IMG/VR virus record: IMGVR_UViG_3300031227_002944
Coordinates: 1 to 40,805 of that record
DNA: 40,805 bases
From: a virus
Direction: 5' to 3' (one strand)
This document shows, one piece after another, positions 1 through 40,805 of the stretch. A program made the translations under genes and the position numbers. Numbering within the stretch: the first letter of the stretch is position 1; the number at the start of each line of letters is the position of its first letter. The notes beneath the pieces were generated by a model. That model did not search any database. It was given only the letters and a program-made list of their open reading frames with translations, and was not told the origin of the DNA.

Positions 1-181
1 TGATGGTTGGGGTACTGATGCTTACACGATCGGTACAGCTGCGACTCTCAGGTTAGCATCGGGATTCAAAGGTCGGACTTTTGAAGCAGCTCAAAAGCTG
101 TACATTACTGTACAGACATCGGATAAGAAGATCACGACAGTAGCATCAGGTACTATCAGAAGTATAATTAAGTACACATAA
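1..181 (+). CDS. Partial C-terminus of small post-capsid protein (variant copy of the gene at 40253)
   Basis: This is the 3' end of the gene seen in full at 40253-40729. Position 2 is the first base of a codon and the stop TAA is at 179-181. It encodes about the last 59 residues, differing from the right-hand copy by Thr/Ser and Lys/Asn. It is incomplete only because the contig begins inside it; on the circular molecule it is the same locus. No function is recognised. It lies after the major capsid gene and ahead of a diverged paralogue at 214. Confidence 0.8.
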   Translation, partial: DGWGTDAYTIGTAATLRLASGFKGRTFEAAQKLYITVQTSDKKITTVASGTIRSIIKYT

Positions 182-187
182 CCACAA

Positions 188-198
188 CGCTATAGGCG
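188..198 (+). promoter_or_regulatory. Small hairpin directly upstream of the RBS of the 214 gene
   Basis: CGC-TATAG-GCG forms a short stem with loop TATAG just before the AGAAGGAG Shine-Dalgarno. The same element, with a longer CCGC/GCGG stem, precedes the paralogous gene at 40253. It was probably duplicated with the gene and may tune translation. The core CTATAGG resembles the start of a T7 promoter, but the upstream bases do not match and no phage RNA polymerase is present. Confidence 0.4.
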
Positions 199-213
199 AG
201 AAGGAGAACAATC

Positions 214-708
214 ATGTCAACATTAAAAGGTGCAAATGTAACAAAGTTCGATGCAGGTGGAAGTGGAGATAACTATATTGAAGATGGTTATATCAAGACA
301 GTTGAGAAGGTATGGATCGATAACTATCACCCTACTACAGTAATTGGTAGTAACGATACTATCGCCATCGCGCACATCCCAAAGAACAAGAAGATAACGG
401 ATATAACAGTTTATCTTCCTGTAATGGGTGGAGCAGCAGATTCTCTTGCCACTTTACATGTAGGCTCAGCTTCAACAATGCTCGCAACGATCTCTACTAA
501 TTATCTCGGAGCATTGAAGCAAGTGGATATGACTCCCGGTACAACTACCTTTAACATAGGTACAGCTTGTACCATGAAGCTCACTCCAGATAAGTTCGGT
601 ACAGTAACTGATAAAGATGTAACGATTTATCTTCGTCTTTTTCAGGCGAACTTATTGCCGCTTGTTCTGACATCGACAACGATTAGGACTATTGTTAGAT
701 ATACCTAA
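214..708 (+). CDS. Small post-capsid protein, tandem paralogue (unknown function)
   Basis: This is a 164-residue protein I do not recognise by name. It is clearly paralogous to the 158-residue product at 40253: both begin MS-LK---T/MTK, then share GGSGD-YIE-GYIK-VEKVWID and end in an Ile-rich ...TIR-I--YT. The middle has diverged strongly. The composition is rich in Thr, Ser and β-branched residues, as in virion β-sandwich proteins. The position between major capsid and tail tube A suggests a capsid decoration or head-completion role; this is inferred. The RBS AAGGAG lies nine bases upstream, preceded by a small hairpin shared with the paralogue. Confidence 0.75.
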   Translation: MSTLKGANVTKFDAGGSGDNYIEDGYIKTVEKVWIDNYHPTTVIGSNDTIAIAHIPKNKKITDITVYLPVMGGAADSLATLHVGSASTMLATISTNYLGALKQVDMTPGTTTFNIGTACTMKLTPDKFGTVTDKDVTIYLRLFQANLLPLVLTSTTIRTIVRYT

Positions 709-717
709 ACAGGTATA

Positions 718-746
718 GAGGGGCGGGCCTAAAAAACCTGCCCCTC
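718..746 (+). terminator. Strong GC hairpin between post-capsid gene and tail tube A
   Basis: A 10-bp stem, 718-727 (GAGGGGCGGG) with 737-746 (CCTGCCCCTC, one G-U pair), closes a 9-base A-rich loop. No U-tract follows, so it is an imperfect intrinsic terminator at best. It may instead attenuate transcription or protect the abundant upstream capsid mRNA from 3' decay. The tail tube A RBS follows 13 bases later. Confidence 0.5.
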
Positions 747-764
747 GGTTCATAAGGAGATATT

Positions 765-1367
765 ATGGCTGTATCAAAGACAGAGATAGTTAATAAAGCT
801 CTAACATTGGTAGGCGCTAATCCTATAGTCAACTTGACAGATGATACACAGAACGCGAGAGTAGTGAACAGGGTATATGAGATCTCGCTTAAAAGTATAC
901 TAAGTGAATGTAGATGGAATTTCGCTACTAAGCGTGCGCTCTTAGCTCAATCAGCTGATACGCTTGCATGGTACGATACTGGTGAAGTGTATGTCTATGT
1001 CAGGCCAAACAATGTAATCCGGATCTTCGGTACGAATAGTCCGGGAGCTACATGGCGTGAGGAACTGAACTATATCATATCGGATACTTCTGGGTTAGGT
1101 GTAAGGTATGTCTATTATAATGATGTAGCAAGTTCATACCCGGCATCGTTCACAGAAGCGTTCATAGATAAACTCGCTTCAGATATAGCGTTCATGATCT
1201 TAAACTCTAAAACAGTAGCTGAAGGGTTCTTAGAGAAATACGATCAGGTATCTTTAACTAAAGCGATGGCAGAGAACTCTCAGATCGGTACGCCGATGTA
1301 TCAGGATGATACTGCTTGGATTGATGCTAAACTTTCTGGAGCTGGAACTACAGTACCGGGCCAATAA
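765..1367 (+). CDS. Tail tubular protein A (head-tail adaptor, T7 gp11-like)
   Basis: The 200-residue product matches the tail tubular protein A family of T7-like podoviruses, which forms the dodecameric ring between portal and nozzle. The family signature is visible: N-terminal 'ALTLVGANPI', then 'R---R-YE-SL---L-ECRWNFATKRA-LA', then a Tyr-rich β-region, and an 'EAFIDKLASDIAF' helix near residues 128-145. The length is typical (about 190-200). It begins at ATG after AAGGAG and is followed after 9 bases by the nozzle gene, the usual A-B order. Confidence 0.92.
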   Translation: MAVSKTEIVNKALTLVGANPIVNLTDDTQNARVVNRVYEISLKSILSECRWNFATKRALLAQSADTLAWYDTGEVYVYVRPNNVIRIFGTNSPGATWREELNYIISDTSGLGVRYVYYNDVASSYPASFTEAFIDKLASDIAFMILNSKTVAEGFLEKYDQVSLTKAMAENSQIGTPMYQDDTAWIDAKLSGAGTTVPGQ

Positions 1368-1376
1368 GGGGGAATA

Positions 1377-3659
1377 ATGGCTAAAGTTGATGTCATAAAA
1401 ACTTCCTTTGCAGGCGGCGAGTTTGGAGCTTCACTCTTAGGAAGAACAGATGTAGAACAATATGATAATGCTTGTGAGATAGTACAGAATATGCTAGTCA
1501 GGCCTTTCGGATCGGTTATCTCGACTCCCGGCACAAGGATGATCCGGGAATGTAATCTATCCGCGCAGGGATCAGACTCGACAGTTAGGCTAGTAGATTT
1601 CGTATTCAACCAGACAGATGCTTATTCGATAGAGATGGGTAATAAGTATTTCTGGTTCTATACAGATCGTGGTGTAGTAGTATCTACCGGCACTACGCCT
1701 TATGAAGTAGCACATGTTTACGAATCAGATGAACTATTTGAGGTACAGTATACTCAGCTTAACGATCTTATGTGGTTCGCACATAAAGATCACCGGCCGC
1801 AGTTATTGACAAGAACAGCTGCTGCAAGCTGGGCGATAACTGATTACGACTTTTTAGGTGGCCCATTCCTTGAGGATAACACTTCAGATACAACTATCAC
1901 AGCTTCAGCCGCGACAGGCACAGCTGTTACTATAACATTAAGCACTACCGACACGATCTCATTCGTAGCTTCAGGTGCTACAATGGGGCATCGTGATACA
2001 TACTGGAAGATCGGGGATCTAACAACTAATGGCACACTCGCAGCTCAAGGTTATGTCAAGATAACCGCAGTAACATCACCTTCAACAGCTACATGTTCAG
2101 TAATGCAGACAATCTCTACAACATCCGCGACTAAAGTATTTGCTGAAGGCGCGTGGAGTTCTATCCGGGGCTGGCCGGCAAGAGTACAGTTCGATCGAGG
2201 TAGGTTATGGTTCGCTCGGACAGATCATGAACCTGCAGGTGCTTGGGGATCACATGTATATACTTACGATCAATTCGCATTAGATGAGCAGACAGACGAT
2301 CAGGGTATCAATATCAAATTAGCATCTAACCAATCAAACGAAATACAATGGCTCGCATCGGGTACTGGTCTATTAGCCGGCACTTACGGCGGAGCTTTCG
2401 TTATATCCGGGATAACTCCCGGTACTGTATCAGCTACACAAGAAGTAACCTACGGAACTGAAGCGATTCAGCCTAAGCGTATAGGAGATTTCTTCTACTA
2501 TGTGCAGCGGTTCAGGAAGAAAGTCAGGGAATTATACTATTTATGGGAGAATAACGCTTACAAAGCGCCTGATAAGACAATCCTATCACCGGAGATTACT
2601 AATCATGGGATAGTTGACATGGCGTATCAGGAAGTACCGGATACTATACTTTGGTGTGTAACTACAGATGGCACGATCGCGACACTTACGCGTGAGCCGG
2701 ATCAGAAAGTACAAGGCTGGTCAGAACAGACTACTGATGGTCAGTACGAAAGTATCTGCGCTATACCTTCACAGAGCTATAAACATGATGAAGTCTGGGT
2801 AATAGTTAAGCGTGTGATCGATGGAACGACTAAACGCTTTGTAGAGATGTTTGAGAGTATAGAAGTTCCTGAACGACAGGATCAGATGATCTATCTGCAT
2901 AGCGCACTCGATTTCAGCGCTTATGATCTCACATCCAGTTCAAGTGCTACTATCTCAGTATCAGCTACGGCGGGAACTTCAGTAGTATTGACATGCTCAG
3001 ACGATTATTTTATTACAAGCGATGAAACTATGAGGATCAGAGCGATCAATTCTTCTGGATCAACTGTAGGCGAGTTGAAAATCACATCGTATTCTTCTAC
3101 TAAAATAGTTACTGGTAAGATCACATACGCCTTCTCAGCTTCATCTATAGGTGCTGGGTATTGGGGCAAGAGTGTAGATGATCTTAGCGGGTTGGGGCAT
3201 CTTGAAGGCAAGACAGTTAAGGTATTAGCAGATGGCGGGCTAGATAAGCCTGATAAGGTAGTAAAATCCGCTGCAATAACTTTAGCGTATAACTATTTTG
3301 TTGTAGCTGCTGGTCTGCCGTATACTCAGAAGTTCTACACTTTACCATTCGATGAGGGATCTCAGCGCGGTACTTCACAAGGTAAGATCCAGCGTATCAA
3401 TCAAGTATCGTTTAAGCTGAACAGATCATATCGGGGATTCAAGATGGGCGGTACAGAAGATTTGGCAGAGCGAGTATCATATAGAGAACCAACTACTCTA
3501 TTAGGCACACCGGAGAAATTACATACTGGCATACTGGAAAATATCAATTTCAAAGACGATTATAGGTACGGAGCGCAGATCATGGTGATTAATGACGATC
3601 CTATGCCTATAGAGGTACTTAGCGTAATGGCGATGTTAGACACTCAAGATAAGGGGTAA
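1377..3659 (+). CDS. Tail tubular protein B / tail nozzle (T7 gp12-like)
   Basis: The 760-residue product is the tail nozzle that hexamerises below protein A. The N-terminus carries the family signature 'FAGGEFGASLLGRTDVEQYDNAC' followed by 'NMLVRPFGSV-S-PGTR', and further on 'FN-TDAYSIEMG-KYFWFYTDRG'. A central 'RGWPARVQFDRGRLWFARTDH' segment, also typical, lies near residues 265-285. The length matches family members (about 750-800). ATG 1377 follows GGGGGAATA. The gene is followed after 2 bases by an internal virion protein gene. Confidence 0.92.
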   Translation: MAKVDVIKTSFAGGEFGASLLGRTDVEQYDNACEIVQNMLVRPFGSVISTPGTRMIRECNLSAQGSDSTVRLVDFVFNQTDAYSIEMGNKYFWFYTDRGVVVSTGTTPYEVAHVYESDELFEVQYTQLNDLMWFAHKDHRPQLLTRTAAASWAITDYDFLGGPFLEDNTSDTTITASAATGTAVTITLSTTDTISFVASGATMGHRDTYWKIGDLTTNGTLAAQGYVKITAVTSPSTATCSVMQTISTTSATKVFAEGAWSSIRGWPARVQFDRGRLWFARTDHEPAGAWGSHVYTYDQFALDEQTDDQGINIKLASNQSNEIQWLASGTGLLAGTYGGAFVISGITPGTVSATQEVTYGTEAIQPKRIGDFFYYVQRFRKKVRELYYLWENNAYKAPDKTILSPEITNHGIVDMAYQEVPDTILWCVTTDGTIATLTREPDQKVQGWSEQTTDGQYESICAIPSQSYKHDEVWVIVKRVIDGTTKRFVEMFESIEVPERQDQMIYLHSALDFSAYDLTSSSSATISVSATAGTSVVLTCSDDYFITSDETMRIRAINSSGSTVGELKITSYSSTKIVTGKITYAFSASSIGAGYWGKSVDDLSGLGHLEGKTVKVLADGGLDKPDKVVKSAAITLAYNYFVVAAGLPYTQKFYTLPFDEGSQRGTSQGKIQRINQVSFKLNRSYRGFKMGGTEDLAERVSYREPTTLLGTPEKLHTGILENINFKDDYRYGAQIMVINDDPMPIEVLSVMAMLDTQDKG

Positions 3660-3661
3660 CT

Positions 3662-4186
3662 ATGGGTTTAATGACAGTTGTAGGGTTAGCTATGGGCGCG
3701 GCAACCATCTATCAAGGCTATGCAGCTAACGAGGATGCTAAGGATAACGCTGCTATTAAGCGCGTGCAAGCTGGTATGATAGATAATCAGAAGCAACTTC
3801 AAGCAGCACAGGATGATCGTGCGATCCGATTCGCTACTGGCGCAATCGTATCATCAGCTGCTGGGCGTGGACTTGAGATGTCCGGATCACCTATGGCTAT
3901 AATGATAGATACACAGACACAGATGGAGATGGATAAAGCGATTGGGCAGTATAACCTTGAAGTACAGAAAAGGTTTGTTATGGCTGAAGCTGGTGCTATA
4001 GAGAGATCAGGTCAGCGCGCTATGACAGCTGGTGTAGTAGGTGGATTGACACAGATGTTCGCTTCGGGTATGGATGCTTCTACATCGAAATCTACTTTGA
4101 CTAAGAAAACTCCAGCTATAAAGACAACTGGTAAAAGCGGGTATGGTAGCAGATCATCAGCATATAAGAGCTTGAATATAAATTAA
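3662..4186 (+). CDS. Internal virion protein A-like (T7 gp14-like)
   Basis: The 174-residue product has a hydrophobic, Gly/Ala-rich N-terminus (about residues 1-25), a long Ala/Gln-rich helical middle and the 'ATGAIVSSAAGRGLEMSGSP' segment seen in podoviral internal virion protein A. In T7-like phages this protein is ejected first and forms an outer-membrane pore. Assignment rests on these features and on the position directly after the nozzle and before two larger ejection genes. It starts two bases after the nozzle stop, RBS AAGGGG. Confidence 0.75.
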   Translation: MGLMTVVGLAMGAATIYQGYAANEDAKDNAAIKRVQAGMIDNQKQLQAAQDDRAIRFATGAIVSSAAGRGLEMSGSPMAIMIDTQTQMEMDKAIGQYNLEVQKRFVMAEAGAIERSGQRAMTAGVVGGLTQMFASGMDASTSKSTLTKKTPAIKTTGKSGYGSRSSAYKSLNIN

Positions 4187-4197
4187 AAGGGGTAGAT

Positions 4198-5568
4198 ATG
4201 CCAGAATTTCCACGACAACATTCAAATAGAGCTTTAACGACAGAGCAGCCCGCGCCGTTTGTGAACGATCGTACTGAAGATGCTAAGGTAGTATCTGGAG
4301 CTATAGCCGGTGTTGAGAAGGTAGCTGCTAAATGGACAGCTGGTGTTGAGAAGATACAGGCTGATACTGCTATGTACAATCTCCGGGCGGGTATGATGGA
4401 GATAGGTAACGAAGCTGTATTGGATACTGATATAGGATCTGAAGCTAAATATCAAAAGAAGATACAAGATCTCAGGAAAAAGAGTATTGAAGGTATAAAT
4501 AACCCGAAACTTATAGCGAGTATGACTCCGGAGCTTGATTATATGGCTCAGGTAGGTAGTATAGGGATACAGACAGAGTTTAGGAAGAAAGTAGTTATTC
4601 ATGGCCAGAGTCTTGTTTTAGGTAATTTGGCTCTGATAACAGAAAACCCTACTGCAGATAGCTCGGATCAGGTAAAAGCTGTTGTTGATCGAGCTGTAGT
4701 GGATGGTCTTTATGATGAAGTGGCTGGAACTAAGTTATACACGAAATCTATAGATCAGTTGCAGGAGAACGCCTTTATACAGGATACAAACGCTGATCCG
4801 GCACAGGCTAAAAAGAATTTAGAAGCTAACACTTACGGATTCGATGTAAGTGAAAAAGATGATGCGTGGAAAGTATATGATAGGGAAGTGCAGGCCATCC
4901 GTAACAGGACAGAAGAAGAAGTTACGACCGCGATCATAAACAAAACAATGAGTCCGATTGATCAAGTAGAACAGATCAAGGATCTTCTAAAGAAAGGCAA
5001 GGTAGATGCTAACTACGCTAAGAGTACAATTAATAATCTGGAAACTGTTAAGATTCCTAAGCTTTCAGCTCTTAGTAGTATTAAGGAAAGAAATCTATTA
5101 ACTGATAAGTTTGCAGCTTTGAAGAAGAAAGAATGGTTTTACAAGGAAGCATCATTCGCAGAAAGAACACAATTCCGAGCAGATGTCTTTAACGCACATA
5201 GTAGTGGAGCGTTAAGCACTAAACAGTTAGAAGCTTATTTAGGCGAAACCAGTAAGAAATTCTTTAGCGATGGCGAGTTTGTAAACGCTTTAGAAGCGGT
5301 GATCGCATCATCTAAGATATATCAAGGTGAACATGGGCCAGCTGAAGCAGAATCGCAAATGACATACAATCTCATGGAAAAGGTGATGGCTGGCATGAAT
5401 CCAAACGATGCGCTGGCAGAAGTTAAAGAGGAATTTCAAAAGAGTACCAACCCTAATAGGGCCAATTATAATATAGGTGATATTGTACCAAACCCAAGAA
5501 CAGGTAAGAGTTATAAAGTAACAGGTTTCGATGATGATGGTGAACCGCTTGTAGATGAGGTGAAATGA
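4198..5568 (+). CDS. Internal virion / ejection protein (T7 gp15-like position)
   Basis: The 456-residue protein is Lys/Glu/Ala-rich and mainly helical, with no signal peptide or membrane segment. It starts with a Pro/Gln-rich tail (PEFPRQHSNRAL). The C-terminal 40 residues ('VPNPRTGKSYKVTGFDDDGEPLVDEV') look like a small β-domain. The position between gp14-like and the giant gp16-like gene suggests the middle ejectosome component. I recognise no enzymatic motif. Its stop overlaps the next start (ATGA at 5565). Confidence 0.7.
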   Translation: MPEFPRQHSNRALTTEQPAPFVNDRTEDAKVVSGAIAGVEKVAAKWTAGVEKIQADTAMYNLRAGMMEIGNEAVLDTDIGSEAKYQKKIQDLRKKSIEGINNPKLIASMTPELDYMAQVGSIGIQTEFRKKVVIHGQSLVLGNLALITENPTADSSDQVKAVVDRAVVDGLYDEVAGTKLYTKSIDQLQENAFIQDTNADPAQAKKNLEANTYGFDVSEKDDAWKVYDREVQAIRNRTEEEVTTAIINKTMSPIDQVEQIKDLLKKGKVDANYAKSTINNLETVKIPKLSALSSIKERNLLTDKFAALKKKEWFYKEASFAERTQFRADVFNAHSSGALSTKQLEAYLGETSKKFFSDGEFVNALEAVIASSKIYQGEHGPAEAESQMTYNLMEKVMAGMNPNDALAEVKEEFQKSTNPNRANYNIGDIVPNPRTGKSYKVTGFDDDGEPLVDEVK

Positions 5569-8500
5569 GATTAGATCAAGCACTACAAACTAACGAAACT
5601 GCTGTAGTCAATCCGACTAAGGGTATCCGTTTATCGGAAGCTGTTAGCGAGGATAAGCCTGAGCTTGAATGGCGCGCTTTGACTCAGGAGATGCAAGCTA
5701 ATTCTGTTGGTATGACTCCGGAGCAGGAACAGGCTTATAGGAAGGCTAAAGAGATCGAGCTGGTCAAAGAGTTTCCTACAAACTATTATTCCGGGGTATC
5801 AGCTAAGATGGAATCTTTTGCTGAAGGAGTATTACCGATCCGGCCTAAAGAGTTTAAGCGGCCCGGAGTTGTCGAAGCTCATCCGATAGCTAACGCTGTT
5901 GGTAAATTAGCTGGGCTCATCACTACAGGTATAATGACAGCTGGAGTAGCTCCTGCGGTAACATTTGCTCCGCAGTTAGCAGCACTTCCGACATTAGCGC
6001 GTTTTGCAGCTGGTAGGATGGCTCAGAGCGGTATTACCTTTGGGCTTAAAGAGTTGACAGACAATATGGCTGAGCTGATAGGTGGCGAGAAAAAGGATTT
6101 CTTAACAGTTACCAAAGATGTACTCACATCAACAGCTTTTGGAGCGGGCTTGGGAGCGGTAGGATCTATTGCTAGCCCAATAGCCCGGATACCGGCACAA
6201 GCAGCTTATGGCTACATGACATCTAAGATGGGTGGAGCTACGAATCAACAAGCCGGGATCAATGCTGGGATGTTCGCTGTATTTGGTCTTTTCAACACAA
6301 AAAACCTTAATGTGGCTTATAAAGAAGCTGCTTACGCGGGCGCTAAAGAAGCTCTAGCTGATCGTATGGTAGCGCAAGGCGTTAATAAGGAACGAGCAGC
6401 TATGGTAGCTGATAGATATTTCCGGTATGCTTTGCATAAAGCTGGAGCTATGAGATCTGGGAAGCCTGATTGGAATAACATTAAATTGAAAGATCTGGAT
6501 AGTTTCAACAGCGCTATGCGGAAAGGGTACAAGATAATATTAGATCCTGAGATGAGAGCCGCTAATGTTGGATCTGATGTTAGTATGGAAGAAAACATCA
6601 AAGAATTTGATTCAGGGTTAGCAGCGCCAATCTCTAGACCACTATCTCAGAACATACCAAATACTGTACTTAACAGAGTGCCAGTTGAGAAAAGAGGTTT
6701 AGTAAAAGCTTTATTCCAGCAGAATACACATGAAGCTGTTAATGACATAATAAATCAAGATGAAGAATATCTCGATGCTGTAATGCAAAACAATACTGCT
6801 CCAAAGAACATTTATGATAACACTAAAACAACAGATTACCAGCAAACTTATCTCGAAAATCCTACAAAGAAACTTGCGTATAGTAAAATACCCGCAGCTA
6901 AAGGGAAACCTGAAGTTATCTTTATTATCGGTATGCCGGGATCTCAGAAAAGCCAGTATGTAAAAGGACTTGGTAAAGATGCGACTCATGTACAAATTGA
7001 TCCGGATGATGCTAAAGAATATATACCGAAGTTTGCTTCTAACAAGAATCTTGCTGGAAATGTACATCTTGAGAGTGCTTATATGGCTGAAGTAGTTTTG
7101 GCTGATAAAGCTATTGCTGATAAGAAAAATATTGTCTGGCCGAAGCTGGGTAAAAACCCGGTATCGCTAAAAGAAAAGATCGATATGATGCGCGAAAATG
7201 GTTATAAGGTGATCTTAGTACATAATGGTTTATCTACAACTGAAAGTATAAAAAGAACATATAAGCGTTGGGCGGAAGATGGCCGTTTAGTAGATAAGGA
7301 TTATATCAGGGATCTTGATTCCTTGACTATTAAGGAAGTTTATGATAAACTTAAAATGGATGTGGATGAGTTTTTGGATCAGAATGTTAATGTTGCTTAT
7401 GGTCTGAAAACCATCAAAGTAGAGGAAGGTAAAAATGTCATTAGTCAAGAGCAAGAATTGGGAAGGGTGGAAAGAGGACAACCCGGAGTTGACAAAACAG
7501 CTCAAGGAAAGACTCAAGCAGCGCAAGCAATCCCAAAAACTAGAAAACCCGCAGAAGTAAAACCCTCAAAACCTACTGTACGGCAGACTCTTAAACAAAG
7601 ACTTGGAGAACTTCAAGACAATGAAGCTAAAAGATCTTATCTAAAAGAAGCTTTAGATGAGGTAGATAAACTTCGTTCAGAGTATGTCGGTCAGATCAAA
7701 CGATACAAAGATGGATACTTAAAAGAAGAACTACAAAAATTCCCTAAATCTTATATCACTACTAAACAAACCGGCATGTTTCCAGATGAAGCTATGCAGC
7801 AACTCCGGGATAGTGGAATAGATATAAAAGATGAAGTTGCCCTAAAAGATTATTTTCAAGATATAGAAACTCGCCGGGCAGAGATTAAAGATGAACTCAA
7901 AAATCTTCAGCCTAAGAAAATAACATATACAGAACCTACCATAATAAAGCGGCGTTTAGCTGATATGAAACGCAGTTTCAAAGAAGGCAAAGCATTTTCT
8001 CTGAAAGAGATTAAGGCTGTTCAAAAAGAACTGATTGATATGATCTCTTTCTTAGAAGCCAAAGATCGGGCGAAATTCATCCGGACTATCAAAAATGTTC
8101 AGACAGTTAAGCAGCTTGAGGATGTGGTGGATAGTATCGCTTATCGCATGCAGCGAATCCATGAACAGACTCAAAAAGCCAAGATCGGTGTATCCATCAA
8201 GAAAGAACTCACCAAGACGAAACCCGCTAAACAAGGTGATCGCAAAATAGGTAAATATGACTATGAGAGCAACGAGTTGTTTAAGAAACTTCGCTCGTAT
8301 TCCAATCTATCTCAGAAGAAAGCTCAAGAAGCGCTAGATAACATGCCGGGTGAGAACCTAAGCACAATGGATCTGATCAGAAGGCGTATGCTATCGATGA
8401 AATCTAACGGCGCGGCATCTTCGTTGGAGATCTACCAGCGTGTACTTTCTGATATTCAGATGTTGAAAGAGATCGGTACGGCAGTTAAAGATAACGAGTC

Positions 8501-10421
8501 TTTCGATAAGATGGTGAACCGGCAGGAGAATGTCGAAGAAGCTCTGGCTGGGATAGATAAAGTCAAGAGTGGTGCAGTTAAGAAAGGGTATGCTCAAGGA
8601 TTCGGAAATATCCATTCTGTTTATAATATGGTATTCGGTAAGAAATTCGCTGATAAATACAATCCTGAGATCGATGAAAGCAGAAGGAATACAGCTATTT
8701 ATTTCAAGACTAAATCGGTAACGGAGAAAGCTTCTAAAATCTATGGCGATAAGAATATCTTGAAAGTGTTTCAAGATATGGCGCAAGAGAAGTACGAGCT
8801 TACAGACTTTGAAGGACTTAATACTGAAATCAGCCGGATGGAACTGATCGATATTTACAACTCTCTAAAAAACCCTGTTGTTGAAAAACGCTATCATGAT
8901 GCTTTCGGTGAAGATCAGATCAATGGTCTGATGAGCAAATTATCCCCTCAAGATATGGAAGTTGCTGATCTTTTACGAGAATCGGTGCAAGAATATAGGC
9001 CTGTACTTAACGATAGGAATATAGAGATCACCGGACAAGATCTTGGTAATGTAGAGAACTACTGGCCGGCTACATCAGAATATCAACCTAGCGTGTACGA
9101 TGATGTCAGGATGCAAGGTGAAACGCCTTCTGCTATGAAAGAACGCGCTAAAGGTAAAGTTATTCCTAGACCGGTTAATGCTTGGCATAAATTCGGTAAG
9201 CATATAGCTGAAGCTGAACATGTAGAAAATCTAAGCCGGGAGCATGAAGCACTCAAGAGGATGCTTACAGATCGTAGAGTCAAGCATGAGATTATCCAAA
9301 GATTCGATGAAAATGTTTATAGAACTATGATTCAGCAACTCGATAGTATATCCTTAAACGCTCAGACAGCTAATGTCGATGCTGTAAGTACCATGTTTGA
9401 AAAGGCCCTAAACAACTGGGTTAAAGCTAAATTGCCGAGTCCATCAATATTATTAAGGCAGCTAATGTCGGCAAGTAACTATATGGAAGTTATGCCGGTA
9501 GCTAAATGGGCTGCTGGATACACAAAAGGTGTACTTCAGCCTAAAAAGACTTTTGATTATATGTGGAAAAACGCACCTTTCTTAGAAGCGAGATTCCATA
9601 AAGGATATAAGGAAGCGTTATCCCGCGCACTTGATGATGCTCAGAAGATGAGTGTAGGCCAGAGTAATTGGGCGATGGGATTATCTGCTATGGTAAGGGC
9701 TGGGGATATAAGCGCTATCATATATGGTGGTAAGCCTTATGTGGATCATCTTATATCAACAGGGATGAGTAAGGAAAGAGCGTTTGAGGAATTTGAGAAA
9801 GCTACACTTAGGGCTCAGCAAGCTGGCCTTAATTCAAGTTTATCAGAGTTTCAGAAGAAAAAAGGATTTTATAGGATGATGCTGGCTTTCAAGAATACTC
9901 CAGCACAGTATCTTCGGAAGATGGGCGATGCGACTATATCGTGGCGAAATGGTGATATAAGCGGAGAACAGTACGCTAAGACCATGACGATCTACGGAGT
10001 GATCCAACCGATACTTTATGTTATGGCAGGTTTCGCTGTTAAGGAAGGTTTGAAAAAACTTGGCAGTATTGTCCGGGGAGATGATAGAGATACAGAATGG
10101 GGCGAATTAGGCGATGATATTATTATGCAGTTGATAGTGAACCCGGTTACAGCTGTTCCTTTCCTTAGCGGATTTGCGAGATATTTTATTCGTAAGAAGA
10201 TGGGTAAGAAAGCTTATAACATGACGAGCCTTCCCATGATCTCCGACTTAGAAACTGTAGTCAGGAAGCTTGGTAAAGAAGAAATTACTTTTGATGATTG
10301 GGTTACAATAGCCGGTACGGCATCTGAGATAACAACTTCAGCGCCGATACTTCAGGTTAAAAGGATATATGAGTATTTAACTAAAAATGAAGATTCTGGA
10401 TCTACACCGGGAAAATTATAA
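5565..10421 (+). CDS. Giant ejection protein with embedded zeta-toxin-like kinase domain (polyvalent protein)
   Basis: The 1618-residue protein occupies the T7 gp16 position and should be ejected into the host. Around residues 100-240 are Gly/Ala-rich hydrophobic helices. Residues about 445-600 resemble the zeta-toxin/P-loop kinase family: Walker A GMPGSQKS (456-463), IDPDDAKEYIPKF (478-490), HLESAYMAE (501-509), GYKVILVH (546-553) and an RTYKRWAEDGRLV lid (564-576). A Lys/Glu coiled-coil linker follows. The C-terminal third ('VENYWPATSEY', 'NAWHKFGKHIAEAEHVE', 'FKNTPAQYLRKMGD') resembles large polyvalent phage proteins. The Walker A is odd, with Gln where Gly normally precedes Lys. No lysozyme-like motif was found. 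The domain call is by eye. Confidence 0.85.
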   Translation: MRLDQALQTNETAVVNPTKGIRLSEAVSEDKPELEWRALTQEMQANSVGMTPEQEQAYRKAKEIELVKEFPTNYYSGVSAKMESFAEGVLPIRPKEFKRPGVVEAHPIANAVGKLAGLITTGIMTAGVAPAVTFAPQLAALPTLARFAAGRMAQSGITFGLKELTDNMAELIGGEKKDFLTVTKDVLTSTAFGAGLGAVGSIASPIARIPAQAAYGYMTSKMGGATNQQAGINAGMFAVFGLFNTKNLNVAYKEAAYAGAKEALADRMVAQGVNKERAAMVADRYFRYALHKAGAMRSGKPDWNNIKLKDLDSFNSAMRKGYKIILDPEMRAANVGSDVSMEENIKEFDSGLAAPISRPLSQNIPNTVLNRVPVEKRGLVKALFQQNTHEAVNDIINQDEEYLDAVMQNNTAPKNIYDNTKTTDYQQTYLENPTKKLAYSKIPAAKGKPEVIFIIGMPGSQKSQYVKGLGKDATHVQIDPDDAKEYIPKFASNKNLAGNVHLESAYMAEVVLADKAIADKKNIVWPKLGKNPVSLKEKIDMMRENGYKVILVHNGLSTTESIKRTYKRWAEDGRLVDKDYIRDLDSLTIKEVYDKLKMDVDEFLDQNVNVAYGLKTIKVEEGKNVISQEQELGRVERGQPGVDKTAQGKTQAAQAIPKTRKPAEVKPSKPTVRQTLKQRLGELQDNEAKRSYLKEALDEVDKLRSEYVGQIKRYKDGYLKEELQKFPKSYITTKQTGMFPDEAMQQLRDSGIDIKDEVALKDYFQDIETRRAEIKDELKNLQPKKITYTEPTIIKRRLADMKRSFKEGKAFSLKEIKAVQKELIDMISFLEAKDRAKFIRTIKNVQTVKQLEDVVDSIAYRMQRIHEQTQKAKIGVSIKKELTKTKPAKQGDRKIGKYDYESNELFKKLRSYSNLSQKKAQEALDNMPGENLSTMDLIRRRMLSMKSNGAASSLEIYQRVLSDIQMLKEIGTAVKDNESFDKMVNRQENVEEALAGIDKVKSGAVKKGYAQGFGNIHSVYNMVFGKKFADKYNPEIDESRRNTAIYFKTKSVTEKASKIYGDKNILKVFQDMAQEKYELTDFEGLNTEISRMELIDIYNSLKNPVVEKRYHDAFGEDQINGLMSKLSPQDMEVADLLRESVQEYRPVLNDRNIEITGQDLGNVENYWPATSEYQPSVYDDVRMQGETPSAMKERAKGKVIPRPVNAWHKFGKHIAEAEHVENLSREHEALKRMLTDRRVKHEIIQRFDENVYRTMIQQLDSISLNAQTANVDAVSTMFEKALNNWVKAKLPSPSILLRQLMSASNYMEVMPVAKWAAGYTKGVLQPKKTFDYMWKNAPFLEARFHKGYKEALSRALDDAQKMSVGQSNWAMGLSAMVRAGDISAIIYGGKPYVDHLISTGMSKERAFEEFEKATLRAQQAGLNSSLSEFQKKKGFYRMMLAFKNTPAQYLRKMGDATISWRNGDISGEQYAKTMTIYGVIQPILYVMAGFAVKEGLKKLGSIVRGDDRDTEWGELGDDIIMQLIVNPVTAVPFLSGFARYFIRKKMGKKAYNMTSLPMISDLETVVRKLGKEEITFDDWVTIAGTASEITTSAPILQVKRIYEYLTKNEDSGSTPGKL
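7435..7560 (+). CDS. Candidate small overlapping ORF (+1 frame) inside the giant ejection gene
   Basis: ATG 7435 is preceded by AGAGGAAGG at good spacing and opens a 41-residue frame ending at TAA 7558-7560. The product is charged and coherent (MSLVKSKNWEGWKEDNPE..., rich in Lys, Gln, Glu). In the long frame the same DNA encodes a low-complexity linker (QPGVDKTAQGKTQAAQA). This could be a genuine nested gene, or a relic from when the zeta-like unit was a separate gene with its own downstream neighbour. Evidence is the RBS and residue composition only. Confidence 0.3.
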   Translation: MSLVKSKNWEGWKEDNPELTKQLKERLKQRKQSQKLENPQK

Positions 10422-10422
10422 C

Positions 10423-10444
10423 AAGGAGATAACATGTCAGTAGA
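10423..10444 (+). repeat. Direct repeat over RBS and start of first spike gene (copy 1)
   Basis: The 22 bases here, from AAGGAGATAAC through ATGTCAGTAGA, are identical to 12640-12661 at the start of the second fibre gene. This supports duplication of the spike anchor together with its translation signal. Confidence 0.8.
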
Positions 10445-12641
10445 AACTACAGATAGAAAATCGAAACAGACCATGACGATACTATTAGAAGAATACGCTT
10501 TCACTTTTAGGGCTCTAGTGGGATCTCCATCAGACATTAAATGTATCCGGCAGGTTTCAGGTAGTGTGGTTAGCGAAGATATGACTTATGTGGCTGAACT
10601 TCCAACTGTTCCTGTAGAAACTGATGTACTGAAATATACAGTAGATGTGAACGAAGATGGTGTAGGTGGTACAGTTACAGTAGCATGGCCTTCTACCAGT
10701 TCTTCGATCACTATATACCGCGAAACTTCTGATACACAAGGATCAGACTATGAAGATTATAACCAGTTCCCATCTGATACAGTAGAGAGCGATCTGGACA
10801 AGAGGACTATGGTTACTCAGGAAATAAAGGAAGTATTAGATAGATCATTAAAAGTACCTATTACTTCTGATATTGATGGAGAACTTCCTGCTGTTGAGGG
10901 TGGTAAATATTTAGGTTGGAACGCTGCTGGTACAGCTTTTGAGAATAAAACTGTTGATGCAACACCATCTGGTACTACAGCTATGCTATATTTAAGTAAC
11001 TATGCTTCTTATGCAGCTGCTCTTACAGCTATAGGCACTACAGAATCTGTACTTGTGCTTGATGATGCAGGCGCAGTATCTGTTGATACTACAATTCCTA
11101 TTACATTACAACAAGTATTTACAAAAAAGGGCGCTTTAACAATAGCAGCAGGAATGACATTAACTATCAATGGGGCTATTGATGCAGGTTTATATCAGAT
11201 ATTTAGTGGAACTGGTACTGTTAAGTTTGGGGTTTCATCGGTGATTTCTTGTGTTGAATCTTCATGGTTTGGCGCTATAGGTGATACGATAGTTACAAAT
11301 GGAGCGTTTGTATCAGGAACAGCAGCTGATGTTGCTATAAATGCAGCTATTGTAGCGGCTCAGGGTTTACATGCTGTTCATGTCGGAGATGGTACTTATA
11401 AAATCACCGATTCACTTGTTCCGGCTGTAAACACACAGACGCGTACTTATACGCAAGGTATGTCCATATATGGTAACGGCTATTCAACAGTTTTGGTTAA
11501 TGTAGCGCCTGTAAGTAACCCTACATTTGATCTATCGTTAAATCGTGGTGGGTTTATAAAAAATATTTCAATTACCGGTGTTGAAGCGAATCCTAATACA
11601 GCGATTGATATGGATAATACTAGAGAATTTTTGATAGAGAATGTATCGCTTGATCCTATGGGGCATGGTATTTATTGTCATGGTCAGCAGGTATCTAAAA
11701 ATATATTCCGTAATATAAATATCTGGTGGGATGCTGCTTTTTGGGGAACAACTGATATAGAAGCCCTATCAAATACAAATAATTATGATGGGATTAGTTT
11801 TATTTCTACTGCTGGACAATTTACTACACAACAGATAATAGATGGACTTCGGGTTGAGGGTGGTAGATATGGTATATATGCTACTCAAGAAACATTTGGT
11901 AACTCTATTGGTTTTATTATTAGAGATTACATAAATGCTAATACTGACAGAGGTATCTTTATGACAAATATAGTTCGTGTTAATGTTGATGGTTGGTATA
12001 TTAACAATAGCACCGGTGGAGATTACGCATCTTACTTTGATGGTTGCGCCTATGTTTCATTGAGAAGTTGTCGTGGTGATTATGGAACTATCAAGGCTTA
12101 TAATACATTGAAATTTGTAAATTCTAATGCTAATCATCTTACATTAGATAATATTTATACAACTGGTAATCTTGAATTTGCTTCAGTATCTACAACAGCT
12201 GGAATATCATTAAACAATGTTTATATTATTGGTACTCTTACTGATCAAAATATACAATCTTTTAGAAATTGCTCGTTTAATAATCTTGATATAAATGGTT
12301 CAGCTCTTGTTTATGGTGGTACACATGCTAAAGATGGTTCAACTATACTTAACGCTTTTGGTACATTAACAACTGATAATGATGATACACCTTCTGTTTT
12401 AGGTAAAAATAACCTTTTACTTCGATATGTTGCTGGACATACTATAACAAATTTTGATGATGGTATAGATGGCCAAGAAATAACGATAATGCTTAGTGCA
12501 TTAAGTGATAGTGTAATAGTTCAAAGTAATGCTACTATAGCATTAGGAGCTGATCAGACTTTAGTTACTAATGATATTATTACTTTTGTTAATGTTAATG
12601 GAGTATGGTTATGCAAATATTACCAAGATAATACACCATAA
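10434..12641 (+). CDS. Tailspike: fibre-anchor N-terminus plus right-handed β-helix body
   Basis: The 735-residue protein has an N-terminal adaptor (about residues 1-150) with 'YRETSDTQGSDYEDYNQFPSDTVESDLDKRT', shared with the next gene and typical of podoviral fibre anchors. The body, from about residue 200, has the short β-strand/Asn-Gly-rich pattern of pectate-lyase-like β-helices ('FGAIGD', 'DGTYKITDSL', 'IYGNGYSTVLVN', 'GIYCHGQQVSKNIFRNI'). It probably binds or degrades a surface polysaccharide; catalytic residues cannot be assigned. From about 10930 the DNA becomes visibly AT-richer and poor in GATC, suggesting the body was exchanged horizontally. Confidence 0.85.
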   Translation: MSVETTDRKSKQTMTILLEEYAFTFRALVGSPSDIKCIRQVSGSVVSEDMTYVAELPTVPVETDVLKYTVDVNEDGVGGTVTVAWPSTSSSITIYRETSDTQGSDYEDYNQFPSDTVESDLDKRTMVTQEIKEVLDRSLKVPITSDIDGELPAVEGGKYLGWNAAGTAFENKTVDATPSGTTAMLYLSNYASYAAALTAIGTTESVLVLDDAGAVSVDTTIPITLQQVFTKKGALTIAAGMTLTINGAIDAGLYQIFSGTGTVKFGVSSVISCVESSWFGAIGDTIVTNGAFVSGTAADVAINAAIVAAQGLHAVHVGDGTYKITDSLVPAVNTQTRTYTQGMSIYGNGYSTVLVNVAPVSNPTFDLSLNRGGFIKNISITGVEANPNTAIDMDNTREFLIENVSLDPMGHGIYCHGQQVSKNIFRNINIWWDAAFWGTTDIEALSNTNNYDGISFISTAGQFTTQQIIDGLRVEGGRYGIYATQETFGNSIGFIIRDYINANTDRGIFMTNIVRVNVDGWYINNSTGGDYASYFDGCAYVSLRSCRGDYGTIKAYNTLKFVNSNANHLTLDNIYTTGNLEFASVSTTAGISLNNVYIIGTLTDQNIQSFRNCSFNNLDINGSALVYGGTHAKDGSTILNAFGTLTTDNDDTPSVLGKNNLLLRYVAGHTITNFDDGIDGQEITIMLSALSDSVIVQSNATIALGADQTLVTNDIITFVNVNGVWLCKYYQDNTP

Positions 12642-12661
12642 GGAGATAACATGTCAGTAGA
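12640..12661 (+). repeat. Direct repeat over RBS and start of second fibre gene (copy 2)
   Basis: Identical to 10423-10444. Here the repeat also contributes two bases of the upstream stop codon (TAA 12639-12641), so the spike gene ends inside the RBS of the next gene. Confidence 0.8.
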
Positions 12662-15600
12662 TAACACAGCAATTAAACAATCATTTTCTATGGATGGAGT
12701 AACAACTGCTTTCACGCTTACTATCAGCATGTTGAGATCCGCACCAACGGATATTAAAGCGATGGTGATTAACGCTACTGGCACAGCTTCGACTTTAGCA
12801 TACACAACTGGTTATACTGTAGCAGTAAATGCTGATGGTGATGGTGGAACAATATCAGTAGCAGATGCACAAGGAGCTACGGATACGCTATTTGTTTATC
12901 GGGAAACTACTAATACCCAAGAATCTGATTATGAAGATTTCAACCAGTTCCCGGCTAATACTGTAGAAACAGATATGGATCGCCGGACACTTAAATCACA
13001 AGAAAATGACGATGAGATCAATCGAGCAGTTAAATTTAGTATAACTTCTGATATATCTGATATTGAGTATCCTACTCCAGTTGATGGATCAGCTATGTTA
13101 TGGTTAGGAACAGGTGGAACATTGGTAAATAGCACTTTTCCGCTTAACTCATCAGCTACTTTAGCAGCATCATCTGCCGCAATAGCTATGGCAGCTGCTA
13201 CTGTAGCAACTACACAGGCTGCACTTGCATCAAGTTCTGGAACAGTAGCGATAGCACAAGCAGCGATTGCTACAAGCGAAGCTACGACATCTACAGAGCA
13301 AGCTGTAATCTCTACAAGCGAAGCAACAACTTCTACAGAGCAGGCTGTAATCTCTGCAAGTGAAGCCACGACATCAATGGAACAGGCTGTTATATCAAGT
13401 TCAGAAGCAACGACATCTATGGAACAGGCTATAATATCAACATCATCTGCAACAGTAGCAGTAGCAGCAGAGGTAGCAGCTTCTTCACACGCGACAGTAG
13501 CAGCAGGAGAAGCTGTATTGGCGGCTTCATCAGCAACAGTATCTATTGATCAAGCTGTATTAGCAGCTTCTTCGGCAACAGTATCTATTGATCAAGCTGC
13601 AATATCTACTTCTTCAGCTACAGTATCTACTGAACAAGCTGTAATATCTAGCAGCCATGCGACTACGGCGATGGAACAAGCTACTATAGCTACTACACAG
13701 GCTACTATTGCGACTACACAAGCTACTATAGCTACTACACAGGCTACTATAGCGACAGCACAAGCTACTATAGCTACTACACAGGCTACTATAGCGACAG
13801 CACAAGCTGCATTGGCAGCTTCATCTGCAACAGTAGCACAGGAAATTTTTGATGGATTAGCTGTTACAACTCCGGGAACAGCTGGATGTATCAATATAGG
13901 AATAGCTACTACTGGAGCTACGCCTACTTGGGAAACTCAATGTGATTTCAATAATTTATTCGGATCATCAGGTCGGGCTACAGGTGGTGAAGTAACTTCT
14001 GCCAGTACAACTTCGATAAACATAGCTGCTGGTACAGGGCTCATTAAGGCTACTGATTCGGATACAGCGGAACTATTATCTTTTGATTGGGTAGCAGTAA
14101 ATGGAGTAACTGTAGAAACTAACTCTACTACTTATGTAAAAGTATCATTTAACAGCGGTGATCCGATAGTTTCTACTACATTATTAGAAGATTGGGATCT
14201 CGATACTTCATGGCCGTTAGCTAAAATCGTTCAAGAAACTGGAGATATTTATATCCTCAATAATCCTTGGTGGGTAACTGATGGTACGACTAATATTATT
14301 GAAAGATTTGAGTCAGAAGGATCGATTGTAAGAGATACGAATCTGGGCGGGCTAATTCCATCAACAGATGCCAGCGGACAGTTAGCTGTAACTGCTGGGA
14401 AAGTATGGAGCAGACTCACAGAGTTTGCTATATCTGGGATAAGTCTGGGAGATGATTTTTATCCGCATTACAGGACTACTTCTACAGTATGGATAGAATC
14501 AACTGCAAGCGCCTTTGATGTTCTTAAATGGAACGATCTAACTACTAACACGCTTGAAGATCTAACAAATAACTATTACGCTAATATATGGATATACGCG
14601 GCGGCAACTGGTAACATAGCGACAGTTTATCCGCAAGCTCAATACCGTAAATCAGCAGATGCTGAAGCTGAAGCTCCGCCTACTACACTTCCAAAACACA
14701 TATCTGAGCAGAGTATTCTTATAGGAAGGGCGATTGTCAAGCAATCTATAACTGAGCCAGTACAAGTACAATCAGCGTTTGATACAACATTCGCAGCTTC
14801 ACAGGCAGCTGATCATGGCAACCTTACAGGTTTGGGCGATGATGATCATACACAGTATCTGTTGACAAGCGGTACAAGATCGCAAGGAACTTTAGTTGTA
14901 ACGACTTCAGCATCGATAGCTATGGCTATCCTTGAAAACACTACAGCGGCCACGCTCAATGTAACGACAATGGCTACGATCGCAGCTCTGACAGTATCCA
15001 ATATAGAGATAACTACAGGATTAGCGGATGCTCTTACTATAACCGATGTAGATATTACTGATGGAATAGCTGCTGCATTAACAGTATCCAATATAGAGAT
15101 TACGGCTGGTTTTGCAACAAATCTAACTGTATCAAACATAGAGATAAGTGCTGGATCTATACATGGTGATGTTACAGGAACAACTCAAAGCGCATTAGAT
15201 GATTCCACTAAACTCGCTACAACAGCTTATGTGGATTCTGCGGCAGGTGCGCTTGATACTTTCGGGAATCTGACAGTAACAACTGAAGCTACGATCGCGC
15301 TTTTAACAGCCGGAACAGTTAATATAACCGGCATAATGGATGCAGAATCAGTTACAGCAGCTACGCTTAATGTAACAACTATGGCTACTATAGCAGCTCT
15401 CACAGTATCGAACATCGAGATAACTGCTGGTATAGCAGATGCTTTGACAATATCGAATATAGAGATTACTAATGGTCTTGCTGATGCTATCAAAATCACA
15501 GATATAGAGATCACCGGGGGAGATGCTGCAGCTCTTACTGTATCTAACATAGAGATAACTGCCGGCATAGCAGATGCTCTCACAGTATCTAACATCGAGA

Positions 15601-16631
15601 TAACTGCTGGATTAGCAACTGCCTTGACAGTATCTAACATAGAAATAACTAATGGAGTAGCTGATGCTATCACTATTACAGATGTAGAGATCACCGGTGG
15701 CGAAGCGACATCACTAACAATAGGTACTTTAAGAGTAACAACAGCAAACATCACCGGTTTAACTGTAGGTACTATGACAGTTACTACTTCAGCTTCTATC
15801 GCGTTGTTAAATGTTGCCGATGCGACAGCAGGTAATCTGACAGTAACTACTAAAGCTACGATCGCTATACTTGAGTCAATGCTTTCTACGCTGGGTACTA
15901 TTAGTTGCGGTGCAATAACATCCGTTGGGAATAGTTCGTTTAATGGTGCAGTTGTTATTAACGAGAGTGGTGCTGATAAAGATTTTAGAGTAGAAAGCGC
16001 TACTAACGCAAATAACTTTTTTGTAGATGGAGCAAATAATAGAGTGTATCTAAACTCTAATGTAGGATATATCACAAAAACTGATATAACAGCTTTTTAT
16101 CCTACATTTCAGGTAAATGATAGTGCTAATGGTGGTTTTGCATTTGATATGTGGAGTACAAGTACAGCTCATCCAGCAGCATTATGGTTATCAAAATCAG
16201 CTAGTAATACAATAGGAACTCATGTAGCTCAGGATACTGGTGCTACTGTAGCTGGTATTTATTTTAACGCATCTGATGGTACTGATTTTGAATGTACCGC
16301 AGCTGTTCTTGTTAGAGCTGATAGTGGTCAAGGTAGTGGTAATGTTCCCGGTAGAATAGAGTTTATGACAACTCCCTCTGGTTCTGCTACTCCTGTAGAA
16401 AGATTGAGAGTAGACAGCACCGGTCTAGTAACACTAAACAATGTACCTGTTTTTGCTACAAATTTCAAAAAAGTATTAGTGCTTGATGATTTAACTATCT
16501 ACATTTCAGATGGTACTACTGCTGAAGGTGCGTTGACCGGAGTTGAAGGTGATATATGCTTAAATGGTGGTACTGGTGCTGGACAAATGGCATTTTGTGA
16601 TGCAGCAGGTACAAACTGGACAGATATGTAA
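12651..16631 (+). CDS. Long tail fibre with paralogous anchor, heptad stalk and 15-residue β-repeats
   Basis: The 1326-residue protein begins with an anchor homologous to that of the preceding spike ('YRETTNTQESDYEDFNQFPANTVETDMDRRT'). Residues about 165-395 are an Ala/Ser/Thr stalk: roughly ten 14-residue units (ISTSEATTSTEQAV type) then six heptads QATIATT, consistent with a trimeric coiled coil. Later come about twelve 15-residue units of the form ALTVSNIEITAGIAD in two clusters, probably a repetitive β-shaft. The C-terminus ('GRIEFMTTPSGSATPVERLRVDSTG') resembles tip domains of many phage fibres. The stop TAA shares a base with the next ATG. Confidence 0.88.
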   Translation: MSVDNTAIKQSFSMDGVTTAFTLTISMLRSAPTDIKAMVINATGTASTLAYTTGYTVAVNADGDGGTISVADAQGATDTLFVYRETTNTQESDYEDFNQFPANTVETDMDRRTLKSQENDDEINRAVKFSITSDISDIEYPTPVDGSAMLWLGTGGTLVNSTFPLNSSATLAASSAAIAMAAATVATTQAALASSSGTVAIAQAAIATSEATTSTEQAVISTSEATTSTEQAVISASEATTSMEQAVISSSEATTSMEQAIISTSSATVAVAAEVAASSHATVAAGEAVLAASSATVSIDQAVLAASSATVSIDQAAISTSSATVSTEQAVISSSHATTAMEQATIATTQATIATTQATIATTQATIATAQATIATTQATIATAQAALAASSATVAQEIFDGLAVTTPGTAGCINIGIATTGATPTWETQCDFNNLFGSSGRATGGEVTSASTTSINIAAGTGLIKATDSDTAELLSFDWVAVNGVTVETNSTTYVKVSFNSGDPIVSTTLLEDWDLDTSWPLAKIVQETGDIYILNNPWWVTDGTTNIIERFESEGSIVRDTNLGGLIPSTDASGQLAVTAGKVWSRLTEFAISGISLGDDFYPHYRTTSTVWIESTASAFDVLKWNDLTTNTLEDLTNNYYANIWIYAAATGNIATVYPQAQYRKSADAEAEAPPTTLPKHISEQSILIGRAIVKQSITEPVQVQSAFDTTFAASQAADHGNLTGLGDDDHTQYLLTSGTRSQGTLVVTTSASIAMAILENTTAATLNVTTMATIAALTVSNIEITTGLADALTITDVDITDGIAAALTVSNIEITAGFATNLTVSNIEISAGSIHGDVTGTTQSALDDSTKLATTAYVDSAAGALDTFGNLTVTTEATIALLTAGTVNITGIMDAESVTAATLNVTTMATIAALTVSNIEITAGIADALTISNIEITNGLADAIKITDIEITGGDAAALTVSNIEITAGIADALTVSNIEITAGLATALTVSNIEITNGVADAITITDVEITGGEATSLTIGTLRVTTANITGLTVGTMTVTTSASIALLNVADATAGNLTVTTKATIAILESMLSTLGTISCGAITSVGNSSFNGAVVINESGADKDFRVESATNANNFFVDGANNRVYLNSNVGYITKTDITAFYPTFQVNDSANGGFAFDMWSTSTAHPAALWLSKSASNTIGTHVAQDTGATVAGIYFNASDGTDFECTAAVLVRADSGQGSGNVPGRIEFMTTPSGSATPVERLRVDSTGLVTLNNVPVFATNFKKVLVLDDLTIYISDGTTAEGALTGVEGDICLNGGTGAGQMAFCDAAGTNWTDM
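13264..13810 (+). repeat. Tandem 42-bp and 21-bp coding repeats (fibre stalk)
   Basis: Degenerate 42-bp units encode 14-residue repeats (ISTSEATTSTEQAV family). From about 13677 shorter 21-bp units encode QATIATT heptads, with near-identical alternating copies. Both periods are multiples of seven residues, so the register of a coiled coil is kept. Such arrays can change length by recombination or slippage without frameshift. Confidence 0.85.
14985..15725 (+). repeat. 45-bp coding repeats (fibre VSNIEIT shaft) in two clusters
   Basis: Units encode 15 residues of the pattern (A)LT(V/I)(S/T)(N/D)(I/V)(E/D)IT-G-A-A. Four lie at about 14985-15150 and about eight at 15395-15725. A flanking segment with 'ATLNVTTMATIAALTVSNIEIT' character occurs before both clusters, so a larger block was also duplicated. 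Confidence 0.8.
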
Positions 16632-17023
16632 TGAAGTTACTGGTTAGTGCATTATTATTACTTTTATTTTGTGCTTCTTGTAAAGGATTCAAAATGGATA
16701 ACGATGAACGACTTAAAAGAATGGCAGATTTAGGACTCAAGCGGTGTGTAGTATGCGCTACAGAAAATGGAGTACGATTACATGAAGCTGGTTTTTATAT
16801 CAGGTATCCTTCAGAGAAAGGGCATACACGGATCTATGGTGAGTATAAAGGTAGGCCGCACGCTTGGGTTGAATATTGCAAAGATGGGAGATGGTTAGTT
16901 GAGGATACAGCTCTGGGGATCACCGGGATACCCATAGAACGATGCAAACCGCTATGCGGAAGGAGTTGGTACTATTCAGAGGATTATGTGTATTACAATC
17001 CTCACGCACACGAAAAGGAGTAA
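16631..17023 (+). CDS. Lipoprotein with transglutaminase-like Cys-His-Asp pattern
   Basis: The 130-residue protein has a short signal sequence (Leu-rich residues 3-13) and a likely lipidation Cys at 17 (CASC; Cys at -3 is unusual). The rest has Cys39/Cys42, then 'GRPHAWVEY' with His78, and 'WLVEDTA' with Asp92, the order expected for transglutaminase-like cysteine peptidases. Four more Cys may form disulfides in the periplasm. It follows the fibre gene with a 1-base overlap and precedes two holin-like genes, so a lysis or superinfection-exclusion role is possible. The enzymatic assignment is tentative. Confidence 0.55.
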   Translation: MKLLVSALLLLLFCASCKGFKMDNDERLKRMADLGLKRCVVCATENGVRLHEAGFYIRYPSEKGHTRIYGEYKGRPHAWVEYCKDGRWLVEDTALGITGIPIERCKPLCGRSWYYSEDYVYYNPHAHEKE

Positions 17024-17026
17024 CTC

Positions 17027-17299
17027 ATGGATAAATGCGCTAAACATGACGAGATCATGGAAAGAACTTTTACTGAGATGGGTAGCATCAAACTCAAGCT
17101 TGAAAATATTGATACCAAGATGGATGCTATGATCGAGTTTAAGAATATGGTGCATGCGGTTGTATTTGGGAATGGTAAGCCGGGGATCAAAGGTCGGTTA
17201 GAGATACTAGGATCTCATATAACTAAACTATGGGTATTTCTTGGGTTGCTAATGACAGCTGTTTTGACAGCAGCGGCGGTAGTGGTGTTCAAAGGATAA
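17027..17299 (+). CDS. XhlA-like membrane protein, possible holin component
   Basis: The 90-residue product has an N-terminal amphipathic/coiled-coil region ('TEMGSIKLKLENIDTKMDAMIEF') and one C-terminal membrane segment (about residues 68-87, LWVFLGLLMTAVLTAAAVVV) with a two-residue Lys-Gly tail. This layout and size match the XhlA/haemolysin-like phage holin family. It starts three bases after the lipoprotein gene behind AAAAGGAG. A holin role is inferred from architecture and context. Confidence 0.6.
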   Translation: MDKCAKHDEIMERTFTEMGSIKLKLENIDTKMDAMIEFKNMVHAVVFGNGKPGIKGRLEILGSHITKLWVFLGLLMTAVLTAAAVVVFKG

Positions 17300-17313
17300 C
17301 AAAGGGGGATAAG

Positions 17314-17535
17314 ATGAGTAAGATAGTATCGTATATCTTTAAGAATTTAGCGTTGCTTTTAGGCATCGTTGAAGCTATACTAAAGGTAGCATCTGGTATA
17401 GTATCAATGACACCTACAAAGAAGGATGATGCTATAGTAGAAATGATTGATAAGGCTTTTTCTGCTATAAAGAAAGTGTTGTACACAGTATCAGATAAGT
17501 TGGCCGGGAAAGAACCTACAATCCCAAACTCCTAA
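17314..17535 (+). CDS. Small membrane-associated protein, possible second holin
   Basis: The 73-residue product has one long hydrophobic helix (about residues 5-31, SYIFKNLALLLGIVEAILK) and a Lys-rich amphipathic second half. I chose ATG 17314, which follows AAAGGGGGAT; an upstream in-frame ATG at 17230 lies inside the previous gene and has no RBS. With the XhlA-like gene before it, it may form a two-component lysis pair. No family recognised. Confidence 0.6.
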   Translation: MSKIVSYIFKNLALLLGIVEAILKVASGIVSMTPTKKDDAIVEMIDKAFSAIKKVLYTVSDKLAGKEPTIPNS

Positions 17536-17591
17536 AAACCCTGCCGCTGAAATGGCGGTTGGGTATATGGCTTTTTAAGCATAGGAGAGTC

Positions 17592-17684
17592 TTGGGTTTT
17601 GTGGCAAGCCATCTTGAAGTTGGCGAATGTGAAACTCCCGGCGGTACAAAATACAAAGGGTTTAAGTTCTCATTCAAATGGTAA
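17592..17684 (+). CDS. Candidate 30-residue ORF coupled to the nuclease gene
   Basis: A frame ending at TAA 17682-17684 encodes '...VASHLEVGECETPGGTKYKG...' and overlaps the nuclease start (ATGGTAA, ATG at 17678). The nuclease gene has no RBS of its own, so translational coupling is plausible. TTG 17592 follows AGGAGAG closely; GTG 17601 is the alternative. The stretch 17536-17590 before it holds a weak hairpin (CCGC/GCGG with CCC/GGG) and nothing else seen. Confidence 0.35.
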   Translation: MGFVASHLEVGECETPGGTKYKGFKFSFKW

Positions 17685-17992
17685 AACGAAATCAGCCAGA
17701 GAAACATATCCAGCTGCAGATCCTCAAATATCTGAAGCTAAAAGGTTATGCAGCCGGCAAGATAAAAACTACCGGTGCGCGAAAAGGACAGGCGTTTTTG
17801 AAAGATCCGTACCACTTCACAGGTGTTGCGGATCTTTTAGTTTTCACACCAAAAATGTACTTCATCGAAGTAAAATCTCCTACCGGTAGGCAATCTCCGC
17901 ATCAAATCGAATTTCAGCAAATGTGCGCTAACGCAGGCGTAGCTTATGTTCTAGCTCGCTCCCTCGATGATATAATCTCTCTATTTCCCTGA
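17678..17992 (+). CDS. VRR-NUC domain nuclease
   Basis: The 104-residue protein is a compact VRR-NUC-type PD-(D/E)XK nuclease, a family frequent in phages and implicated in cleaving branched or structured DNA. The core is visible: 'GVADLLVF' (Asp52), 'YFIEVKSPTG' (Glu64, Lys66), then 'QSPHQIEFQQMCANAGVAYVLARS' (Gln76 and following helix and strand). The length is normal for stand-alone phage members. It could act in recombination or replication-intermediate processing. It lies just before an early-type promoter. Confidence 0.88.
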   Translation: MVKRNQPEKHIQLQILKYLKLKGYAAGKIKTTGARKGQAFLKDPYHFTGVADLLVFTPKMYFIEVKSPTGRQSPHQIEFQQMCANAGVAYVLARSLDDIISLFP

Positions 17993-18015
17993 TAAAAAAA
18001 AGTGAAGAAAAAAGC

Positions 18016-18044
18016 TTGACTACAACATGATGTTGTGGTAATCT
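18016..18044 (+). promoter_or_regulatory. σ70-type promoter with palindromic operator in the spacer
   Basis: -35 TTGACT (18016-18021), 17-bp spacer, -10 TAATCT (18039-18044). The spacer contains the perfect inverted repeat ACAACAT-G-ATGTTGT (18022-18036), placed exactly where a repressor would block RNA polymerase. Transcription should begin near 18051 and run into the tiny-gene block starting at 18074. Confidence 0.8.
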
Positions 18045-18073
18045 TGTCTTGTTCGACAACAAAGGGGGCAAGC

Positions 18074-18259
18074 ATGGAAAAGAAAAATCAGACAGGTCGG
18101 TACGAGGGAAGCGGGGCGTTTGCTGGTGTAGTTCGTTGGGATACAAAACGAAAGTACACTCAGGAAGAACTTGCTGCGCAGCGTGAAGAATTTTCCAAGG
18201 AAGCTGAAAAAGGAACTGTTCTCTGTTTGAGCGACTTGATGATCAACGCGGGAATGTAA
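18074..18259 (+). CDS. Small protein, first gene behind the 18016 promoter (unknown)
   Basis: The 61-residue product is hydrophilic and Glu/Lys-rich, with a Gly/Arg-containing N-terminus (GRYEGSGAFAG). No family recognised. ATG 18074 follows AAAGGGGG; the longer in-frame start at 18035 lies inside the promoter -10 region and is rejected. As the first product from an operator-controlled promoter it may be an early host-takeover or regulatory protein, but it shows no helix-turn-helix I can recognise. Confidence 0.65.
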   Translation: MEKKNQTGRYEGSGAFAGVVRWDTKRKYTQEELAAQREEFSKEAEKGTVLCLSDLMINAGM

Positions 18260-18269
18260 GGAGCGAGAT

Positions 18270-18500
18270 ATGGAATATATTACAGAAATGAAGAAAGTAA
18301 CATCAAAGGAAACATTAACGATTATCAGAAAAGCTAACAGGGTGTTTGTTGATGTTAAACTTACATCAGATGATTTTACTAGCGTTCAGGTTCAGAAGAA
18401 AAGTTTGATCTCAGTTATAAAACAACAGCAGGAAAATTTAGGATGCGACTATGATGTTTTGTATATTGATGGAGATTTGTGGATTTTTCATGCAGCTTAA
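18270..18500 (+). CDS. Small hypothetical protein
   Basis: This 76-residue protein has alternating charged and β-type segments ('RKANRVFVDVKLTSDDF', 'CDYDVLYIDGDLWIF') and a short Gln-rich helix between. No family recognised and no membrane segment. RBS GGAGCGAG precedes ATG 18270. It is part of the tightly packed block of small genes behind the 18016 promoter. Confidence 0.6.
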   Translation: MEYITEMKKVTSKETLTIIRKANRVFVDVKLTSDDFTSVQVQKKSLISVIKQQQENLGCDYDVLYIDGDLWIFHAA

Positions 18501-18514
18501 CAAGGGAGAATATT

Positions 18515-18733
18515 ATGCAACAGAAAACAAAAGAGATACTGCGACAGGCGCAGAAGGAAAACGAAGCTTTCTTTAAGAAGGTTGATCAGGAACTGTACGA
18601 GAAAACCAAGAAATCCCGGTTTGGGTGTGTGAACTGCTTGTGGGCCGGGTGCGAGTGTAAAGGTGGAGAGAATTTTTATTTTACATCCTATAATGGGATA
18701 GCAAGCTGCAAGCGCTACACCTACTACGACTAA
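18515..18733 (+). CDS. Small protein with coiled-coil N-terminus and Cys-rich C-terminus
   Basis: The 72-residue product has a Lys/Glu/Gln helix (residues 1-32) and then a cluster of five Cys ('GCVNCLWAGCEC', 'SCKRY') ending in Tyr-Tyr-Asp. The Cys pattern suggests metal binding, though not a classic zinc ribbon. ATG 18515 follows CAAGGGAGAA; the longer frame from 18479 overlaps the previous gene and lacks an RBS. Confidence 0.6.
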   Translation: MQQKTKEILRQAQKENEAFFKKVDQELYEKTKKSRFGCVNCLWAGCECKGGENFYFTSYNGIASCKRYTYYD

Positions 18734-18750
18734 AAAAAGGCGGTGAGAAA

Positions 18751-18879
18751 ATGATTAAAGTAGTGTTACAGAGAGTAACTTGTAAAAAATGTAGAGCATC
18801 GTGGATACCAAGAACACGATCACCAAAAAAATGCCCATATTGCCAAAGTAGAAAATGGCAGGGAAAGGATAAGAAATGA
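18751..18879 (+). CDS. 42-residue zinc-ribbon protein
   Basis: ATG 18751 after GGCGGTGAG opens a 42-residue frame with two CXXC knuckles, 'CKKC' and 'CPYC', 16 residues apart between the inner Cys. This is a rubredoxin-like or zinc-ribbon unit in a Lys/Arg-rich background, suggesting nucleic-acid or protein binding. Its stop overlaps the next start (ATGA at 18876). Confidence 0.65.
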   Translation: MIKVVLQRVTCKKCRASWIPRTRSPKKCPYCQSRKWQGKDKK

Positions 18880-19046
18880 GATACTTGATGATCGTGCTTT
18901 TATTTGTTGTGGCTGCTTTGATCTACCGGCTGGGATACGATGCCGGCTGGGATGCGAGTGAGCGTACTCTGGTGAAAGCTTGGATCAAGTATTACGATGT
19001 GGAGAAGAATGGTAGTTATTGGGATAACAAGGAGAAGAAAAGATGA
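18876..19046 (+). CDS. 56-residue single-pass membrane protein
   Basis: The frame from ATG 18876 encodes an N-terminal membrane segment (residues about 3-18, YLMIVLLFVVAALIYRL) followed by a charged, aromatic-rich tail ('DAGWDASERTLVKAWIKYYDVE'). No family recognised. ATGA overlaps on both sides make it part of one translation unit with its neighbours. Confidence 0.6.
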   Translation: MRYLMIVLLFVVAALIYRLGYDAGWDASERTLVKAWIKYYDVEKNGSYWDNKEKKR

Positions 19047-19240
19047 AAAACTTACTTGATGCTTTTGATAAAGGATTGGAGATCATTGAACGCGGCGAAG
19101 TAGATATTGAATGTTGTGGTCAGCAGATGGTGGAGTTTAGTAGTCCTTTCACTAACGAAGCCGGAGAGTGCGAGCCTGTAGGATATGAATGTGAAATCTG
19201 CGGGATCAGGATCGATCTCAATGGAAGGGAGATAGTATGA
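19043..19240 (+). CDS. 65-residue putative zinc-binding protein
   Basis: An N-terminal helix ('LLDAFDKGLEIIERGEVD') is followed by Cys-Cys (24-25) and 'CEPVGYECEICG', a pattern compatible with one zinc site. No family recognised. It overlaps both neighbours by four bases. Confidence 0.6.
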   Translation: MKNLLDAFDKGLEIIERGEVDIECCGQQMVEFSSPFTNEAGECEPVGYECEICGIRIDLNGREIV

Positions 19241-19380
19241 AGTGTAAAATATGTGGGAAACATTTTGGTGGGGATACGGATCACCTATCAACTTGTACTT
19301 CTTGTTATCACGAATACCACGAAAGCAAGGAAGAACTGATGGGCGAAGAACCCGAAGGAGATGATGGAGATGAAGGCTAA
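19237..19380 (+). CDS. 47-residue zinc-finger-like acidic protein
   Basis: The frame from ATG 19237 encodes 'MKCKICGKHFGGDTDHLSTCTSCYHEYH', a likely four-Cys or Cys/His zinc site, then an acidic tail (GEEPEGDDGDEG). It overlaps the start of the next small gene (19370) by 11 bases. Confidence 0.6.
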   Translation: MKCKICGKHFGGDTDHLSTCTSCYHEYHESKEELMGEEPEGDDGDEG

Positions 19381-19510
19381 AGAGTGGAAACTGATCGATA
19401 AATATGGTGAGATAACTTACAAGACCGGCACGAAGTACGAGGTCGCTGATTATGCTTTAAGGAATCAGCTGCTTATAATGACCGGTCTGGAAACAGGGGT
19501 GAAATCATGA
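19370..19510 (+). CDS. 46-residue hypothetical protein
   Basis: ATG 19370 follows GGAGATGATGGAG and the frame ends at TGA 19508-19510, overlapping the nuclease start at 19507. The product (KEWKLIDKYGEITYKTGTKY...) is a small mixed α/β sequence without recognised motif. The ATGA overlap with the nuclease suggests joint translation. Confidence 0.5.
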   Translation: MKAKEWKLIDKYGEITYKTGTKYEVADYALRNQLLIMTGLETGVKS

Positions 19511-20313
19511 AAGTAAAGGAAATAGTATCCTCATTAAGCGCGGTAGTACCGATCGGTGCTTATGAGAACCTGAAGCCGGGGTTTGAAATCCGGATGGAGT
19601 TATCCGAAGGCGATGATATGGATCAGGCGTTCAAGTACGCGAACGATTATATCAGAAAGATGCTTGAGGGTGTATCTAACAACGCTAAAGCGGATCTGAT
19701 CCAGAAGCAGTACGCCGGGATCAGACTCTATGAGAAGGATGGCAAGAAGTATCCATCAGTTACTTCTATATTAGGATGGGATACTGATTGGAAGATCACC
19801 GAAGATGAGTTGCAACAGTACGGATCGCGCGGCACAATCGTGCATAAGCTGGCTGAGATCTATCTTAGGGAAGGCACTTGGGCGAATCCAGTAGATCTTC
19901 CAGAGCTTGAGAACGATGTCGCTGTACTGATGGGCGGATCTCGCAACCTAAGCTGGATAGATTGCTCCTATATTAAGTCGATTGAAGGCATTATGGGCGA
20001 TCTCAAGGTGATCCAGCAAGAGAATGAGCTGTATAACGATGAGAAGCTCTACGCGGGCCGCGCTGATGTGTTGTGCGTGTATAAGGGTAAACAGACTATC
20101 CTTGACTTTAAGACCGGCACAACTACTGATATGCGCCAACTGGCAGCTTATGCAGCTTGCTGTAAGGGTATTGAGCAGCTGGTGATCATACCGGTAGGGC
20201 CGACAACTAACAAGTCCGGGTTTAAGAAGCCGGTAGTATGTACGGATATAGCCGGGGAGTATAAGAAGTTCTTGTACGCTCGCGCTAAGTTTAGAGAGAG
20301 GTTTGGAATCTAA
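19507..20313 (+). CDS. Cas4/RecB-like PD-(D/E)XK exonuclease
   Basis: The 268-residue protein carries the motifs of the Cas4/RecB exonuclease superfamily: His113 in 'RGTIVHKLAEIYL', 'YAGRADVL' (Asp187), 'TILDFKTG' (Asp200, Lys202) and 'RQLAAYAACC' (Gln211, Tyr215). Residues 1-90 form a separate N-terminal region ('PIGAYENLKPGFEIRMEL...') that I do not recognise. It probably resects DNA for recombination or degrades host DNA. The next gene, across a hairpin, may encode a single-strand-binding partner. Confidence 0.85.
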   Translation: MKVKEIVSSLSAVVPIGAYENLKPGFEIRMELSEGDDMDQAFKYANDYIRKMLEGVSNNAKADLIQKQYAGIRLYEKDGKKYPSVTSILGWDTDWKITEDELQQYGSRGTIVHKLAEIYLREGTWANPVDLPELENDVAVLMGGSRNLSWIDCSYIKSIEGIMGDLKVIQQENELYNDEKLYAGRADVLCVYKGKQTILDFKTGTTTDMRQLAAYAACCKGIEQLVIIPVGPTTNKSGFKKPVVCTDIAGEYKKFLYARAKFRERFGI

Positions 20314-20339
20314 ATACTAATCTGTATGAATTAGTATTT
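20312..20339 (+). promoter_or_regulatory. Perfect AT-rich hairpin between nuclease and OB-like gene
   Basis: AAATACTAAT (20312-20321) and ATTAGTATTT (20330-20339) are perfect complements with an 8-base loop. It starts at the nuclease stop codon. It lacks GC content for a normal terminator and may be an RNA-processing, mRNA-stability or protein-binding site. Confidence 0.55.
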
Positions 20340-20370
20340 GTTAGTAGTTACACAACAAAAGGAGAATGAT

Positions 20371-20730
20371 ATGGTTATGTTAGGATCAGGTAATTATGTA
20401 AAGACAGCGGATGTGGAGAGTGGCGATGTTGTTACCATCAAGAGCGCCGGTGAATGGATCGAAAGCACTCGCTGGAAGTACGATGATGGCAATCCAAAGG
20501 TTGATTTCGTTCTGGATGTAGAGATCAAAGGCGTAGAGAAGAAGATGCGGCTGAATAAAACCAACCGCGATATACTGATGGATGCTTACGATTCAGATAC
20601 TGAAGCGTGGGTAGGTAAGACAGCGAATATCACTAAAGAGAAAGTTATGGTGGCTGGTAAGAGAATGGATTGTATAATCCTTCAAGTACCTTTCGCCGGA
20701 TCAGAATCACAGGATGAGTTTCCGGGATAA
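20371..20730 (+). CDS. Possible OB-fold single-strand DNA-binding-like protein
   Basis: The 119-residue product has the β-rich pattern common in small phage proteins encoded beside recombination nucleases: 'GDVVTIKSAGEW', 'KVDFVLDVEIKG', 'LNKTNRDILMDAYDSDTEAWVGKTANI' and a C-terminal acidic tail (ESQDEFPG). The acidic tip and β-barrel-like pattern suggest an SSB-type role, but no defining motif proves it. ATG 20371 follows AAAAGGAGAATGAT; the longer frame starting 20338 sits in the hairpin and is rejected. Confidence 0.6.
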   Translation: MVMLGSGNYVKTADVESGDVVTIKSAGEWIESTRWKYDDGNPKVDFVLDVEIKGVEKKMRLNKTNRDILMDAYDSDTEAWVGKTANITKEKVMVAGKRMDCIILQVPFAGSESQDEFPG

Positions 20731-20759
20731 AACAAACTGAAAAACAAAAGGAGAATAAC

Positions 20760-20852
20760 ATGTTAGCTCAAAACATAATATCGTTCTTATCGCAAGTTGT
20801 GTTCTATGTTACAGCAATAGTGGTAAGGACAGTTGGACAAGGAACAATGTGA
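20760..20852 (+). CDS. 30-residue small hydrophobic protein
   Basis: ATG 20760 after AAAAGGAGAATAAC opens a 30-residue frame with a continuous hydrophobic stretch (NIISFLSQVVFYVTAIVV) and a basic C-terminal side. The strong RBS supports translation. It overlaps the GTG start of the next gene. Confidence 0.5.
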   Translation: MLAQNIISFLSQVVFYVTAIVVRTVGQGTM

Positions 20853-21130
20853 TACACAAAGTCCGTAACCCATTCTATTGTAGAAAAGATCAGTTCCTGC
20901 CTGCCGGTTATCCGGGGCAGGTGCTGGTCGTGGGTATCCTCGCATCAGCCTTAACCGGGGATATTTATAGAATGACTATAGGCAAACAGAAAGACAAAGT
21001 GTACGAAGCTGAAACGCGCGCGATTAAAATGACAGCGCAGAAATGGATCAATAAAAAAGGACAGACAGTTATGATCACGCCGGTCGATCTTTTCATCGAA
21101 TTGGATCGCCAACAAAACATTTTTACATGA
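20849..21130 (+). CDS. Hypothetical protein (93 residues)
   Basis: It begins at GTG 20849, overlapping the previous stop (GTGA). The sequence is β-rich with basic patches ('GYPGQVLVVGILASALTGDIYRMTIG', 'MTAQKWINKKGQTVMITPVDLF'). No family recognised. It is the last gene before the 21136 promoter. Confidence 0.55.
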   Translation: MIHKVRNPFYCRKDQFLPAGYPGQVLVVGILASALTGDIYRMTIGKQKDKVYEAETRAIKMTAQKWINKKGQTVMITPVDLFIELDRQQNIFT

Positions 21131-21135
21131 TCGAC

Positions 21136-21164
21136 TTGACAAACAGAAAAACATTAGGTAAACT
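21136..21164 (+). promoter_or_regulatory. Near-consensus σ70 promoter upstream of the metabolic island
   Basis: -35 TTGACA (21136-21141), 17-bp spacer, -10 TAAACT (21159-21164). The expected start is near 21171, within the palindrome ATCATGAT (21171-21178), a possible operator. The first convincing gene begins almost 390 bases downstream at 21558, so the transcript would have a long leader. Confidence 0.8.
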
Positions 21165-21557
21165 AACTGCATCATGATCAACGAGTACACTCACAGCTTC
21201 TGTACATTAAATCTTTTCAACAATTTAAGAACTCGGTTCTCTACATCAGAGATAAAACAAGGTATGATCTTTGATCTATCTGTTTCCGGGTTCTTTTCTT
21301 TTATAGGTGTTTTCTCAAGTTTGACCTCTAACCTCAAACTGGCATTATCCACTAAAGGGGATGAAGGGAAGCGATCACTAGCGGGTATAACCATTCCCCC
21401 CCGACAGAGAACAATCTGTAGACAGATCCAATAGGATCAATAATCAAGGTAGCTATCTACCTCGGCGTTTAGTCCTAAAGATAGTAGCTTAATAAGGGGT
21501 TCTCTGGAAAGAGAGTTTGCCCCGCTGCACCCAAAAAAGAAAAAAGGAGAAATAAAA
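21165..21557 (+). other. Long leader or structured region, possible ncRNA, origin or operator cluster
   Basis: No convincing gene on the + strand. It holds a 14-base palindrome ATCTGT-AG-ACAGAT (21414-21427), overlapping inverted repeat GATCC-AATA-GGATC (21425-21438), hairpin GGTAG-CTAT-CTACC (21448-21461), and a two-part stem GGGG (21496-21499)/CCCC (21520-21523) enclosing TTCTCT-GGAA-AGAGAG (21500-21515) with a TTTG bulge. A + frame from 21174 (86 codons) and a - strand frame (21191-21394) exist but look weak. The function is unknown; a structured 5' leader, small RNA or replication/packaging site all fit. Confidence 0.5.
21191..21394 (-). CDS. Weak candidate antisense ORF in the leader region
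   Basis: A 67-residue frame on the - strand (MVIPASDRFPSSPLVD..., ending in the basic helix ENRVLKLLKRFNVQKL) has codon use resembling the phage genes, including CCG and ATC after GA. Its only upstream purine signal is a 7-G run touching the ATG, which is too close. It would be the only - strand gene, so it is listed as a possibility only. Confidence 0.2.
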   Translation of the reverse strand: MVIPASDRFPSSPLVDNASLRLEVKLEKTPIKEKNPETDRSKIIPCFISDVENRVLKLLKRFNVQKL

Positions 21558-22724
21558 GTGGAATATCTGAAAGAAGAACCAAGAAAGTTTCTGATGGATG
21601 GAACGAAGATGGCATGGTACGGCGATCTGTTACAAGACTTTATGGATGGGAAAAGAATCGCGCCGGTAACTCTTGATATGGGGATCAGCAAGAATTGTAA
21701 TATGCGCTGCATCTTTTGTTATGGAGAATACCAACAGCCATCAACAGATTACATACCTACAGCGAAACTATTAGAGATCGCTAAGGATGCTGGGGAGTTA
21801 GGTGTTAAGGGTATAGCGATTATAGGTGATGGTGAACCTACCATGAATAGAGGGTTATATCCTTTCGTAGAAGCTTTGAAAGCTAACGGAGTTGAGCCGG
21901 CGATCGCAACGAATGGTTTACTTTTGGAAGATGAACAGACAGAGATCTTAACTAAAAACTGTTCTTGGCTGCGATTCACGATCTGCGCTGTAGGCGAGAA
22001 GTACCGCCAGATCCATAAGAAAACGCCGGAAGGATCTTTTGAGAAGATGCGGCACAACATAGCGCATGCTGTTAAACATAAGGGTAATTGTACTATAGGA
22101 CTTCAGATGGTACTTGTTCCGGAATGTTTCGATCAGGTGATCCCGCTGGCGCAGCTGGGTATAGAGCTGGGTGTGGATTATGTACAGATCAAGCAATTCT
22201 CAGATCCGGGTGAAGGTATGACGATGCACTTTGATATGAACCAGTATAAGACTATAAGAGATCTTCTGGAAGAAGCTGAGAAAATGTCAACTCCAGAAAC
22301 TGAGATAATCATCAAGTGGAAAGCTATGGAAGATAGCACTAACATCACGATGGAACAGAAATGGGAGTTTGATCGTTGTATAGATCTGCCGTTCTTGTTC
22401 CAGATCTCCGGGAATGGTAAGTGTTATCCTTGCGGTTATCTATTCAACCATGAAGATTATTGCTACGGCGATCTTACCAAGCAGAGCTTCAAAGAGATAG
22501 TAACTGGTGAGAGATATTGGAGTGTTATAGAAAAAATATCTAAGATGGATCTCAAGGATCTATGTACCGGACAATGCCGGCATAGCTGTGGTAACGAGTT
22601 TATGTGTAAATTTATTAAGGAATATAATGGAAACGCTAAAGAAACTATTGTAAAGATCTGCGGTAGTGAAGATCAGTATAATAAACTAATGGCGAATCCG
22701 CCTGAACACATGTCTTTTATATGA
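21558..22724 (+). CDS. Radical SAM/SPASM-type enzyme
   Basis: The 388-residue protein has the radical-SAM cluster motif CNMRCIFC (Cys47, 51, 54), 'IIGDGEPTMNRG' as the GGE-like SAM-binding motif, and a C-terminal Cys-rich region ('GKCYPCG', 'CTGQCRHSC', 'FMCKF') like a SPASM/Twitch domain binding extra Fe-S clusters. SPASM enzymes modify peptides, sugars or small metabolites; the substrate is not deducible. It starts at GTG 21558 behind AAAGGAGAAA and is the first gene of the metabolic island. Its stop overlaps the second radical-SAM gene. Confidence 0.9.
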   Translation: MEYLKEEPRKFLMDGTKMAWYGDLLQDFMDGKRIAPVTLDMGISKNCNMRCIFCYGEYQQPSTDYIPTAKLLEIAKDAGELGVKGIAIIGDGEPTMNRGLYPFVEALKANGVEPAIATNGLLLEDEQTEILTKNCSWLRFTICAVGEKYRQIHKKTPEGSFEKMRHNIAHAVKHKGNCTIGLQMVLVPECFDQVIPLAQLGIELGVDYVQIKQFSDPGEGMTMHFDMNQYKTIRDLLEEAEKMSTPETEIIIKWKAMEDSTNITMEQKWEFDRCIDLPFLFQISGNGKCYPCGYLFNHEDYCYGDLTKQSFKEIVTGERYWSVIEKISKMDLKDLCTGQCRHSCGNEFMCKFIKEYNGNAKETIVKICGSEDQYNKLMANPPEHMSFI

Positions 22725-23560
22725 ATAAAATAGTTATACCAGATCATTTCAATTATTGCAGCGCGTTTATCACATTCGCGTGCAACATGTCGTGTTCCTA
22801 CTGTATCAACAAATACAACGGACTCCATAAATATAAACAGATGTCAGCTGCGGATTGGATCAAAGGACTCAACCGGATACAAACCCGGAAGGATCTTCCG
22901 ATCACGATCACCGGCGGCGAGCCTACAGTATATCCCGGATTTTACGAGCTAATCAATGGGATAGATAAGAAGATCCCGGTAGATCTATTGACTAATGGTC
23001 TGTTCGATATGGATGAATTTACGAGTAAGATCCCGCCAAATAGACTCAAGCGTGATGCGAAATACGCTTCGATCCGGTTTTCGTTCCATCCCGGTCAGAC
23101 AGATGCGCGTGAGATCGTACTCTTAGCGCATGCTATGGGTTATCATGGCTATTCTGTAGGGATCTGGGCGGTAGATACCGGGGATGATAGGATAACTGAA
23201 GCTCGCAGACTCGCTGGATGTTATGATGTAGATTTTAGGATGAAAGAATATCTAGATGCTACTCATGGGAACTATAAATACCCTGATGGCTTAGATGGCA
23301 AACGCAAGAAGTGTCTATGTAAGATGTCGGAACTCTTAATAGCGCCAGATGGCAGGCTGTTTAGATGCCATCATGATCTGTATCATGGAATCAACTCTTA
23401 CGGCCATATCTTAGATGATAAGGTGAACCTACCTACAGACTTCTTGCCTTGTGATAACTACGGACTATGTTCACCATGCGATCTGAAATTGAAGTTTGAT
23501 AGGTTTCAGGAGCTGGGGCATTGTTCTGTAACTATAAAGGAGCAAGATGAAAAAGAGTAA
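22721..23560 (+). CDS. Second radical SAM enzyme
   Basis: The 279-residue protein has CNMSCSYC (Cys21, 25, 28) and a clear 'ITGGEPTVYPG' (GGEP 65-68). Additional Cys near the C-terminus ('CLCKM', 'RCHHD', 'PCDNYGLCSPCD') suggest an auxiliary Fe-S cluster. Overlap with the previous gene (ATGA at 22721) points to a paired function, with both enzymes acting on one product or pathway. The substrate is unknown. It overlaps the next gene by 14 bases. Confidence 0.9.
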   Translation: MNKIVIPDHFNYCSAFITFACNMSCSYCINKYNGLHKYKQMSAADWIKGLNRIQTRKDLPITITGGEPTVYPGFYELINGIDKKIPVDLLTNGLFDMDEFTSKIPPNRLKRDAKYASIRFSFHPGQTDAREIVLLAHAMGYHGYSVGIWAVDTGDDRITEARRLAGCYDVDFRMKEYLDATHGNYKYPDGLDGKRKKCLCKMSELLIAPDGRLFRCHHDLYHGINSYGHILDDKVNLPTDFLPCDNYGLCSPCDLKLKFDRFQELGHCSVTIKEQDEKE

Positions 23561-24008
23561 AATTCAGCCGTATGGATCAAGAGGAACTATAAAGAAGAAA
23601 GTTGAGCGCAAACCATTCACTTATTCATTCGCAGAACTGATCGATAAGCTATCAATCGTATCCCGGAAAGAGTATTACGGATTGCCGGGCGCGCGGAAAG
23701 AGTTGGATCTTATAATGAGCTGGCTGAACGATGCAGGGATAGAAGCCTACACACTTCTTTCTATTATGAGGATCACTCAGGCTAACGCGGATATATGGAA
23801 CAAAGAACATGAGATGCGTAACGCGACAGTAGGCGAGATGCCAGAAAGTGTGGTTGGCAGGATCGCTGAACAGGTCAGAGAATACAACAAGACAAGAACG
23901 CGCTATATGAACGAGCTTTCAAAGGCAGTAGGAGATTCTCAAGTTATGGAGAAGATCAGGCATTTGAGCGAGGAAGTCTATGATAAATACTACAATCAAG
24001 GCGAATAA
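23547..24008 (+). CDS. Helical hypothetical protein between radical SAM and transketolase genes
   Basis: The 153-residue product has a basic N-terminus (KKSKIQPYGSRGTIKKK), then 'FTYSFAELIDKLSIVSRKEYYG', which recalls small helical proteins found beside sugar-biosynthesis and glycosyltransferase genes, followed by long charged helices ending '...EEVYDKYYNQGE'. I cannot name a function. It overlaps the genes on both sides (14 and 29 bases), so it is translated as part of the same unit. Confidence 0.7.
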   Translation: MKKSKIQPYGSRGTIKKKVERKPFTYSFAELIDKLSIVSRKEYYGLPGARKELDLIMSWLNDAGIEAYTLLSIMRITQANADIWNKEHEMRNATVGEMPESVVGRIAEQVREYNKTRTRYMNELSKAVGDSQVMEKIRHLSEEVYDKYYNQGE

Positions 24009-24657
24009 GCTCAGGAAAGAAGTGCTGAGCGTAGCTATCCGGAACAAGATGGGCCATATCGCGCCATCTCTCTCCTGCTTGGATATATTAACGATGCTGC
24101 ATTACAAGATCGCTGATCCCAAAGACACTATTATCTTATCTAAAGGGCATGGATGTTACGGCTTATACGCGATCTGGGCTGATCTGGGGCTGATAACACG
24201 CGAGAAGTGGTCGAAATTCGATCTCCCCGGATGCGTAGATGGTTACGGATCGCTTGGTCATGGGCTGCCGGTAGCTGTCGGAGTCGCTTACGCTAACAAA
24301 AAGCTATGTAATGGTTTGCATACTTGGGTGATTGTAGGTGATGGCGAGATGCAGGAAGGATCGAATTGGGAAGCTTTATCGTTTATGTACCATCATGATC
24401 TTAGGAATATAACAGTTATCATAGATGATAATGGATTACAAGCGATGGATAGGATCGACAATGTTATGCACCAGATCCTGAGCAACAGGCTGAAGGGCTG
24501 GGGTTTGAATGTTTATAAATGCGATGGCCATAATCACGCTGAGTTAGAAGGTCTGAAGTTCAAGCCGCAGGTTCTTATCGCTAAGACGATTAAAGGCTAT
24601 GGCGTGGAATATATGGAAAATAAAGCTGAATGGCATTTTAGGTGTCCTAAAACATAG
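23980..24657 (+). CDS. Transketolase N-terminal subunit (TPP pyrophosphate domain)
   Basis: The 225-residue protein is the PP half of transketolase, which moves two-carbon units between sugar phosphates using thiamine diphosphate. Visible motifs: 'SKGHGCYGLYA' (54-63), 'GSLGHGLPVAVG' (90-101), and the TPP/Mg motif 'GDGEMQEGSNWEA' (120-132) with 'IIDDN' (147-151). Split transketolases of this size occur in bacterial O-antigen and capsule clusters. The partner half is the gene at 24941, separated only by a small inserted gene. Start 23980 is preceded by GAGGAAG. Confidence 0.92.
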   Translation: MINTTIKANKLRKEVLSVAIRNKMGHIAPSLSCLDILTMLHYKIADPKDTIILSKGHGCYGLYAIWADLGLITREKWSKFDLPGCVDGYGSLGHGLPVAVGVAYANKKLCNGLHTWVIVGDGEMQEGSNWEALSFMYHHDLRNITVIIDDNGLQAMDRIDNVMHQILSNRLKGWGLNVYKCDGHNHAELEGLKFKPQVLIAKTIKGYGVEYMENKAEWHFRCPKT

Positions 24658-24660
24658 GGG

Positions 24661-24671
24661 GATAAGATGAA
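24661..24671 (+). repeat. Short imperfect direct repeat, left side of possible cassette
   Basis: GATAAGATGAA here and GATAAGGATGAA at 24928-24939 bracket the small gene between the transketolase halves. They differ by one inserted base, so this is weak evidence for insertion. Confidence 0.35.
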
Positions 24672-24957
24672 TGATTTTACTGTTATTAAAGACCAGAGAA
24701 TAAGAACAAAAGTTTGTAAGTTAATGTCTGATATGCTAGATAATCCAGATGATTGTGGCATATATCCCACATCAGAGTTTATGTCAAAGATGGAAGATTT
24801 TATTCTTGAGATTAGGAACGAAGCCATTGGATGGGCTTGGGCTGAAGCCTGTACTCAGTTAGATTCAGGTAAAGATCCTAGAAAACATGAACAAGGCAAT
24901 CTTCTGATAGACTCGGCAAGAGACTTAGATAAGGATGAAAATGGTAAACAGAAATAA
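24667..24957 (+). CDS. Hypothetical protein interrupting the transketolase gene pair
   Basis: The 96-residue product is acidic and helical ('ISEF'-type charged helices, 'AIGWAWAEACTQLDSGKDPRKH'). No family recognised. It lies between the two transketolase halves, has an RBS (TAGGGGGATAAG), contains a single GATC although neighbours have many, and is bracketed by short imperfect repeats. It was probably inserted into an older two-gene transketolase unit. Its 3' end overlaps the next gene. Confidence 0.65.
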   Translation: MNDFTVIKDQRIRTKVCKLMSDMLDNPDDCGIYPTSEFMSKMEDFILEIRNEAIGWAWAEACTQLDSGKDPRKHEQGNLLIDSARDLDKDENGKQK

Positions 24958-25393
24958 TATAATAGATCATTTGGTAGAGACTTTCAAGGATGAGCGGTAC
25001 TATCTCCTGATCTGCGATTGCGGGTTTGCTAAAGTCGATGCGCTGCAAGAGAAGTATCCGGATCGTGTGATCAACTGCGGGATCATGGAGCAGGCTACAG
25101 TAGGGATCGCAGCAGGGATGGCTCAGGCTGGGATGATCCCGATAATCTATTCGATAGCAGCTTTCGCGGTGTACCGGGCGCTTGATCAGATCCGAAGCGA
25201 TATTGTGCTTATGAACCGGAATGTCAAGATCATAGGTAACGGATCAGGTGATTTTTTCAAAGCTCTGGGCGAATGTCATTGTGTATATGATGATGATATA
25301 GATATTCTCAGGATAATCGATATGCCAGTTTATGAAGGAGATCAGTTTGAATCATGGATAAGAAGCGAAAAAGCGGGATATATCAGAGTATGA
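24941..25393 (+). CDS. Transketolase C-terminal subunit (pyrimidine-binding domain only)
   Basis: The 150-residue protein is the Pyr domain: 'CGIMEQATVGIAAGMAQAGMIPIIYSIAAFAVYRALDQIR', with Glu50 as the catalytic residue contacting the TPP pyrimidine ring. The third transketolase domain is absent, making the pair smaller than most split transketolases. I prefer ATG 24941, five bases after AAGGA; ATG 24935 lies on the RBS itself. It should form a heterotetramer with the 23980 product. The stop overlaps the next start (ATGA at 25390). Confidence 0.88.
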   Translation: MVNRNNIIDHLVETFKDERYYLLICDCGFAKVDALQEKYPDRVINCGIMEQATVGIAAGMAQAGMIPIIYSIAAFAVYRALDQIRSDIVLMNRNVKIIGNGSGDFFKALGECHCVYDDDIDILRIIDMPVYEGDQFESWIRSEKAGYIRV

Positions 25394-25968
25394 GTATAGC
25401 AGTTTGTATGCCTACACATAATGAAGATCCAATAGTGATCCAATCTGTAGTGGCCAGAATACGAGCTGTTATAGGGGAAAGCGGTCATATTTGCGTGTAT
25501 AATGATGAACAGGGTAGGGGCAAGGGATATGCTCTTAGAATGGCTCTCAGAGCTGCAGAAGTGTATAATCCGGATTATTACATATTCATTGATGGAGATG
25601 GTGATATTGATCCGGAACAGATAGGGAAAATTGCGCTGCATTTATCTATGGGATACGATATTGTAGTCGGCAAGAAGAAGATGCCAACAAAACTTGATCG
25701 GAAGATCCTCACATTCGCATCCCGGTTGTGGATTAAGCTGCTATTTGGTATAAAAGTTGACACTCAGACCGGGCTTAAAGGGTTCAATTATAAGCCGGAA
25801 TGGGAAAGAGATGGCTGGGCGTTTGATGTAGAGATCTTGTATAATGCGAAGAAGATGGGTAAAAGTATGAAAGAAGTACCTGTTTATGCTATAGTTTCAT
25901 CCGGGAAGTCGATCAGAGATATTATGTCAACTTTGTGGGATACGATAAAAATAAGGATGGGGTTATGA
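25390..25968 (+). CDS. GT2 glycosyltransferase, dolichyl/polyprenyl-phosphate-sugar synthase-like
   Basis: The 192-residue protein has a GT-A fold pattern: 'MSIAVCMPTHNED', 'QGRGKGYALRMALRAA' and the metal/nucleotide-sugar motif 'IDGDGDIDPEQI' (DGD 68-70), then 'DTQTGLKGF'. This order is typical of dolichyl-phosphate mannose/glucose synthases, which put a sugar on a polyprenyl-phosphate carrier. No membrane anchor is present. An upstream ATG at 25354 would overlap the transketolase gene with poor RBS spacing, so ATGA 25390 is chosen. The last two codons (Gly-Leu) have been changed by the cassette inserted after it. Confidence 0.85.
   Translation: MSIAVCMPTHNEDPIVIQSVVARIRAVIGESGHICVYNDEQGRGKGYALRMALRAAEVYNPDYYIFIDGDGDIDPEQIGKIALHLSMGYDIVVGKKKMPTKLDRKILTFASRLWIKLLFGIKVDTQTGLKGFNYKPEWERDGWAFDVEILYNAKKMGKSMKEVPVYAIVSSGKSIRDIMSTLWDTIKIRMGL
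25945..25961 (+). repeat. 17-bp direct repeat flanking an inserted gene (left)
   Basis: ATAAAAATAAGGATGGG is identical to 26404-26420, 459 bases away. It spans the end of the glycosyltransferase gene and supplies the RBS for the inserted gene. Confidence 0.9.
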
Positions 25969-26396
25969 AGAAAACTATAGACGGACTTGGTGAAGTATTG
26001 AATTGGTGGGAAGGCATGAAGATGTGCTTCACCAAAAAAGACAAGGAATGGAAAGAATTATGTCAGGGAGAGGTAGACCTTAAACACGCTATGGCTGTAT
26101 TTCGGAGGTTGCTTGAGGTTTTATATCCATTACAGACATTACAAATAACCAAAGCTAGCGGGAGGACAGATATGGAAAACATCATGGAAGATAAAAGACC
26201 CATAAAAAGAATAACGATACATAGTAACGAACCCGAAGGAGAGGCATCTTATATTGTTGACCCTAGGTGGTATGATGAAATAAAACCATATCACGAAAAT
26301 GGAGAAATGGCTTCTGTGGTATGGTTCGCAATCTATAAAGACAATGCAATGGTTTCAAGAGTCAATTCTAGATATGTAGATGCTATAAGTTATTAA
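25965..26396 (+). CDS. Hypothetical protein in an inserted cassette
   Basis: The 143-residue product has a helical, Trp/Met/Lys-rich N-terminal half and a β-rich C-terminal half ('PIKRITIHSNEPEGEASYIVDPRWYDEIKPYHENGEMASVVWFAIYKD'). No family recognised. It sits between 17-bp direct repeats, contains no GATC although neighbouring genes have several per 200 bp, and interrupts an ATGA-coupled glycosyltransferase pair. An internal in-frame ATG at 26172 has its own strong RBS (GGGAGGA), so a shorter 74-residue form is possible. Confidence 0.7.
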   Translation: MKKTIDGLGEVLNWWEGMKMCFTKKDKEWKELCQGEVDLKHAMAVFRRLLEVLYPLQTLQITKASGRTDMENIMEDKRPIKRITIHSNEPEGEASYIVDPRWYDEIKPYHENGEMASVVWFAIYKDNAMVSRVNSRYVDAISY

Positions 26397-26403
26397 ACAC
26401 ACT

Positions 26404-26420
26404 ATAAAAATAAGGATGGG
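26404..26420 (+). repeat. 17-bp direct repeat flanking an inserted gene (right)
   Basis: Identical to 25945-25961. It provides the RBS of the next glycosyltransferase. Removing one repeat plus the 442 bases between restores a perfect ATGA stop/start overlap between the two glycosyltransferase genes. Confidence 0.9.
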
Positions 26421-26423
26421 AAC

Positions 26424-27119
26424 ATGAAAGTATCGATCATAATACCGAATCATGGTAGGGATATATCCGCGACAATCCAAGCTGTTAAGGATCTGAAGGA
26501 TGTTGAACTGCTTGAGGTCGATTTGCTGAAGGAGCGATCTGTACAGCGTAACAGAGGGATCAAGGAAGCTAAAGGAAAATATATCTTCATGTTAGATAGT
26601 GATCAAGTACCTACAAAGGCGTTGGTGCTTGAGTGCATATACATCATGGAAGCGTATCCGGCATGTCAGGGGATCTATATCCCGGAGATTATTGTAGGTG
26701 CTGATTGGTTCACAAGGCTCAGGAGATTTGAAAGACAGTTTTATACTTCTACACCGATCGATGTCGTGCGGTTTGTCAGGGCGAGTAACTGCCCGAAATT
26801 CGATGAAACACTCACCGGGCCAGAAGATGCTGATTGGGATCTCCGGATCAAAGGTGAGAAGCGGCAGAGTAAGAACTCGCTATATCATCATGATAACATC
26901 AATTTACGCGATTATATCGGCAAGAAATCGTATTATACCCGGAGTATGAGCAAATTCTTAGAGAAGAACCCGGATGCTAAGGTGCTGAAAGCTTGGTATC
27001 GTATATTTGGGGTATTCATGGAGAACGGCAAGTGGCGGCAGCTGGCTAAACATCCGATCATGGCGTTCAAACTGTACCTTCTTATTTTTATAAGAGGGAT
27101 AATTTACTTACGAAAATGA
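26424..27119 (+). CDS. GT2 family glycosyltransferase
   Basis: The 231-residue protein begins with the GT2 signature 'KVSIIIPNHGRD', has 'SVQRNRGIKEAKGKYIFMLDSDQVP' with the metal-binding DSD (58-60), and 'TGPEDADWDLRIK', where ED (134-135) is the likely catalytic base region. A hydrophobic, basic C-terminal segment ('FKLYLLIFIRGIIYL') may attach it to the membrane. It likely adds a sugar to a lipid-linked or polysaccharide acceptor. It overlaps the B12-radical-SAM gene (ATGA at 27116). Confidence 0.88.
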   Translation: MKVSIIIPNHGRDISATIQAVKDLKDVELLEVDLLKERSVQRNRGIKEAKGKYIFMLDSDQVPTKALVLECIYIMEAYPACQGIYIPEIIVGADWFTRLRRFERQFYTSTPIDVVRFVRASNCPKFDETLTGPEDADWDLRIKGEKRQSKNSLYHHDNINLRDYIGKKSYYTRSMSKFLEKNPDAKVLKAWYRIFGVFMENGKWRQLAKHPIMAFKLYLLIFIRGIIYLRK

Positions 27120-28576
27120 AAATACTACTATTCAATCCATATTGTACTTTCGATCATAGCGCGTATGTGTTCTATCGCGCTTCTATACCTTACGCTCTGA
27201 TGTATATTGCAGCGTATCTCAAGAAGCACTCTATTCTTCCCAAGATCTACGAGTTGGGGATATTCAATGAGAAGGATGTTATCCGGGATGGTGAATATAT
27301 CCGTTGTGGTATATCAGATTGGGAGATTAAGAAGATCCTGATCCGGGAGCAGCCGGATATAGTGGGGATCAGCACCATGTACACAGTATTTCATAAAGAC
27401 TATGTGGAGATCATCAAGATGATTAAGGATTACGATCCGAAGATCCATGTAGTAGTCGGCGGGAATCATGCTTCAAGCTTTCCGGAGATGATGCTGGAAG
27501 CCGGGGCTGATCAGGTGGTAGTCGGTGAAGGCGAGCAGGCTTTCTTAGATATATGTAATGGCGCGAGAGAACCTATCGTGCATAGAGAGCTTATAAAGGA
27601 TCTTGATACAATACCATTCCCGGCAACAGAATCTATCGATTTTGAACGGCATATATCTGTAAACAATCCTTTTGTCATGAGAACGCCAGTAACAGGGATA
27701 ATAACGAGTAGGGGATGCCCTAATAATTGCATCTACTGTACAGCTAATGGAGTATGGCAGCATAAGTGGAGAGGTAGAAGCCCGAAAAACATAGTGGATG
27801 AGATAGAATGGATGATAAAACTTCATGGGATAAAAGAGTTTCATTTCTTAGATGATAATATCGCTGTTGATAAGAATCGGTTGTTTGAGATATGTGATGA
27901 GATCATAAAGCGAAAGATTGATATTCGATGGGCCAACTGTATACCATATTGGGTATTAGATGAGCCATTACTCAGGCTGATGAAGAAGTCCGGGTGTTAT
28001 CGGCTCACCTTTGGGATAGAGTCCGGAGATCTTGAGGTCAGGAAGTATATTGGTAAGAATTACACATTACAGAAGGCTAAGGATGTGATCCGATACGCTA
28101 ATAGTATAGGACTTTGGACTATTACTAACAATATAGTGGGGTTTCCGGAAGAAACTGAAGCTCAGATCCGGCGTACTATCGAGTTTGCTAAAGAATGTGG
28201 TACGGATTTCGCTTGTTTCTTCGCGTTGCTGCCGCATCCATCGGCCAGAGTGTACAAGGATTTCCTTAAATGGGGATTGATCGATCCTAAAGATCAGATG
28301 TCAGCGTTGAACGAAGGCGGCGCGCCTACAAGATATTTCAGTAAAGAACAGATCAAAGATTTCCAGAAGCAAGCGTATAGTGAGTTTATAACTTTCAAGA
28401 TGTGGGAATACATAAAGAAACCTTGGCTGTTGTTAGGTAAGATCCGATCGGTAGAGGATCTCAGGTATTTGATCCGGATAGGTTGGTTGGGGTTGCGGAT
28501 GAAACTAAGACAAAACAAGAAAGTATCCAGTAGTAAAGACTTTATCTACGGAAAGGAGCAATATGTCAAAAAATAA
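27116..28576 (+). CDS. B12-binding-domain radical SAM enzyme
   Basis: The 486-residue protein has an N-terminal cobalamin-binding-type Rossmann domain (residues 1-150: 'DIVGISTMYTVFH', 'VVVGGNHASSFPE', 'VVVGEGEQAF') and a radical-SAM core with CPNNCIYC (Cys201, 205, 208), 'FLDDNIA' and 'FGIESGD'. No DXHXXG lower-ligand motif, as in many members. Such enzymes perform methylations, rearrangements or deoxygenations and are frequent in natural-product and surface-glycan clusters. The substrate is unknown. It overlaps the next glycosyltransferase by 14 bases. Confidence 0.92.
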   Translation: MKILLFNPYCTFDHSAYVFYRASIPYALMYIAAYLKKHSILPKIYELGIFNEKDVIRDGEYIRCGISDWEIKKILIREQPDIVGISTMYTVFHKDYVEIIKMIKDYDPKIHVVVGGNHASSFPEMMLEAGADQVVVGEGEQAFLDICNGAREPIVHRELIKDLDTIPFPATESIDFERHISVNNPFVMRTPVTGIITSRGCPNNCIYCTANGVWQHKWRGRSPKNIVDEIEWMIKLHGIKEFHFLDDNIAVDKNRLFEICDEIIKRKIDIRWANCIPYWVLDEPLLRLMKKSGCYRLTFGIESGDLEVRKYIGKNYTLQKAKDVIRYANSIGLWTITNNIVGFPEETEAQIRRTIEFAKECGTDFACFFALLPHPSARVYKDFLKWGLIDPKDQMSALNEGGAPTRYFSKEQIKDFQKQAYSEFITFKMWEYIKKPWLLLGKIRSVEDLRYLIRIGWLGLRMKLRQNKKVSSSKDFIYGKEQYVKK

Positions 28577-29429
28577 GCTTGCGATAATTTTATGTAACTT
28601 CAATGATAGCCGGTTTCTAATTGATTTCGTGATGGCGATGAAGAATCAAGATCCGGATGAGTTCATTGTGGTGGATGATCGGTCAACTGATAGAAGCGTT
28701 GAGCTTTTAGAGCATATTCAGAAGATAGCGCATATCAAGATAGTTAAAAATGATGGGGTACATAGTCCTTTTGGCGCGTTTGTTAAAGGATGCGAATCAA
28801 CTGATGCGGAATTTGTAGCTTGTTTCTCAGCTGATGATATTCCTAAGCGTAATTATCTATCATCTATGCGGGAAGTTATTAGGAAATATCCGATGGTGGA
28901 TGTCTATACTTGTAACGCGGATGTGATCCGGGAAAATATGATGTATAAGAGAACGCTGCTGCCGTTCACCGCGTACATATCTCCGGAATATGCGGTTAAG
29001 ATGTTTCAGGGCGGGTATGCTAAAAACATCAATCAATGCGGGATCGTTGTGAAGCGTTCATGGGTTATGAAATGCTGGGTAGGCGGCGGCAAGGATACTG
29101 AAGTTAATTTTGATTGCATGTATTCTTTTTCGTCTATTTTTAAGAAAGGTTTTATAAATGTAGGGAAACATCTTGTTATGTATAGATCTTATCCAAATAG
29201 CTTTGGAGCTTCCGGAACAAATAAGCAGATCAAGAAGTACATACAAATACATAAGAACTTTTGTAGGCCGCAGGAGTATGCACTAACATCTGCAAGTGGG
29301 ATATGGGGCGCAAAGGCACGCTGGATGGCGCTTATAGCGCTTTGGGGTATAATGAAGATGCCGTTGTGGGCGAGAAGGAAATTCTATGATTGGTTTTATT
29401 CTTACGATCAAAAGGTAGAGAAACTATGA
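28563..29429 (+). CDS. GT2 family glycosyltransferase
   Basis: The 288-residue protein starts 'KLAIILCNFNDSRFL', followed by 'FIVVDDRSTDRSVELLEHI' (nucleotide-binding acidic pair 38-39) and 'FVACFSADDIPKRNYL' with the metal-binding acidic motif at 91-92. It resembles O-antigen-type GT2 transferases. The C-terminus is aromatic and basic. RBS AAAGGAGC precedes ATG 28563, and the stop overlaps the epimerase start. Confidence 0.88.
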   Translation: MSKNKLAIILCNFNDSRFLIDFVMAMKNQDPDEFIVVDDRSTDRSVELLEHIQKIAHIKIVKNDGVHSPFGAFVKGCESTDAEFVACFSADDIPKRNYLSSMREVIRKYPMVDVYTCNADVIRENMMYKRTLLPFTAYISPEYAVKMFQGGYAKNINQCGIVVKRSWVMKCWVGGGKDTEVNFDCMYSFSSIFKKGFINVGKHLVMYRSYPNSFGASGTNKQIKKYIQIHKNFCRPQEYALTSASGIWGAKARWMALIALWGIMKMPLWARRKFYDWFYSYDQKVEKL

Positions 29430-29944
29430 AGATAGGATTATGTGGGGCTTCCGGGCGGATAGGGTATCCTTTATTTGAATATTTGAAATCTAAGGGTAAC
29501 AAAGTTCTGGGTACTTACCATCACCATAAGATAACCGGACTTGTGCGGTACGATCTCCGGAAAGATTCTATCTCTTTTTTCGATAAATGTGAGTATGTGA
29601 TCTTGGCTGCGGCTTATTGCAATACACCATTTTGTGAGAATAACAGGGTGGAAGCTTACTGGCTGAATGTATGGCGTACAAAAGAGCTGCTGCAACATTT
29701 GTCAGATAAGAAGATCCCAACTTTATTTATCTCATCGATAGCTGCGAAAGTGAATCTTGCGGATACTTATGGGAAATATAAACGATTGGTAGAGAGATAT
29801 ATTGTTCAGGAAGGTCTGGCTGTAGAGTATATCCGGCCGGGTAAGACAGGCAAAGATAATGTCGGTCAACTATGCGAGGAAATCTATGAAGGTATTAAAC
29901 TTAGGCTGCGGAAAAAAGATAAAGAACCATGTAATCAATGTTGA
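29426..29944 (+). CDS. Short SDR / RmlD-like NAD(P)-dependent sugar reductase or epimerase
   Basis: The 172-residue protein has a Rossmann fold glycine motif GASGRIG (7-13), 'YVILAAAYCNTPFCE' as the second cofactor segment, and the catalytic set Ser104, Tyr115 and Lys119 (YGKYK). The pattern is closest to RmlD-like reductases acting on nucleotide sugars, but it is far shorter than the usual ~290 residues, so most of the substrate domain is missing. ATG 29426 is chosen because it forms the ATGA overlap; an upstream ATG at 29390 lies within the previous gene. Confidence 0.8.
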   Translation: MKIGLCGASGRIGYPLFEYLKSKGNKVLGTYHHHKITGLVRYDLRKDSISFFDKCEYVILAAAYCNTPFCENNRVEAYWLNVWRTKELLQHLSDKKIPTLFISSIAAKVNLADTYGKYKRLVERYIVQEGLAVEYIRPGKTGKDNVGQLCEEIYEGIKLRLRKKDKEPCNQC

Positions 29945-30446
29945 TGTGATGCCGTATCCAAGAGTGGATGAAGTGTTAGATCTATCTTATTTCCCTTGGC
30001 CTTGGAAAGACAATAGTATCGATGGGATACATGCTTCGCATATAATGGAGCATTTTCCTGATCAGTTCGATTTTATTATGGAATGTCATAGGGTGCTGAA
30101 GCCCGGCGGTTTTCTCCGGATCGTTGGGCCGCACTCATCTTGTATAACTTCAGTAGGATGTCTGGGCCATTACCGGACTTATGCTTATAGCACTTTTGAT
30201 GATTATCTGAGTAACCCATTTTATCTGTTCAAAGATCCGCTGTTCAAGACTACTGAGATGCAGCTTAGATGGTGGCATGAGGAAATTGATGCTGAAGGGA
30301 ATTTTCCAAGATGGATGATTGGGCCTATTAGGATAATAGATTGGTTCATGAATTGGATTATAAGCGCTTCGCCAAGACTATTTGAGAATGTGTTTTGCAG
30401 TTTTATACAATGCCGGGAAGTTATCTGGCAAGGGGTGAAGTTATGA
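29886..30446 (+). CDS. Class I SAM-dependent methyltransferase
   Basis: The 186-residue protein has motif I 'VLNLGCGKK' (3-11), an acidic residue after strand 2 (Asp20), 'SIDGIHASHIMEHF' and 'CHRVLKPGGFLRIVGP' (68-81), all typical of small-molecule or sugar methyltransferases. It overlaps the SDR gene by 59 bases in another frame. ATG 29886 follows GAGGAAATCT; ATG 29859 is weaker. It may cap or decorate a glycan, consistent with neighbours. Confidence 0.88.
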   Translation: MKVLNLGCGKKIKNHVINVDVMPYPRVDEVLDLSYFPWPWKDNSIDGIHASHIMEHFPDQFDFIMECHRVLKPGGFLRIVGPHSSCITSVGCLGHYRTYAYSTFDDYLSNPFYLFKDPLFKTTEMQLRWWHEEIDAEGNFPRWMIGPIRIIDWFMNWIISASPRLFENVFCSFIQCREVIWQGVKL

Positions 30447-30535
30447 AGGAGAATGATTTTATCACTTTGGTCGGATCTCTATTTTCTATCGTAGTATTAG
30501 TTGTGATCTTCGTTATAGTAAGGTGGTTTATCTGA
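30443..30535 (+). CDS. 30-residue single-pass membrane peptide
   Basis: The frame starts at ATGA overlapping the methyltransferase stop and follows AAGGGGTGAAG. It encodes an acidic start (MKEND) then one continuous hydrophobic helix (LFSIVVLVVIFVIV) ending in RWFI. Position and translation signal support a real small gene. The role is unknown. Confidence 0.55.
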   Translation: MKENDFITLVGSLFSIVVLVVIFVIVRWFI

Positions 30536-30546
30536 GGGGTGAAAAT

Positions 30547-30672
30547 ATGAGCAGCGCGACTTATAGTTTTAGATTTAACAGGGCTAAGAGAAAATGCCCT
30601 ACATGCGGTAAGAAGTTCAAGCCTAATTCACCGGGCCAGATCTATTGTAAAAAGGAGTGTAGAAAATCATGA
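30547..30672 (+). CDS. 41-residue zinc-ribbon protein
   Basis: ATG 30547 follows GAGGGGTGAAA. The product is basic with 'CPTCGKKFKPNSPGQIYC' and a final 'EC', a treble-clef or zinc-ribbon-like metal site. It overlaps the next radical-SAM gene (ATGA at 30669). Confidence 0.65.
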   Translation: MSSATYSFRFNRAKRKCPTCGKKFKPNSPGQIYCKKECRKS

Positions 30673-31640
30673 AGATCCATTATAAGCCTGATCATTATTC
30701 GCAACAGCGCCAGAAAGAGAAGAAGGTCAATATCTGGCCGGTAGTTATGGCGATGGAAGCTGAATGGTATCGGAAGAAAGGGCATAAAGTGTATTGGGAT
30801 ACTGATCCACAGGGATTTGTTGATAAGGTTATCACTAAGGCTGAAGGGTTGCCGTTCTTGGATCTCCCTAAGCCGGATCGATGTTTCAGTAATGCGTTTG
30901 ATAAGAAATATCAGAATAATGGTAATTTCAAGCATCATCCGGGTACTTATATCCAAGCAGCTTCCGGATGTTGGTGGGGTAAGTGTATTTTTTGCATAAA
31001 GAATGGTACAACTTATCAAGTCAGGCCGGTAGATGATGTGATCAATGAGATTAGGGAATGTAAATATTGGGGTTTCAAAGAGATCTTCGATGATTCTGAT
31101 ACTTTCCCTACAGGCGCATGGCTTAAAGAGTTTTGCGAGAAGGTTACGCCGCTGAAAGTTACGCTGGGCTGCAACATGAGATTCGGTGCGCTTAGTCCAG
31201 AAGATTATAAAATGATGAAACGCGCAGGGTTCAGGTTATTATTATATGGGTTAGAGAGCGCCAGCCAGACAACAGCGGATCTGATAAACAAGGGGATCAA
31301 TGTATGCCGGGCTATAGATGAGGTTAAACATGCGAGTATGCTTGGGCTTGAGCCGCATGTCGCTGTTATGTTCGGGTATCCTTGGGAAGATGAGTTTGAT
31401 GCAGAGAAAACATTAAGGGTTGTGCAGCATCTATTGCGTAAGGGGTATGCCAAGACCGCGCAGGCTTCGTTGTACACAGTTGGTTATACCGATCGCAATA
31501 TTGATGCGATGAAATATATACATAAGATCTATCATGCAGCGTTCTACCCGGATTTCTGGATAAATAAACTAATGGATATACGATGCTTAGATGATGTGAA
31601 ATATATCTGGCGAGGGATAAAATCATGCTTTGGAAAATAA
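30669..31640 (+). CDS. Radical SAM enzyme with CX4CX2C cluster motif
   Basis: The 323-residue protein has 'SGCWWGKCIFC' (Cys101, 106, 109), a CX4CX2C variant of the radical-SAM motif, then 'EIFDDSDTFP' and 'LLLYGLESAS', matching the core of B12-radical-SAM-type enzymes. The region before the cluster (about 95 residues) is shorter than a full cobalamin domain. The reaction is unknown; it is the fourth radical-SAM enzyme of the island. It overlaps the membrane transferase gene by 16 bases. Confidence 0.87.
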   Translation: MKIHYKPDHYSQQRQKEKKVNIWPVVMAMEAEWYRKKGHKVYWDTDPQGFVDKVITKAEGLPFLDLPKPDRCFSNAFDKKYQNNGNFKHHPGTYIQAASGCWWGKCIFCIKNGTTYQVRPVDDVINEIRECKYWGFKEIFDDSDTFPTGAWLKEFCEKVTPLKVTLGCNMRFGALSPEDYKMMKRAGFRLLLYGLESASQTTADLINKGINVCRAIDEVKHASMLGLEPHVAVMFGYPWEDEFDAEKTLRVVQHLLRKGYAKTAQASLYTVGYTDRNIDAMKYIHKIYHAAFYPDFWINKLMDIRCLDDVKYIWRGIKSCFGK

Positions 31641-32932
31641 TCATTATACTATGCGTTAATATGTTGTTGTATGCGCGTGCTTTGAGATGCGGGTATGTAT
31701 CAGATGATCTACCAGCGTTACAGCGCCGGAAAGAGAAAAAGATGCTTCCATTTGAAAGGATCTGGCAATCTGCGGTTTCTGGTAAACCGATGCTGGATCA
31801 TGGTATCAGTATGGCGGTACATGCGTTTTGTTGTGTCTTTATTTATACAGGGCTTGGTGCGAATAACATCTCGTTTTTTGCAGCGTTACTATTCTCAGCT
31901 AATCCGATAAACAATCAAGGATCGATCTGGATCTCTGGTAGAAACTATGCTTGGTGCGGGTTACTTATGATGTTATCAATGACATGCACTTTCTCAGCGC
32001 CGTTTGCTATGATAGGTGCGGTAGTAAGTTCAGCAGCGTATTTTGTGCCTATCGGATTTATAGGATCAGGTAAATGGTATCTTGTATTGTTCTTGCCTAT
32101 AGTATGGGCTGTATATTATACTCGGCTCAGGAATGAAGTGAAATCAAGGCGCGGGCATGAAGCTGTAGCTTTCGACAAGAAATTTGGCTGGGAAAAGATT
32201 GTTATAGCGATCAAGATATATGGTTGGTACTTCGGGTTATGTATTATACCTTTTCAGCTTACATGGTATCATTCGTTCATGCAATCCGGGGCTGGTGCGG
32301 GGAATGAGTTGGAGAAGAAGAAAGCGCTTCGGCTTGATTGGACTTTTTGGTTAGGCCTGAGTTTGATAGGATATTTGATCTATTCTGCGATCTGGAACTG
32401 GACTCCAGTAGCTTGGGGTATATTCTGGTACTCATGTAGTATCGCGCCGTACTTGAATATATTTAGGATGTCGCAAGAAATCGCTGAACGATATTGTTAT
32501 ATTGCTAATATAGGTATAATGTTCGCGTTAGCTAATTTACTTAACCCGATAGCTTTCGCGTTTATTTTGGGTGGGTATGTTATGCGCCTGATGGTACATA
32601 TACCCGCATATACTGATGATTACTGGCTTATAGAGCGTAGTGTAGCTGAAGATCCCGGCGCTTGGTACGCTTGGCATGTAAGAGCATTAAAGAGATGGCA
32701 GCAACAGGCGATCCGGGAAGCGCTTAACTGCTGGGTGATGGCTAAGATGATCTCGCCACAAGAATTTAAGATATTATTTAATATAGCAGTAGTCCTCAAG
32801 ATATTGAAACAGGATAAAGAAGCTGAAGAATATCTAAAACTCGCACAACAGAATGTGATCAAAGGGCAGGAAAAGATTTCAGATGAGTTAATTGTACAGT
32901 TCCGCAAAGGTCAATGTCCTATGTTGCATTAA
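31625..32932 (+). CDS. Multi-pass membrane protein resembling TMTC-type (GT-C) glycosyltransferases
   Basis: The 435-residue protein starts with a membrane segment and 'RCGYVSDDLPAL', with an acidic pair (27-28) in the first luminal loop as in GT-C enzymes. It continues with 'AALLFSANPINNQGSIWISGRNYAWCGLLMM', very like the 'HP-N-E-V-WISGR' region of TMTC/tetratricopeptide O-mannosyltransferases. Several further membrane helices follow, and the C-terminal ~90 residues ('AREALNCWVMAKMISPQ', 'KEAEEYLKLAQQ') look like TPR-type helices. It would transfer a sugar from a polyprenyl-phosphate donor on the outer side of the membrane. Partner: the 25390 product. Confidence 0.7.
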   Translation: MLWKIIIILCVNMLLYARALRCGYVSDDLPALQRRKEKKMLPFERIWQSAVSGKPMLDHGISMAVHAFCCVFIYTGLGANNISFFAALLFSANPINNQGSIWISGRNYAWCGLLMMLSMTCTFSAPFAMIGAVVSSAAYFVPIGFIGSGKWYLVLFLPIVWAVYYTRLRNEVKSRRGHEAVAFDKKFGWEKIVIAIKIYGWYFGLCIIPFQLTWYHSFMQSGAGAGNELEKKKALRLDWTFWLGLSLIGYLIYSAIWNWTPVAWGIFWYSCSIAPYLNIFRMSQEIAERYCYIANIGIMFALANLLNPIAFAFILGGYVMRLMVHIPAYTDDYWLIERSVAEDPGAWYAWHVRALKRWQQQAIREALNCWVMAKMISPQEFKILFNIAVVLKILKQDKEAEEYLKLAQQNVIKGQEKISDELIVQFRKGQCPMLH

Positions 32933-32941
32933 GGAGAGATC

Positions 32942-33223
32942 ATGGCTAAACATAGAATATCTGAGAGTGTCGGGCGTGAAGTGTTAGGCGCGTATAATTA
33001 TTATTGTTCTTGCAGGGATTGTTGTACACCGGCTATTGAGATCCATCATATCAAATCCAATAGTATCGCTAACAATAATAGATGGCCGTTATTCATGCAG
33101 AGTCCGTTCAACCTGAAACCTATATGCCGGGCTTGCCATGATAGTGAAGCAATATATCAATTCAAGATAACTGATAAAGTCGCAGACATGTACGAAAATT
33201 ATTTAACTGAGATAAGGGGGTGA
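32942..33223 (+). CDS. HNH-family endonuclease-like protein
   Basis: The 93-residue protein has 'CSCRDCC' (22-28), the HNH core 'IEIHHIKSN' (His35-His36), Asn57 in 'PFNLKPICRACHD', and Cys62/Cys65/His66. This is a compact HNH fold with a structural zinc site. Phage HNH proteins often assist terminase or act as free-standing homing nucleases. Here it precedes the packaging genes, separated by two small genes and a promoter. Confidence 0.8.
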   Translation: MAKHRISESVGREVLGAYNYYCSCRDCCTPAIEIHHIKSNSIANNNRWPLFMQSPFNLKPICRACHDSEAIYQFKITDKVADMYENYLTEIRG

Positions 33224-33226
33224 ACG

Positions 33227-33388
33227 ATGAATCCGAAACAAGCATTAGATCTTCTTATAGCTGTTGTATCAGAGTATAAGGGTACTCTAAAAGAACATGC
33301 TGAATTTCAGGCAGCTGGCGATATTGTAAAAAAAGCTATTGAACCAAAAACTGTTGAACCAGAAGGAGAGGAAGTTGAAAAAGCGTAA
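33227..33388 (+). CDS. 53-residue helical hypothetical protein
   Basis: ATG 33227 follows AAGGGGGTGAACG. The product is one or two helices with an acidic C-terminal tail (KTVEPEGEEVEKA). No family recognised. The last bases overlap the next start. Confidence 0.55.
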   Translation: MNPKQALDLLIAVVSEYKGTLKEHAEFQAAGDIVKKAIEPKTVEPEGEEVEKA

Positions 33389-33611
33389 GAAATGGTATAG
33401 ATCACTCGGTACTTCTAAGCGTGATCAAGATGTAACTACTCCGCCATCGCCTAACCATCCTAAGCGTAGAGCTGCATATTTCGCTATACATGATAGGATC
33501 GTTATTAAGAGCATGCCTATTACTGTTAAAAAACTACCTTTCTGGCTTAAACTATGGCGTAGAGTCGTTAGGCTATTCAAACAATACACTATATTTTGTA
33601 TCTTAACTTGA
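33375..33611 (+). CDS. Small basic protein with TTG start
   Basis: The 78-residue product begins KKRKKWYRSLG, is strongly basic, and ends with an amphipathic/hydrophobic helix (PFWLKLWRRVVRLFKQYTIF). TTG 33375 is preceded by AGAAGGAGAGGA at good spacing; the ATG at 33339 has no RBS. Function unknown; nucleic-acid or membrane binding would fit. Its stop lies on the -35 of the next promoter. Confidence 0.5.
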   Translation: MKKRKKWYRSLGTSKRDQDVTTPPSPNHPKRRAAYFAIHDRIVIKSMPITVKKLPFWLKLWRRVVRLFKQYTIFCILT

Positions 33612-33636
33612 TTTTATCCACAACATAGTGTATATT
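33608..33636 (+). promoter_or_regulatory. σ70-type promoter for the packaging/structural operon
   Basis: -35 TTGATT (33608-33613), 17-bp spacer, -10 TATATT (33631-33636). The predicted start is about 33643, next to ATG 33644, so the first gene may be translated from a leaderless mRNA. The spacer contains ACAACAT (33620-33626), the half-site of the palindrome in the 18016 promoter. Confidence 0.7.
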
Positions 33637-33643
33637 TACTGTA

Positions 33644-33826
33644 ATGGAGATTAAACAAGTAGAACTCAAGTCTGCTAACATTAAAGCGTTAGCTTCTATG
33701 GATAAGAGTATCCGGCTGGTGTTCGATGTCAACTTAGAAACTAACGAGGTGGATGTCAACGCGATCCATAATTTGCTATACAAACCGCTAATATTAGAGG
33801 TGAAAGAAGATGGCCAATACAACTAA
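33644..33826 (+). CDS. 60-residue hypothetical protein before small terminase
   Basis: The product is a small α/β sequence ('IKQVELKSANIKALASMDKSIRLVFDVNLETNEVDVNAIHNLL'). No family recognised. There is no RBS; the ATG lies about one base after the predicted transcription start. It overlaps the small terminase gene by 17 bases, so it may couple its translation. Confidence 0.55.
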   Translation: MEIKQVELKSANIKALASMDKSIRLVFDVNLETNEVDVNAIHNLLYKPLILEVKEDGQYN

Positions 33827-34073
33827 TCAAGAGAAAACTATTAAGCAGCTTTTTATCGGTAAGTGTTGGGCTTATCTTGACGAGAATTTTTATAAGTTCA
33901 ACCAGCAGAATAAGATTAAGATCGCTTTGGAGCTTTGCAAGAAGGATATACCGCAGGTGCTTGAAGGCGAGATAACATATACTCAGATGAAGCGTATCCT
34001 TGTCGAGCATAAAGTGTTGGCGCTTGATATTGGCGAGGATGTTCCGGATGCTATCAAGGAGCGTATGCAATGA
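33810..34073 (+). CDS. Probable small terminase subunit
   Basis: The 87-residue product is helical and charged ('QEKTIKQLFIGKCWAYLDENFYKFNQQNKIKIALELCKKDIPQVLEG') and lies immediately upstream of the large terminase, overlapping it by four bases. Small terminases recognise the packaging site and stimulate the large subunit. The short length fits some podoviral members. The call is mainly positional. Confidence 0.65.
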   Translation: MANTTNQEKTIKQLFIGKCWAYLDENFYKFNQQNKIKIALELCKKDIPQVLEGEITYTQMKRILVEHKVLALDIGEDVPDAIKERMQ

Positions 34074-35416
34074 TAGACTTACCCAAGATTCTACAGATGC
34101 CTGAGAAGTTGTTGGCCTTCGTTCTGAAGATCAATGACTATAGGTATTTCTTGGGTGAAGGCGGTAGGGGTGGCGGTAAGAGTCAGGCTACAGCGCGTAC
34201 CTTCTTGTATCTCGCTGAACAGAAGAAGCTCAGGATGGTATGCGGCCGGGAAACACAGAACAGTATCTCCGAATCAGTTTACTCACTACTCTGCGACATC
34301 ATCAGAACTGAGAACCTTGCGTTTGATATACTTTCCAGTAAGATCACTCATAAAGTTACAGGCTCAACGATCAACTTCCGGGGCTTCCGGCAGCAAGGCG
34401 CGTTCAATATACAGGGGATGGAAGGTATCGATGTACTCTGGATAGATGAAGCGCAGGCTATCACTAAGACTACACTTGATGTCTTGATCCCTACCATCCG
34501 TAAGGATAAGGCTAAGATCTATTTCACTATGAACAGGCATGTTGAGTACGATCCGGTGTTTGAGTTCTGCCAGAACAGGCCGGATGCGTTGCACATACAT
34601 ATCAATTTCGATGAGAACCCATTTTGTACTGAAGCGTTAAAGACAGAAGCCGCTGAGTGTAAGGCTAAGAGCGAAGCTGATTACGCGCATATCTGGATGG
34701 GTGATCCGTTACATCAGACAGAAGATAGTGTGTTCGTGTATAAAGAGCTGAAAGAAACAAGACATAACCATCACCCGCTGCGCGAAGGTTATGGGATCAA
34801 GATAGGTGGTTTCGATGTGGCGCGTTATGGGGATGATAAGTGCGCAGCTGTTACCATCATGCAGATGGGATCGCTCCATTGGGAAATGACCTATCATGAT
34901 CAATGGGATCATAAAGATCTCAATTACACTACCGGCCGGATATTCACTACTTCAAATGAGCAGGTATTAGATAGAGCTGTTATCGATGAAGATGGGATCG
35001 GTGGTGGGCCGCTTGATACTCTTAGTAAGGGCCGGGAGCTTGAGTACATTGTAGGTTTTAGAAACCTGAAGCTGGGATATAAAGAGAACAAGGATTATGG
35101 TAATGTCCGGACAGCTAATGTGTACAAGCTCAAGCAGATGGTCGAGGATGGCCATATCTGTATAACTGATGAAGAAACTATCCGGGAGTTATGTACGCTC
35201 AAGTATAAATACGATAACTACCAGCGTAAGATCCTGATCAGTAAAGATGTGATGCGTAAACCGCCGCATAGCGTTAAGAGTCCTAATATCGCTGATGCGT
35301 TAATCATGGCAATTAGTCAGATAGGTGAGTTCCGATACGATCAAGAGAGTAAATATGAAGCCAAACAGCCGCAATACAGCAAAGAGGACAATCTCTTTAG
35401 TGTTGCTGGTGTATAA
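34070..35416 (+). CDS. Terminase large subunit (ATPase and nuclease)
   Basis: The 448-residue protein is the DNA-packaging motor. Walker A is GGRGGGKS (31-38) and Walker B VLWIDEAQ (122-129) with catalytic Glu127. The RuvC-like nuclease domain has Asp249 in 'GGFDVARYGDDK', Asp306 in 'VIDEDGIGGG' and Asp409 in 'SPNIADALIMA'. The length is normal. Family features match the Terminase_3/6C group. Packaging mode (headful or site-specific) cannot be read directly. Confidence 0.95.
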   Translation: MIDLPKILQMPEKLLAFVLKINDYRYFLGEGGRGGGKSQATARTFLYLAEQKKLRMVCGRETQNSISESVYSLLCDIIRTENLAFDILSSKITHKVTGSTINFRGFRQQGAFNIQGMEGIDVLWIDEAQAITKTTLDVLIPTIRKDKAKIYFTMNRHVEYDPVFEFCQNRPDALHIHINFDENPFCTEALKTEAAECKAKSEADYAHIWMGDPLHQTEDSVFVYKELKETRHNHHPLREGYGIKIGGFDVARYGDDKCAAVTIMQMGSLHWEMTYHDQWDHKDLNYTTGRIFTTSNEQVLDRAVIDEDGIGGGPLDTLSKGRELEYIVGFRNLKLGYKENKDYGNVRTANVYKLKQMVEDGHICITDEETIRELCTLKYKYDNYQRKILISKDVMRKPPHSVKSPNIADALIMAISQIGEFRYDQESKYEAKQPQYSKEDNLFSVAGV

Positions 35417-35425
35417 GGGGGAGTT

Positions 35426-35803
35426 ATGTTATTCACAGGTGTAGGGTTAGCTTTAGGTGCAACGATGGCAACTATAGGTACAGTTGGCGGTATCGCTGTA
35501 ACTAGCGCATTTGCTACAGGCTTAGGCGCGGCAGCTATCGCCGGTGCAGGGTATGCAGTTTATGCTGGGATACAAGGTGGAGCTAAAGCTGTTGGTGTCA
35601 ATATGCCTAACTTACCCGGCCAGCCACAAGCAGCAGCTAAATCTAATCAAGCAGCGCAGGCTCGGCAGGTAGCTTCAAGTCGTACAGCTACTATTAGGAC
35701 ATCGCCGTTAGGTACATCTGGGGAAGCTAAAGTCGCAAGACAATCATTACAATCAGCAGACGATACAAAGACAGCTAAGAAGAAGAAACTATTAGGGGAA
35801 TAA
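35426..35803 (+). CDS. Gly/Ala-rich virion-associated hypothetical protein
   Basis: The 125-residue product has two hydrophobic Gly/Ala segments in residues 1-55 ('GVGLALGATMATIGTVGGIAV', 'LGAAAIAGAGYAVYAGI') and a Gln/Ala/Lys-rich hydrophilic tail ending KKKKLLGE. Such proteins often lie between terminase and portal genes in podoviruses, but the role is unknown. The final TAA shares a base with the next ATG. Confidence 0.65.
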   Translation: MLFTGVGLALGATMATIGTVGGIAVTSAFATGLGAAAIAGAGYAVYAGIQGGAKAVGVNMPNLPGQPQAAAKSNQAAQARQVASSRTATIRTSPLGTSGEAKVARQSLQSADDTKTAKKKKLLGE

Positions 35804-36234
35804 TGATAGAGTTGTACTCAGATAAATATAAAGTAGATCTTGAATGGATGGTACAGAAGTTCCAAGAGGAATCGTTGAGTGAGTTTGGTATAGAGTTGAA
35901 TCTTGAGGTACTCAGACAAACTGTAGAAGAAATCAAAGACGAGATCTATTTACTGGTAAGGAATGGTAAAGCTGTAGGGATCGTAGCTGGTAAGCCAGTA
36001 AACGCACCGATGAGTGGCGATAAGGTTTGGCATGAGATGATCTGGTTTGTGCTTAAAGAGTATAGGAACGCTGGCGTGTTCATGCTAAACGAAGTCAAGA
36101 AGATACTCAAGGATAAGGGATACACAGCGATCATCATGGTATGTATGGAGAACTCTAAGAAAGATAAGTTGTTCAATTTGTATAGGCAGTTAGGTTTCGT
36201 TCCGATGGAGCATCATTTCATAGGGAGATTATAA
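35803..36234 (+). CDS. GNAT-family N-acetyltransferase-like protein
   Basis: The 143-residue protein follows the GNAT pattern: 'EIYLLVRNGKAVGIVAGK' (β2-β4), 'MIWFVLKEYRNAGVFMLNEVKKILKDKGYTAIIMVCMENSKKDKLFNLYRQLGFVPME'. The V-L-x-E-Y-R-x-x-G motif corresponds to the acetyl-CoA-binding motif A, somewhat degenerate. GNAT genes are found at this place in related podoviruses. The substrate is unknown. TAATG overlaps on both sides. Confidence 0.78.
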   Translation: MIELYSDKYKVDLEWMVQKFQEESLSEFGIELNLEVLRQTVEEIKDEIYLLVRNGKAVGIVAGKPVNAPMSGDKVWHEMIWFVLKEYRNAGVFMLNEVKKILKDKGYTAIIMVCMENSKKDKLFNLYRQLGFVPMEHHFIGRL

Positions 36235-37883
36235 TGGTACAGACAGTTGCAGAACAGATCAGGCGATACAGCGAGCTTAAAGGTACACGATCGAACTTTG
36301 AGAGTTACTGGCAGGATCTGCACTCATACTTCTATATCGAGAGTCCAGACATCAACCGATCATACTATCCCGGTACGGAGATGGATACCAACAGGCTCTA
36401 CGACTCGACTACACTTGAAGCGCCGGATGTACTGGCATCAGGCTTCATGAACTATCTCACACCGCCTACAGCTAAATGGTTTCGCTTGAGATCTAAAGAT
36501 CCCCGGCTGGTAGATAATAAAGAGGTAACAGATTTCCTTGATGATGTATCCGATGAGGTTTATCACACATTGAATAAGAGTAACTTCTACGCGCAGAGCT
36601 ATCCCGGCTACAAATCATCAGGCGTGTACGGCACATCGATACTCTTAGAAGAAGATGATCTTGAAGATACTGTAAGGTTCTACTCGATCCCGCTTAATCA
36701 GGCATGTATCGTTGAAGATGCTAAAGGCCGGATCATAGAGTATTACATAGAGTTTGAGTACACAGCTGAACAAGCAGCTACGAGATGGGGCGAAGAAGCT
36801 TTAACAGATAACATGCGCAGAGAGATAGAAAGCCCTGATCGTAACAAGAAGCATAAGTTCCTGCTGCACATAGCTAACAGGGATGTCCGGGATGTTACTA
36901 AGAGCGATAAATCTAACTTACCGGTGATGGCACAATGGATCGATGTAGATAACAAAGAGATCATCGAAGAAGGTGGATACCATGAGTTCCCGGTAATGAC
37001 ACATAGATTCGATAAGCGGCCGTTCATACCTTGGGGATTCTCACCGGCTATGAAAGCTCTACCATTCGCGCGGTTACTTAACGCGATCGCTAAGACCAAT
37101 CTCAGGGCGATGATGAAGAAAACAGATCCGCCGATAGCTGTACCGCATAACGCTTTCATCATGCCGTTCAATAGTAACCCAAGAGCGCTTAACTATTATA
37201 AGAAAACTAAGATGGATACAGCTAAAGACATATTCTCATTCTCTAACGATGGAGATCCGGCAACAGGCATGGCAGCGGTCGAGTATTACACTAAACAGAT
37301 CAAGAGCCTGATGTATAACGACATCTTCTTAACATTCGAGAATATCACTAAACAGATGCAGAACCCTGAAGTGCAGGAACGGATTAACGAGAAGATGGCT
37401 ATGCTCGGCCCGGCAGTAGGTAGGTTCATGGGCGAGGTACTGAATCCAATCGTTATCCGGACTATAGGGATCTTGTATAGATCTGGCAAGTTACCGCCGT
37501 TACCTGAAGCGCTGCAAGACGATCCATCATTCGATATAGACTATGTATCGCAGTTAGCGCAGGCACAGAAACGAAGTGAGCTTAATTCGCTTATGAACGG
37601 ATTGACATTAGTAGGCCAGATGGCACAGATCCAGCCAGATGTACTTGATAAGATCTCAACAGATCGTACAGTAGATGAAGCTTGGGATATACTCGGTGCG
37701 CCGGTTAAGGTACTCCGGGATGATTCTGAAGTACAAGAGATCCGGGAAGGTAGAGCTGAAGCACAGGCACAGGAACAGAAGATACTCATGGCAGGCGCGA
37801 TGGCTAAAGCCGGTAAAGATGCAGCAGCCGGTGATAAAGATCTGGCAACAGCAGCTCAGACTACAGGCGGTGGTGTAAGATGA
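36234..37883 (+). CDS. Portal protein (T7-like head-tail connector)
   Basis: The 549-residue protein matches podoviral portal proteins: 'WQDLHSYFYIESPD', 'RLYDSTTLEAPDVLASGFMNYLTPPTAKWFRLR', 'YKSSGVYGTSILLEED' and 'RPFIPWGFSPAMKALPFARLLNAIAKTNLRAMMKKTDPPIAVP'. It forms the dodecameric DNA channel at the head vertex. The C-terminus is Ala/Gln/Lys-rich and ends GGGVR. It overlaps the next gene by four bases. Confidence 0.93.
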   Translation: MVQTVAEQIRRYSELKGTRSNFESYWQDLHSYFYIESPDINRSYYPGTEMDTNRLYDSTTLEAPDVLASGFMNYLTPPTAKWFRLRSKDPRLVDNKEVTDFLDDVSDEVYHTLNKSNFYAQSYPGYKSSGVYGTSILLEEDDLEDTVRFYSIPLNQACIVEDAKGRIIEYYIEFEYTAEQAATRWGEEALTDNMRREIESPDRNKKHKFLLHIANRDVRDVTKSDKSNLPVMAQWIDVDNKEIIEEGGYHEFPVMTHRFDKRPFIPWGFSPAMKALPFARLLNAIAKTNLRAMMKKTDPPIAVPHNAFIMPFNSNPRALNYYKKTKMDTAKDIFSFSNDGDPATGMAAVEYYTKQIKSLMYNDIFLTFENITKQMQNPEVQERINEKMAMLGPAVGRFMGEVLNPIVIRTIGILYRSGKLPPLPEALQDDPSFDIDYVSQLAQAQKRSELNSLMNGLTLVGQMAQIQPDVLDKISTDRTVDEAWDILGAPVKVLRDDSEVQEIREGRAEAQAQEQKILMAGAMAKAGKDAAAGDKDLATAAQTTGGGVR

Positions 37884-38146
37884 TAGATTTCACCGATGTG
37901 AATGAGGTTAAAGGGTTACAATCAAATATACATATAGTATTCAATACACCAGCTGGTAAGGAAGTATTAGCTTTCCTTGAAGAAGCGTGCGGCTGGTATG
38001 AGAGTATATTCGATCCTGATAGTAAAGACAGGATCATGATAAATGCAGGGCGGCGAGAAGTAGTGGCTACGATCAAAACCTTGCTCAAACATTCACCGGA
38101 ACATATCGTTCAGGTGGCACAACAGAAGGAGCAATCAAATGGCTGA
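37880..38146 (+). CDS. Bbp19-like phage structural-block protein
   Basis: The 88-residue protein shows the Bbp19 family pattern: 'VFNTPAGKEVLAFLEEACGWYESIF' followed by 'MINAGRREVVATIKTLL'. Members lie between portal and scaffold genes in many podoviruses; their role is not established. It overlaps the scaffold gene by eight bases. Confidence 0.8.
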   Translation: MIDFTDVNEVKGLQSNIHIVFNTPAGKEVLAFLEEACGWYESIFDPDSKDRIMINAGRREVVATIKTLLKHSPEHIVQVAQQKEQSNG

Positions 38147-39056
38147 TAATCTTGATCCGGGCATGGGTAATCAAGACCAGACACCCGAAGTCGAAATAAC
38201 ACCACCAGCAGGAACAACAGCACCAGCAGCACCAGCGACAGAAACAACAGTATCACCAAATGTAGAAACAGGATCGTTCAGTTGGAAGGGTAAGTTAGGC
38301 GAGGATCTCTCAGGCGCACCAGCGATGCAGAAGTTTGAGGATACAGCTGAAGGATTACAGAACGCAGTTAAGAGTCATGTAGAGTTAGAGCATCTCTTAG
38401 GTAACGAGAAAGTACCTATCCCTAAAGGGCCAGACGATCTGGAAGGTATCTCGCGATTCAACAAAGCGTTAGGTATCCCGGACAAGGCTGAGGGTTACAA
38501 GTTATCAGAACCCAGCTTACCTGAAGATATGAAAGGTATGAGCTTTGATAGAGATTCGTTTGCGGTGATCGCGCATGCTAACGGATTGACACCTACACAG
38601 GCTGAAGGGTTATGGAAAACATATACAGATGGCGCAGGTAGCGTGTACGCCGGCCATCTTAAAGCAGCACAGGATAAGATGAACGAGAACATCAACGCGC
38701 TCCGGGCAGAATGGGGCGATGCTTTCCCGGCTAATGTAGAGTTAGGCGAGATGGTTATAGCTAAATTCGCTGATGATCAGGATATGGGCGATTTCTTGAC
38801 AGCTACATTATCCAAAGATCCGGCAGGTATGAAGTTCTTAGCTAAGATCGGCGAGCAGTTCCAAGAGAATAAGATCGGTGAGTTCAAGTATAAGAAGTTC
38901 TCAGTATCACCGGATGAAGCGGCAGACGAGATCACTAAGATTAAGAACGATCCGAAGCATCCATATAACGATCAGAAAGCTACGAATAAAGATCATGATA
39001 TGGCTGTAGATCAGGTGAATAGATTGATAAGTATATCACGCGGTAAGAAAGGATAA
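38139..39056 (+). CDS. Capsid scaffolding protein
   Basis: The 305-residue protein has a disordered Pro/Thr/Ala/Glu N-terminus (residues 1-45), a helical acidic middle and a Lys-rich C-terminus (ISRGKKG) that would contact the coat, the usual layout of podoviral scaffolds. The position between portal/Bbp19 and major capsid supports it. No protease motif was seen. Confidence 0.85.
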   Translation: MADNLDPGMGNQDQTPEVEITPPAGTTAPAAPATETTVSPNVETGSFSWKGKLGEDLSGAPAMQKFEDTAEGLQNAVKSHVELEHLLGNEKVPIPKGPDDLEGISRFNKALGIPDKAEGYKLSEPSLPEDMKGMSFDRDSFAVIAHANGLTPTQAEGLWKTYTDGAGSVYAGHLKAAQDKMNENINALRAEWGDAFPANVELGEMVIAKFADDQDMGDFLTATLSKDPAGMKFLAKIGEQFQENKIGEFKYKKFSVSPDEAADEITKIKNDPKHPYNDQKATNKDHDMAVDQVNRLISISRGKKG

Positions 39057-39066
39057 GGTGATTAAG

Positions 39067-39180
39067 ATGGCAAAGGGTTCATGCGGCGGTACGCCGCGAG
39101 TAGGTAAGAAAGGTGATCCGAAACCGGTACGCAGAGGTAGTGGTGCTGGTAGAGGTAGTTCTTCGCGCAGGAAAGGATAA
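39067..39180 (+). CDS. 37-residue Gly/Arg/Lys-rich basic peptide
   Basis: ATG 39067 follows GGATAAGGTGATTAAG. The product (MAKGSCGGTPRVGKKGDPKP..., ending in an Arg/Gly/Ser-rich stretch) has no acidic residue apart from one Asp and should bind DNA or RNA, or the inside of the capsid. It lies between scaffold and major capsid, so it may be packaged. No family named. Confidence 0.6.
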   Translation: MAKGSCGGTPRVGKKGDPKPVRRGSGAGRGSSSRRKG

Positions 39181-39230
39181 GCTTTAACACAGCCCCAGAC
39201 AGCGCTGGTAAGGTAGGATAACTTGAGATA

Positions 39231-39278
39231 GCCCTACAATCGCACGAAAACGCGATGTGAGATCCTCTTTTTGAGGGC
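39231..39278 (+). promoter_or_regulatory. Structured leader upstream of the major capsid gene
   Basis: In the 150-base gap before the capsid gene, GCCCT (39231-39235) can pair with AGGGC (39274-39278), enclosing hairpin ATCGC (39239-39243)/GCGAT (39252-39256). A mutually exclusive stem CCTC (39264-39267)/GAGG (39273-39276) overlaps it. A CCAG/CTGG hairpin lies upstream at 39194-39207. The pairing pattern suggests a translational switch, mRNA-stability element or attenuator for coat production. Confidence 0.45.
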
Positions 39279-39330
39279 AATCGATCATTAGCAAAGAAAG
39301 GTTGTTTAACTTAAAAGGGGGATGATTGAA

Positions 39331-40182
39331 GTGGCAGACACACAGAATGAAATCTATGCACAAGCGTATGGTCAGAACATCATGCAGTTGGCGCAACAGA
39401 AGTATTCAAAGCTGTTAGGCACAGTTTACTTAAAGCCTAATGTACGCGGTAAAACCTTCTTCCAAGATCAGATCGGTGAATGGTCGATGAGTACGAAGGG
39501 TGGAAGGAATGTAGTAACACCGAATAACGATCCGGCATTGGCTCGTAGAATGGGCGTTATGCTTGATTATCACGATAACCGCATGTTAGATCGCGGGGAT
39601 GAGTTAAAGAGTATCTCCGATCCTCGGAGTGCTTACACCATAGCAGCAGCCAGATCACTTGGTCGTAAGATTGATGATGTGATTATTGCGGCAGCTATGT
39701 CAACATCTACAGCGAGTGGCGAAACTGGTTCGACTACCGCTCCTACCACAGCAACTGTTGTTATTACTGCCAGCCAACTTTTTCTAACAAATATAACTGA
39801 TATGAAGAAAGAGCTGGATGATAACGATGTTGAGCAAGAAGATAGGTTCTTGGTAATAACTCCGACTCTGTTGGCATCTGCATTGGAAGATAGCAGCATG
39901 ACATCATCTGATTATGCATCAGTTAAGGCTCTTGTAAGGGGCGAGATTAATACCTTCATGGGCTTCAATTGGATCATGTCAACTCGGATAGGTGCATATA
40001 CAACTCTTGCGATAGAAGGGTTAGTATATCAGAAGAACGCTCTATGTCTTGCGATGGCAGACCAGCCGTTAGTCAGAACTGATGAGAGAAGCGATCTTTC
40101 GTACTCTTGGCAGATCTACTACGAGCTGAATTGTGGTGCGGTTAGATTGGAAGAATCTCGCATCAGAAAGATCAGAGCGTAA
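39331..40182 (+). CDS. Major capsid protein (HK97-fold type)
   Basis: The 283-residue protein is the coat subunit. Typical features are the N-terminal 'NEIYAQAYGQNIMQLAQQKYSKLLGTVYLKP', the P-domain-like segment 'GRKIDDVIIAAAMST', 'RFLVITPTLLASALEDSSMTSSDY' and the C-terminal 'LSYSWQIYYELNCGAVRLEESRIRKI'. I prefer GTG 39331, nine bases after AAGGGGG, over ATG 39322, which touches the RBS. The low residue number and lack of a protease gene suggest assembly on the separate scaffold. Confidence 0.9.
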   Translation: MADTQNEIYAQAYGQNIMQLAQQKYSKLLGTVYLKPNVRGKTFFQDQIGEWSMSTKGGRNVVTPNNDPALARRMGVMLDYHDNRMLDRGDELKSISDPRSAYTIAAARSLGRKIDDVIIAAAMSTSTASGETGSTTAPTTATVVITASQLFLTNITDMKKELDDNDVEQEDRFLVITPTLLASALEDSSMTSSDYASVKALVRGEINTFMGFNWIMSTRIGAYTTLAIEGLVYQKNALCLAMADQPLVRTDERSDLSYSWQIYYELNCGAVRLEESRIRKIRA

Positions 40183-40200
40183 TGTAAATAACCGGTCAGC

Positions 40201-40238
40201 GGGGCGGTATAGCTGCCCCCAGACACCGCTATAGGCGG
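40201..40238 (+). promoter_or_regulatory. Two hairpins between capsid and post-capsid gene
   Basis: GGGGCGG (40201-40207) pairs with CTGCCCC (40213-40219, one G-U) around loop TATAG; CCGC (40226-40229) pairs with GCGG (40235-40238) around the same loop sequence. No U-tract follows. The second hairpin abuts the RBS and is conserved upstream of the paralogue at 214. Possible attenuator or 3' stabiliser of capsid mRNA. Confidence 0.5.
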
Positions 40239-40252
40239 GAAGGAGTGATAAC

Positions 40253-40729
40253 ATGTCAGCATTAAAAGCAGTAAATATGACAAAGTACGAAAACGGCGGA
40301 TCAGGTGATTACTGTATTGAAGCTGGTTATATTAAAAGTGTAGAGAAAGTGTGGATTGATAGTTACGCTTTCACATCTGCGCTTGATACAGATGATTCTA
40401 TCTGTATCGGTATTCTACCGGCGGATGCGCGTTTAACGGATGTTACAGTTTTCATGCCTTCGTTATACGCTTTAGATACTACCGCTACAGTATATCTGCA
40501 AACTGGTGCAACTTGGGGTATCTCAGGATACTTTGGGGCTATGAGAGCTGATGGTTGGGGTAGTGATGCTTACACGATCGGTACAGCTGCGACACTTAGG
40601 TTAGCATCGGGCTTCAAAGGTCGGACTTTTGAAGCAGCTCAAAAGCTGTACATTACTGTACAGACATCGGATAAGAATATCACGACAGTAGCATCAGGTA
40701 CTATCAGAAGTATAATTAAGTACACATAA
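40253..40729 (+). CDS. Small post-capsid protein (unknown function), paralogue of the 214 gene
   Basis: The 158-residue product begins MSALKAVNMTKYENGGSGDY and shares 'YIK-VEKVWID' and the C-terminal 'GTIRSIIKYT' with the protein at 214. It is rich in Thr, Ala and aromatic residues and likely a β-rich virion protein. It directly follows the major capsid gene behind AAGGAGTGATAAC, so capsid decoration is a reasonable guess. Its 3' end is repeated, with five changes, at the start of the window. Confidence 0.75.
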   Translation: MSALKAVNMTKYENGGSGDYCIEAGYIKSVEKVWIDSYAFTSALDTDDSICIGILPADARLTDVTVFMPSLYALDTTATVYLQTGATWGISGYFGAMRADGWGSDAYTIGTAATLRLASGFKGRTFEAAQKLYITVQTSDKNITTVASGTIRSIIKYT

Positions 40730-40805
40730 CCACAACGCTATAGGCGAGAAGGAGAACAATCATGTCAACATTAAAAGGTGCAAATGTAACAAAGTTCGAT
40801 GCAGG
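40549..40805. repeat. Right copy of terminal overlap (circular genome join)
   Basis: Counterpart of 1-257; 40679-40805 is identical to 131-257. It includes the end of the post-capsid gene, the intergenic hairpin and RBS, and the first 16 codons of the paralogue that is complete at 214-708. Confidence 0.85.
40762..40805 (+). CDS. Partial start of the paralogue complete at 214-708
   Basis: ATG 40762 corresponds to 214. The reading frame runs off the window end after 14 complete codons and is identical to the left-hand copy. It is a result of the terminal overlap, not a separate gene. Confidence 0.85.
   Translation, partial: MSTLKGANVTKFDA

What the first reader, a model, noticed from the sequence alone, without database searches (positions are those of the whole stretch)
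6897..7365. Zeta-toxin-like kinase domain built into the ejected gp16-like protein
Residues about 445-600 carry the zeta/P-loop order (GMPGSQKS, IDPDD, HLES, GYKVILVH, RTYKRWAEDGR). If delivered with the DNA, it would act as a nucleotide or nucleotide-sugar kinase in the first moments of infection. Zeta toxins phosphorylate UDP-N-acetylglucosamine, which would link to the glycan theme of the island. Gln in place of the Gly before the Walker Lys is unusual and may alter or abolish activity.
Basis: partly seen in the sequence, partly recalled or inferred. Interest (0 to 1): 0.7.

Follow-up and report, generated by a model that had tools for sequence, protein, structure and literature searches.

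The report
Swappable kinase domain in phage ejection protein
A phage related to T7 carries a toxin-like kinase domain inside a protein that is probably injected into the bacterium with the DNA; related phages carry other enzymes in the same place, but this copy has an odd change at its ATP site and there is no support for the cell-wall target first proposed for it.

Summary
Residues 445-583 of the 1618-aa ORF (5565-10421, +) match Pfam Zeta_toxin (E 7e-14). The AlphaFold model (pLDDT 86) matches zeta/PezT toxins best among solved structures (Z about 18). The ORF occupies the gp16 slot of a T7-type ejection-protein cluster, so injection is likely but inferred. The domain belongs to a phage zeta subfamily, here called PKVG, which I recovered from 80 viral contigs. 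In 44 of these the zeta gene flanks T7-type tail-tube or fibre genes. Lys462, Asp481, Arg568 and Arg574 are kept. Gln461 replaces a Gly present in all 117 aligned relatives and is unique to the window, so ATP binding by this copy is doubtful. Two contacts that zeta toxin uses for UDP-GlcNAc (Thr118, Arg120) are Leu and Lys here, and mostly Val and Gly/Asp in the subfamily; the UNAG and cell-wall link is not supported. The same C-terminal scaffold (about 850 aa) in other phages carries ADP-ribosyltransferase, nucleotidyltransferase or RelA/SpoT-like domains, or none: a swappable payload site. The concept has precedent (polyvalent proteins; zeta-MuF fusions, Iyer 2017). I did not find a gp16-slot version described in the papers I searched.

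The parts
5565..10421 (+). 1618-aa gp16-like ejection protein carrying the kinase domain
   Evidence: Single open frame; lies after tail-tube A/B, gp14-like and gp15-like genes and before fibre genes; same order in relatives
6897..7448 (+). zeta/PezT-like P-loop kinase domain (about residues 445-628)
   Evidence: Pfam PF06414 E 7e-14; AlphaFold2 pLDDT 86.2, pTM 0.83; PezT 2p5t Z 17.9, zeta 1gvn/3q8x Z 17.8; Foldseek E 1.5e-9
6930..6953 (+). P-loop GMPGSQKS (Walker A), residues 456-463
   Evidence: Sequence and alignments
6945..6947 (+). Gln461 (CAG) in place of the invariant P-loop Gly (zeta Gly45)
   Evidence: Gly in 80/80 PKVG-set and 37/37 other aligned viral zeta domains, zeta and PezT
6996..7010 (+). 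IDPDD; Asp481 (7005-7007) = zeta Asp67, the catalytic base
   Evidence: Invariant in 117/117 viral homologues; role from PMC3062530
7065..7076 (+). HLES (residues 501-504), form of the viral HEES motif
7140..7151 (+). PKLG motif (526-529), mark of the PKVG subfamily, at the place of the zeta EGTG(R) substrate motif
   Evidence: Pro in 79/80 PKVG-set domains against Asp in 37/37 of the other set; zeta has Glu116
7254..7286 (+). RTYKRWAEDGR; Arg568 = zeta Arg158 and Arg574 = zeta Arg171
   Evidence: Arg158 position invariant, Arg171 position 115/117 Arg
7407..10418 (+). conserved mostly helical C-terminal scaffold (from residue 615), shared with relatives that lack the kinase
   Evidence: BLAST to L011 from residue 615, to L007 from 639; model all-helical, pLDDT 66
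5886..6185 (+). hydrophobic segments of the N-terminal part (residues 108-142, 186-207)
   Evidence: Kyte-Doolittle scan
9981..10181 (+). two C-terminal hydrophobic segments (residues 1473-1494, 1518-1539), candidate membrane helices
   Evidence: Kyte-Doolittle scan
765..1367 (+). tail tube A-like protein
   Evidence: phrog_394 E 2.9e-35
1377..3659 (+). tail tube B-like protein
   Evidence: phrog_376 E 4.7e-161
3662..4186 (+). gp14-like internal virion protein
   Evidence: phrog_418 'internal virion protein' E 1.5e-8
4198..5568 (+). gp15-like protein by position
   Evidence: Homologues at the same place in relatives

Best explanation
The segment is a genuine zeta/PezT-type P-loop kinase domain of a phage subfamily (PKVG), built as a payload into the gp16-like ejection protein of a T7-type podovirus. 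The payload site lies between the N-terminal part and the conserved helical C-terminal scaffold, and different phages fill it with different enzymes acting on nucleotides or proteins. Proposed mechanism: the protein is packaged in the head, ejected ahead of the DNA, threads the envelope and places this domain in the host cytoplasm. There the subfamily's kinase uses ATP to phosphorylate a small nucleotide-type host molecule (a nucleotide, NAD-like compound or signalling nucleotide) rather than UDP-GlcNAc, helping takeover or blunting defence in the first moments. In this phage the P-loop Gly-to-Gln change has probably weakened or abolished ATP binding, so this copy may be on its way to being a non-enzymatic module. 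Shown by computation: fold, family, synteny, payload swapping, residue changes. Inferred: virion location, delivery, substrate, effect on the host, loss of activity.
For: Family and fold. Subfamily: 177 viral loci confirmed, 80 read; the window falls among the PKVG set in the tree (99/94). gp16 slot: PHROG hits; tailA-tailB-gp14-gp15-this-fibre order in relatives; weak but consistent similarity of the scaffold to three ejectosome core structures (7eyb, 9jyy, 8vb2; Z 4.6-5.2 over about 200 residues). Recurrence: 44 of 80 PKVG zeta genes flank T7-type tail-tube B or fibre genes. Payload swapping on the same scaffold: ART-PolyVal E 6e-20 in L165, Pol-beta NTase in L003, RelA/SpoT-like match in L005, zeta profile absent from 15 relatives. 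Residues: K46, D67, R158 and R171 equivalents kept; G45Q; T118L; R120K. RhoA G17A, a change at the Gly I know to precede the P-loop Lys, is described as a nucleotide-free mutant (PMC3044755).
Against: No virion proteomics or biochemistry. Scaffold homology to gp16 by structure alone is weak (Z under 8 may be a common arrangement) and PDB sequence searches found none. The window domain is the longest end branch of the tree (1.6), which fits altered function or decay. No substrate can be read from sequence.
Confidence: 0.55

Rival explanations
1. Dead payload: the domain no longer binds ATP and persists as a structural or binding module, or is a recent pseudo-enzyme.
For: Gln461 at a position that is Gly in 117/117 homologues; three changes at 21 near-invariant columns where 56 of 59 subfamily representatives have at most one; longest end branch; relatives do without the domain.
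Against: 18 of 21 near-invariant columns are kept, including Lys, Asp and both LID Arg residues; frame fully open; confident fold.
Confidence: 0.45
2. UDP-GlcNAc kinase that injures the cell wall during entry, as Iyer et al. suggested for zeta domains in polyvalent proteins and.
For: Overall fold and catalytic core of zeta toxin; published suggestion (PMC5512222).
Against: UNAG-contact Thr118 is Leu here and Val in 72/80 subfamily members; Arg120 is Lys here, mostly Gly or Asp in the subfamily; Thr128 is Lys (contacts). Thr118 to Val in PezT is non-toxic (PMC3062530). Large viral zeta proteins also occur in haloarchaeal viruses, whose hosts have no peptidoglycan (host fact from general knowledge).
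Confidence: 0.1
3. Polynucleotide-kinase-like activity on DNA or RNA ends (protecting or repairing injected DNA or cleaved tRNA).
For: Bacterial polynucleotide kinase is the next structural match after zeta/PezT (4gp7 Z 15.7); weak PHROG polynucleotide-kinase hit of a subfamily member.
Against: Zeta/PezT match better and over more residues (186-193 against 158); no phosphatase or ligase partner domain found in the protein.
Confidence: 0.15
4. The protein is not a virion protein and not injected; the gene order is incidental.
For: No direct virion evidence; scaffold has no confident match to a solved ejection protein.
Against: Fixed place between gp14/gp15-like and fibre genes in many phages; upstream neighbour matches 'internal virion protein'; weak core-protein match.
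Confidence: 0.1

Closest known systems
Zeta / PezT toxins of epsilon/zeta toxin-antitoxin systems (1gvn, 3q8x, 2p5t; PF06414)
   Same: Fold over the whole domain, P-loop Lys, catalytic Asp, two LID arginines
   Different: Fused inside a large phage protein, no adjacent antitoxin gene, P-loop Gly is Gln, UNAG-contact residues changed
Polyvalent proteins of phages and conjugative elements, including zeta-MuF fusions (Iyer et al. 2017, PMC5512222)
   Same: Large protein thought to be injected with DNA; zeta, ART, Pol-beta NTase and RelA/SpoT domains are all on their list; scaffold relatives carry ART-PolyVal
   Different: Here the carrier is a gp16-position ejection scaffold of T7-type podoviruses; only one enzymatic domain recognised in the window protein; no MuF domain found
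T7 gp16 and PhiM1 ejectosome core proteins (7eyb, 9jyy, 8vb2)
   Same: Gene position, size, helical make-up, hydrophobic segments; weak structural similarity over about 200 residues
   Different: No sequence similarity detected; no lytic transglycosylase domain found; carries a kinase
AvrRxo1 (zeta-like effector that phosphorylates NAD; PMC5491322, PMC5087710)
   Same: Zeta-like fold, injected effector, Z 14.3
   Different: Plant-pathogen type III effector with another delivery route; lower structural similarity than zeta
Bacterial and T4 polynucleotide kinases
   Same: P-loop kinase core, Z 12.5-15.7
   Different: Lower score and shorter match than zeta/PezT

Membership tests
Zeta_toxin domain family (PF06414) | Profile match above curated cut-off | tested here: met
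   52.1 bits against 22.3
Zeta_toxin domain family (PF06414) | Zeta/PezT P-loop kinase fold | tested here: met
   pLDDT 86; Z 17.8-17.9
Zeta_toxin domain family (PF06414) | Intact P-loop GxxGxGK[ST] | tested here: not met
   GMPGSQKS; the Gly before Lys is Gln, Gly in 117/117 homologues
Zeta_toxin domain family (PF06414) | Catalytic Asp and LID arginines | tested here: met
   Asp481, Arg568, Arg574
UNAG-kinase zeta/PezT toxins | UNAG-contact residues Thr118, Arg120, Thr128 (Glu100) | tested here: not met
   Leu, Lys, Lys (Glu aligned to Glu100)
UNAG-kinase zeta/PezT toxins | Adjacent epsilon/PezA antitoxin gene | tested here: not met
   Gene overlaps the 456-aa ORF upstream and is followed 12 bases later by a fibre gene
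UNAG-kinase zeta/PezT toxins | UNAG phosphorylation and toxicity | not testable with these tools
   Needs biochemistry
Polyvalent proteins | Several disparate domains in one large polypeptide with swapping between relatives | tested here: inconclusive
   One enzymatic domain in the window; swapping seen in the family (ART-PolyVal, NTase, RelA/SpoT-like)
Polyvalent proteins | Injected with the DNA | not testable with these tools
   Inferred from gene order only
T7 gp16-type ejection protein | Place after gp14/gp15 in the ejection cluster | tested here: met
T7 gp16-type ejection protein | Sequence or fold homology to gp16 | tested here: inconclusive
   No sequence hit; Z 4.6-5.2 over about 200 residues
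T7 gp16-type ejection protein | N-terminal lytic transglycosylase (T7-type only) | tested here: not met
   No Pfam match in residues 1-440; according to the review this domain is also missing in P22-like members

The most novel reading that the evidence does not exclude
The gp16-like ejection protein of a large group of uncultured T7-type podoviruses is a polymorphic delivery vehicle with an interchangeable enzyme slot, and its PKVG zeta-type kinases are an unrecognised class of injected kinases acting on a host nucleotide or signalling molecule other than UDP-GlcNAc, active in this phage through a non-canonical P-loop.
Probability: 0.25. Interest if true: 0.75.

Novelty: new variant of a known kind. 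Interest (0 to 1): 0.5.

Why it matters
Ejection proteins are the first phage proteins to enter a cell, before any phage gene is expressed. A swappable enzyme slot in the gp16 position would mean that common podoviruses deliver varied effectors with the DNA, as T4 does with Alt, and would give a ready list of early host-takeover or counter-defence enzymes to test. The PKVG zeta subfamily is widespread in environmental phages and its substrate looks different from that of the toxin after which it would be annotated, so the automatic label 'zeta toxin' may mislead.

Tried and rejected
Single-sequence search of viral contigs with the kinase segment found no relative; profiles were needed. The Pro in place of the zeta Glu116 / viral Asp first looked like decay; a motif scan showed it is the mark of a subfamily, so that argument was dropped. 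The genome-contig scan gave only two loci because the pattern was narrow, so nothing is concluded about cellular genomes. Plasmid hits are weak, and the two read are distant relatives of another zeta type. PDB sequence searches with the scaffold found no relative; Foldseek with the scaffold model gave no significant match. NCBIfam gave nothing for the window protein. The join of the window with L117 in the tree is two long branches meeting and is not relied on. The N-terminal 440 residues of the window have no significant BLAST match in scaffold relatives, so the payload edge on that side is not sharply defined. L013 was suspected of a nucleotidyltransferase from sequence reading only; no profile supports it. 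A HEFGH motif in L165 (residue 664) looks like a metallopeptidase but has no profile match.

Full report
Observation. Pfam Zeta_toxin matches residues 445-583 with 52.1 bits against a cut-off of 22.3 (E 7.1e-14). A profile of 20 viral zeta domains with the window first finds S. pyogenes zeta in the PDB at E 6.5e-20 and PezT at 4e-15. The AlphaFold2 model of residues 426-629 has mean pLDDT 86.2 and pTM 0.83. Its best solved matches are PezT (Z 17.9, 2.5 A, 186 residues) and zeta (Z 17.8, 191-193 residues), ahead of bacterial polynucleotide kinase (15.7) and AvrRxo1 (14.3). The fold is therefore not in doubt.

Context. The window is a 40,805-base virus record with a terminase, head-tail adaptor and major head protein. 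Upstream of the ORF lie tail-tube A-like (phrog_394), tail-tube B-like (phrog_376), a match to 'internal virion protein' (phrog_418) and a 456-aa ORF; downstream lie two fibre-like genes, the first with a PHROG tail hit. In scaffold relatives that hold enough sequence (for example L005, L006, L011, L013) the same order tailA, tailB, gp14-like, gp15-like, this protein, fibre is found. This is the gp16 place. The C-terminal 843 residues model as all-helical with modest confidence (pLDDT 66). The only related-looking structures are three ejectosome core structures (9jyy, 7eyb, 8vb2; Z 5.2, 4.9, 4.6 over 193-206 residues, same stretch of the model). That is suggestive, not proof, since Z values this low can be a common arrangement. 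So 'gp16-like' rests mainly on gene order, and injection is inferred.

The scaffold and its payloads. Searches gave 20 distinct contigs that share residues from about 615-835 to the C-terminus at 32-65% identity. In L011 the shared part starts at window residue 615, just behind the kinase fold; the kinase is missing and a shorter, different N-terminal part precedes it. The zeta profile finds nothing in the 15 records scanned, and no kinase was seen in the later ones. Other members carry other domains before the scaffold: L165 an ADP-ribosyltransferase of polyvalent proteins (PF18760, E 6e-20, residues 513-620), L003 a Pol-beta nucleotidyltransferase motif (PF18765 E 3e-4 and PF01909, the latter over cut-off when its pieces are joined), L005 a sub-threshold RelA/SpoT match (E 8.5e-5) with a weak LPD14 hit, L006 the similar sequence without a RelA/SpoT match. 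The slot is thus a place where enzymes are exchanged. Not all of these matches are above curated cut-offs; ART-PolyVal and zeta are.

The kinase subfamily. A motif scan found five large phage proteins with NIVLPKVGDNP in a zeta domain. A profile then confirmed 177 viral loci, 80 of which were read. In the tree the window falls among this set (99/94), on the longest end branch. In 44 of 80 loci the zeta gene has T7-type tail-tube B upstream or a T7-type fibre N-terminus downstream; none of these proteins shares the window's scaffold, so the kinase sits on several unrelated carriers at the same genomic slot. Other carriers include a portal protein (L118) and a ddrB-ParB polyvalent protein (L085).

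Active site. Mapped on zeta numbering, the window keeps Lys46 (Lys462), Asp67 (Asp481, the base), Lys70, Arg158 (Arg568) and Arg171 (Arg574). It differs at Gly45, which is Gln461; all 80 subfamily and 37 other viral domains, zeta and PezT have Gly. A change of the corresponding Gly in RhoA (G17A) gives a protein described as nucleotide-free (PMC3044755; that Gly17 directly precedes the P-loop Lys is from my own knowledge), so a Gln there is expected to harm ATP binding; this is an analogy, not a test. Of 21 columns conserved in at least 95% of 59 non-redundant subfamily members, the window keeps 18; 56 of 59 members differ at none or one in a leave-one-out count. The domain is therefore an outlier but not a wreck.

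Substrate. In zeta the sugar nucleotide is held by Thr118, Arg120, Thr128 and Glu100 besides Asp67, and PezT with Val in place of the Thr118 equivalent is non-toxic (PMC3062530). The window has Leu, Lys, Lys and Glu; the subfamily has Val in 72 of 80 at Thr118 and mostly Gly or Asp at Arg120. UDP-GlcNAc in the toxin's binding mode is therefore unlikely. Zeta-bearing large proteins also occur in haloarchaeal viruses, beside a MuF gene in HCTV-16. I favour a nucleotide-type substrate because a zeta-like relative, AvrRxo1, phosphorylates NAD (PMC5491322) and because the other payloads of this scaffold mostly handle nucleotides; this is inference.

Known precedent. Iyer et al. 2017 (PMC5512222) described polyvalent proteins injected with DNA, listed zeta-like kinases fused to MuF in phages and in conjugative elements, and suggested they weaken the wall; ART, Pol-beta NTase and RelA/SpoT domains are on the same list. 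The review of ejection proteins (PMC8954989) describes domain swapping of a peptidoglycan hydrolase between gp15 and gp16; the passages I read do not mention kinases. A search for zeta toxin with internal virion protein in the held library found no paper. The concept is therefore known; the gp16-slot version and the PKVG residue pattern appear to be an extension, within the limits of that library.

Verdict. Observation confirmed; interpretation partly supported: fold yes, injection likely, UDP-GlcNAc and glycan link unsupported, activity of this copy doubtful.

Noticed in passing
window 21558-31640: Cluster of four radical-SAM proteins (one with B12-binding domain, one with SPASM), two family-2 glycosyltransferases and a methyltransferase behind the fibre genes; unusual cargo for a 40-kb podovirus.
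   Followed up: no
L165:4307-9358: Same scaffold family with an ADP-ribosyltransferase of polyvalent proteins (PF18760, residues 513-620) and a HEFGH motif at residue 664.
   Followed up: partly
L003:4429-8337: Scaffold relative with a Pol-beta nucleotidyltransferase motif (GSHAKGTARMEGDFLKGTEPSDIDLVII) at the payload place.
   Followed up: partly
L005:4733-9502 and L006:4910-9481: RelA/SpoT-like stretch (GGY..HYEK...GE.Q.HT) and weak LPD14 hit before the scaffold; only L005 reaches a sub-threshold PF04607 match.
   Followed up: partly
L118:3979-6549: Phage portal protein (PF06381) with a zeta kinase domain fused at its C-terminal side.
   Followed up: no
L085:4948-8082: Zeta kinase and ddrB-like ParB domain in one protein downstream of a T7-type tail-tube B gene.
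   Followed up: no
L023:2569-6510, L024:2452-6081, L025:2554-6435: Haloarchaeal tailed viruses carry zeta domains in proteins of about 1200-1300 aa (in L024 next to a Mu gpF-like gene) although their hosts lack peptidoglycan.
   Followed up: partly
L015:3854-9448: 1865-aa scaffold relative with a long extra N-terminal part (motif ENYFAHTR...ELQSDLFQKG) that no Pfam family covers.
   Followed up: no

Follow-up and report, generated by a model that had tools for sequence, protein, structure and literature searches.

A terminase-side island of radical SAM, transketolase and glycosyltransferase genes in an uncultured podovirus is a candidate lipid-linked glycosylation locus

Gene content and organization of the island

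The window analysed here is a stretch of 40,805 nt covering positions 1 to 40,805 of the IMG/VR virus record IMGVR_UViG_3300031227_002944. The virus is a podovirus with a complete, circularly permuted genome (257 bp end overlap at 98%). An island at positions 21558-32932, with all genes on the plus strand, takes up 11 kb, more than one quarter of the viral genome. It encodes four radical SAM proteins, a two-chain transketolase, three GT2 glycosyltransferases, an SDR fragment, a methyltransferase and a TMTC-like membrane protein. The open reading frames (ORFs) and the downstream anchor are:

21558..22724, +, rSAM1: radical SAM/SPASM protein, 388 aa (PF04055 E 1e-18, PF13186 E 9e-7)
22721..23560, +, rSAM2: short radical SAM protein, 279 aa (PF04055 E 4e-11)
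23547..24008, +, h3: small protein without Pfam or PHROG match
23980..24657, +, TKN: thiamine-diphosphate (PP) half of the two-chain transketolase (PF00456 E 2e-13)
24667..24957, +, h5: 96-aa ORF between the two transketolase halves, no family
24935..25393, +, TKC: pyrimidine (PYR) half (PF02779 E 3e-11; structure match 6yaj)
25354..25968, +, GT_a: compact GT2, putative polyprenyl-phosphate sugar synthase (DPMS/GtrB/ArnC-like)
25935..26396, +, h8: 153-aa ORF, no family
26424..27119, +, GT_b: GT2 (PF00535) with one C-terminal membrane segment predicted from hydropathy
27116..28576, +, rSAM3: B12-binding radical SAM protein, 486 aa (PF04055 E 3e-27, PF02310 E 7e-19)
28563..29429, +, GT_c: GT2 (PF00535 E 6e-16)
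29390..29944, +, SDR/epimerase-like: 184 aa, N-terminal NAD-binding part only (PF02719, PF01370)
29859..30446, +, MT: SAM-dependent methyltransferase (PF08241 E 3e-9), start uncertain, overlaps the SDR ORF
30669..31640, +, rSAM4: core radical SAM protein, 323 aa (PF04055 E 3e-11)
31625..32932, +, TM: 435 aa, predicted membrane GT-C glycosyltransferase with C-terminal TPR (TMTC-like)
33810..34073 and 34070..35416, +, downstream anchor: small conserved ORF and terminase large subunit (PF04466 E 3e-23), order kept in relatives

Every enzyme class named in an earlier sequence-only reading of this DNA was located by Pfam profiles or, for TM, by structure comparison; three island ORFs, h3, h5 and h8, belong to no known family. 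The SDR/epimerase-like ORF probably starts at a later ATG. The same reading had described a tightly overlapping run behind a single promoter. Neighbouring ORFs do overlap by 4-86 nt, but there are also gaps of 9, 27, 9 and 222 nt, the longest of which (30447-30668) breaks the run between MT and rSAM4. The single promoter was not borne out, with 51 promoter-like sites against 50.7 expected, and the promoter and terminator scan stayed at chance level. The codon usage of the island matches that of the structural genes (r = 0.96; GC3 0.436 versus 0.395).

Enzymes encoded by the island

All four radical SAM proteins scored above the PF04055 cut-off, while all scores against named radical SAM enzymes (AprD4, HpnJ, QueE, MoaA and others) were far under the NCBIfam equivalog cut-offs. 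At this level, rSAM2 shows a weak QueE/MoaA likeness, and the families nearest to rSAM3 and rSAM4, likewise below the cut-offs, are HpnJ, BchE and P-methyltransferase. The best solved structure match of rSAM3 is AprD4 (6fd2, E 8e-17). The cysteine motif of rSAM4 is CX4CX2C, and this protein has no B12-binding domain.

The best solved structure for TKN is the N chain of a split transketolase (6yak, E 4e-35), and its alignment contains the GDG...DN motif. TKC keeps the catalytic-Glu motif GIMEQ (GIxEQ) but lacks the transketolase C-terminal domain: it stops after the PYR domain, and the alignment ends at YIR[VL] in four phages, namely the window and the viral contigs G002, L155 and L051. This minimal form of transketolase without C-terminal domain, recurrent in three other phages, is newly reported here. 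It resembles the split transketolase of Carboxydothermus hydrogenoformans (6yaj, 6yak) in having PP and PYR on two chains with the catalytic motifs kept, but the phage PYR chain ends before the C-terminal domain and the usual His-His motif is C-H-C in the phage.

For GT_a, polyprenyl-phosphate glycosyltransferases rank first by both profile and fold. The best PDB profile matches were 5mlz (E 6e-10), GtrB (4e-7) and ArnC (5e-7), and the structure model (pLDDT 91.8) aligned with DPMS 5mm1 at Z 21.1 and 2.1 Å over 184 residues and with GtrB at Z 17.2. The C-terminal membrane helices found in DPMS and GtrB are absent. We propose GT_a as a putative polyprenyl-phosphate sugar synthase by family and fold, an assignment made here for the first time. 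GT_b, used as a control, matched heparosan synthase B, GalT1 and PglI-type enzymes, and DPMS only at 0.008.

TM has no Pfam match. In its model, which is of moderate quality (pLDDT 73, pTM 0.74), residues 1-346 match GT-C enzymes and residues 344-430 match TPRs, amounting to about two units. Foldseek alone returned nothing under E 0.001, with TPR proteins in the top rows. In a second-look structural alignment the best 20 matches all had the GT-C fold, including Pmt4 (Z 15.1), ALG12, PglB, ArnT and AglB. Residues D27, D28 and H59 are invariant in 42 sequences, and the predicted topology places the Asp-Asp pair in the first outer loop. Longer cellular GT-C+TPR homologues (544-581 aa) are present in Patescibacteria; this was the sole phylum searched, and therefore no host is deduced from them. 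Because of the second-look alignment, the motifs and the cellular homologues, TM was read as GT-C: its model is that of a GT-C glycosyltransferase ending in TPRs, and it has cellular TMTC-like homologues, both new in this work. TMTC enzymes are described as GT-C proteins that carry TPRs at the C-terminus and, in the first lumenal loop, a strictly conserved DD (PMC7801869). TM shares the GT-C fold, the DD in the first outer loop and the C-terminal TPR with TMTC and PMT O-mannosyltransferases (PMC7801869), but it has ~2 TPR units instead of ~10, and none of the 42 phage TM proteins matched the Pfam domain DUF1736.

Related viruses and cassette variation

The same gene set was sought in other phages, as the sequence-only reading had proposed, and the viral contigs G002 and L070 carry most of it intact and in the same order, at 48-82% identity, directly upstream of the terminase and with flanks as in the window. 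The rSAM1 copies in these contigs are 65-69% identical and those of GT_c 54-58%. The SDR/epimerase-like protein reaches 47% in L070 and 57% in L071, MT 52-64% in relatives, and GT_b also recurs in relatives. The h3 gene (82% in L070, 59% in L155, 33% in G002) travels with the rSAM1, rSAM2 and transketolase genes, whereas h8 had no relative among the other contigs compared. The spacing between the transketolase halves runs on unbroken in G002 and L155; in the window the ORF h5 interrupts it.

At the terminase-upstream site rSAM4, TM or both are kept in more than 40 other contigs, often with GT_a, and rSAM4 adjoins TM in nearly all relatives. In a set of 37 contigs that were picked because they carry TM or rSAM4, some of them cut short, TM was present in 37, rSAM4 in 32 and GT_a in 27. 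Around this constant core the sugar genes vary: in sibling cassettes the rSAM/transketolase genes are replaced by ordinary nucleotide-sugar enzymes, including NAD-epimerases, GDP-mannose-dehydratase-like, DegT aminotransferase and amine oxidase/UGM-like proteins, GT1 and GT2. A set of 11 non-redundant loci was selected by portal, each with 3 kb or more of sequence upstream of the terminase; TM was not found in 4 of them, and the locus is therefore not shared by the whole clade. Phages of other types (L155, where rSAM2 is 62% identical, and L051) carry the rSAM/transketolase module but no TM, and in L155 the module is again flanked by glycosyltransferase-like genes.

The cassette type follows the terminase phylogeny, with 4 changes (minimum 3) versus 10.8 after shuffling, on a quick tree in which the L129 branch is very long and some of the terminases are divergent. 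Hence, cassette types are stable within lineages, a finding new in this work; free shuffling between phages, as first expected, is not what this tree shows.

In GenBank phages, megablast of window positions 1-24000 gave no match, and TM, rSAM4, rSAM2, h3 and GT_a returned nothing from 50,697 phages. For rSAM1 and rSAM3 only distant matches were found, and the TKN matches were mostly bacterial-like records. A search of viral contigs with rSAM3 alone gave no confirmed relative (the patterns were too specific; G002 carries rSAM3 at 69% identity). The sequence-only reading had likened the island to a bacterial surface-glycan cluster, but a close bacterial counterpart did not emerge: a scan of 84,980 species genomes with short patterns of rSAM4 as the only query gave one locus, in a Saccharibacteria bin, and this locus belongs to another phage of the same group. 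The bin was not taken as host evidence because binning of phage contigs is unreliable.

Proposed function and comparison with known systems

We consider it rather likely that this phage-owned island serves lipid-linked glycosylation and that it acts at the envelope of the infected cell. The earlier view of a glycan-type biosynthesis locus belonging to the phage is upheld by its occurrence at the same site in many related viruses, and the membrane GT-C enzyme and the polyprenyl-phosphate sugar synthase point to the envelope rather than phage DNA as the target. From families and models, GT_a and TM may form a lipid-linked "charge and transfer" pair, newly proposed here, like phage gtrB/gtrC but without GtrA; a GtrA-type flippase gave no Pfam match, and there is no small multi-helix protein in the island.

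We infer the direction of the pathway, its acceptor and its outcome as follows. The sugar module (rSAM1, rSAM2, h3, minimal transketolase, rSAM3, SDR and methyltransferase) would yield an unusual modified sugar donor, which GT_a would load onto host polyprenyl phosphate on the inner side of the membrane. A flippase from outside the island, presumably one of the host's, would turn over the lipid-linked sugar, and TM would move the sugar to an acceptor outside the membrane, be it a surface glycan, a lipid or an exported protein. GT_b and GT_c may extend or build the glycan, while rSAM4 would make a change common to all cassette versions. The expected outcome is an altered cell surface and receptor. 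Host receptors are probably altered, and superinfection exclusion or a serotype change would be plausible on the model of the gtr phages.

Instead of the host surface, the enzymes could decorate tail or capsid proteins of the virion, or a protein that it ejects. The island adjoins structural genes, and GT_b, GT_c and the sugar module would work in the cytosol; however, the conserved core combines a polyprenyl-phosphate glycosyltransferase with a GT-C membrane enzyme whose Asp loop is predicted outside, whereas virion proteins assemble in the cytosol, and we regard this explanation as quite improbable. Other phages use glycosyltransferases and QueE-like radical SAM enzymes in DNA modification. 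That the island makes and glycosylates a modified base against restriction would suit the weak QueE likeness of rSAM2, but the score of rSAM2 lies far under the cut-off for QueE, the window proteins that were scanned yielded no nucleotide-modifying partner, the sugar-nucleotide enzymes in sibling cassettes are of the type that serves surface polysaccharides, and a GT-C membrane enzyme has no role in such a pathway; this makes hypermodification very improbable.

It is unlikely, too, that the radical SAM/transketolase module produces a cofactor, lipid or secondary metabolite aiding the infected cell, with the glycosyltransferase genes as separate cargo. The families nearest to rSAM3 and rSAM4 act on lipids, tetrapyrroles and phosphinates, and the module is found without TM in L155 and L051; yet in L155 glycosyltransferase-like genes flank it, and GT_a and TM stay where ordinary sugar genes replace it. 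Gene clusters of this sort are usual in bacterial loci for surface polysaccharides, which would suit an assembly chimera or a recently captured bacterial locus, but the chance of either is virtually negligible: the island, its order and its flanks are repeated in G002 and L070, the core occurs in more than 40 other contigs, codon usage is like that of the structural genes, and the cassette type tracks the terminase phylogeny (4 changes versus 10.8). A chimeric assembly, which the sequence-only reading had named as grounds for abandoning its view, was rejected, the island being kept in relatives at the same place.

A more specific form of the lipid-linked glycosylation reading is tentative and, on balance, rather doubtful. 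A worldwide clade of uncultured podoviruses would keep three constant genes at a fixed terminase-side site, for a TMTC-like O-glycosyltransferase, a DPMS-like charger and a radical SAM enzyme, supplied by lineage-specific sugar factories. In the present lineage, the two-domain transketolase and radical SAM enzymes would make an undescribed sugar, which would end up on the host's surface glycan or exported proteins; this would be the first phage protein O-glycosylation system of the TMTC/PMT kind.

A literature search found no description of the island locus. The gtrABC serotype-conversion operons of P22-like Salmonella and Shigella phages change the surface glycan through two enzymes, the bactoprenol-phosphate sugar synthase GtrB and the membrane transferase GtrC, which varies in sequence (PMC3688519); the effect of P22 gtr on phage infection is known (PMC3688519). 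The GtrB counterpart would be GT_a, by family and predicted fold, and the GtrC counterpart TM, by its modelled GT-C fold and invariant DD. In contrast to gtrABC, whose operon includes the small four-helix flippase GtrA, the island transferase is TMTC-like with TPRs, the locus is predicted to make its own unusual sugar, and it spans ~11 kb rather than three genes and adjoins the terminase. If the reading is true, phage serotype conversion would reach beyond small gtr operons that draw on a host sugar and would include whole pathways encoded by phages, with a sugar chemistry of their own and a TMTC-like transferase, fixed in a widespread clade of uncultured phages. The island would be a case in which the remodelling of uncultured bacterial surfaces by phages can be tested. 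As assay targets it would supply new radical SAM enzymes, a minimal transketolase and a small soluble DPMS-like enzyme, and rSAM4-TM beside the terminase would be a marker for finding more such loci.

The host-recognition cluster of pelagimyophages, read as altering the host surface to exclude other phages (PMC7029224), is likewise a long hypervariable region with glycosyltransferases and radical SAM cassettes. Pelagimyophages differ in being large myophages with a GT8-rich cluster joined to tail-fibre genes, and neither a DPMS-like plus GT-C core nor a transketolase is described for them (PMC7029224). Podoviridae sp. ctQWt234 (MW202801, Manatee Spring) is, like the present virus, a 40-kb circular podovirus. 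Its gene row is shorter, lies between capsid and tail genes and is without TM, rSAM4, GT_a and transketolase, but contains an Fe-S oxidoreductase (24% to rSAM1), two glycosyltransferases, a methyltransferase and a NodB-like gene.

The island in its genome

The 40,805-base sequence is a single IMG/VR virus record and represents an essentially complete, circularly permuted genome of ~40.5 kb, because its 5′ and 3′ 257 bases match at 98% (5 mismatches) and nearly all genes lie on the + strand. A head-to-tail connector (PF12236, E 3e-115) and a terminase (PF04466) mark the virus, by sequence, as a podovirus. By connector protein, the closest GenBank phages, HTVC010P-type pelagiphages and a spring-water podovirus, share only ~31% identity. 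The parts of the island discussed here are:

21558-32932, + strand: island of radical SAM, glycosyltransferase and transketolase genes
30447-30668: 222-base gap ahead of rSAM4
30669-31640, + strand: rSAM4, the last of four radical SAM proteins (rSAM1-rSAM4)
31625-32932, + strand: TM, a TMTC-like membrane protein

The enzyme classes named in the sequence-only reading are exactly those found in the island; the single promoter, the host effect and the likeness to a bacterial cluster that it also proposed were not established. Codon usage is equal in the island and the structural genes (r = 0.96). A connector-protein search yielded 49 viral loci, and most of the island recurs in two independent contigs, G002 (31.9 kb) and L070 (30.6 kb), in the order rSAM1, rSAM2, h3 (an ORF without family), TKN and TKC (the PP and PYR halves of a two-chain transketolase), the GT2 enzymes GT_a and GT_b, rSAM3 (in G002), the GT2 enzyme GT_c, methyltransferase, rSAM4, TM and then terminase. 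Identities to the window are 48-82%, except for the more divergent h3 of G002. The shared genes have no broken frames; in the L070 SDR one stop was counted, within a match extending past the gene end. Because both contigs carry most of the island in the same order with frames intact, a chimeric assembly is ruled out, and the island is a stable phage locus. Small genes vary, with h5 and h8 present in the window only, and G002 has an additional, full-length transketolase pair.

The island occupies ~28% of the genome. The window proteins scanned included no recognisable DNA polymerase, primase, helicase, RNA polymerase or integrase, and among the early genes (16631-21434) a VRR-NUC nuclease (17678-17992) was the only one recognised. 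Such a share of glycan genes, together with the lack of a polymerase, is notable for a 40-kb podovirus. The gap ahead of rSAM4 holds two micro-ORFs: the shorter (~30 aa) has a single membrane segment, and the longer (~41 aa) has a zinc-ribbon-like pattern, CxxC...C. A 1618-aa ejection-type virion protein (5565-10421) contains a Zeta-toxin/P-loop kinase-like domain (residues 445-583, PF06414, E 7e-14). Two related proteins (214-708 and 40253-40729) stand in tandem after the capsid gene as neighbours once the genome is circularised, and are perhaps decoration proteins.

A predicted charging and transfer pair

TM matched no Pfam family. Its structural model (pLDDT 73, pTM 0.74) was compared using VIA-align, and places 1-20 were all GT-C fold proteins, among them Pmt4 (275 residues, 4.9 Å), ALG12, PglB, ArnT, AglB, PIG-U and Aft enzymes; the Pmt4 Z score of 15.1 is to be read against chance values reaching ~13 for helical membrane proteins. 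TPR proteins followed in the list, matching residues 344-430. Asp27-Asp28 and His59 do not vary across 42 sequences and are sited in the loop that follows the first membrane helix, where TMTC enzymes have the same Asp-Asp placement (PMC7801869). With match list and motifs in agreement, TM looks like a GT-C fold glycosyltransferase. A profile search of 380 genomes from the phylum of a Saccharibacteria bin brought up cellular proteins of 544-581 aa that are distantly homologous to TM and share its two-part layout, one of them aligning to TM with an hhalign probability of 99%.

For GT_a, the best solved relatives by profile were dolichyl-phosphate-mannose synthase, GtrB and ArnC, and its model (pLDDT 91.8) ranked them in the same order (5mm1, Z 21.1). 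GT_b under the same treatment did not, in contrast, rank polyprenyl-phosphate enzymes first. Given these likenesses of TM and GT_a, the conserved genes look like a lipid-linked pair, of the kind expected where a sugar is loaded onto a polyprenyl carrier and then transferred outside the membrane.

Constant core, variable cassettes and sugar module

Alignment scans of viral loci recovered TM in 50 and rSAM4 in 39. Among 37 contigs from these scans, which were picked for TM or rSAM4 and several of which are cut short, so that counts do not equal prevalence, TM occurs in all 37; 32 also have rSAM4 and 27 have GT_a. The set selected by connector is less biased, and there TM is present in 7 of the 11 non-redundant loci with at least 3 kb upstream of terminase. 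The remaining genes sort into at least four types:

Cassette types
Type I: the window's own set
Type II: amine-oxidase/UGM-like protein, GT2 enzymes, GDP-mannose-dehydratase-like protein; GT_a after TM
Type III: methyltransferase-like protein, GT1 and GT2 enzymes, NAD-epimerases; DegT aminotransferase in some
Type IV: GT_b, GT2, methyltransferase

Pfam confirmed the sugar-enzyme assignments; the type III methyltransferase-like protein had no Pfam match. Cassettes are lineage-stable and not freely shuffled, because type needs just 4 changes on the terminase tree (minimum 3) versus 10.8 in shuffles. Relatives of rSAM4 in L144, L145, L147 and L149 are longer (~460 aa), being extended at the N terminus by a region that resembles a B12-binding domain, which suggests that rSAM4 has lost it.

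The genes rSAM1, rSAM2, h3, TKN and TKC also form a group in the phage L155, whose portal is different. In the siphovirus-type contig L051 the radical SAM and transketolase genes are present with others interspersed, and several sulfotransferase-like proteins (FIHFPRTGGT type motifs) lie around them. In 4/4 phages TKC ends in YIR[VL] after the pyrimidine domain; its catalytic Glu motif is kept, with C-H-C in place of the usual His-His. The closest solved relative of rSAM3 is AprD4, a radical SAM enzyme that takes part in deoxygenating aminoglycoside sugars; rSAM3 passed no equivalog cut-off. The product of this module may be a carbon-extended or deoxygenated sugar.

Proposed pathway

The island is real, unusual and coherent. 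Gene identity and conservation are observed, and the chemistry, acceptor, host and benefit are our inference. The sugar module would yield a donor sugar, GT_a would load it onto the carrier, which would be turned over by a flippase that the island lacks, and TM would perform the transfer step; GT_b, GT_c and the methyltransferase would elaborate the glycan, and rSAM4 would have some function common to all cassette types. If the parallel with gtr phages (PMC3688519) and pelagimyophage clusters (PMC7029224) holds, receptors would be changed and other phages blocked. The surface-glycan interpretation of the sequence-only reading is supported in class, as a variant of phage surface-glycan modification and not a new kind of system. 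One type II phage, L153 (RXKC01000030.1), was assigned by binning to a water-treatment MAG of Saccharibacteria, which hints only weakly at Saccharibacteria as host.
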